Assembly (NCBI RefSeq): GCF_017599345.1
Contig: NZ_JAGFVL010000002.1
Coordinates: 1-32,241 of the forward strand
Reading direction: 5' to 3'
From: Gracilibacillus suaedae
Lineage (GTDB): Bacteria; Bacillota; Bacilli; Bacillales; Amphibacillaceae
DNA: 32,241 nt
The position numbers and the translations under genes are program-made. A model generated the notes under the pieces. It was given only the letters and a program-made list of their open reading frames with translations, was not told the DNA's origin and searched no databases. Below, piece after piece: positions 1-32,241 of this stretch; position 1 is the first letter of the stretch, and each line of letters starts with the position of its first letter.

Positions 1-3
1 GCG

Positions 4-61
4 AAGTGGGCAAGCCGTAGCGGTTGTTACGCCCAATATCCATCTCAAAATAACTACTTTA
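4..61 (+). repeat. Edge repeat A, left copy (inverted relative to right edge)
   Basis: About 58 bases at the left edge align by eye with the reverse complement of 32179-32235. The shared blocks are GAAGTGG..CA..GCCG.AGCG at one end and TTCAAAAT..CTACTTT (here CTCAAAAT..CTACTTT) at the other, with a diverged middle. A reading frame from outside the window stays open to a TGA at 88-90, so it could instead be the 3' end of a gene, but the shared similarity at nucleotide level without a common frame favours a non-coding repeat. Alignment is by eye. Confidence 0.35.
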
Positions 62-91
62 TACCATCGATATATTATTTTGGTCAATGAA

Positions 92-120
92 AAGGACCGG
101 GTGGGCTTTCCCGGTTTTTC
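92..120 (+). terminator. Rho-independent terminator of an upstream gene outside the window
   Basis: ACCGGG (96-101) pairs with CCCGGT (110-115), followed by TTTTTCTT. A six-base-pair GC-rich stem with a T run on the + strand fits termination of a gene that ends just before or outside the window. Confidence 0.55.
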
Positions 121-124
121 TTAT

Positions 125-300
125 TAGGAAAGAAAGTATAAAATTGGGGGCCTGTCTAGCTCCAAGTACCCAGAACCTAGGCGACTTCACGAATCGCCCT
201 ACGATAAGTCATCATCGGTTCGTAAACTCACCGTGATTCCTTTATCTCAGTTGATTCGCTCCAGTCGCTACGTTTCTAAGCGAGCGCTTTGCGCTTTTCT
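125..300 (+). repeat. Interspersed repeat B, copy 1
   Basis: A non-coding unit of about 175 bases that starts with TAGGAAAGAAAGTATAAAAT, contains GTCTAGCTCCAAG and CGACTTCACGAATCGCC, and ends with GCGCTTTGCGCTTTTCT. The part from about 178 to 300 is nearly identical to 32008-32130 (a handful of substitutions, same orientation), and 16761-16930 is a diverged inverted copy. The GTCTAGCTCC...GCGCTTTTCT frame resembles, from memory, short repeats scattered in intergenic regions of many Bacillaceae genomes. It has inner GCGC-rich inverted repeats (GAGCGCTTTGCGCTTTTC) that could fold in RNA or DNA. No protein is encoded. Confidence 0.85.
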
Positions 301-389
301 AATTAGAACAAACAAAAGCAACATAACCTAAACAATTTATAGATTTTGCCTTCTGATAAGAATTGAATAGTTATTGTGGAAATGGCTAA

Positions 390-419
390 TTGTTTATTTA
401 ATGAGATTCGCGATATGAT
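390..419 (+). promoter_or_regulatory. Likely SigA promoter of the glycan operon
   Basis: TTGTTT at 390-395 and TATGAT at 414-419 are separated by 18 bases, 30 bases upstream of the first permease start. No cre box is visible here, unlike in the second module; activation by the downstream-encoded AraC regulator is plausible but not visible. Confidence 0.5.
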
Positions 420-448
420 TTTATTGAAGACAAGAAAGGGGGGAGTGC

Positions 449-1414
449 ATGGATGGACATATAAGAAGTGAACAAGTAGGGACGCAGAGAACTGGATTTT
501 GGTATCGCTTACTTCAAAATGGCCTTATCAAAAATATACGAAGACATTGGATGTTATATCTGATGATTTTGCCGGGGATTATTTATTACATTGTCTTTAA
601 GTATATCCCACTTATGGGGAGTGTAATAGCCTTTCAGGATTTTCAAATCTTTAAAGGCATATTTGCAAGTCCATGGGTTGGTCTAGAGAACTTCAAAACT
701 TTACTACACTATCAAGATTTTCATGAAGTATTGAGAAATACAGCATTAATTGCTTTGTATCAATTGATATTTCAGTTTCCGGCACCGATTATTTTAGCAT
801 TATTATTTAATGAAATAAGGTTATTAATTGTTAAGAAGACAGTGCAAAGTTTATTCTATCTGCCACACTTCTTATCATGGGTTGTTGTAGGTGGAATTGT
901 CTTTGAGTTATTAGCAAATCAGGGGATAGTTAATGCCATTAGAGAGATGTTAGGATTCGAGCCAATTCTGTTCATGCAAGAAGAAGCATATTTTAGAACG
1001 ATTGTCATTATTTCTGGAATTTGGAAGGAAGTTGGTTGGGGGACCATTATTTACTTGGCTGCAATAACTGCGATTAATCCAAGCCTTTATGAAGCAGCGG
1101 TGATCGATGGTGCCAGTCGATTTAAACAAACTATTTACATTACACTCCCTTTACTGTTACCTACTATTTCTGTACTGTTTTTATTAAATATCGGTAACTT
1201 CTTGGAGTTAGGTTTTGACCAAATCTTTAACTTGTTAACGCCAATGACCTATTCTGTGGGGGATATTATTGAAACTTATGTATATCGAGCAGGGGTTCTC
1301 CAAGGGCAATATAGCTTAACAACGGCAATTGGTCTGTTTCAGTCTGTTATAGGTTTCGCTCTGTTGTGGATATTCAATAGGCTTGCAAGAAAATCAGAAC
1401 AGGGGTTGTGGTAA
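449..1414 (+). CDS. ABC transporter permease, LplB/YtcP-type carbohydrate importer
   Basis: Inner-membrane permease, one half of the translocation channel of an oligosaccharide importer. The 321-residue protein has about six hydrophobic segments, the first at roughly residues 31-52 after a basic N-terminus. The EAA loop that docks the ATPase is visible as EAAVIDGASRFKQ (about residues 216-228). Length and the LMILPGIIYYIVFKYIPLMG opening match the LplB subfamily known from B. subtilis lplB next to lplA and lplC. The start has a strong AAAGGGGGGAG ribosome site at 435-445; an ATG four bases downstream is out of frame. The gene abuts the next permease with no gap, and no ATPase gene is nearby, as expected for an MsmX-type shared ATPase (inference). 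Confidence 0.9.
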   Translation: MDGHIRSEQVGTQRTGFWYRLLQNGLIKNIRRHWMLYLMILPGIIYYIVFKYIPLMGSVIAFQDFQIFKGIFASPWVGLENFKTLLHYQDFHEVLRNTALIALYQLIFQFPAPIILALLFNEIRLLIVKKTVQSLFYLPHFLSWVVVGGIVFELLANQGIVNAIREMLGFEPILFMQEEAYFRTIVIISGIWKEVGWGTIIYLAAITAINPSLYEAAVIDGASRFKQTIYITLPLLLPTISVLFLLNIGNFLELGFDQIFNLLTPMTYSVGDIIETYVYRAGVLQGQYSLTTAIGLFQSVIGFALLWIFNRLARKSEQGLW

Positions 1415-2284
1415 ATGAAACAATCTGTTGGAGAAAGATTATTTCAAATATTTAATTATACTTTATTAATCGTATTAGCATCGACCATGATTGCTCCATT
1501 GTTGCAATTACTGGCAGTTTCGTTTAGTTCGCCGATTGCTGCCGATTCAAAACAAGTTTTCTTAATACCTGTTGATTTTACATTGGCTACATGGGAACAC
1601 ATTCTCCAAAATGAAGTGTTATGGAGAGCTTTTGGTGTAACAGTATTTATTACGATAGTCGGGACATTTCTAAGTATGCTGTTTACAGTTTTGACAGCGT
1701 TTCCATTATCAAGGAAAGACTTTCTTTTGCGGAAGCCGATTATGCTAATGATGGTCATTACGATGATTTTTAATGCACCGATGATTCCTTTCTTTTTAAC
1801 CGTAAGAGAGGTAGGGCTGATGGATTCGATCTGGGCTTTAATCATTCCAGGATTAATAAGCACATTTAATATGGTAATTGTGCGAACGTTCTTTTTAGGG
1901 ATTCCTTCTGATCTAGATGATGCTGCCAAAATTGACGGCTGTAATGAATTTCGTTTATTGTTTCAGATTTATTTGCAGTTATCAAAACCCGTGCTGGCCA
2001 CCATTAGCCTTTTCTATGCCGTAGGTTATTGGAACACCTTTAAGACAGCAGTGCTATTTTTAAGGGATCCGACTCTTTGGCCTTTACAAATGCGTTTACG
2101 GGCATTTTTTACATCAGAAGAAGAGCTTGCAGCAGTAGATTTAATAATGGGTGACTTTGATTTCAACACAACCACTTTAAAAGCTGCAACCATTATTTTT
2201 GCTACGGTTCCTATTGTATTAGTTTATCCATATTTACAAAAGTACTTTGTAAAAGGAGCGGTACTAGGTTCGTTAAAAGAATAA
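1415..2284 (+). CDS. ABC transporter permease, LplC/YtcP-type carbohydrate importer
   Basis: Second membrane subunit of the same importer, 289 residues with about six membrane segments. The EAA-type loop reads DDAAKIDGCNEFRLL (about residues 168-182), the usual ATPase contact in MalG-like subunits, and the protein ends in the family-typical KGAVLGSLKE. It starts directly after the stop of the first permease (TAA then ATG), which argues for translational coupling and equal amounts of both subunits. A binding protein gene follows 28 bases downstream. The substrate cannot be read from the permease; the neighbouring glycosidases suggest an oligosaccharide. Confidence 0.9.
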   Translation: MKQSVGERLFQIFNYTLLIVLASTMIAPLLQLLAVSFSSPIAADSKQVFLIPVDFTLATWEHILQNEVLWRAFGVTVFITIVGTFLSMLFTVLTAFPLSRKDFLLRKPIMLMMVITMIFNAPMIPFFLTVREVGLMDSIWALIIPGLISTFNMVIVRTFFLGIPSDLDDAAKIDGCNEFRLLFQIYLQLSKPVLATISLFYAVGYWNTFKTAVLFLRDPTLWPLQMRLRAFFTSEEELAAVDLIMGDFDFNTTTLKAATIIFATVPIVLVYPYLQKYFVKGAVLGSLKE

Positions 2285-2312
2285 TTAATTAAAAATGGGG
2301 AGGTAAGACAGG

Positions 2313-3860
2313 ATGAGAAAACGTTATTATCATTTCTTATTATTTTCTGTAGGATTGTTGATTTTGGTGTTGGTAACAGCATGTTCCGATAGTGAAGATA
2401 CAGCTAGTCAAGATGAAGAAAATGATGAATTGGAAACAGAAGAAAGTGAGGAAGCTACAACTGTAAGCGTGTTTAAAAGCCATTTGGGCAAAGGTACGAT
2501 CCCTGACAGTGATGATCCACATGTGCAATATATTAAAGAAAAAACGGGTGTGGAGTATGAGTTGCTGTCAACACCACCAGGTTCAGAACCAGCTGAGTAT
2601 ATTAATCTCATGATCGCTTCAGAAGATTTCCCTGATATTTTGAGGCCGATTGGCGGGGTGGAACAAACACTGATCGAACAAGGAGGCGCCTTAGCATTAG
2701 ATGACCTGCTACCGGAATACGCGCCAAATGTGTGGGAAAGAATCCCTGAGGAGGCATGGAATATTGTTAGATCTGCATCTCCAGACGGAAAAATATATTA
2801 TGTTCCTAAAGTGTATTTAATCCCTGAGCGTGCAGCTTTATTGAGACAGGACTGGCTAGATGAAGTTGGTATGGATATGCCACAAACACTAGACGAGTAT
2901 AAAGAAATGTTAATAGCATTCCGTGATCAGGATCCAAATGGAAATGGTGAGCAGGATGAGCTACCTACAACTGGCAGGGAGTTTGGCAGATGGATGGATC
3001 ATTTATTCGCTATGTTTGGTGTAGCAATGTGGGAAGGTTACCCGGAGTGGGATATTTATGATGGGGAAATTAATTATGCTGGTACTTCAGAGAATATGAA
3101 AGCAGCTATTGCATTTATTAGAGAGCTTTATGAAGAAGAATTATTAGATAATGAGACGTTTCTAAACAAGGGGGATGTATGGACGGCTAAAATTAATAAT
3201 AATTTAGTCGGTAGTTGGTATCATCTCCCAGCCAATTTACATGAGCGGTACCTGGCAATGAAAGAAGGAGCACCAGATGCTTATGTAGTTGGTATGCCTC
3301 TTCCTGAAGTAGATGGTTTTGAAGGGTATATTACACAAAAAAGCATGGGTGAACCAGAGTGGATGATTCCTGTTGCATCGGAAGATAACGCTGCTAATGC
3401 ATTGAAATTACTGGATTTCTTCTATGATCCTGAAAATGCGGATTTCGTTCAGTATGGTATCGAGGGAGTCCAACATGAAGTAGTAGATGGAGAAAAGCAA
3501 TTATTACCTTCATCAGATGATAAGCCAATTGCCTTGGGAATGCTTAATTTAACAACAGAAGAATCGATGGATGTTAGAATTGATAACTCATTCCCTGAAG
3601 ATGAGCAGCAAATGGTAAGGGATATTTTTGAAGTAAGTAAAGCAGATGCAAGGAGAATTGCGGGTGATGGATTACCAAGTACGGTTTATGATAACTATCC
3701 AGATATTCAGTCCCATAAGTTATTCCAAGAATATTTAACCAAAATTGTAATAGGCGAATGGTCGATCGACAAATTCGATGAATTTGTTGAAAAATGGAAT
3801 CAATCCGGAGGCGAGGAAGTAACACAGCGCGTTCAGGAATGGTACGAAACAGCTAAATAA
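2313..3860 (+). CDS. Extracellular solute-binding lipoprotein, LplA/YtcQ type
   Basis: Membrane-anchored receptor that captures substrate for the two permeases upstream. The N-terminus is a lipoprotein signal: basic MRKR, a hydrophobic stretch and the lipobox LVTAC with the lipidated cysteine at about residue 24. An acidic, Glu/Asp/Ser/Thr-rich tether of about 25 residues follows, then a large two-lobed family-1 binding fold. With 515 residues it is longer than MalE-type proteins (about 400) and matches the LplA/YtcQ group. The segment DPNGNGEQDELP resembles the calcium-binding loop seen in alginate/oligosaccharide binding proteins (known from that family; residues here are Asp/Asn/Asp spaced alike). 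The ribosome site GGGGAGG is at 2297-2303. A terminator follows at 3867-3898. Confidence 0.9.
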   Translation: MRKRYYHFLLFSVGLLILVLVTACSDSEDTASQDEENDELETEESEEATTVSVFKSHLGKGTIPDSDDPHVQYIKEKTGVEYELLSTPPGSEPAEYINLMIASEDFPDILRPIGGVEQTLIEQGGALALDDLLPEYAPNVWERIPEEAWNIVRSASPDGKIYYVPKVYLIPERAALLRQDWLDEVGMDMPQTLDEYKEMLIAFRDQDPNGNGEQDELPTTGREFGRWMDHLFAMFGVAMWEGYPEWDIYDGEINYAGTSENMKAAIAFIRELYEEELLDNETFLNKGDVWTAKINNNLVGSWYHLPANLHERYLAMKEGAPDAYVVGMPLPEVDGFEGYITQKSMGEPEWMIPVASEDNAANALKLLDFFYDPENADFVQYGIEGVQHEVVDGEKQLLPSSDDKPIALGMLNLTTEESMDVRIDNSFPEDEQQMVRDIFEVSKADARRIAGDGLPSTVYDNYPDIQSHKLFQEYLTKIVIGEWSIDKFDEFVEKWNQSGGEEVTQRVQEWYETAK

Positions 3861-3866
3861 AATGTG

Positions 3867-3898
3867 CTACTCCTCCTCTTCTAGCTGAGGGGGAGTAG
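3867..3898 (+). terminator. Hairpin after the binding-protein gene, probable partial terminator
   Basis: A 12-base-pair stem (CTACTCCTCCTC at 3867-3878 with GAGGGGGAGTAG at 3887-3898, one G-T pair) and an eight-base loop. The tract after it, AGTTATTTTA, is only weakly T-rich, so it may act as a partial terminator or as a 3' stabiliser that keeps transporter mRNA higher than the downstream regulator mRNA. A TATAAT at 3924-3929 could give the regulator its own promoter, but its -35 is poor. Confidence 0.65.
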
Positions 3899-3968
3899 AG
3901 TTATTTTAAAGATAGAAGTTTCATATAATGAAGAGAAATAAGCTCGGACATAGAAAGCGGGTGGGTTC

Positions 3969-6233
3969 ATGTCAAAGTTTCTCCCGGTTAAAATACAGAG
4001 GATACTCAGAAAAAATCTTTCTAATACACAAGTAAGGTTGCTGCTAATCTTAATGGTGCCTATTATTTTTATTATACTAACGGTAGGATTTTCTTCTTAT
4101 CATACTTCCAAGGACATATTACAACAAGAATTAAATGAACCGCAGCACCAAATGCTAAAAATAAACATGAATTATATTGATGAATATTTAATCGAATCCG
4201 ATCAAATCGCTGTTAAATTAGCATTAGATAATAATGTATATCGTTTTTTAATGAACCAATCACAAAACTCCTATGAAAATATTAAGGAGATTTATGATAA
4301 GCTAGCTACCATTACAAAAAATTCCTCATTTATTCAAAGTATTTATATTTATAATGTGAACAGTGATAGCTTTGTTGCCATTCCGCAAGGCTTCAGCTCT
4401 AGCAGTACAACTTTTAACGATGCAGAGTGGACTAGTGTGATTGATGAATTTAATGCTGATACAGCAAGAATTGTTAAATATCGTAATTTGCCAGAAGGTG
4501 CGAAGTATAAAGGATCCAATATTTCCTTATTTCGTAAGATAAATTTGCAGGGGGAAACAATGGGGATTGTTGCGATTAACCTTAATCAGCGAGAATTGTT
4601 TTCCAGTTTAAGATCATCTATTGAGCCACCATCTAATAGCATGCAATTTATTTTAGATCAAAATAATACGATTCTACATACAACTAAAAATCATACGTTT
4701 GATATAGAAACTGTATCGTATGTTAATGAAGAGGTGAGCAAAGGAAATTTAAGTGATATTACGTATAATGATAAGATATTACTTGCTAATCAAATGGAAT
4801 CGGAATTCACCGGATGGAAATATGTGTCTGTTGTATCGCAGGAGAGTATACTGGCTAAGTCAAAAACAGTACGTGATGTAGTTTTTACCGTATCTTTAAT
4901 TGCACTTATCATTGGCGCCATCGCTATATTCTTTATCAATTCTGTTGAATTAAAACCTATAAGACGAATGAAAGAACTGTTTTCAGTTGATGATGACCCT
5001 CTGTATAGACGAGATTTACTTCATTTAGAAGATATCATAGATGACTTGGTCAGTGATCATGCGCAATTATCCCAATTAATAAAAAAAGTGAAGTATGAAG
5101 CGAAATCAAAATTTTTATATGACATATATATTGGCAGATTAACAAACAGAACCGAGCAGAAAGAAAAGTGGCAAGCTTATTTTAAAGAATGGCAAGAAGA
5201 TAATATTCAATTATTAGTTGTATCGATCGATAATTATCCTTCTTGGAAAGAAAGTGTAGCTGGTAATTATCGTTCCGTGGTCAAGTCGGGGATGGCAAAT
5301 ATTCTTACTGAGGTATTATCGACTCATTTTGCCGTAGAGACGGTTGATATTGGCAATGATAAGATGATTATCATTATCCAGCATTTAGAAGGAAAAGTCG
5401 ACGTCATAAACCATTTAAAGATAGCGCTTACACACATAAAGAACATCTTAGGATTCTCTGTTTCCATTGGACTCAATCAGACAGGTGTTCTGTTTCAAGA
5501 GCTAAAGAATGCTATGAATGAAGCGGAGGAGGCACTGCAATACCGTCTGTTTGATGGGTATGGAAATATTTATACAAAGGTTGATCAAATTCAAGAAGAT
5601 AAAGAAACAAATATCGAAAAAATGGACTGTCTAGTGAAATCCATTACACTCGAAAATCCCATGCAATCGATTGATGATGTGACTACATTATTTCAGTTAT
5701 TTTATAAAAGTAATATTAGTCCAGAGCTAGCCTTTTATTTTATTGAACAAGTAAGAAAAGTTATTTTCACCGAAAACAAAAATATTGCACATGCTACTTT
5801 CCGTACTGCAGAAGAAATTCGCACTATGAGTCTAGAAGATGTTGCTAACTTATTTAAGGAAAGAATCTCAGAAAGAATTGAAAATATTAAGAAACTAAAT
5901 GATTCGAAAAGATATGTTATGTGTAGAAAAATGATTCAGTATATGAATGTACATTTAGGTGAACCGATCGGTATTCCAGAAATAGCCGAATCTGTTGGTG
6001 TTAGTGTAAGTCTTGCTAGTCAGTGGTTTAAAGAGGAGATGGATGATACTATTTATGGTTACTTTACCAAACTGAGAATGGAGCGTGCGCAAGAGTTATT
6101 AACTAAAACAGATAAGAGAATAGCGGATATTGCATTAGAGGTTGGTTATCAGCATGAAAATAGTTTTATACGAAAGTTCCGAGAATATAAAGAGATGACT
6201 CCAGGTAAATATAGAAAGTTAAATGCAGAATGA
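3969..6233 (+). CDS. Membrane-anchored AraC-family transcriptional regulator (YtdP type)
   Basis: One-component sensor that probably activates this operon when its outer domain senses the sugar or the loaded binding protein (inference). Of 754 residues, about 24-44 and 302-324 are membrane segments; between them lies a Cache-like extracytoplasmic domain of about 255 residues. The cytoplasmic middle region shows a degenerate GGDEF-like/YesN linker fold, and residues of about 655-754 form the AraC double helix-turn-helix, with PIGIPEIAESVGVSVSLASQ and the C-terminal ALEVGYQHENSFIRKFREYKEMTPGKYR signature split by the family spacing. This layout and length match B. subtilis YtdP (about 770 residues), which also sits beside an lpl/ytc-type importer. 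No kinase or receiver domain is present. Confidence 0.88.
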   Translation: MSKFLPVKIQRILRKNLSNTQVRLLLILMVPIIFIILTVGFSSYHTSKDILQQELNEPQHQMLKINMNYIDEYLIESDQIAVKLALDNNVYRFLMNQSQNSYENIKEIYDKLATITKNSSFIQSIYIYNVNSDSFVAIPQGFSSSSTTFNDAEWTSVIDEFNADTARIVKYRNLPEGAKYKGSNISLFRKINLQGETMGIVAINLNQRELFSSLRSSIEPPSNSMQFILDQNNTILHTTKNHTFDIETVSYVNEEVSKGNLSDITYNDKILLANQMESEFTGWKYVSVVSQESILAKSKTVRDVVFTVSLIALIIGAIAIFFINSVELKPIRRMKELFSVDDDPLYRRDLLHLEDIIDDLVSDHAQLSQLIKKVKYEAKSKFLYDIYIGRLTNRTEQKEKWQAYFKEWQEDNIQLLVVSIDNYPSWKESVAGNYRSVVKSGMANILTEVLSTHFAVETVDIGNDKMIIIIQHLEGKVDVINHLKIALTHIKNILGFSVSIGLNQTGVLFQELKNAMNEAEEALQYRLFDGYGNIYTKVDQIQEDKETNIEKMDCLVKSITLENPMQSIDDVTTLFQLFYKSNISPELAFYFIEQVRKVIFTENKNIAHATFRTAEEIRTMSLEDVANLFKERISERIENIKKLNDSKRYVMCRKMIQYMNVHLGEPIGIPEIAESVGVSVSLASQWFKEEMDDTIYGYFTKLRMERAQELLTKTDKRIADIALEVGYQHENSFIRKFREYKEMTPGKYRKLNAE

Positions 6234-6261
6234 CTAGCATATTAATAAGGAGGTAACGGAT

Positions 6262-8316
6262 ATGGACAGGAAAAGTGTTGTGCAAAAACATAATCCCAAA
6301 ATTCATCAAATAGAATCCTTATCACCATTATCGATTGGGAATAGCGAGTTTGGCTTTAGTGTTGATTTTACTGGTTTACAAACATTTCCCCAACTATATG
6401 AAACACCTTTAGGAACTCAGTCAAACTGGGGATGGCATTATAGTAGAGGGAAAGATTTATATAACGAAAGGGATATAGAATACCAACTGTTTGAGCATTA
6501 CGATCGAGAGGTTCCTTATCCTATGAAGCTAGGCAATAAAGAAGAGGCTTACCATTGGTTAAGACAAAACCCTCATCGAGTTCAGTTAGGGCAAATTTCT
6601 TTTCGATTTTTAGATGAAGATCAAAATGAAGTGGATGTAGCGGCTGTTACAGATATTAACCAAGAGCTAGATCTTTGGTCAGGAATCATCACCAGTCGAT
6701 ATGTTGTAGAGGATCAAGAGGTGGTCGTCAAAACAGTCTGTGATCCAACTTCTGATTCAATCGGTGTTCATATATCGTCTGCCTTATTAACAACTAGGAA
6801 GCTACAAATCGTTCAATCCTTCCCATCGCCCGATGTTAGTCATAATAGTTGGGCAAAAGCAACTAACTTAAATTGGGATCAACCTGAAAGGCGTCAAACT
6901 GTTGAAATCGATAATAACGATGATGTCGTTCTTCTAAAACGAGTATTGGATGAGGATAGTTATTATGTCCGATGGGAGAAAAATAATGCGAGTTTTTTGC
7001 AACGAAGTGCGTATCAATATCAATTAATTCCACCTAGTGATCGAAGTGAATACAGCTTTACTGTCACATTCAGCCCGAATAAAATTTCAGAAGTGAATTC
7101 AGTAACAAAAATGATCAAGGCTTCTCAGCAATATTGGGAAAATTTTTGGCAACAGGGCGCTTTTGTTACTTTTGAGGGAAGTACCGATACAAGAGCAGAT
7201 GAATTAGAACGTCGAATTATTTTATCTCAGTATTTAACTGCCATTCACAGTAGTGGAGCAATTCCTCCGCAGGAAACAGGACTGATGTACAATAGTTGGT
7301 TTGGTAAAGCCCACCTGGAAATGCATTGGTGGCACAGTGCTCATTTTCCACTATGGGGAAGAGCAGACAAATTAAACAAAAGCTTGCAATGGTACGAAGC
7401 TATTTTACCAATCGCACAAGAAATAGCCCTTCAACAAGGGTATCAAGGTGCAAGATGGCCTAAAATGGTAGGAATAGATGGTAAGCAAAGTCCATCGCCT
7501 GTAGCTCCAGGACTTATTTGGCAACAGCCACACCCAATCATGTTAGCAGAATTAATCTATCGTGATGATAAATCCTTAGCAGTACTGAATCAATATAAAG
7601 CGGTAGTTTACGAATCAGCAGATTTCATGGCTGACTTTGCAAGTTGGAATGATAAGGAAGGAGTTTATGTTTTAGGACCACCTCTTATTCCAGCACAAGA
7701 ATGTCACCGAATGGAGGATTCTAAGAACCCTCCGTATGAACTTGAATATTGGAAATATGGACTGGAAACAGCAATAAACTGGGCGAAAAGATTAGGGACT
7801 CCCCCTAATGAAAAATGGATACATGTTGCCGATCATTTAAAACAACCTCGAGAAAAAGATGGCGTTTATCTAGCACATGAGAATTGCGACAATACCTTTA
7901 CCGAGAAAAAACATGATCATCCTTCAATGGTGGCGGCATTTGGTATTTTACCAGGGAGATTGATAGATAAGGTAACAATGAAAAAAACTTTATTAAAGGT
8001 GAAAAACGATTGGCAATGGGATACTGCCTGGGGGTGGGATTTCCCGATGTGTGCCATGACAGCTACACGGCTAGGGGAGGCAGAACTTGCTATCGACTTT
8101 TTATTAATGGATGCCGTGAAAAACACGCATTTAGTTAATGGACATAACTATCAACGACCAGGTCTGACAGCATACTTGCCTGGGAATGGCGGATTGTTAA
8201 TTGCTATTGCGATGATGATAGCAGGATGGGATGGTCATAATGGTGAAATTTATCCGGGATTCCCTAAAAACGGCAAGTGGAATGTTCAGGCGGAAGGTTT
8301 TCAAGTCTACATTTAG
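6262..8316 (+). CDS. Putative six-hairpin glycosidase of unknown specificity
   Basis: A cytoplasmic protein of 684 residues with no signal peptide. I recognise the general plan of clan GH-L/GH-M-like enzymes: an N-terminal beta-sandwich of about 270 residues, then an alpha-helical toroid rich in Trp and His. Striking blocks are PPQETGLMYNSWFGKAHLEMHWWHSAHF (in part, residues about 335-362), GARWPKMVG, GLIWQQPHPIML, DNTFTEKKHDHPSM and DTAWGWDFPMCAMTA. Acidic residues in QETG, HLEMHWW and DTAWGWD are candidates for catalysis. Proteins with these blocks are usually annotated as hypothetical or GH65-like; I cannot assign a characterised CAZy family. AAGGAGG precedes the start. It is cotranscribed with a GH95 enzyme 23 bases downstream, so it likely acts on the same imported oligosaccharide. 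Confidence 0.7.
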   Translation: MDRKSVVQKHNPKIHQIESLSPLSIGNSEFGFSVDFTGLQTFPQLYETPLGTQSNWGWHYSRGKDLYNERDIEYQLFEHYDREVPYPMKLGNKEEAYHWLRQNPHRVQLGQISFRFLDEDQNEVDVAAVTDINQELDLWSGIITSRYVVEDQEVVVKTVCDPTSDSIGVHISSALLTTRKLQIVQSFPSPDVSHNSWAKATNLNWDQPERRQTVEIDNNDDVVLLKRVLDEDSYYVRWEKNNASFLQRSAYQYQLIPPSDRSEYSFTVTFSPNKISEVNSVTKMIKASQQYWENFWQQGAFVTFEGSTDTRADELERRIILSQYLTAIHSSGAIPPQETGLMYNSWFGKAHLEMHWWHSAHFPLWGRADKLNKSLQWYEAILPIAQEIALQQGYQGARWPKMVGIDGKQSPSPVAPGLIWQQPHPIMLAELIYRDDKSLAVLNQYKAVVYESADFMADFASWNDKEGVYVLGPPLIPAQECHRMEDSKNPPYELEYWKYGLETAINWAKRLGTPPNEKWIHVADHLKQPREKDGVYLAHENCDNTFTEKKHDHPSMVAAFGILPGRLIDKVTMKKTLLKVKNDWQWDTAWGWDFPMCAMTATRLGEAELAIDFLLMDAVKNTHLVNGHNYQRPGLTAYLPGNGGLLIAIAMMIAGWDGHNGEIYPGFPKNGKWNVQAEGFQVYI

Positions 8317-8339
8317 TGTCGGTCAAAGGAGGGGATAGT

Positions 8340-10733
8340 TTGTTTCATAATGTGCCTGATCGAAATAAGCTTGTCTTACAATATCCTGCTTCATGGTGGA
8401 GAAACTTGTGGCGTGAGGCCTTGCCAGCAGGAAACGGTGAACTAGGGGCAGCGGTATATGGATCGATCAAAAAAGAGACCATTTTAATCAATCACTCCCA
8501 ATTATGGCATATGGGTGTAAAAGGAGAATTACCTGACGTTAGTCACACTTTAACAGAGACTCGAGCTTTGATGAAGGAAGGAGAATTTCAAAAAGCAAAT
8601 TGGCATTTAACAAATGAAATAAAGAAACAAGGCTATTATTCTAAGTTAGCATGTCCGTTACCACTTGTAGATTTTCAACTGGAGATGCCGTGTGACAAAG
8701 GATTTAGTCATTATAGGAGAGGCATTAACATGGAGACAGGTGAAGTCCGTGTTACATGGTCCGAACGTGATACAACGTTTACGAGAGATCTGTTTGTTTC
8801 TCGTTCTGACAATTTGATTGTTTACCAAGTTAGCTCTAATAAAGCTAATGCAATTGATGCAGTATTAAATTTTTCCTTACATCCGACTAATTCACCAAAT
8901 ATGAAGGAAAGACACAATGAATTAGCTGATACAGTGGAATTGTATACAGATGACAATTATCTATTCTATAAAGTTACGAATGAGGATGATACAGAGTTTG
9001 GGGCAGTGGCTAGAGTAATAGCAGAGGATGGGGAGGTGATCACAGATCAAGGAAAATTACGTTGTGCGAAAGTTGATAGTCTATTAGTACTGATAAAAGT
9101 CTTTGTGCAATCGAGTAGCTCATTACAATGGCCAGTATTAAAAGATGAGCTAGCTAATGTGACTGTAACTTATCAGCAACTATTAGACAATCACGTACAA
9201 ATTTATCAGCCGCTGTATTTTTCATCCACGTTACAACTTACAGATGATCAAGAGGAATGGTCAAATGAAGTGTTACTTTTAGATACCTATAGTGGGGAAG
9301 AAGCTACGGCAAGGCTCTATGAGAAATTATGGTCGTTTGGTCGATACTTATTTATTTCAGGTACTAAAGTAGGTGGTCAACCCTTTTCGATGTATGGATT
9401 GTGGCATGGAGATTACCACTTAATGTGGAGTCATCGGATGGCTAATGAGAATATTCAGATGATGTACTGGCATACTTCAGTAGGTGGTTTGTCAGAATTC
9501 AACCTTGCTTTCATGGATTATTATCAATCTTTGATGGATGATTTTCGTGATAATGCGAAAAAGTTATTTGGCTGTCGAGGCATCTATATACCTGCAGGGA
9601 CAACGCCAGGCATTGGGAAACCTAATCAATTGGTACCTGTTATTATGAATTGGACTGCTGCTGCTGGATGGTTAGCGCAGCATTTTTATCAATATTATCA
9701 ATTCAATAGAGATGAGGAATATTTAAAGCAGAAAGCATTACCTTTTATGAAAGAAATAGCGGATTTTTATCAGGATTTCTTAAAAGTAAGAGCGGATGGC
9801 TATTATCAGTATTATCCTTCCGTATCACCAGAGAATACTCCTGTAAATTTCATGCCTGAAAGTAGTGAGCCAGTTGCCCATCCAATGCCAACAGCAGTGA
9901 ATGCTACGATGGACTTTGCGGTGATGAAAGAGCTATTAACTAATCTGATAGAAGGTAGTTTGATTGTTTCGATGTATCAACAGGAACGACCGGTTTGGCA
10001 GAAAATGCTTGAAAAAATTCCGCCTTATCAGGTGAACCAAGATGGAACAATCAAGGAATGGATGAGTCATCAATTTGAAGACAATCATGAACATCGCCAT
10101 CTTTCCCATATTTATCCGATTTTTCCTGGACGGGAATTAGTAAAAGAAAAAGAAGGACAGCTATTCGAAGCATTTCGAAGAGCGGTTCAACAAAGGAAAT
10201 TAGGAGCACAAACAAGCTGGTCCTTTGCTCATATGGCAAGTATTTATGCGAGGTTACAAGATGCCGAAAGTGCACATACTTGCCTCGAGCACCTTTCAAG
10301 ATCCTGTTTATTAAATAACTTTTATACAGTCCATAATGATTGGCGTAATATGGGGTTGACGATGGAAGTCGACTATGCGCCAGTACAAATGGATGCTAAT
10401 TTAGGTATCGTAAACGCCATTCAGGAAATGTTGATCTATGTGTCGCCAACAATGGTGAAGCTTTTGCCAGCTTTACCCGATGATTGGAAATCAGGGAAAG
10501 TGGATACATTTCACTTCTGTACGGGTACTATAAGCTTTCGTTGGGATTTATTAAAAGGTACATTTTCTACCGTCTTAAAAGCAGAGCATGAAACAACTAT
10601 TACATTAGGGTTACCTTCTTGCCTAAAATATGAATGGGAAGGAGACGGAAAAATCTCAACATCTGAGTTAGGAAAATCATATTATCAGATACAGTTGTCT
10701 GCACAACAAAGTTTGCGTTTCTTTTCTAAATAG
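8340..10733 (+). CDS. GH95-family glycosidase (alpha-L-fucosidase or alpha-L-galactosidase type)
   Basis: Intracellular inverting exo-glycosidase, 797 residues, no signal peptide. The start is chosen as TTG at 8340 because AAAGGAGGGG lies five bases upstream; the alternative ATG at 8277 would overlap the previous gene by 40 bases and has no ribosome site. The N-terminal block WWRNLWREALPAGNGELGAA is the GH95 hallmark. In the helical barrel, NEN (369-371) matches the Asn pair, EW (573) the acid region, HRHLSH the following motif, and PVQMDANLG (Asp 685) the base region of characterised GH95 enzymes. The usual PPW segment is replaced by GDYHLMW, so it is a divergent member and substrate is uncertain: fucose, galactose or a related L-sugar. 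Downstream of the unknown glycosidase and upstream of a YesL gene. Confidence 0.82.
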   Translation: MFHNVPDRNKLVLQYPASWWRNLWREALPAGNGELGAAVYGSIKKETILINHSQLWHMGVKGELPDVSHTLTETRALMKEGEFQKANWHLTNEIKKQGYYSKLACPLPLVDFQLEMPCDKGFSHYRRGINMETGEVRVTWSERDTTFTRDLFVSRSDNLIVYQVSSNKANAIDAVLNFSLHPTNSPNMKERHNELADTVELYTDDNYLFYKVTNEDDTEFGAVARVIAEDGEVITDQGKLRCAKVDSLLVLIKVFVQSSSSLQWPVLKDELANVTVTYQQLLDNHVQIYQPLYFSSTLQLTDDQEEWSNEVLLLDTYSGEEATARLYEKLWSFGRYLFISGTKVGGQPFSMYGLWHGDYHLMWSHRMANENIQMMYWHTSVGGLSEFNLAFMDYYQSLMDDFRDNAKKLFGCRGIYIPAGTTPGIGKPNQLVPVIMNWTAAAGWLAQHFYQYYQFNRDEEYLKQKALPFMKEIADFYQDFLKVRADGYYQYYPSVSPENTPVNFMPESSEPVAHPMPTAVNATMDFAVMKELLTNLIEGSLIVSMYQQERPVWQKMLEKIPPYQVNQDGTIKEWMSHQFEDNHEHRHLSHIYPIFPGRELVKEKEGQLFEAFRRAVQQRKLGAQTSWSFAHMASIYARLQDAESAHTCLEHLSRSCLLNNFYTVHNDWRNMGLTMEVDYAPVQMDANLGIVNAIQEMLIYVSPTMVKLLPALPDDWKSGKVDTFHFCTGTISFRWDLLKGTFSTVLKAEHETTITLGLPSCLKYEWEGDGKISTSELGKSYYQIQLSAQQSLRFFSK

Positions 10734-10746
10734 AAAGGTGATGAAC

Positions 10747-11436
10747 ATGCAAAATTCAGGGATAATGGGTAGATTTTATGTGATTGCTGATTGGATCTAT
10801 AAATTTTCGCTTGCTAATATTATTTGGACGGTGTCTAATATACCAATTTTCTTTATTGCGTTGAATTTGTTAATGGCAGATGAGATAGGGGTGATAGTAG
10901 TATTATTTGGGCTACTAATAATGTTATCACCTTTCGTGTTCTTCCCATCTACTATTGCATTATTTTCGGTTGTACATCAATTTATTAAAAAGGAAGATGT
11001 CAAGCTCTTAAGTGATTTTTGGCGATATTACAGAGGAAGTTATAAGAAGAGCATGAAAATAGGCGTAATATCTACAGTTTTTTGGGCTGTTTTGTTGCTT
11101 GATTTTTTCTATGTAATGGAAACAGGGAACATTACTTTATCTTATGTCTTTATTGTCCTTGGTTTTTTTGCGCTTATTTATAATTTACATGTACTCTCAG
11201 GCGCGGTAACGATCGAAAGCAGAGTGCGCCAGTTATTAAAGCAGGTAGGAATTATCATGTTCGGACATCCGCTATTGTCGATGTCACTAGGAATGCTTAG
11301 TTTAACCTTTGTGTATGTCATGACACAATGGCTATCCTTTCTCATTCCATTCTTTTCTGGTTCTATATTAGTGTTTTTAGCATTGCTTGTTTTTATAAAG
11401 ATTCATACAAGTTCGATTAAACTAGAGAAGCACTGA
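10747..11436 (+). CDS. YesL (DUF624) family membrane protein
   Basis: Integral membrane protein of about 229 residues with five or more hydrophobic segments (NIIWTVSNIPIFFIALNLLM, the segments near residues 50-75, 105-150 and 180-220). The opening IMGRFYVIADWIYKFSLANIIW matches the YesL/DUF624 family, which in Bacilli is often found with carbohydrate importers and pectin-use genes; its molecular role is unknown. I prefer ATG 10747 because AAAGGTGA (10735-10742 region) is then correctly spaced; GTG 10738 and ATG 10741 are alternatives. It is the last gene of the operon, 13 bases after the GH95 gene, and its stop lies inside the terminator stem at 11426-11455. Confidence 0.82.
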   Translation: MQNSGIMGRFYVIADWIYKFSLANIIWTVSNIPIFFIALNLLMADEIGVIVVLFGLLIMLSPFVFFPSTIALFSVVHQFIKKEDVKLLSDFWRYYRGSYKKSMKIGVISTVFWAVLLLDFFYVMETGNITLSYVFIVLGFFALIYNLHVLSGAVTIESRVRQLLKQVGIIMFGHPLLSMSLGMLSLTFVYVMTQWLSFLIPFFSGSILVFLALLVFIKIHTSSIKLEKH

Positions 11437-11455
11437 CTATAAGGTCAGTGCTTCT
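11426..11455. terminator. Bidirectional terminator shared by two converging genes
   Basis: A perfect 12-base-pair stem (AGAAGCACTGAC at 11426-11437 with GTCAGTGCTTCT at 11444-11455) and a six-base loop. The + strand YesL stop (11434-11436) lies in the left arm and the - strand ABC-F stop (11445-11447) lies in the right arm, so both coding regions end within the structure. T-richness after the stem is modest on either strand. Confidence 0.8.
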
Positions 11456-13016
11456 TTGATAATCGTTGCTTTTCATTCAACAATTGTTGGAATTCTTTTT
11501 CAAGTGCTTTTGATGGTTCGATACTTAACCTGCTTAAAACATCTGTTATTTTTGTCTCAATGATCAGCAATTGCTCTTCATGGTCATCTTTAACAGGTGC
11601 CTGTTCCCGATTTTTATACTGTTGCAAATTTCCATCGAAGTAAGTAACCTGCTGTTCTTCGATAGTGATCAATTTTGTTGCTATTTTTTCAACGAATCGA
11701 CGATCATGAGAAACGAAAATGACGGTACCCTCGTATTCTGTAAGCAATTTTTCCAGTGCCTCCATTGCTTCTAAATCGAGAAAGTTGGTAGGTTCGTCTA
11801 AGACCAATGTATTGCTATTACTAAGGAAAAGCTTTGCAAGAGTTACTTTAACACGTTCGCCGCCACTTAAAACACCCACTTTCTTATGAACTTGATCGCG
11901 ATAAAAATGGAGTCTAGCAAGGACAGTTCGGATTAATGTTTCATTGTGAAACGAACTTTCTTGTACATTTTCCAAAATCGAAAGTTCAGGATCTAAAACC
12001 GATAAGTCTTGTTTAAAATAAGCAATTTTACAAGCGGAAGAAAGATGGACACCTTCTTCATCATGAAGAATTTTCCTGATTAAAGTTGTTTTACCAGTTC
12101 CGTTCGCTCCAATAATGGCGAGCTTATCACCGCCTTTTATAAGGAAATTGGCTTGTTTCCATAGCAGTTGATTGCCTGCTTTACCATTTAGATTCTCCAC
12201 CCGAATAAGTACCTTGCCAGACAATTTTTCTTGATTGGGTAAATCCATTTTAATCGGTGTTTCTTCGAAAGGTTTTTCTACTTTTTCAAGCTTTTCCAGT
12301 CGGGTTTCAATCGCTTTGGCTGTTTGTTGTAGTTTCTTTTGTTTTTTGGCAAAATAGGGTTTGGCCCCTGTTATTTTTGCTTCAGAAGCACTTGTGTTTT
12401 TCGGTTTCTGGGTAGCTCTTTCCGCTTTTTCTGATTTTAGTGTTAAAGCTCTTTCTAGTTGCTGCTTCTTGGCTTGATATTTTTCATATTCCTGTTGATG
12501 CTGAAGAAGGACCTGTTCTTTTTGGTCTTTGAATTGTTGGTAGTTACCTTTATATTCATGTAACATCCTCTGATCGATTTCCCATATTTTCGTACAAGCT
12601 GCGTCTAAAAAAGCACGGTCGTGTGAGACGATAACATAAGCTCCTTGCCAGTGTTTTAACGTATTTTCTACCCATTCGATATGGTTTGTGTCTAAGTGGG
12701 TAGTCGGTTCATCGGCTAATAAGATACTACTTTGATTAGAAAAAGCTCTTTGGATATAGTCTTGGGTAACTTCCCCACCACTTTTATAACCATCAGCTGC
12801 TTTTAATTGAGGCAGGAGATCAACTGTCCCGTAGTGTGTAACCGCTCCTTTCTCAGGTGTCCATTCCCCAGCTAGTGTGTGCAATAAGGTTGTTTTGCCA
12901 GTCCCGTTTTTTCCAACAAGGCCAATTCGGTCGCCTTCGAATATTTCCAAAACATCAACCTCTAATAGCGTTGTTGCTTCCACAGAGATCATAAGATTCT
13001 TAGCTTGTAGTAACAT
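11445..13016 (-). CDS. ABC-F ribosome protection protein, Vga type (antibiotic resistance)
   Basis: Cytoplasmic ABC-F ATPase of 523 residues that by family role binds the ribosome and displaces lincosamides, streptogramin A and pleuromutilins. There are two ATPase domains and no membrane segment. Domain 1: Walker A GKNGTGKT (35-42), signature KSGGE (78-82), Walker B ILLADEP (98-104, catalytic Glu 103). Domain 2: GANGTGKT (303-310), LSGGE (383-387), LVLDEP (404-409). Between them is a long basic coiled-coil linker containing ERATQKPKN and GAKPYFAKKQKKL. The unusual first signature KSGGEVTQ, the LLADEPTTHLD wording and the length match staphylococcal Vga(A) (522 residues) and Listeria Lmo0919 as I remember them. 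ATG 13016 is chosen: GGAGTG is seven bases upstream; the open frame reaches a TTG at 13049 but that region is leader. Actual resistance is inference. Confidence 0.88.
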   Translation of the reverse strand: MLLQAKNLMISVEATTLLEVDVLEIFEGDRIGLVGKNGTGKTTLLHTLAGEWTPEKGAVTHYGTVDLLPQLKAADGYKSGGEVTQDYIQRAFSNQSSILLADEPTTHLDTNHIEWVENTLKHWQGAYVIVSHDRAFLDAACTKIWEIDQRMLHEYKGNYQQFKDQKEQVLLQHQQEYEKYQAKKQQLERALTLKSEKAERATQKPKNTSASEAKITGAKPYFAKKQKKLQQTAKAIETRLEKLEKVEKPFEETPIKMDLPNQEKLSGKVLIRVENLNGKAGNQLLWKQANFLIKGGDKLAIIGANGTGKTTLIRKILHDEEGVHLSSACKIAYFKQDLSVLDPELSILENVQESSFHNETLIRTVLARLHFYRDQVHKKVGVLSGGERVKVTLAKLFLSNSNTLVLDEPTNFLDLEAMEALEKLLTEYEGTVIFVSHDRRFVEKIATKLITIEEQQVTYFDGNLQQYKNREQAPVKDDHEEQLLIIETKITDVLSRLSIEPSKALEKEFQQLLNEKQRLSKKH

Positions 13017-13042
13017 AACATTCACTCCATTTCTGTTCGGAG

Positions 13043-13081
13043 ACAACAAAAAGCCTCCTTATTCACATTCAGAATAGGAGG
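13043..13081 (-). terminator. Attenuator terminator in the leader of the Vga-type gene
   Basis: On the - strand, CCTCCTATTC (13081-13072) pairs with GAATAAGGAGG (13064-13054, one bulged base) and is followed by CTTTTTGTTG. It sits between the leader promoter and the gene start 27 bases further on, so it would stop transcription before the coding region unless opened. The 5' arm has an alternative partner upstream at 13159-13169. Confidence 0.8.
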
Positions 13082-13107
13082 TAATACCGTATGAAAGGCA
13101 AATATGT

Positions 13108-13135
13108 ATAAGGATATTGATGGAAGTATCCTTAT
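13108..13135 (-). promoter_or_regulatory. Perfect hairpin inside the attenuator leader
   Basis: ATAAGGATA (13135-13127 on the - strand) pairs with TATCCTTAT (13116-13108), nine base pairs and a ten-base loop. No T run follows it, so it is not a terminator. It sits between the antiterminator arm and the terminator and would bring these two segments together. Confidence 0.6.
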
Positions 13136-13158
13136 GTCTGAGCCGGTCAATGAGTATC

Positions 13159-13169
13159 AATCCTATCCT
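13159..13169 (-). promoter_or_regulatory. Candidate antiterminator arm in the ABC-F leader
   Basis: The RNA segment AGGATAGGATT can pair over 11 positions with AATCCTATTCT at 13247-13237 (which overlaps the stop of the three-codon upstream ORF), or over nine contiguous positions with CCTCCTATTCT at 13081-13071 (the 5' arm of the terminator), one G-U in each. It is thus a shared partner of two near-identical segments, the usual logic of a ribosome-controlled attenuator. Confidence 0.65.
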
Positions 13170-13245
13170 GAATATTCCGCATAAAGACATACGTATCCCG
13201 TGTGTGGAATGACGTTCTTTATGAAAATATTATGAGAGAATAGGA

Positions 13246-13257
13246 TTATAACTTCAT
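13246..13257 (-). CDS. Three-codon leader ORF (Met-Lys-Leu) upstream of the ABC-F gene
   Basis: ATG AAG TTA TAA, preceded ten bases upstream by GAAAGGGTGAG (13278-13268), a good ribosome site. It begins about 38 bases after the -10 box. Its stop codon is part of the first leader arm (13237-13247), so a ribosome stalled here by an antibiotic would cover that arm. Very short upstream ORFs are known in leaders of antibiotic-inducible ABC-F genes (for example the Listeria rli53-lmo0919 system); translation here is inference from the ribosome site and position. Confidence 0.55.
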   Translation of the reverse strand: MKL

Positions 13258-13294
13258 TGGCCCAAGGCTCACCCTTTCGTATTTAGTTAACCAA

Positions 13295-13323
13295 AGTTTA
13301 CAAAAATAGGGTGGAGAAGTCAA
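13295..13323 (-). promoter_or_regulatory. SigA promoter of the ABC-F leader transcript
   Basis: On the - strand TTGACT (13323-13318) and TAAACT (13300-13295) are 17 bases apart. Transcription would start near 13288, giving a leader of about 270 bases before ATG 13016. Confidence 0.75.
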
Positions 13324-13351
13324 TAGGTAACAGCTTGATTTAAAAATGATA

Positions 13352-13380
13352 TTGAAACAAATTAAAAATAGAATTATAAT
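13352..13380 (+). promoter_or_regulatory. SigA promoter of the two-component system operon
   Basis: TTGAAA (13352-13357) and TATAAT (13375-13380) with a 17-base spacer, 36 bases upstream of the histidine kinase start. It diverges from the ABC-F leader promoter with about 28 bases between the two -35 boxes. Confidence 0.75.
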
Positions 13381-13391
13381 TAGCGCAATCG

Positions 13392-13405
13392 ATAAAACGT
13401 TTTCA
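13392..13405 (-). promoter_or_regulatory. cre box (CcpA catabolite repression site)
   Basis: Read on the - strand it is TGAAAACGTTTTAT, which fits the cre consensus TGWAANCGNTNWCA at nearly all positions. It lies 12-25 bases downstream of the -10 box, at or just after the start of transcription and directly before the CGGAGG ribosome site, a position where CcpA would act as a roadblock. Confidence 0.7.
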
Positions 13406-13416
13406 CGGAGGACGAC

Positions 13417-15225
13417 ATGAAATTTTTTTTCCGTTCTTTACCAATTAGAAATAAAATATTTATCATTTTTGCAAGCGTTTATGTAGTTGTTATTACGATT
13501 GTTGGTGTAGTCATGTATCTGACTAACGTAAATGAAATGAGAAATCAGACCCAATCGATGTCTAAAGTGTTATCAACACAGTTCTCAAGGACAATTGATA
13601 TGTATTTTCAGGATATTAACCGTCTTTCATTAGCTATTTTTACAGATTCTTTGATACAAGATACACTCTCTGATTATGAAGAGCAACATATATTGTATAA
13701 TGATATCAACATTAGAAATAACATGTATCCAAGATTATTTAATCAAGTATATCCACGCTCAGATATCGAAGGAATCACCATTTATACCACGAATGGAACA
13801 CTTTTTGATTACCATCAGAGTGGAGATATGGAAGTAAGGTATCAAACAACTAAAGAAGTGTGGATGGATGACCTTGACCAGATCGATAAGGACACTTTCA
13901 TCTTACTCCCAGCTAGAGAGGAGACTCTTTTGGATGGTGAGAGAAAAGATGTGGTTTCATTAGTACGAAATATTTATGGAATTCCCCAAAGAGATAAAAT
14001 AGGAACAATGAAAATTGATATAAATGTAAACGTTTTCTACCAGCTGTTGGAGATGGAAAATGTTGAGGAATTAGAGGAGCATATGAGGATTTTTGTTTTA
14101 ACAGAAGAACAGTCTGTCATATTTGACCATAGAAAAGAGTTAATAGGTGAGCATGAGATAGGATTAGATTTACAGGATGTAACAGATGACAAGCCTGAGG
14201 ATGGCACATTGACATGGCAATCGAATTCATTTTTATATGCGAATGATCGATCTGATTTCACAAATTGGAATACGCTTATTTTGATTGATAATGAATTCAT
14301 TATATATGAACGGAATCAAATTCTCTCTTTTATTGGGATTAGTGGTTTTATTGCTATTTCTGTAATTGGTATTATATCATATCTTCTTTCTTACAATATT
14401 ACCAAGCCATTAACGGCACTGGTACAAAAGATGAGGAAGGTTGAAAGAGGTGATTTAACTGATCGGATGAGTCCAACTGCACATCCCGAAATGGATGTAC
14501 TCACAAGGGTCTATAACAGCATGTTAGATAGCATTAATAAGTTAATTACAGAAGTATATGAATCAAGTATTGCCGAAAAAAATGCTAAAATATCTGCTTT
14601 GCAATCACAAATAAATCCGCACTTTCTTTATAATACGCTAAATGTAATGAAATCGATTAGCCGCGTAAAAGGAGTCGAAGAAGTAGCAGAGATATCGGAG
14701 TCTCTATCGGACCTATTTAAATATAGCATGAAAGATTTGGATAAAACGGTAACGCTTAAGGAAGAAATCAATCACATTGATAATTATATGCGGATACAGC
14801 AGTACCGTTTCATAGATCGTTTCACTTTAAATAAGGAAATAGAGCTTGGAGTAAATAAAGCTTTAATTCCAAAGCTACTAATTCAGCCAATTGTTGAAAA
14901 TGCGGTTAATCATGGGTTGAGGGATATAAAAGCAGGGGGAATAATTACGCTAAGGGCTTATAAAAAAGAAAATAATGTGATCGTACGTGTAAAAGACAAT
15001 GGTGTTGGGATGAATGAGAATGTATTGATCAATGCAAGAAAGAAATTAAATCAAAACGTTATGGACAAAGAAACGGAAGGTATAGGTTTACGTAATATTT
15101 CTCAACGATTACGTTTAATCTATGGGTACCGCTATCAGATTGATATAGAAAGCAGGGAGAAACAAGGAACTATTGTCACCATTGTATTACCGTATCAAGA
15201 GCAATTGGAGGGGGGAACATCATGA
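13417..15225 (+). CDS. Sensor histidine kinase, YesM/LytS-like (HPK7)
   Basis: Membrane sensor kinase of 602 residues that should phosphorylate the response regulator encoded next. Membrane segments lie at about 13-36 and 302-326, bounding an extracytoplasmic Cache-like sensor of about 265 residues. A HAMP linker (about 326-378, starting TKPLTALVQKM) leads to a His_kinase domain with QSQINPHFLYNTLN, phospho-accepting His 402. The ATP-binding domain has N box NAVNHG (495-500), G1 DNGVGM (527-532) and G2 GIGLRN (555-560). This order is typical of YesM, which pairs with AraC-type response regulators to control sugar uptake genes. Its stop overlaps the regulator start by four bases (ATGA). The start has CGGAGGAC upstream, and a cre box abuts it. 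Confidence 0.93.
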   Translation: MKFFFRSLPIRNKIFIIFASVYVVVITIVGVVMYLTNVNEMRNQTQSMSKVLSTQFSRTIDMYFQDINRLSLAIFTDSLIQDTLSDYEEQHILYNDINIRNNMYPRLFNQVYPRSDIEGITIYTTNGTLFDYHQSGDMEVRYQTTKEVWMDDLDQIDKDTFILLPAREETLLDGERKDVVSLVRNIYGIPQRDKIGTMKIDINVNVFYQLLEMENVEELEEHMRIFVLTEEQSVIFDHRKELIGEHEIGLDLQDVTDDKPEDGTLTWQSNSFLYANDRSDFTNWNTLILIDNEFIIYERNQILSFIGISGFIAISVIGIISYLLSYNITKPLTALVQKMRKVERGDLTDRMSPTAHPEMDVLTRVYNSMLDSINKLITEVYESSIAEKNAKISALQSQINPHFLYNTLNVMKSISRVKGVEEVAEISESLSDLFKYSMKDLDKTVTLKEEINHIDNYMRIQQYRFIDRFTLNKEIELGVNKALIPKLLIQPIVENAVNHGLRDIKAGGIITLRAYKKENNVIVRVKDNGVGMNENVLINARKKLNQNVMDKETEGIGLRNISQRLRLIYGYRYQIDIESREKQGTIVTIVLPYQEQLEGGTS

Positions 15226-16703
15226 ATGTGTTTATCATTGAAGATGAATATTGGGCGCTTTTAGAATTACAAACATTATTAATAAGCTATCAATTACACC
15301 ATAATATCTATTTTTTTGATAATGGTGAGGATGCCCTTGATAAACTGTCAGAAATAACTCCGGATCTTGTTATAACGGATATTACGATGCCAGGAATAGA
15401 CGGTTTGCAGCTGGTGGAACAAATAAAACAATTTGATCATCGTATTGAATGTGTATTACTAACGGTACATGATACGTTTGAATACGCGAAGAAGGGAATT
15501 CAATTAGGTGTAGCAGAATATATTTTAAAGCCAATAAAAAAGAAAGCATTATTTAATACGATTGATCAAATGTTGGAGAAAATTCGACAGAATAAGCAAC
15601 TAGAAGCAGAAAAACAGCACTGGTCGATTAGTAAACTACTGTTTCAATCTATAAAGCAAAACAATAATAATGTTGAAAGCTTCGATAATCAACCTTTTTT
15701 ATTTGTATATATCCTACTAGGTAACTGGAAAGCACCAGTTTCTCAAATAAATGATATGGAAACAGAAGAAATCAATGATTTGTTTAGGGCAGATAAGCAA
15801 TGTTGGTTTCTTTCAATAGACGAACAAAGAAAGGTACTGTTAATACCAAGTGAAAATAACTTATATATGGAAACTACAGCCATTAATGAACTATATCAAT
15901 ATGTAAAACGCTTTGGTCAAGTGCATATTTGTACTTGTATAAAGAGTGATCAAACAAGTTTACATGAAGTTTATCAAGCGGTAGAGAAGCGCATGAACAA
16001 GGAGAAGTTATTCGGTGAGTCGACGTTTTTGAATCATTATCATCAACAGCATGAAAAAGATATTCAATCTTTGTGGGATACGGTAAGAATCATGGAAAGA
16101 AAGCTTCGAACTTATCAATTTGCGTTAATTCCAGAACAGATAAAAAAACTAATCGATAAAATCCAACAGAAAAAAATTCCGCAAAAACAATTATTTCGAT
16201 TTTTGGCCGACATGTATTATGCAATTATTTATAAGTTGCAACAATCGACCAGTAATGTAGTTAACATTGATAACATTGATGAGTATTTCGATCAATTGGA
16301 TGCTTTAGTTTTCTATGATCAATTAGAGAATTGGTTAGTAGATTTAATGAATCATATTTCAAGAGAGCTATCTCACAAAGAAATTGCACCCAAACATTTG
16401 ATTCCTAAGGTGAAGGAATGGGTTGAAGAAGCCTATTCCAATAATATTACTTTTCAACAATTTGCTGAAGAGCATCATGTTAGTTTGAGTTATTTATCGA
16501 GAGAATTTAAAGAACAGACCAACATGACCTTTTCCGAATATCTAACGAATGTTCGTATAAAAAAGGCGAAAGAACTATTTGATAGTGGAGTGAAAAAAAC
16601 AGTTGAAGTAGGGGCATTAGTTGGCTACAATGATCCGAAACATTTTAGATCTGTATTTAAGAAAATAACAGGGAAGACACCTAAAAGTTATAGAGAACAA
16701 TAA
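15222..16703 (+). CDS. Response regulator with AraC output domain, YesN-like
   Basis: DNA-binding partner of the upstream kinase, 493 residues. The receiver domain occupies about 1-120 with acidic pocket Glu 7/Asp 8, phospho-acceptor Asp 53 in ITDITMPG, and Lys 103 in ILKPIKK. A linker of about 260 residues follows, and the C-terminal 100 residues form an AraC double helix-turn-helix (FAEEHHVSLSYLSREFKE, then VGYNDPKHFRSVFKKITGKTPKSYR). It likely activates the importer promoter near 17015, which has a good -10 but a poor -35, a typical activator-dependent design (inference). Translational coupling through the ATGA overlap should give matched amounts of kinase and regulator. Confidence 0.93.
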   Translation: MNVFIIEDEYWALLELQTLLISYQLHHNIYFFDNGEDALDKLSEITPDLVITDITMPGIDGLQLVEQIKQFDHRIECVLLTVHDTFEYAKKGIQLGVAEYILKPIKKKALFNTIDQMLEKIRQNKQLEAEKQHWSISKLLFQSIKQNNNNVESFDNQPFLFVYILLGNWKAPVSQINDMETEEINDLFRADKQCWFLSIDEQRKVLLIPSENNLYMETTAINELYQYVKRFGQVHICTCIKSDQTSLHEVYQAVEKRMNKEKLFGESTFLNHYHQQHEKDIQSLWDTVRIMERKLRTYQFALIPEQIKKLIDKIQQKKIPQKQLFRFLADMYYAIIYKLQQSTSNVVNIDNIDEYFDQLDALVFYDQLENWLVDLMNHISRELSHKEIAPKHLIPKVKEWVEEAYSNNITFQQFAEEHHVSLSYLSREFKEQTNMTFSEYLTNVRIKKAKELFDSGVKKTVEVGALVGYNDPKHFRSVFKKITGKTPKSYREQ

Positions 16704-16760
16704 GAAAGGCTTAAAGTTTTCAGTGCTAGACATATCCATTTATATGTTCTCCAGGAACAA

Positions 16761-16930
16761 AAGTGCAAGTGCCCGATTAAATGAAAGTGCGACTAGGCCT
16801 CTAGCTTCACCAATCGGCAAGTCTTCTTTATCGCAGGGTGATTCGTGAAATCTCCTAGTTTTTGGGCGCTTCGGGATGCGGCTCATCACGCTCACATTAT
16901 CCGCATAGTCAAATTTTCTAATTTCCTAGA
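16761..16930 (-). repeat. Interspersed repeat B, diverged inverted copy
   Basis: Read on the - strand this segment follows copies 1 and 2 in order: a TAGGAAATTAGAAAATTT start, the AAACTAGGAGATTTCACGAATC block, and a final AATCGGGCACTTGCACTTT end. Identity is much lower than between the other two copies and the middle is degraded. It fills most of the gap between the response regulator and the importer, and no gene is seen there. Confidence 0.6.
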
Positions 16931-16934
16931 CTAT

Positions 16935-16974
16935 AAAAAAGGGGTGATTTTATCTAGTAAAAATCACCCCCTTT
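16935..16974. terminator. Bidirectional terminator after the two-component system genes
   Basis: GGGGTGATTTT (16941-16951) pairs perfectly with AAAATCACCCC (16960-16970); A residues precede and CTTT follows the stem. It separates the two-component operon and repeat B copy 3 from the importer promoter just downstream. Confidence 0.75.
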
Positions 16975-17003
16975 AATTGTTAAATGAATAGGTTTTTTAT
17001 TAA

Positions 17004-17020
17004 TGAAAGCGTTTATATAA
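17004..17020 (+). promoter_or_regulatory. cre box overlapping the -10 box of the importer promoter
   Basis: TGAAAGCGTTTATA (17004-17017) is a strong cre match and overlaps TATAAT (17015-17020). The sequence 17 bases upstream (GTTTTT) is a poor -35. This arrangement predicts CcpA repression on preferred sugars and dependence on an activator, most likely the YesN-like regulator encoded upstream. Confidence 0.75.
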
Positions 17021-17054
17021 TGAGGGTGTACTATAAAAACGAGGGGGTAAATAA

Positions 17055-18407
17055 ATGAATTGGTTTAGAAGAAACATGATCATTAGCTTTATGGCACTAT
17101 TACTATTATTACTAGCAGCATGTAGTGGAAATAACACTGACACAGACTCAAATGAGATGAGAAATAACGATGATCAAGAAAACACAGAAGAGTCTGCAGC
17201 AGAAAATTCTGAAACAACATTAACATTTTTAATTGATAATCAAACCGTAACAGATGGAATAGAAGCAGTAGCAGAAGAGGTTGAAGAGAAATTTAATATT
17301 ACAACTGAACTTGAACTACGGCCTGGCGGAACAGAAGGAGACAATATCGTCAAAACACGACTGGCTACTGGAGAGATGACTGATTTAATGTGGTATAATT
17401 CTGGCTCTTTATTTAAAGCATTAAATCCTGAAGAATATTTCTTGGATTTGTCAGGACAATCTTTCATGGATCGTATTGATGATACATTTAAAGAAACAGT
17501 AGCTGTCGGTGATGGAGTTTATGGCGTTCCGGGAGAAGCTAGTTCGGCAGGTGGATGGTTATATAACAAAAAAGTGTATGAAGAATTAGGATTAGAAGTG
17601 CCACATACATGGAATGAATTAATGGCTAATAATGACAAAATTAAAGAAGCAGGTAAAATACCAGTTATTGCATCATATAAAGATACTTGGACCTCTCAAT
17701 TAGTTTTATTAGGTGATTACTACAATGTTCACTCAGAAAATTCAGGTTTTGCACAACAATTTACAAATAATGAAGCAAAATTTGCGAGTACACCTAGTGC
17801 TTTAAGAGGTTTTGAAAAATTACAAGCATTACAAGAAGCCGGACATTATAATAATGAAGCATCTGCAACAGGCTATGAAGATGGTTTAGAGATGTTAGCG
17901 AATGGCGAGGCAGCACATTATCCAATGTTAACCTTTGCTCTAGCAGCAATAGCGGATACTTTCCCTGATAAAGTAGAGGACATTGGTTTCTTTGGTCAAC
18001 CAGGTGAAAATGCAGACGATCATGGTATGACTACATGGATGCCAGGGGGGATCTATGTGAACAAAGATTCAGAACATGTCGATGCTGCTAAAAAATGGTT
18101 AGAATATTTTATATCCGAGGAAGGCCAAGCAACATATATGTCGGTCATGAAAGCTAACGGACCTTATGTTCTGAAAGATGTAGAATTACCAGATGATGCA
18201 TATACAGCTGTAAAGGATATGACAACCTATATCGAAAGCGGAAACATTGCACCTGCATTAGAATTCTTATCTCCTTTGAAAGGACCGAATCTAGAGCAAA
18301 TCACTGTGGAAGTCGGTTTAGGTATGGTGTCAGCGGAAGAAGGGGCAGAGAAATACGATAGAGACGTTGAGCGACAAGCACAACAGTTAGATCTTGAAGG
18401 ATGGTAA
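17055..18407 (+). CDS. Extracellular sugar-binding lipoprotein (family 1)
   Basis: Receptor lipoprotein of the second importer, 450 residues. The signal peptide ends in the lipobox LLAAC at about residues 19-23, followed by an acidic Asn/Asp/Glu-rich tether to about residue 55. The mature part has the family-1 binding-protein fold, with typical blocks such as GVYGVPGEAS, GGWLYNKKVYEELGLEVPHTWNE and WMPGGIYVNKDSE (in part). Many exposed Trp and Tyr residues fit carbohydrate stacking. GAGGGGG precedes the start. It leads an operon with two permeases and a GH78 alpha-L-rhamnosidase, so a rhamnose-containing oligosaccharide or rhamnoside is the likely ligand (inference). Confidence 0.9.
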   Translation: MNWFRRNMIISFMALLLLLLAACSGNNTDTDSNEMRNNDDQENTEESAAENSETTLTFLIDNQTVTDGIEAVAEEVEEKFNITTELELRPGGTEGDNIVKTRLATGEMTDLMWYNSGSLFKALNPEEYFLDLSGQSFMDRIDDTFKETVAVGDGVYGVPGEASSAGGWLYNKKVYEELGLEVPHTWNELMANNDKIKEAGKIPVIASYKDTWTSQLVLLGDYYNVHSENSGFAQQFTNNEAKFASTPSALRGFEKLQALQEAGHYNNEASATGYEDGLEMLANGEAAHYPMLTFALAAIADTFPDKVEDIGFFGQPGENADDHGMTTWMPGGIYVNKDSEHVDAAKKWLEYFISEEGQATYMSVMKANGPYVLKDVELPDDAYTAVKDMTTYIESGNIAPALEFLSPLKGPNLEQITVEVGLGMVSAEEGAEKYDRDVERQAQQLDLEGW

Positions 18408-18420
18408 GATATGTGAAGAA

Positions 18421-18441
18421 AGCCCTGTTTACAACAGGGCT
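18421..18441 (+). terminator. Intercistronic hairpin between binding protein and permease genes
   Basis: AGCCCTGT (18421-18428) pairs with ACAGGGCT (18434-18441), loop of five. The following TCTATATAATAGG has no T run, so it is more likely an mRNA stabiliser or weak terminator that lets the binding protein be made in excess over the permeases, as in malE-malF. Confidence 0.6.
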
Positions 18442-18467
18442 TCTATATAATAGGGGTGACAATAATA

Positions 18468-19328
18468 ATGAAAGTAAATAAGGTATATAGTTATGCTTTA
18501 CTAATACCAGCAGGGTTAATATATGGTTTGCTATTTTTATATCCAACCATTGTTTCCTTCTTCTTTAGTTTTACACGATGGACGTTAACAGACTGGGAAT
18601 GGATTGGATTAGATAACTTTCGAATGTTTTTTGAAGAGTCATCATTAATGATTGGTTTTAAGAACACATTTATTTTTGCATTTCTGACAGCAGGATTGAA
18701 AGTGCTTCTTGGGATGGTCATAGCTGTATTTTTAACTTCTCAGATGAAAACCAAAAGGTTTATCCGTTCTACGGTATTTTTTCCCGTATTAGTAAGTACA
18801 ATTGCAGTAGGGATTGCGTTTAGTGTATTAATGCACCCGTCAGAAGGGTTAATTAATCAAACGTTAGCTCTCTTTGGGGTTAGTGGTCCGGATTGGTTAG
18901 GTAACCCCAATCTAGCAATCTATTCTGTAGCGCTAGTGGATGTATGGAAAGGTGTAGGGATTGCGACTGTGATTTTTATCGCTGGTATGATGTCGATTCC
19001 GAAAGACTACTACGAGGCACATCAAATCGATGGTGGCAATAAGGTGAATGCATTTTGGCATATTACACTACCTTTATCAAGGCCGGCTATTAATGCGGTT
19101 ATTATTTTAGCTTTAATCGGTGGACTTCGAACATTTGATTTAGTATGGGCAATGACTGGCGGAGGTCCAGGTTTTAGTTCAGACTTAATTGCATCCATTA
19201 TATACAAACAGTATCAAGCTGGATTTTATGGATTATCAACCGCCGGAAACGTAATCTTGTTTGTTATGGTCGCCGTAATAGTTTTTCCCATCTTTAAGTT
19301 TCTCAATCGAAGAGAGGTGGATCTATGA
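18468..19328 (+). CDS. Sugar ABC transporter permease, MalF type
   Basis: Membrane subunit of the second importer, 286 residues, about six membrane segments beginning with SYALLIPAGLIYGLLFLYPT. The EAA loop reads YEAHQIDGGNKVNAFWHITLP (in part, about residues 183-200). I chose ATG 18468 because AGGGGTG (18452-18458) then has normal spacing; a GTG at 18456 in the same frame is inside that ribosome site. The stop overlaps the next start by four bases (ATGA), so the two permeases are coupled. No ATPase gene is present in the module. Confidence 0.9.
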   Translation: MKVNKVYSYALLIPAGLIYGLLFLYPTIVSFFFSFTRWTLTDWEWIGLDNFRMFFEESSLMIGFKNTFIFAFLTAGLKVLLGMVIAVFLTSQMKTKRFIRSTVFFPVLVSTIAVGIAFSVLMHPSEGLINQTLALFGVSGPDWLGNPNLAIYSVALVDVWKGVGIATVIFIAGMMSIPKDYYEAHQIDGGNKVNAFWHITLPLSRPAINAVIILALIGGLRTFDLVWAMTGGGPGFSSDLIASIIYKQYQAGFYGLSTAGNVILFVMVAVIVFPIFKFLNRREVDL

Positions 19329-20188
19329 GCAAACATGTTGCAACAAAAAAAGCAAAGCAAAAGAGGAGCCTTGGTAGGATAATAGTTGAAGTCATAGCAG
19401 TATTAGTATGTGGCGTGTTTTTCCTTGTTCCGTTCTACTTTATCATTGTCAATGCAATGAAAACAAGTTCAGAAGCTACCCAGTTATCAATTACATGGCC
19501 AACGGAATTTAGAATGTTGGAAAATATCCAAGAAGTATTAGCTGCACGTGACCATATGTTATTACTAGCTTTCTTTAACAGTACAGTTATTACGGTTTCT
19601 TCTATTTTTATTCTATTAATCGTGTGTTCGATGGCTGGATTTGTATTACACCGACGAAAAGGAAAAGCAATATCTATCATAGGCTCTACTTTCTTAGCGG
19701 GTTTGATGATACCGCCAGCTGTTGTACCGACAATTTGGGTATTAGAACAGTTTCATTTATTTAAGACTTTTCCTGGTATTATTTTGGTAATGGTAGCCAT
19801 ATCGATTCCTTTTTCTATTGTTCTGTATACAGGGTTTATTGCAACCATTCCAAAGGAAATTGATGAAGCAGCAATTATCGATGGATGTGGCGGATTTCGG
19901 CTGTTTTTCAACATTATTTTCCCAATGTTAAAGCCGATTCACTCGACAGTCATTATTTTAAATGCTGTGCAAATCTTTAATGATTTCGTTCATCCGTTAT
20001 ATTTTTTCCCTGGAGCGGATAATGCAACGGTTCAGTTAACGTTGTATAACTTTATGAGTATGTATAACACGGATTGGAATTTGTTATTTACCAATGTTTT
20101 ATTAATTACGATACCACCATTTATTTTATTTTTAATCTTTAGTGAAAAAATAGTTGCAGGTATGACGGCGGGTTCAGTCAAGGGGTAA
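19325..20188 (+). CDS. Sugar ABC transporter permease, MalG type
   Basis: Second membrane subunit, 287 residues, with a basic cytoplasmic N-terminus (about 20 residues rich in Lys and Arg) and about six membrane segments. The EAA loop is DEAAIIDGCGGFRLFFNIIFP (in part, about residues 179-197), and the C-terminus MTAGSVKG is typical of MalG-like permeases. It forms the channel with the preceding MalF-type subunit and ends 21 bases before the rhamnosidase start. Confidence 0.9.
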   Translation: MSKHVATKKAKQKRSLGRIIVEVIAVLVCGVFFLVPFYFIIVNAMKTSSEATQLSITWPTEFRMLENIQEVLAARDHMLLLAFFNSTVITVSSIFILLIVCSMAGFVLHRRKGKAISIIGSTFLAGLMIPPAVVPTIWVLEQFHLFKTFPGIILVMVAISIPFSIVLYTGFIATIPKEIDEAAIIDGCGGFRLFFNIIFPMLKPIHSTVIILNAVQIFNDFVHPLYFFPGADNATVQLTLYNFMSMYNTDWNLLFTNVLLITIPPFILFLIFSEKIVAGMTAGSVKG

Positions 20189-20209
20189 ATCAAAGGGAGG
20201 ATTGGCAAT

Positions 20210-22855
20210 ATGGTAGAAGTGTATGACGTACGATGTGAATATCGAAGGAATCCAATTGGAATTGATGTAAAAGAACCTCGTATTAGTTGGAAAATTAGAT
20301 CAGATAAACGAAATGTGAGGCAAGAGAAATTCCAAATACAACTCTCATATGAAAACAAGTTTCTAAATATAATATGGGATTCACAAGAGGTAGTATCCGA
20401 ACAGAATCTTCATGTTGTATTAACAGGTATAAATCTAGTATCACAGCAGCGGTATTTTGTTAGAGTGAAAGTAATAGATAGCGATGGAAATGAGTCGAAC
20501 TGGTCTGACGTAACATTCTTTGAAATGGGGTTATTAAATTCGTCAGATTGGAAAGCAAATTGGATAAGCCCTCCAGATGAGATTAATGGAGAGCCTTGCC
20601 CTAAAATGGGATATAGATTTTCTTTGTCAGATACAGTAAAAAGAGCAAGAATCTATGTTACAGCATTAGGTTTATATGAACTTCAGCTGAACGGTAAGCG
20701 AATAGGAGATGAATTCTTTACCCCTGGCTGGACGAATTACCAAACAAGATTACAATATCAAACGTATGATGTGACAGAATTGTTAGTGGATGGAGAAAAT
20801 GAATGGACTGGATTATTAGGGAATGGTTGGTACAAAGGTAACCTGGGATGGGAAGGTAGGCGTAATATTTTTGGAGATCAATTAGCACTACTCGCACAAC
20901 TCTATATTGAATATGTTGATGGTCGAGAACAAATAATTAAAACGGATGAAAATTGGCAAGTGGCGAAAAGTGCTATTCAAATGTCGGAAATATATCATGG
21001 AGAAACTTATGATGCTCGGGTAGATGAAAACGAATGGCATTCTGTTCACCTCCTTGAACATTCGAAAGATATTTTAATAGCACAAGAAAATGAACCAGTT
21101 AGAAAAATAGAAACATTGAAACCAAAGGAATTAATCACAACACCAAATGATGAAATCGTTATTGACTTTGGTCAGAATATGGTTGGTTGGGTTTCTTTTG
21201 ATATTGACGGAGAAAAAGGTCAAACTGTGGAAATGAAACATGCGGAAATTTTAGATGCAGATGGAAATTTTTATACCGAAAACCTACGTACTGCTAGACA
21301 GACCAATCAATATATTCTTAGTGGTGAAGGGAAAGAAACCTTTGAACCACATTTTAGCTTTCAAGGTTTTCGCTATGTGCAGCTCATCGGATTTCATAAA
21401 GATCAATTAAATTTAAATAACTTTAGAGGAGTAGTACTTCACTCTGATATGGAACTGACAGGAGAGTTTCAATGTTCCGATCCAATCATTAATCAATTGC
21501 AGCATAATATCTTATGGGGACTAAAGGGGAACTTTCTTGATGTCCCAACAGATTGCCCTCAACGTGATGAACGATTAGGCTGGACTGGGGATGCACAAAT
21601 GTTTATCCGTACCGCGAGCTATTTAGCAAATGTTGCTCCATTCTTTACAAAGTGGTTACGAGATTTGGAAGTAAATCAAGAGGAAGATGGTGGTGTCCCA
21701 TTTGTTGTTCCAAATGTATTAGATTCAATGGAAGAACCACATGAACATACGAAACCAAAGCCATATAGTTCAGCAGCTTGGGGAGATGCAGCAGTTATTT
21801 GCCCATGGACGTTATATATTGCTTATGGGGATGAACGAATACTAGCAGAACAATATTCTAGTATGAAGGCATGGATTACTTATATTAAAAATCAAGGAGA
21901 CAATCCTTATTTGTGGAATACAGGCTTTCATTTTGGAGATTGGCTTGCACTCGATTCTAAACCGGATAGTTATATTGGGGCAACCGATCGTCCTTATATC
22001 GCGACAGCATTTTTTGCATACTCGACTTCGTTGGTAAAAAAGACAGCACGGATTCTAGAAAAAGAACAAGACTATCATTATTTCTCTTACCTAGAAGAAC
22101 AAATTATGCAGGCATTTACCGATGAATTTGTTACACCAAATGGTAAATTAGTAGTTCCAACGCAAACTGGCCAAATCTTAGCTTTAATGTTTAACCTAGT
22201 AGATAGTAAAGCGAAAGAACGAGCGGTTAAAAAGTTAAAAGAGTTGTTACAGGAAAGTGATTATCATTTGACAACTGGCTTCGTGGGCACACCTTATTTG
22301 AATCACGTGCTAACCGAAAATGGCATGAATGATGCAGCTTATCAGCTATTGTTTCAGAAAGACTATCCATCATGGCTCTACCAAATTACTAAAGGAGCCA
22401 CAACAATATGGGAGCATTGGGATGGTATTAAAGAAGATGGTTCATTCTGGAGTACTGATATGAATTCGTTTAATCATTATGCATATGGTGCAATTGGAGA
22501 TTGGCTGTATCGTAAAGTCGCTGGGATTGAGTTAGACGAAGAAATGCCAGGATTTAAACACTTTACAATCAAACCTTATGTAGGAGAAGGCTTGGATTGG
22601 GTTGAAGCAAAACTGGAATCCATGTATGGTTCTATTCGAAGTGCATGGAAAAAAGATGAGACTGGTAATTGGCACTTAGAAGTAACCATTCCGGCTAATA
22701 CTACAGCTGTTGTTCAGTTAATAGAGGCAGAGAAAAGGAATATTAAAGAAAGAGGACGTAACTTAGATGAAGTAGATGGGATTATTTCTATCACAGAAAC
22801 AAATGAATCAATTGATATTGCTGTAGGATCAGGGCGTTACCACTTTACGTATTAA
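20210..22855 (+). CDS. GH78 alpha-L-rhamnosidase
   Basis: Intracellular inverting enzyme that removes terminal alpha-L-rhamnose from imported oligosaccharides or glycosides; 881 residues, no signal peptide. The N-terminal beta domains open with RCEYRRNPIGIDVKEPRISW and include the rhamnosidase carbohydrate-binding region around WISPPDE. The helical barrel carries the family signature DCPQRDERLGWTGDAQ (Asp 448, Asp 453, Asp 461), with the acid among these residues, and TTIWEHWDG with Glu 735 as candidate base. A C-terminal beta-sandwich follows. Length and motifs match Bacillus RhaA/RhaB-type enzymes. Ribosome site AAAGGGAGG is ten bases upstream. It is the last gene of the cre-controlled importer operon. 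No rhamnose isomerase or kinase is in the window, so the sugar is metabolised by genes elsewhere. Confidence 0.93.
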   Translation: MVEVYDVRCEYRRNPIGIDVKEPRISWKIRSDKRNVRQEKFQIQLSYENKFLNIIWDSQEVVSEQNLHVVLTGINLVSQQRYFVRVKVIDSDGNESNWSDVTFFEMGLLNSSDWKANWISPPDEINGEPCPKMGYRFSLSDTVKRARIYVTALGLYELQLNGKRIGDEFFTPGWTNYQTRLQYQTYDVTELLVDGENEWTGLLGNGWYKGNLGWEGRRNIFGDQLALLAQLYIEYVDGREQIIKTDENWQVAKSAIQMSEIYHGETYDARVDENEWHSVHLLEHSKDILIAQENEPVRKIETLKPKELITTPNDEIVIDFGQNMVGWVSFDIDGEKGQTVEMKHAEILDADGNFYTENLRTARQTNQYILSGEGKETFEPHFSFQGFRYVQLIGFHKDQLNLNNFRGVVLHSDMELTGEFQCSDPIINQLQHNILWGLKGNFLDVPTDCPQRDERLGWTGDAQMFIRTASYLANVAPFFTKWLRDLEVNQEEDGGVPFVVPNVLDSMEEPHEHTKPKPYSSAAWGDAAVICPWTLYIAYGDERILAEQYSSMKAWITYIKNQGDNPYLWNTGFHFGDWLALDSKPDSYIGATDRPYIATAFFAYSTSLVKKTARILEKEQDYHYFSYLEEQIMQAFTDEFVTPNGKLVVPTQTGQILALMFNLVDSKAKERAVKKLKELLQESDYHLTTGFVGTPYLNHVLTENGMNDAAYQLLFQKDYPSWLYQITKGATTIWEHWDGIKEDGSFWSTDMNSFNHYAYGAIGDWLYRKVAGIELDEEMPGFKHFTIKPYVGEGLDWVEAKLESMYGSIRSAWKKDETGNWHLEVTIPANTTAVVQLIEAEKRNIKERGRNLDEVDGIISITETNESIDIAVGSGRYHFTY

Positions 22856-23019
22856 GCTATAGGGTTGTGTTTCGAAATAAGAGTGCAACCTCCCTACGAG
22901 GGGTGTACAGATTAATAGTTATTGCCACGCTTGGAGTTGTACACCGACATATTTGTTAAGGACTATTTGTTAACTAATCATGAGAAAAAAGATTAGAATA
23001 AAATTATTTTCGCCATATA
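22856..23019. other. Gene-free stretch with nested inverted repeats
   Basis: No ORF with a ribosome site is visible. Two possible stems lie side by side: GGTTG (22863-22867) with CAACC (22886-22890), and GTGTAC (22903-22908) with GTACAC (22939-22944). They could fold the 3' untranslated region of the rhamnosidase mRNA or be a decayed element; nothing else is recognisable. Confidence 0.35.
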
Positions 23020-23078
23020 AAAAATCCCGAACTATCTTGGATATTCTATGATTAGAATTTGAGATAGTTCGGATTTTT
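23020..23078. terminator. Bidirectional terminator between rhamnosidase and the SufR-like gene
   Basis: AAAAATCC-C-GAACTATCT (23020-23037, one bulged C) pairs with AGATAGTTCGGATTTTT (23062-23078), 17 base pairs in all, with A and T runs flanking the GC part on both sides. It serves both converging genes. Confidence 0.85.
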
Positions 23079-23120
23079 CCTTTTGTTAAGATATGTCTTA
23101 CTAAATTATTTTATCTGCAA

Positions 23121-23750
23121 TTATTCAAATTGCACCTTAAACCGACAATGATTATTCCCCTCAGTTTTACATTGCACTCTCTCTACATTCTTTGTCCCTA
23201 ACACTTTCTTAAACATGCTCGTTTCACATTGACAGGCAATCTGAAATTCTTTTGCCACTGCAAATATAGGGCAATTATATTCAACAATCTCAAACTGATC
23301 ATCATCATGCTGAGATAATTCCGCCATATAGCCTTTCTCGTTCTGGATATGGACGATATCTCGCATTTTTTCTAGGTTTGAGGATTGATCTACAAGGTCG
23401 GTATATTGCTTAGTCAATCGCTCTTCGCGATTTTCAAAAAGCTGTTCAATCGAGTCCTTTCCATGTATTGCTTGAATATCTTTCAAGAACTCGACACTGA
23501 TCGATTCATAATTATTAGGAAATAGACGTTTACCCTTTGTCGTTAAAAAGAATTTTTGGATTGGACGACCAATATCCTTTTTCTCATGGTGACTCGAAAC
23601 AAGACCATCTTTCTCTAATGTAGTTAAATGTTTGCGTATTGCCATATGCGTGATATCTAAATGGTCGATAAGTTCATTGACAGATAAGGAAACTTCTTTC
23701 TTTAATAATTCTAATATTCTATCTTTCGTCGTTTTTGTTAATTGTGTCAT
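23121..23750 (-). CDS. SufR-like helix-turn-helix regulator with C-terminal cysteines
   Basis: Predicted iron-sulfur or redox-sensing transcription factor, 209 residues. A winged helix-turn-helix covers about 5-75 (SVNELIDHLDITHMAIRKHL, then wing GLVSSHHEKKDIGRP). The C-terminal domain has five cysteines: Cys 160 (NCP), 173, 175, 194 and 202, of which C160-x12-C173 has the first spacing seen in SufR; the later spacings differ from the classical C-x12-C-x13-C-x14-C. SufR proteins bind a cluster and repress Fe-S assembly genes. Here the gene diverges from sodA, so it may sense superoxide or cluster status and control sodA (inference). Ribosome site GTAGGAGG is correctly spaced; a TATAAT lies upstream on the - strand at 23792-23797. 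Confidence 0.78.
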   Translation of the reverse strand: MTQLTKTTKDRILELLKKEVSLSVNELIDHLDITHMAIRKHLTTLEKDGLVSSHHEKKDIGRPIQKFFLTTKGKRLFPNNYESISVEFLKDIQAIHGKDSIEQLFENREERLTKQYTDLVDQSSNLEKMRDIVHIQNEKGYMAELSQHDDDQFEIVEYNCPIFAVAKEFQIACQCETSMFKKVLGTKNVERVQCKTEGNNHCRFKVQFE

Positions 23751-23854
23751 GGGATTCCTCCTACGTTGGCTTCCCTATTCTTATTATTTTGATTATACAA
23801 TATATTTGTCCAAACAGAAATAAATGGAAAATTTGAAGTGAATCTGTTGAATTA

Positions 23855-23909
23855 TTGATAAAAGTATTATAACATATAATTATACTTTTTATACTAAAAG
23901 GTATAATAA
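23855..23909 (+). promoter_or_regulatory. sodA promoter region with overlapping AT-rich dyads
   Basis: ATTATAC (23879-23885) is the inverted partner of GTATAAT (23901-23907), and TATAC (23890-23894) of GTATA (23901-23905), so the half-site TATAC(T) occurs three times within 29 bases. TATAAT elements occur at 23875 and 23902 and a TTGATA at 23855, but no pair has ideal spacing, so I cannot fix the promoter. The dyads are a candidate operator for the divergent regulator. Confidence 0.45.
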
Positions 23910-23930
23910 ATATTATTGGAGGTTTTACAT

Positions 23931-24551
23931 ATGGCAAACTTTACTTTACCTGAGTTAGGTTATGCGTTTGACGCTTTGGAACCACACATTGATCAAAAAA
24001 CGATGGAAATTCACCATGGAAAACACCATCAAACATACGTTACAAAATTAAATGCAGCACTTGAAGGGCAGGATGCTTTAGCTAATAAAAGTCTTGAAGA
24101 ACTTCTAGCTGACTTAGACAGTGTACCTGAAAATATTCGTACTGCAGTGAGAAACAATGGTGGCGGACACTTCAACCATACATTGTTCTGGGAAGTGATC
24201 GCTCCGGGATCTAAAGCAGATAAACCAGAAGGGGAATTAGCAAAAGCAATTGACGAAGCATTTGGTAGCTTTGATCAATTTAAAGAACAATTCTCTAACG
24301 CAGCGGCTACTCGATTCGGCTCTGGCTGGGCTTGGTTAGTTGTCAATGCAGATGGAAAATTAGAAGTAACAAGCACGCCAAACCAGGATAATCCAATTTC
24401 CGAAGGGAAAACGGCTATCCTTGGCATCGATGTTTGGGAGCATGCGTATTACTTAAACTATCAAAACAGACGCCCTGATTACATTGCTAATTTCTACAAT
24501 GTTATTAACTGGGATGTTGTCGCAGAAAAATACCAAGCTACTGTGAAGTAA
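23931..24551 (+). CDS. sodA: Superoxide dismutase (Mn/Fe type)
   Basis: Cytoplasmic enzyme converting superoxide to oxygen and hydrogen peroxide, 206 residues. Metal ligands of the family are visible: the His in [13 protein letters not shown] (about 27), the His in [10 protein letters not shown] (about 82), and Asp and His in [20 protein letters not shown] (about 168 and 172). The wording matches Bacillus Mn-SOD, though metal choice cannot be proven from sequence. The start is ATG 23931, nine bases after GGAGG; an in-frame TTG at 23916 is part of the ribosome site. It is followed by its own terminator and then a ferredoxin gene. Confidence 0.96.
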
Positions 24552-24570
24552 ATATGGTTAGGACTGGATG

Positions 24571-24607
24571 AGTGGAAGGATGGGAGACATCTTTCCACTT
24601 ATTTTTC
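24571..24607 (+). terminator. Terminator of sodA
   Basis: AGTGGAAGGATG (24571-24582) pairs with CATCTTTCCACT (24588-24599; one G-T pair), followed by TATTTTTCT. It ends four bases before the ferredoxin ribosome site, so the ferredoxin depends on read-through or a cryptic promoter. Confidence 0.8.
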
Positions 24608-24627
24608 TAGAAAGGAGATGTTTGGTT

Positions 24628-24864
24628 TTGGCATTTGTCATAACAGCACCATGTGAAACAGAAAAAGCCGGAGAATGTGCAACAGTATGCCCGGTGGATT
24701 GTATTGAAGAAGGAAAAGACCAATTTTATATAAATCCTGATATCTGCATTGATTGTGGTGCATGTGTAGCGGTTTGTCCCGTTGATGCGATCGCGGAAGA
24801 GTATGAATTGACTGTAGATCAAGAGCCATATTTAGAAAAAGCAGAAGCATTTTTCGGTGATTAG
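24628..24864 (+). CDS. fdxA: 7Fe ferredoxin
   Basis: Small electron carrier, 78 residues, with one [3Fe-4S] and one [4Fe-4S] cluster. The start is TTG 24628, giving the family-typical MAFVITAPC opening, with AAAGGAGATG at 24611-24620. Cysteines are at 9, 17, 21, 25 and at 40, 43, 46, 50. By comparison with Azotobacter ferredoxin I numbering (8, 16, 49; 20, 39, 42, 45; free 24) shifted by one, Cys 9, 17 and 50 would hold the 3Fe cluster, Cys 21, 40, 43 and 46 the 4Fe cluster, and Cys 25 stays free. No redox partner gene is adjacent. The longer frame from 24568 overlaps the sodA terminator and is not credible. Confidence 0.92.
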   Translation: MAFVITAPCETEKAGECATVCPVDCIEEGKDQFYINPDICIDCGACVAVCPVDAIAEEYELTVDQEPYLEKAEAFFGD

Positions 24865-24874
24865 CTTAAACGAA

Positions 24875-24913
24875 GAAAGCCCTGATAATGGTTGTATCAT
24901 TATCGGGGCTTTC
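24875..24913 (+). terminator. Terminator of the ferredoxin gene
   Basis: GAAAGCCCTGATAATG (24875-24890) pairs with CATTATCGGGGCTTTC (24898-24913), 16 base pairs with one G-T, loop of seven, then ATTCATT. Confidence 0.82.
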
Positions 24914-25033
24914 ATTCATTAAAATGGTGGTGAATTTCCGCCCTCTTCTGAATGCAACCTCCTCGATCATATCTGCTAACAATGAATCTACTTCAGTCAG
25001 GTGCTGGACAATTTCGATATGATTAAAAAATGG

Positions 25034-25076
25034 TAAAAAAAGTGATACCTTTTAGAGATTATCTGAAGGTATCACT
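25034..25076 (-). terminator. Terminator of the ywnB-like gene
   Basis: On the - strand AGTGATACCTT (25076-25066) pairs perfectly with AAGGTATCACT (25051-25041), followed by seven T residues (25040-25034): a classical intrinsic terminator 13 bases after the stop. Confidence 0.9.
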
Positions 25077-25088
25077 CTGAATAATACG

Positions 25089-25727
25089 TTATTCTTTTTC
25101 TCCGACAACAGTGAAGCGCTCTTCTATATGTTCGGGATTTTCGCTCTCATCTAGTATAGCGATTGCGTAATCTGCATAGCTGATATAGCTTTCTCCTGCT
25201 TTATTAGTGATAACATTTTCTTTCCCCTTTTGATAGGAGCCAGTTCGTTTCCCTTCTGGATCGAACACTGCTGCAGGACTTAAGTGTGTCCATTTGACAT
25301 CTTTTGTTTGTTTTAATTCGTCTAATGCTTTTCCCATGCTAGAAGCTAATGGATATACGAAATCAGGAAAATCAGGTGTGTCGTATAAATGTGTTGTTTG
25401 ATCTTCATCGACATATAGGCTACCCGCTCCACCAACAACGATTAGACGTGTATCTGTTCCTCGAAAAGCATTGATTAATACACGATGGGAATCGATATGT
25501 AGATGCTCTTCGCCTTGGGGGGAATTATAAGCATTGATGACAACATCAAAGTCTTTAATATCCTCGGTCTTAATATCAAATATATCTTTTTTCACGATAT
25601 CGACGTCTTTATTGTCCACTTTTTCCGGACTACGTACAATCGCAGTAACTTCGTGTCCTCTATGAAGCGCTTCTTCTGTAATCAGTTTACCAGATTTCCC
25701 AGTTGCCCCGATAATTCCAATTTTCAT
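25089..25727 (-). CDS. NAD(P)H-binding SDR-like protein, YwnB type
   Basis: Predicted cytoplasmic oxidoreductase or NmrA-like regulator of 212 residues. The Rossmann start MKIGIIGATGKSGKLI carries the GxxGxxG dinucleotide motif at about residues 7-13, and RSPEKV follows strand 2 with an Arg that suggests NADP preference. There is no clear Tyr-x3-Lys catalytic pair, as expected for the atypical SDR_a5/NmrA group. ATG 25727 is chosen because AAAGGAGG is eight bases upstream; the longer frame to 25787 would run over the promoter. In B. subtilis ywnB lies next to ywnA, an Rrf2 regulator, and the same order is seen here. The substrate is unknown; homologues are linked to thiol or redox stress. Confidence 0.85.
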   Translation of the reverse strand: MKIGIIGATGKSGKLITEEALHRGHEVTAIVRSPEKVDNKDVDIVKKDIFDIKTEDIKDFDVVINAYNSPQGEEHLHIDSHRVLINAFRGTDTRLIVVGGAGSLYVDEDQTTHLYDTPDFPDFVYPLASSMGKALDELKQTKDVKWTHLSPAAVFDPEGKRTGSYQKGKENVITNKAGESYISYADYAIAILDESENPEHIEERFTVVGEKE

Positions 25728-25751
25728 TGTCATTTCCTCCTTTGGATTTAT

Positions 25752-25787
25752 TGTAACCATTATAGTTACATTTTGTATTGAAGTCAA
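25752..25787 (-). promoter_or_regulatory. Promoter of the ywnB-like gene with dyad operator over the -10
   Basis: On the - strand TTGACT (25787-25782), a 17-base spacer and a perfect TATAAT (25764-25759). TGTAAC (25770-25765) and GTTACA (25757-25752) form an inverted repeat with seven bases between, centred on the -10. A repressor bound here would block polymerase; the adjacent Rrf2 protein is the obvious candidate. Confidence 0.8.
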
Positions 25788-25788
25788 T

Positions 25789-25821
25789 AAAAAAACATCT
25801 CTTTATTGTATAGAGAGATGT
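25789..25821 (-). terminator. Terminator of the ywnA-like gene, overlapping its 3' end
   Basis: ACATCTCT (25821-25814 on the - strand) pairs with AGAGATGT (25802-25795), followed by seven T residues. The left arm is inside the coding region, and the -35 box of the ywnB-like promoter begins two bases after the T run, so the two genes are packed but transcribed separately. Confidence 0.8.
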
Positions 25822-26216
25822 TGAATAATATCAGCTAATGTTTGCTTGTTTAATTCATTTTCCATAGCTTGTTGTGCTCGGGTTAAAGAGATGTCCAGTG
25901 ACGATTGAATATTTTTGCCGACGTCGCAATTCGGATTAGGCTGATCATGTACTGCAAATAATTCTTCTCCTGTTGTTACAGCACGATAGATATCTAGTAA
26001 TGTAATTTTATTAGGCTCAGCTACAAGAGAATATCCGGCTACACCAGGTCCACCTTTTAACAGGTTTGCTTTTTTCAATAAAGAACCGATACGTCGAATA
26101 ACGACAGGGTTTGTGTTAACACTACCTGCTATGAAATTTGATGTAACACCTTTATCACTATTTGTTGCTACAAGTGTAAGGATGTGTATCGCCACAGAAA
26201 AGCGAGTATTTATCAT
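25803..26216 (-). CDS. Rrf2-family transcriptional regulator, YwnA type
   Basis: Small winged helix-turn-helix repressor, 137 residues, with the Rrf2 opening MINTRFSVAIHILTLVA, the recognition region TNPVVIRRIGSLLKKANLL (about 35-53) and the wing GVAGYSLVAEPNKITLLDIY. There is a single cysteine, Cys 98 (PNPNCDVGKN), so it cannot bind an Fe-S cluster by the usual three-cysteine set, but the lone cysteine could sense thiol stress as in related CymR/YwnA-like proteins (inference). It probably controls the ywnB-like gene downstream through the TGTAAC-N7-GTTACA dyad, with which it shares the B. subtilis arrangement. Ribosome site GGTGG is upstream. Confidence 0.85.
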   Translation of the reverse strand: MINTRFSVAIHILTLVATNSDKGVTSNFIAGSVNTNPVVIRRIGSLLKKANLLKGGPGVAGYSLVAEPNKITLLDIYRAVTTGEELFAVHDQPNPNCDVGKNIQSSLDISLTRAQQAMENELNKQTLADIIQHLSIQ

Positions 26217-26311
26217 TCTCGTTCACCACCATTGCTATTATTCTAGTAGTAAGTAGTTTGGTTGTCAATATAGCAAGATGGCAGACAAAAGAGAGAGCAA
26301 CAACTTTTCTG

Positions 26312-27460
26312 CTACTCTCTGCTCATCCAATTCCAAAGTCTTGCTTCATCGATTTGTAATACAGCAATAGCATCGTTTTCTTCCAAGGATAAAATTTCTT
26401 TTGTCGGTCCTGTAATAACAACACCATAATGTTTGATCCCTTCTTCTTCTAAGTAGCTGATCTTACTATCAAGTTCTAGATCACCAGTGACTACTTTAGA
26501 GGCAATATTTTCATGTCCTTGCAAAAACTTTAGTGTCTTGATGAATTGTTGCTGTAGAACATCATAATCGCCTTCCTGATAAGAAGGTGAACTGTAGCTT
26601 TCGGATATAGTCGAGCTGCCAAAGAGTCCTTTTTCTTCTTTACGATCTTGTAAGATCATATCGTTATCATGCCAGATTGGAAAACTTGGAAATCCGATAC
26701 TTTCAAAGACTACCCCTAAGTTCCTTTTATCAACGCTTTCTGCCCCTGAGTCAACTGCCAACCAAAGTAAATCGATTTCTTTGTCTGAAAAAAGTTGAAA
26801 TACCTCCTCTGTATCCAGTAAATCGGTAAAAGATACAAATGCTGACGTCACAGTACCCTCTGGTAGTCTTTTAAGCTGTTCCCAGTCTGAGGTAGCATCA
26901 GAGCCTGCACCTGGGAAAACAAAGGAGGGAGAAGTTTGCGAAATCGAACCGAAATGATCTTCGTTATGCCTCCGTAAAAATGAAAAAAGAAAATGAGAGT
27001 GATACTCCCCAATTTTGATGATTTCATCTCCTACTTGCTTTTTTTGGGGAGTTGTAACTTCCATATTGAAATATGGGTTTCCGCTATTCAAATTGGAATG
27101 GCTAAGATAACCATATGGTTCAGTGACCGTTAAGGTATGATCAACAATATTTCGTAATACATCAGCACGGTCAGGATTACCCCAAGAATAATAAACAGCT
27201 GTTAATATACTCGTAACAATAGTAAAACCGATAAATAATAAAATAACGAAAAATGCTGATTGAATTCTTGCACGCCATTTCCCTTTCTTTATTATGTTTT
27301 TTTCCTTTTGATCAAAAGTAGTATTATTAGTTTCATCTTTCTCCAGAATAGATTGATATGCTTCTAGCCTCTCTAATTCTTGTTCAAATTCTTCTAAATC
27401 TTTTCCTGTTAACTCACCATTTTCATAAGCTTCTAGTTTCTTTTGAAATGAATCATTCAT
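26312..27460 (-). CDS. Anti-sigma factor, YhdL-like (SigM partner)
   Basis: Membrane-anchored inhibitor of the ECF sigma factor encoded just upstream, 382 residues. An acidic N-terminal cytoplasmic helix region (about 1-68; EAYENGELTGKDLEEFEQEL) would hold the sigma factor. One membrane segment at about 69-91 is followed by an extracytoplasmic domain of about 290 residues that resembles the Sigma_reg_C domain of YhdL. ATG 27460 is chosen, with AAGGAAAG upstream; it overlaps the sigma gene by eight bases, so the two are coupled. B. subtilis YhdL is slightly shorter (about 358) and is followed by yhdK, which is missing here. No zinc-binding anti-sigma motif is seen. Confidence 0.85.
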   Translation of the reverse strand: MNDSFQKKLEAYENGELTGKDLEEFEQELERLEAYQSILEKDETNNTTFDQKEKNIIKKGKWRARIQSAFFVILLFIGFTIVTSILTAVYYSWGNPDRADVLRNIVDHTLTVTEPYGYLSHSNLNSGNPYFNMEVTTPQKKQVGDEIIKIGEYHSHFLFSFLRRHNEDHFGSISQTSPSFVFPGAGSDATSDWEQLKRLPEGTVTSAFVSFTDLLDTEEVFQLFSDKEIDLLWLAVDSGAESVDKRNLGVVFESIGFPSFPIWHDNDMILQDRKEEKGLFGSSTISESYSSPSYQEGDYDVLQQQFIKTLKFLQGHENIASKVVTGDLELDSKISYLEEEGIKHYGVVITGPTKEILSLEENDAIAVLQIDEARLWNWMSRE

Positions 27461-27944
27461 CTTTTTTCTTCCTTTCTCTGATTGCTTGCCTGCCACGGAA
27501 AAGTAATACTTTATAATGACTAAGTTTTACATTCATTACAGTAGCTGCTTCTTTGTAAGATAATCCATGGAGATCATGAAGAATAATCGCATGTTGTTGT
27601 TTTTTAGGTAGCTCCTTGATCCATATTAAAATTTGTTTCGTCTCTGCGTTTAATAGTAATTGTTCATAAAGAGATAATCCCGGATCTTTTATGCGATGAA
27701 AGAAGGTTCCCTCTTTAGAAACGGACTTTTTTTGTTTACGATAATGGTCAATAAAAGAACGATAAGCTACTGTGAATAACCATGTCTTTACGTTCTCGTT
27801 ATCATAAAGCTCTAAATATAAGTAGGCACGAAGGAATGTTTCTTGAACAATATCTTCCGCTGTATAGTGGTCATGACAAAGAGAAAGAAGGAAGCGATAA
27901 ATATCTTTAAAATATTTTTGATATATTTGATCTATTGATCCCAT
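27453..27944 (-). CDS. sigM: ECF RNA polymerase sigma factor, SigM-like
   Basis: Sigma factor of 163 residues, the same length as B. subtilis SigM, which controls cell-envelope and osmotic stress genes. Region 2 covers about 5-72 with DIYRFLLSL, the -10 recognition block AEDIVQETFLRAY and WLFTVAYRSFIDHYRK. Region 4 covers about 105-158 with LPKKQQHAIILHDLHGLSYKEAATVMN (in part). It is preceded by CCTCC-complement ribosome site and by an ECF-type promoter at 27973-27998 that it probably recognises itself. The anti-sigma gene overlaps its 3' end. The symbol rests on similarity of sequence, length and partner. Confidence 0.85.
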   Translation of the reverse strand: MGSIDQIYQKYFKDIYRFLLSLCHDHYTAEDIVQETFLRAYLYLELYDNENVKTWLFTVAYRSFIDHYRKQKKSVSKEGTFFHRIKDPGLSLYEQLLLNAETKQILIWIKELPKKQQHAIILHDLHGLSYKEAATVMNVKLSHYKVLLFRGRQAIRERKKKDE

Positions 27945-27972
27945 TTGTTCCTCCTTTCCATTCTAACTATAT

Positions 27973-27998
27973 CACGCAACAACATAAAAAAAGTTACA
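27973..27998 (-). promoter_or_regulatory. Autoregulatory ECF (SigM-type) promoter
   Basis: On the - strand TGTAAC (27998-27993), 16 bases including a T run, then CGTG (27976-27973). Known SigM promoters have TGAAAC-N16/17-CGTC with a T-rich spacer, so only two positions differ. It lies 29 bases upstream of the sigma start. Confidence 0.7.
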
Positions 27999-28088
27999 AA
28001 AATGATTAAAAAGAAATTTATAAAACGGTTTAATCTTTTGAAGAAAATGTTATAATTTGTATGATTGATGGAAGAAGGTGTAAATAGG

Positions 28089-28655
28089 ATGCTGAAAAAA
28101 ATATTTAAAAAATCGGAACCTACACATGAGGAATTCCGTCTAGTATATGATATGTTTTATTCGAGAGTTTATCGAGATGTCTATTTTATTACAAAAGATA
28201 GCCATTTGGCTCAGGATGCTTTGCAAGAAACTTTTGTGAAAGCTTATAAACATATGCATCGTTTGGAAGATAGAGAGCGAATGGGTGCTTGGCTATCAAC
28301 CATCGCTACAAGGACTGCCATCGATGTATTAAGAAAACGAAAAGGAGCACGTGAAGTGCTGACAGAAGATATTATGATACAAGAGAGAAATATGAAAGAA
28401 AAAGGTTTGGACACCTTACATATTGTGGAGGCTAATTTAGTGAAAGAAGAATTACTGGAATCACTGAAGGAGATAAAAGCAGAATATCGAGAAATCATTT
28501 TGTTACGATATATCCATGACTTATCCATTAAGGAAATTGCAGATTCATTGAGTATAAATGAATCCACTGTAAAAACAAGACTACATCGTGCAAGGAATAA
28601 GATGAAAGAGAAAGTACAACGAGATCCAAAACGGCAATGGATTGGTGGTGAATAA
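28089..28655 (+). CDS. ECF RNA polymerase sigma factor (second, divergent pair)
   Basis: Sigma factor of 188 residues. Region 2 spans about 18-90 with LAQDALQETFVKAYKHMHRL and WLSTIATRTAIDVLRKRKG; region 4 spans about 125-178 with YREIILLRYIHDLSIKEIADSLSINESTVKTRLHRARNKMKE read in parts, a typical region 4.2 helix-turn-helix. ATG 28089 is preferred because GAAGGTG is eight bases upstream; the frame extends to a TTG at 28065. A -10 TATAAT at 28051 suggests SigA transcription, but its -35 is poor. The anti-sigma gene follows with a one-base TAATG overlap. I cannot tie it to a named B. subtilis sigma factor. Confidence 0.85.
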   Translation: MLKKIFKKSEPTHEEFRLVYDMFYSRVYRDVYFITKDSHLAQDALQETFVKAYKHMHRLEDRERMGAWLSTIATRTAIDVLRKRKGAREVLTEDIMIQERNMKEKGLDTLHIVEANLVKEELLESLKEIKAEYREIILLRYIHDLSIKEIADSLSINESTVKTRLHRARNKMKEKVQRDPKRQWIGGE

Positions 28656-29413
28656 TGATGAATGAAGAACCGAGCTTGCAGGAATGGCTTAAAGAGGATT
28701 ACCAGAAAGTAGAAGAGCCTCCACATTCCAAGGATGAAAACTGGGAGACAATCATAAGTGAAATACCGCGAACTGATCAACATCAGAAGAAGATTCCGAA
28801 GAAAAGTTTGTTAGCGGTGGCAATGATTGCAGTTATTGTAATTGGCACTGCTTTTGTTCAAACTAATCAAATGCAGGCTTTTGATTGGTTTGTGAACATG
28901 TTTGTCACAACAGAAGGCGATAAAGCACAAATTACACAAACAACAAATGAAAAGGAACCATCAACGGATGCTCTTCCTGATTTTGATAACATAACAACAA
29001 ATGCAGTTCAAGAGGAAAACAAGGAGATGACATTCGAAGAGGCACAAGACGAAACAGATTTTAATATCTATGCTCCTTCTTATTTACCAGACAGTTATCA
29101 ATTAGAATCAGTTACAGTATTTTATGAAGAGGCATTAGCTAGAGAGGTACAACTTGAATATGTAAACAATCTGAATGATGTAGTAATGTTAAATCAAACC
29201 TATCAACCTGATGATTTTTCTGCTTCTAAAGTGGTTGATAATGAGGATACGGAAATTAAAACAATCGTATTAGATGGTGGAGAGGCACGTTTGGTAGAAT
29301 TTGAAGATGGTCACATACAAATCATATGGAGCACGCCAAAAATGAACTGGGTCCTAGAAGGAGAAGAGAATAAAGAACAACTTATTAACGTTGCCGAATC
29401 TATAGATTATTGA
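28655..29413 (+). CDS. Putative anti-sigma factor with DUF4367-like outer domain
   Basis: Membrane-anchored partner of the preceding sigma factor, 252 residues. The cytoplasmic part (1-48) has a short acidic helix (LQEWLKEDYQKVEEPP) and KKIPKK before a single membrane segment (about 49-68, LLAVAMIAVIVIGTAFV). Outside lies a Thr/Asn-rich linker and a domain of about 125 residues with the DUF4367-type motif YAPSYLPDSYQLESV and ending WSTPKMNWVLEGE...LINVAESI. Such domains are common in anti-sigma factors of Bacilli and Clostridia. No zinc motif. Inference from context and layout. Confidence 0.75.
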   Translation: MMNEEPSLQEWLKEDYQKVEEPPHSKDENWETIISEIPRTDQHQKKIPKKSLLAVAMIAVIVIGTAFVQTNQMQAFDWFVNMFVTTEGDKAQITQTTNEKEPSTDALPDFDNITTNAVQEENKEMTFEEAQDETDFNIYAPSYLPDSYQLESVTVFYEEALAREVQLEYVNNLNDVVMLNQTYQPDDFSASKVVDNEDTEIKTIVLDGGEARLVEFEDGHIQIIWSTPKMNWVLEGEENKEQLINVAESIDY

Positions 29414-29465
29414 CCTACCGCCACTTCCTTATAACTCCCTGTTGAAGTAGCAGGCTTCTGGGTAA

Positions 29466-29511
29466 AAAGAGTTTCGTATCAAATACAAAATACGAAACTC
29501 TTTAATTTTTT
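29466..29511 (+). terminator. Terminator of the second sigma/anti-sigma operon
   Basis: AAAGAGTTTCGTAT (29466-29479) pairs perfectly with ATACGAAACTCTTT (29490-29503), 14 base pairs, then AATTTTTT. Confidence 0.9.
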
Positions 29512-29545
29512 GTCTGCAAATTTTGAACCACTTACTAGTTACTTT

Positions 29546-30001
29546 TTAAAATTTTAATCCCGGTGTTACGGAGATTAAACTTTCATAGTTACTATAATGG
29601 GAAATGGAGTGGACGGTGCGAATACGGTATTCATACCCCTTCACGATTGTAAAATGGACACTACCGCTAACATAGGAGCTGGAATTTTTCACGAAGCTTT
29701 TACTATTCCCGGTATTCACCCATTTTCCTGTTGATTTATTTTTGACTTGTAAGTTAATCGTGCAAGTAATTTTTTGAACAGATGAATAGCTAGATGTATT
29801 ACAATTACTCCCTATTCTTTTTGAATCTAGTTTTCGTATGGAAGAATTTCCTTCTTTGATGTAGTTAGTTGCTTGGACACTAATAATATCCTCTTTAATT
29901 TGAGGAGTAGTTTGCTCTGAAGCATTCACGTCTGAAGTATAAAAAAAGAATCCAATAATGAGAACACAGGATGTTAGTAAAGCTTTACCCAACATTTGCA
30001 T
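29546..30001 (-). CDS. Unknown small secreted protein
   Basis: I do not recognise this 151-residue protein. The N-terminus is a signal peptide (KALLTSCVLIIGFFFYTSDVNA, with likely cleavage after VNASEA-like site near residue 28). The mature part of about 120 residues is Ser/Asn/Lys-rich and predicted to be beta-strand, with two cysteines (NCNTSS and KITCTI, about 13 residues apart) that could form a disulfide, and a final TVKGYEYRIRTVHSISHYSNYES-type region suggesting an immunoglobulin-like or small beta-sandwich fold. ATG 30001 is chosen because AAAGGA is nine bases upstream; ATG 30010 in the same frame is possible. It stands alone, convergent with the anti-sigma gene. Confidence 0.6.
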   Translation of the reverse strand: MQMLGKALLTSCVLIIGFFFYTSDVNASEQTTPQIKEDIISVQATNYIKEGNSSIRKLDSKRIGSNCNTSSYSSVQKITCTINLQVKNKSTGKWVNTGNSKSFVKNSSSYVSGSVHFTIVKGYEYRIRTVHSISHYSNYESLISVTPGLKF

Positions 30002-30089
30002 AAAAACCATTCCTTTCCAAGGATTTTTTTGTTACAAATGTTAGACGTCAGTAGTAGTAAAAAGGTTGCGGTAAAATAACAATAAATTC

Positions 30090-30287
30090 TTAGAAGATAT
30101 GCTGTCTGATGTTTTTTATTTGTAAAAAGGTAAAGGCCGTTTTAATTCACAACAGGTCATCAATGTTTTTTAAGTTTATTGTAAGAAGAGCGCTAATTTT
30201 GTCGAGTCAATATATCACGGTATTACGATGAACAAATAGCCTTTTCGCTACTTCTTGAGAATCTGGCGGATAACCCAAGTGTTGCTA
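30090..30287 (-). pseudogene. Remnant of a CdaR/PucR-family regulator (C-terminal HTH)
   Basis: In one - strand frame I read SQEVAKRLFVHRNTVIY, then a stop at 30209-30207 where the family has Arg, then LDKISALLTINLKNIDDLL, another stop at 30149-30147, and IKTAFTFLQIKNIRQHIF to 30090. This is the C-terminal helix-turn-helix of CdaR/PucR-type regulators (consensus AxxLFIHRNTLxYRLxKI). Both inner stops are TGA where a CGA Arg codon would fit, single C-to-T changes. A further stop lies at 30287-30285, and nothing upstream of it is recognisable. Confidence 0.75.
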
Positions 30288-30455
30288 GTTGTTATCAAAT
30301 GACAGGACCCAAGCACGTTGCATGTGCTGGTGGAGGATTTCAAAAAGCTGGAGTCATTTATTAATGAAGAATTATATAGTTTAGAAGGTATCACTAGAGT
30401 GGAAAGTCATATTCTATTACGTCGGTTTAAGAATAGAAAAGGCATGAAATTATAA
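30272..30455 (+). pseudogene. Remnant of an Lrp/AsnC-family regulator (RAM domain), YwrC-like
   Basis: One frame gives NPSVASCYQMTGP (30272-30310); after a one-base shift, an extra C in the run GACCCAAG near 30308-30310, a second frame gives PSTLHVLVEDFKKLESF, INEELYSLEGITRVESHIL and LRRFKNRKGMKL to the stop at 30453-30455. Joined, this is the ligand-binding RAM half of an Lrp/AsnC protein; the DNA-binding half is missing. In B. subtilis an Lrp-type gene (ywrC) sits beside the chromate transporter genes ywrA/ywrB, matching the neighbours here. Confidence 0.75.
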
Positions 30456-30457
30456 GA

Positions 30458-30481
30458 AAGCGCCCTTTAAAATGGGCGCTT
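30458..30481. terminator. Terminator of the chromate transporter operon
   Basis: AAGCGCCC (30458-30465) pairs with GGGCGCTT (30474-30481), loop of eight; on the - strand it is followed by TCTTAT. It lies between the transporter stop and the convergent regulator remnant. Confidence 0.7.
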
Positions 30482-30487
30482 AATCTG

Positions 30488-31018
30488 TCACGCTAAAAAA
30501 ATCGCACCATATCCCAATGCCCCGATGATCACAAATGCGGGATGGACTTTGAATTTCACTAAGAAAAGCCAGCTGAGTCCGATTAATATTATCGTTTGTA
30601 ACGTTCCTTCGTTCTCGTAGGATTGGAAAAAGAATTGAAAAGTCAAAATACCTAGTAGAACTGCAATTGTGGGTCGGATAACCATTGTCATTCTTTTTAC
30701 TTTAGGTGAGCTTTTAAACTTATATAAAATACTAAGTAAAATAATCATTAAAATAAGAGAAGGTGCTACTGTTGCAAAAATCCCAACACTTGCACCGAGT
30801 ATGCCTGCTTGTTCATAACCGATATATCCGGCCATCTTCGTAGCGATTGGACCTGGAAGCGCATTTCCGATAGCAAGTACTTCCCCAAATTCGGAAAGGC
30901 TTAACCATTCATAGCGATTCACTACTTCATTTTGGACTAAAGGAATGCTCGCAGGACCTCCGCCATAACCAACGATTCCAGGTATGAGGAAGGCGATAAA
31001 AATTTCCCAATAAATCAT
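30488..31018 (-). CDS. Chromate transporter subunit (CHR domain, short chain), second gene
   Basis: Membrane protein of 176 residues, half the size of full ChrA (about 390). It carries the CHR motifs GYGGGPASIPLV (about 17-28) and GNALPGPIATKMAGYIGY (about 51-68), with five or six membrane segments. Short-chain CHR proteins work in pairs with opposite membrane orientation; the partner gene is six bases upstream. The family moves chromate or related oxyanions, but many pairs have no proven substrate, so chromate export is inference. The pair resembles B. subtilis YwrA/YwrB. Ribosome site AAGGAAAGG is upstream. Confidence 0.9.
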   Translation of the reverse strand: MIYWEIFIAFLIPGIVGYGGGPASIPLVQNEVVNRYEWLSLSEFGEVLAIGNALPGPIATKMAGYIGYEQAGILGASVGIFATVAPSLILMIILLSILYKFKSSPKVKRMTMVIRPTIAVLLGILTFQFFFQSYENEGTLQTIILIGLSWLFLVKFKVHPAFVIIGALGYGAIFLA

Positions 31019-31024
31019 CGTTAT

Positions 31025-31573
31025 TTATTCCTTTCCTTCTTGTTTCGGTGTTGTCGAAAAAGCAACTATTAATAATATCAGAATGATAATAGCTGGGTGA
31101 ATGTTAAGTAATTGTAGTAACACAGTACTTCCGATAATCAAGGCTACATTTAACTTCCAACCTAAATCTTTTGTTCCTTTTTTGACAAAATCCCAAGTCA
31201 GTATAGCGAGCATGACACCGACAACAGGTACAATTGCGTGCGTCATCCCGATCACCAAGGGTAATTCACTAAAACTGCTTAATGAAACGAGTAAAACGAT
31301 CATAGCGATAATGGTTGGTATAATCGTTGATAATACAGCATTTATTGCACCTAACCATCCAGCAACACGATACCCGATATATCCGGCCATTTTTGTTGCG
31401 ATCGGTCCCGGGAGTGTGTTGCCGATTGCGAGTATATCAGAAAACTCTTCATCATCCATCCATTTATAGTAATCGACTACTTCTTTATGAACAAGTGGTA
31501 TGGAAGAAGGACCGCCACCATAGCCTAAAATACCAACTTTAAAAAATGCCCAAAAAATATGAATGTGTTTCAT
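31025..31573 (-). CDS. Chromate transporter subunit (CHR domain, short chain), first gene
   Basis: Partner of the preceding entry, 182 residues, with GYGGGPSSIPLVHKEVV (about 17-33) and GNTLPGPIATKMAGYIGY (about 51-68). The two subunits are similar to each other over their full length, so the pair arose by duplication. It is the first gene of the two-gene operon, with ACGGGGGAC upstream of the ATG and a perfect eight-base dyad (31602-31623) in the promoter region. The regulator gene expected beside this pair is decayed. Confidence 0.9.
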   Translation of the reverse strand: MKHIHIFWAFFKVGILGYGGGPSSIPLVHKEVVDYYKWMDDEEFSDILAIGNTLPGPIATKMAGYIGYRVAGWLGAINAVLSTIIPTIIAMIVLLVSLSSFSELPLVIGMTHAIVPVVGVMLAILTWDFVKKGTKDLGWKLNVALIIGSTVLLQLLNIHPAIIILILLIVAFSTTPKQEGKE

Positions 31574-31601
31574 TGTAGTAGTTCTGTCCCCCGTTTCTAG
31601 T

Positions 31602-31623
31602 ATTTGTTATTATTTTAACAAAT
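31602..31623. promoter_or_regulatory. Perfect dyad upstream of the chromate transporter genes
   Basis: ATTTGTTA (31602-31609) and TAACAAAT (31616-31623) with six bases between. It lies 29 bases upstream of the first start, where an operator for an Lrp-type or other dimeric regulator would be expected. An AT-rich hairpin without function is the alternative. Confidence 0.5.
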
Positions 31624-31739
31624 GAAATGGTAAATCAAGCAGAGATTTGTTTTCTTAGTTTTCCAAGTAAGCATGAAATTATTGCAAGCCCTTTTTTATA
31701 AAGGAATAGAAGTGAAGAAATGGGGAGGGCAATTCCTAG

Positions 31740-31892
31740 TTATAGCATGCAAACAAGCTCTTCACATGACTTCGGCCATTTATTTATCCTTAGATTGCTA
31801 AAATAACTCTTCTTATAGGTCTTATTTCGGAAAAAATAGATTAAATGCACGATGATAAAAATGATCGCTGCAATTAATAAGAATTGTGCCAT
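31740..31892 (-). CDS. Small membrane protein, 50 residues, unknown
   Basis: ATG 31892 is preceded by AAAGGAGG seven bases upstream, an excellent ribosome site. The peptide starts MAQFLLIAAIIFIIVHLIYF, a single membrane helix, then a basic tail (RNKTYKKSYFSNLRINK) and two cysteines near the end. Upstream on the - strand TTGATT and TATATG are 17 bases apart. No family is recognised. It may be a small stress or membrane peptide, or the start of a decayed larger gene. The rest of the gap (31624-31739) holds nothing I can name. Confidence 0.55.
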   Translation of the reverse strand: MAQFLLIAAIIFIIVHLIYFFRNKTYKKSYFSNLRINKWPKSCEELVCML

Positions 31893-31955
31893 GATGATAC
31901 CTCCTTTACTTCATATATTAACTACTGAAATGTAAATCAAACGTTCCTTTGGTCT

Positions 31956-32130
31956 TAGGCAAGAAAGTATAAAATTTTGAGATTTGTCTACGCAAGCGCC
32001 CAGAAACTAGGCGACTTCACGAATTGCCCTACGATAAGTCATCATCGGTTCGTAAACTCACCGTGATTCCTTTATCTCAGTTAATTCGTTCCAGTCGCTA
32101 CGTTTCTAATCGGGCGCTCTGCGCTTTTCT
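31956..32130 (+). repeat. Interspersed repeat B, copy 2
   Basis: Starts TAGGCAAGAAAGTATAAAAT and ends GCGCTCTGCGCTTTTCT, as in copy 1 at 125-300 and in the same orientation. The 120 bases from CGACTTCACGAAT onward differ from copy 1 at only a few positions. Right after it, AAGGAAAGAAAGCATATAAT repeats the start motif, which may be the true element boundary or the start of a truncated second unit. Confidence 0.85.
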
Positions 32131-32178
32131 TATAAGGAAAGAAAGCATATAATCCTCGGTATCAACGCATTTGTTATC

Positions 32179-32235
32179 AAAGTAGCCATTTTGAAATAAA
32201 CCGTATAGGAAACCATCGCTGCGGCTGTCCACTTC
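32179..32235 (-). repeat. Edge repeat A, right copy
   Basis: The reverse complement aligns with 4-61 through GAAGTGG, GCCGCAGCG and TTTCAAAATGGCTACTTT blocks. Divergence is high (clearly below the repeat B identity) and the window ends here, so its limits are unknown. Confidence 0.35.
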
Positions 32236-32241
32236 CCTTTC

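Follow-up and report, generated by a model that had tools for sequence, protein, structure and literature searches.

The window (the whole stretch of DNA analysed here, 32,241 nt from Gracilibacillus suaedae) encodes on its minus strand a Vga-family ABC-F ribosomal protection protein, as the first-pass annotation of this DNA had supposed for the gene behind its proposed leader. The best solved chain for the protein is 7nhl, a lincosamide-streptogramin A resistance protein (634 bits), followed by 7nhn (Lmo0919, 367 bits), 8buu (277 bits) and 6ha8 (240 bits). We take these four chains to be Vga(A)LC, VgaL, VmlR2 and VmlR, respectively. Published work bears this out in part (PMC10201436 for VmlR2 and VmlR). 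The closest relative in a named genome, from Gracilibacillus lacisalsi, is 91% identical, and the CplR model is failed with 452 bits against a cut-off of 780. An in-frame TTG start upstream of the ATG at 13016 was dropped; in one homologous locus (L051) a stop interrupts that extension, as judged by eye. Every leader element named in the first-pass annotation is present on the minus strand between 13323 and 13016. The features are listed here, the gene first and the leader in the direction of transcription.

11445..13016, minus strand: gene for the Vga-family ABC-F ribosomal protection protein, 523 aa (NF000170, 754.1 bits against a cut-off of 725)
13295..13323, minus strand: putative promoter, TTGACT at 13323 and TAAACT at 13300-13295, 17 nt apart
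13269..13277, minus strand: SD-like AAAGGGTGA of the upstream ORF (uORF); its AGGGTG motif also occurs in relatives
13246..13257, minus strand: three-codon uORF ATG AAG TTA TAA (Met-Lys-Leu)
13237..13247, minus strand: arm 1, AATCCTATTCT, overlapping the uORF stop
13170..13236, minus strand: inner hairpin separating arms 1 and 2, part of the predicted window fold; z is below -1 in each of 55 non-redundant leaders
13159..13169, minus strand: arm 2, AGGATAGGATT, able to pair with arm 1 or with the terminator 5' arm
13254..13271, minus strand: predicted 5' strands of stem P0, TGAGCC (13271-13266) and CAATGA (13259-13254)
13139..13153, minus strand: predicted 3' strands of stem P0, TCATTG (13153-13148) and GGCTCA (13144-13139)
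13108..13135, minus strand: nine-pair hairpin ATAAGGATA/TATCCTTAT, predicted in the window fold
13047..13081, minus strand: predicted intrinsic terminator CCTCCTATTC / GAATAAGGAGG with one bulge, then CTTTTTG; 5' arm CCTCCTATTCT at 13081-13071, 3' arm AAGGAGG at 13060-13054
13025..13044, minus strand: predicted post-terminator anti-SD GTCTCC (13044-13039) and gene SD GGAG (13028-13025)

The promoter had been proposed in the first-pass annotation, and its two hexamers do lie 17 nt apart, but they match the consensus at only 9 of 12 positions and the region holds five sites of that quality against 2.9 in shuffled sequence, so that the match is poor evidence when taken alone. The 273-nt leader RNA has a minimum free energy of -83.3 kcal/mol, compared with -57.5 (sd 5.3) for 200 dinucleotide shuffles, none of which folds as well (z -4.87). 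Arm 2 pairs in both of the ways that had been claimed: with arm 1, once one base is added, at all 12 positions, two of the pairs being G-U, and with the terminator 5' arm at 9 of 12. A simple terminator scan of the leader called none, perhaps on account of the bulge. The NusG pause motif TTNTTT, reported for vmlR but not treated here as a defining trait of this attenuator type, does not occur in the leader (13288 to 13016, minus strand). Rfam gives no gathering-level match in the window, and its rli53 family (RF01481) finds nothing at E up to 1 in 12950-13420; the Listeria control (L142) does match that model.

Two pairings absent from the first-pass annotation are predicted in the window fold. 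The first, P0, joins the spacer between the SD and the ATG of the uORF to the bases just 3' of arm 2 (TGAGCC with GGCTCA, CAATGA with TCATTG), and therefore encloses the uORF within a stem. The second would hide the gene SD past the terminator: GTCTCC may pair with GGAG of that SD, or else with GGAGGC, the terminator 3' arm once it is freed.

Conservation of the layout and specificity of the pairings

Within the same family, 159 genomes were searched, and homologues of the gene came to light at 91 places in 88 of them. The layout sought upstream of them was ATG-NNN-NNN-TAA directly overlapping TAAT[CT][CT]T[AG]T within 600 nt, and it was found in 87 of the 91 loci. Among the remaining four, L065 and L074 have the layout further upstream (as L183 and L184), L133 sits at the end of a contig and L056 lacks a match. 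The tripeptide encoded by the uORF varies considerably over the 87 loci (MKY 43, MKL 16, MKN 6, MLN 6, MDN 4, MRN 2, MIN 2 and eight found once each). The three-codon frame had been credited with a good ribosome site; SD-like motif and frame are both there, but "good" is generous, since in 85 of the 87 loci the SD-to-ATG spacing is 13-16 nt, which is long for an SD. After five of the 87 leaders were left out of the alignment, a hairpin with a T-rich tail was called in all 82 leaders with a recognisable arm 2, at least five of these calls being plainly of a non-cognate hairpin (L077, L081, L083, L097 and L109).

Covariation among homologues had been put forward as a check on the three arms, and on this point the outcome is divided. 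RNAalifold, run on the 82 leaders, returned nine pairs, of which a single one shows double changes (G-C replaces A-U in 12 sequences), because the letters of the arms are nearly invariant. Column covariation being weak here, each helix was instead compared with the same helix after its partners had been exchanged between species, using 2000 permutations. Removal of 27 redundant sequences left 55 leaders; five of these had no accepted terminator, leaving 50, and two more were excluded from the anti-SD tests, leaving 48. Arm 1 and arm 2 gave z -4.2, with one permutation as good (n=55). No permutation equalled the true partners for P0 (z -10.5, n=55), arm 2 with the terminator 5' arm (z -8.2, n=50), the two terminator arms (z -12.2, n=50), the anti-SD with the gene SD (z -4.4, n=48) or the terminator 3' arm with the anti-SD (z -6.4, n=48). 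Redundancy was cut by identity only, and some shared ancestry stays in these z values. The pairing of arm 1 with arm 2 thus hardly varies, while the other helices vary and keep their pairing, and the swap tests support the proposed helices.

A probable ribosome-controlled switch

Folding of the leader with and without a ribosome on the uORF, the other check that had been suggested, agrees with the proposal for the window. When positions -18 to +16 relative to the uORF start were masked to represent the footprint, the full fold of the window changed from one with a 10-pair terminator and 12 pairs joining arms 1 and 2 to one that has no terminator and in which arm 2 forms 11 pairs with the terminator arm. 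The relatives behave less uniformly at equilibrium. One of the 55 leaders was dropped, and with the full terminator present and the footprint on, 17 of the remaining 54 switch (at least 7 pairs) and 35 keep the terminator. This argues against a pure equilibrium model and implies that in most relatives the switch would need kinetic, co-transcriptional folding. In folds of the nascent RNA, ended just before the terminator 3' arm, at least 6 pairs between arm 2 and the terminator arm are predicted in 3 of 50 leaders when the RNA is free and in all 50 with the footprint. Control masks of 35 nt gave this pairing in 4 of 50 leaders when laid on the inner hairpin and in 7 of 50 when laid past arm 2. 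When the mask was confined to the 26 nt preceding the start codon, 25 of 50 switched, and P0, beyond arm 1 alone, therefore carries much of the predicted effect. The modelled structures are mutually exclusive anti-antiterminator, antiterminator and terminator.

Very probably, then, this chromosomal Vga-family ABC-F gene is controlled by a transcription attenuator of the vga(A)/vmlR type that works through the ribosome. The three-arm stalling model of the first-pass annotation fits the anatomy, the comparative data and the folding tests, as well as what the accessible parts of the vmlR and cplR papers describe (PMC9226507, PMC10201436). For the start of transcription, the translation of the uORF, the stalling by drug and the read-through, we infer the following course. 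Without drug, ribosomes would complete the three-codon uORF and leave; arm 1 would bind arm 2, aided by P0 around the uORF, and the terminator would form because arm 2 is occupied by arm 1. A drug acting at the peptidyl-transferase centre would hold the ribosome on the uORF, where it would cover the P0 strand and most of arm 1, and the free arm 2 could then seize the emerging terminator 5' arm and let transcription enter the gene. In the read-through RNA the freed terminator 3' arm (GGAGGC) may bind GTCTCC and release the gene SD, adding a second, translational layer. By analogy with published relatives, lincosamides, pleuromutilins and streptogramin A are the candidate inducers.

This second layer raises the question of whether the leader acts mainly on translation, with the terminator-like hairpin and GTCTCC hiding the gene SD, stalling on the uORF freeing it and termination being of minor weight. 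Both pairings of the anti-SD pass the swap test, the gene ATG lies a few bases past the hairpin in L142, L157, L164, L187 and L188 (by eye), and a cplR leader with a mutated poly-U is still repressed by translational attenuation alone, according to the available text of PMC10201436. We nonetheless consider a mainly translational control unlikely for the window, where the T tract adjoins the hairpin and a separate SD for the gene lies 26 nt past it, with the ATG at 38 nt. That the uORF is untranslated and its ATG-NNN-NNN-TAA a coincidence within an ordinary protein- or metabolite-controlled attenuator is highly improbable: the long spacing from SD to ATG and the variation of codons 2 and 3 would suit it, but the start codon, the three-codon length and the TAA at the edge of arm 1 are kept in 87 of 91 loci while those two codons vary, and for vmlR the available text reports start-codon and SD mutants without induction and a 30S toeprint at the AUG (PMC9226507).

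The leader upstream of other resistance-type genes

The transcription attenuator favoured here for the window may have a considerably wider distribution. A strict pattern, AGGGTG-N(8-18)-ATG-NNNNNN-TAATCCT[AG]TT, was searched in whole genomes and occurs at 86 places in 80 of 159 genomes of the family and at 36 places in 34 of 398 genomes of a sample of the class; without its last T, it occurs at 29 places in 23 of 296 genomes of an order sample centred on G204. Five places are common to the family and class searches and one to the class and order searches, leaving 145 distinct places, of which 105 precede ABC-F genes, 40 precede genes for Cfr, Vat, Vgb or an MFS transporter and none precedes a gene of another family. 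In the family search the pattern precedes 80 ABC-F genes (78 assigned by coordinates against the homologue set, two by separate comparison), five Vgb-Vat pairs (L175-L179) and one LmrB-like transporter gene (L182). The class search gave 23 ABC-F genes, six MFS genes of one type (L145, L146, L147, L157, L164 and L190), one other MFS gene (L170), one LmrB-like gene (L173), three Vat genes (L165, L166 and L186), one Vgb gene (L168) and one Cfr gene (L169), and the order search seven ABC-F genes, 11 MFS genes of the L170 type, five Vat-first and five Vgb-first loci and one Cfr gene (L239). Gene names rest on NCBIfam for nine representatives and, for the others, on BLAST to those or on inspection by eye. 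Cfr (604 bits, cut-off 468) and Vat (338 and 351, cut-off 300) pass their models; the Vgb-like (389 and 465, cut-off 600) and LmrB-like proteins (480 and 327, cut-off 800) and the transporters of the L145 (160, cut-off 320) and L170 types (194, cut-off 475) fall below theirs. The LmrB-like proteins do pass the general DHA2 efflux model, and the transporters below cut-off are presumed to act in drug export.

Complementarity between arms 1 and 2 extends over 9 to 12 of 12 positions in 41 leaders before genes other than ABC-F, among them that of the plasmid locus L206. A combined set of non-ABC-F and further ABC-F loci, the latter including L187, L188, L214, L216, L223 and L236, held 48 loci before exclusions. 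L213, with no terminator called, was removed, as were L157, L169, L217 and L221, where the automatic call is non-cognate and the cognate hairpin can be read by eye (with a poor T tract in the Cfr locus L169); removal of duplicates, by rules that differ between the two tests, then left 36 rows for the swap test and 39 for nascent folding. The swap test gave z -5.8 for arm 2 with the terminator arm, -6.4 for P0 and -8.2 for the terminator, and in the nascent fold the arm 2 to terminator pairing is predicted in 6 of 39 rows free and in 38 of 39 with the footprint, L182 being the one that fails. These models suggest the same switch in leaders outside the ABC-F genes. Some genomes carry two leaders: before Vga and Vgb-Vat genes in G072, G076, G084, G085 and G087, before ABC-F and Vat genes in G405 and before ABC-F and LmrB-like genes in G466, the ABC-F frames of the last two being interrupted.

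The leader resembles a portable device for sensing drugs that act on the large ribosomal subunit. It is likely, in our judgement, that a single portable RNA sensor, composed of SD motif, three-codon uORF and three arms, serves across the Bacilli as the shared regulon switch of no fewer than five resistance functions unrelated to one another, namely target protection by ABC-F proteins, rRNA methylation by Cfr, acetylation by Vat, cleavage by Vgb and efflux by MFS transporters, and that it does so in some genomes at two loci. The alternative, that ABC-F, Cfr, Vat, Vgb and MFS genes acquired this leader by convergence, without common descent or function, appears doubtful; it concerns this wide reading and leaves the mechanism at the window aside. 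The stop codon, the anti-SD-like CCTCCT and the demands of a terminator do favour the same letters, CCTCCT/AGGAGG and TAA being generically constrained, and the arms are separated by about 24-56 nt in most leaders outside the ABC-F genes as opposed to at least 66 nt in most Vga leaders. Yet the pattern requires the SD motif, the start, the stop and TAATCCT[A/G]T all at once, and its reversed form has no match in the family, class and order searches. A looser pattern starting at GGGTG gave no new leader in 23 and 39 genomes, and the strict one no added place in 11 more; L197, a match to the looser pattern, has no arm 2 and was counted as chance.

Inspection by eye and by pattern of about 420-460 nt upstream found no leader at three of three mobile cfr loci (L209-L211) nor at five of six mobile vat/vgb loci (plasmid loci L203, L204, L205, L207 and L208), the sixth, the Paenibacillus plasmid vat-vgb locus L206, having one; hence, the leader is not general to those gene families. 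If the wide reading is true, seemingly unrelated resistance genes stand under one RNA switch, resistances to several drug classes may be co-induced, and searches with the pattern could reveal inducible resistance genes that have gone unrecognised. The leader also suggests an RNA family outside the coverage of Rfam rli53.

Relation to known attenuators

Leaders of this kind have been described before. The B. subtilis vmlR leader is described, in the available text, as having a uORF of three codons (MIN), an anti-antiterminator, an antiterminator, a terminator and a last hairpin that hides the SD; mutation of the SD or of the start codon abolishes induction, and the variants MDN and MDK are functional (PMC9226507). 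Mutants of the cplR leader likewise show that induction depends on the uORF, and the same source, as far as its text is available, gives uORF consensus sequences of MR[I/M] for CplR, MK[L/Q] (computed) for VmlR2 and MAGN for LsaA (PMC10201436). In the accessible parts of other papers, attenuation of vgaA is named (PMC12421871), lmo0919 and vmlR are reviewed among attenuators (PMC5418344) and HflXr has a 14-codon uORF instead (PMC6310831); the accessible part of the uORF4u paper holds nothing further on these genes (PMC10219788). Among the known loci fetched, the uORF runs into TAATCCTA or TAATCCTGTATT in eight, and the layout is absent upstream of L143 (an Msr-type gene) and L144.

L137, L138, L139 and L141: plasmid vga(A) leaders, uORF MIN
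L135: vga(C) leader, uORF MKY
L136: Staphylococcus saprophyticus plasmid Vga leader, uORF MRN
L140: Jeotgalibaca plasmid Vga leader, uORF MKY
L142: Listeria vga(G)/lmo0919-like leader, uORF MKF

The first-pass annotation had not seen this exact leader described, and we likewise found its sequence in no account, but the published VmlR2 consensus MK[L/Q] (PMC10201436, in its available text) and the leaders of vga(A), vga(C) and lmo0919, all of the same layout, make that statement only partly right. The window is therefore a chromosomal case of an attenuator kind already known. What appears to be new, judging from the sequence searches, is the one layout before ABC-F, Cfr, Vat, Vgb and MFS genes, and a literature search by titles and abstract openings of the top-ranked papers, with most subscription journals outside its coverage, returned no account of a leader common to these families. 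The window leader indicates, moreover, that environmental Bacilli carry in their chromosomes, as a conserved device, the attenuator known from vga genes of mobile staphylococcal elements.

The nearest of the known systems are the leaders of vga(A) and vga(C), which share with the window the SD motif, the three-codon uORF, arm 1 (TAATCCTATT), the terminator arm and a Vga ABC-F gene, with GGATAGGA or GAATAGGA as the counterpart of its arm 2; the window differs in being chromosomal, in its codons (MKL) and in a protein about 56-59% identical. The Listeria lmo0919/vgaL leader also has a three-codon uORF (MKF), TAATCCTGTATT, an arm 2 and a terminator-like hairpin, but its gene SD lies in the 3' arm of that hairpin and the proteins are about 39% identical. 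Rfam, applied to four loci, matches rli53 (RF01481) in this Listeria control with 211.6 bits and gives only sub-threshold microRNA matches for L138. The three-codon uORF is shared with vmlR and VmlR2, and the three-arm layout and SD-hiding hairpin with vmlR, by the published description as far as available (PMC9226507, PMC10201436); the window leader differs from vmlR in having no TTNTTT pause motif, and the VmlR and VmlR2 chains are further from its protein than 7nhl. Finally, the CplR leader of Clostridioides has a three-codon uORF as well and joins transcription and translation attenuation, but its gene SD lies within the terminator hairpin, according to the available text of PMC10201436, and the window protein falls outside the CplR model.

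Gene families preceded by the leader

The window's type of leader, with its three-codon upstream ORF (uORF), two pairing arms and terminator, is found not only before ABC-F genes, but also before genes of other families, namely those encoding Cfr, Vat, Vgb and MFS transporters. The compared loci in which it precedes such genes are:

L145-L147, L157, L164-L166, L168-L170, L173, L175-L179, L182, L186, L190 and L206
22 of the 29 further loci L212-L240

Upstream of cfr in the plasmid loci L209-L211, the leader is absent in all three cases; by eye, these regions share a longer ORF of a different kind, starting MLTVFRI or MITVFKM. In several loci (L177, L178, L179, L180, L185 and L187), the Vgb or ABC-F frames behind the leader appear shortened or interrupted.

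The arrangement of the leader itself also varies. Before the Vgb-Vat pairs (L175-L179) and the LmrB-like transporter (L182), inspection by eye reveals additional arm-like and terminator-like copies after the first set, some 60-330 nt past the uORF, an arrangement that resembles a tandem pair of attenuators. The distance from terminator to gene is about 150-345 nt in L063, L064, L068, L070, L077 and L113, far greater than in the window, and an additional layer of control may lie in between.

Surroundings of the ABC-F gene

Among the nine neighbours scanned (window 449-18407), none resembled a resistance gene. The ABC-F gene is accompanied by transport permease, GH95 hydrolase and DUF624 genes, and the divergent neighbours encode a histidine kinase, an AraC-type response regulator and a solute-binding protein. 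The DUF624 gene (10738-11436) is convergent with the ABC-F gene and is faced by a repeat, identified by eye, that may terminate both genes:

11427-11454, end of the ABC-F gene: inverted repeat GAAGCACTGAC/GTCAGTGCTTC

Gene start and ribosome sites

In L187, L188, L157, L164 and the Listeria lmo0919-like L142, the gene ATG lies only a few bases 3' of the terminator hairpin, so that the AGGAGG-type 3' arm may double as the Shine-Dalgarno (SD) sequence of the gene, coupling transcriptional and translational control. A possible alternative start for the window's ABC-F gene after terminator opening is provided by codons that are not conserved in the compared locus L051:

13049-13044 on the minus strand, just past the AAGGAGG arm: a pair of TTG codons that share the reading frame of the ATG at 13016

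Regarding the uORF, its SD core lies 13-16 nt from the ATG in 85 of the 87 homologous loci with a three-codon uORF whose stop overlaps arm 1, a spacing that exceeds the usual 5-9 nt.
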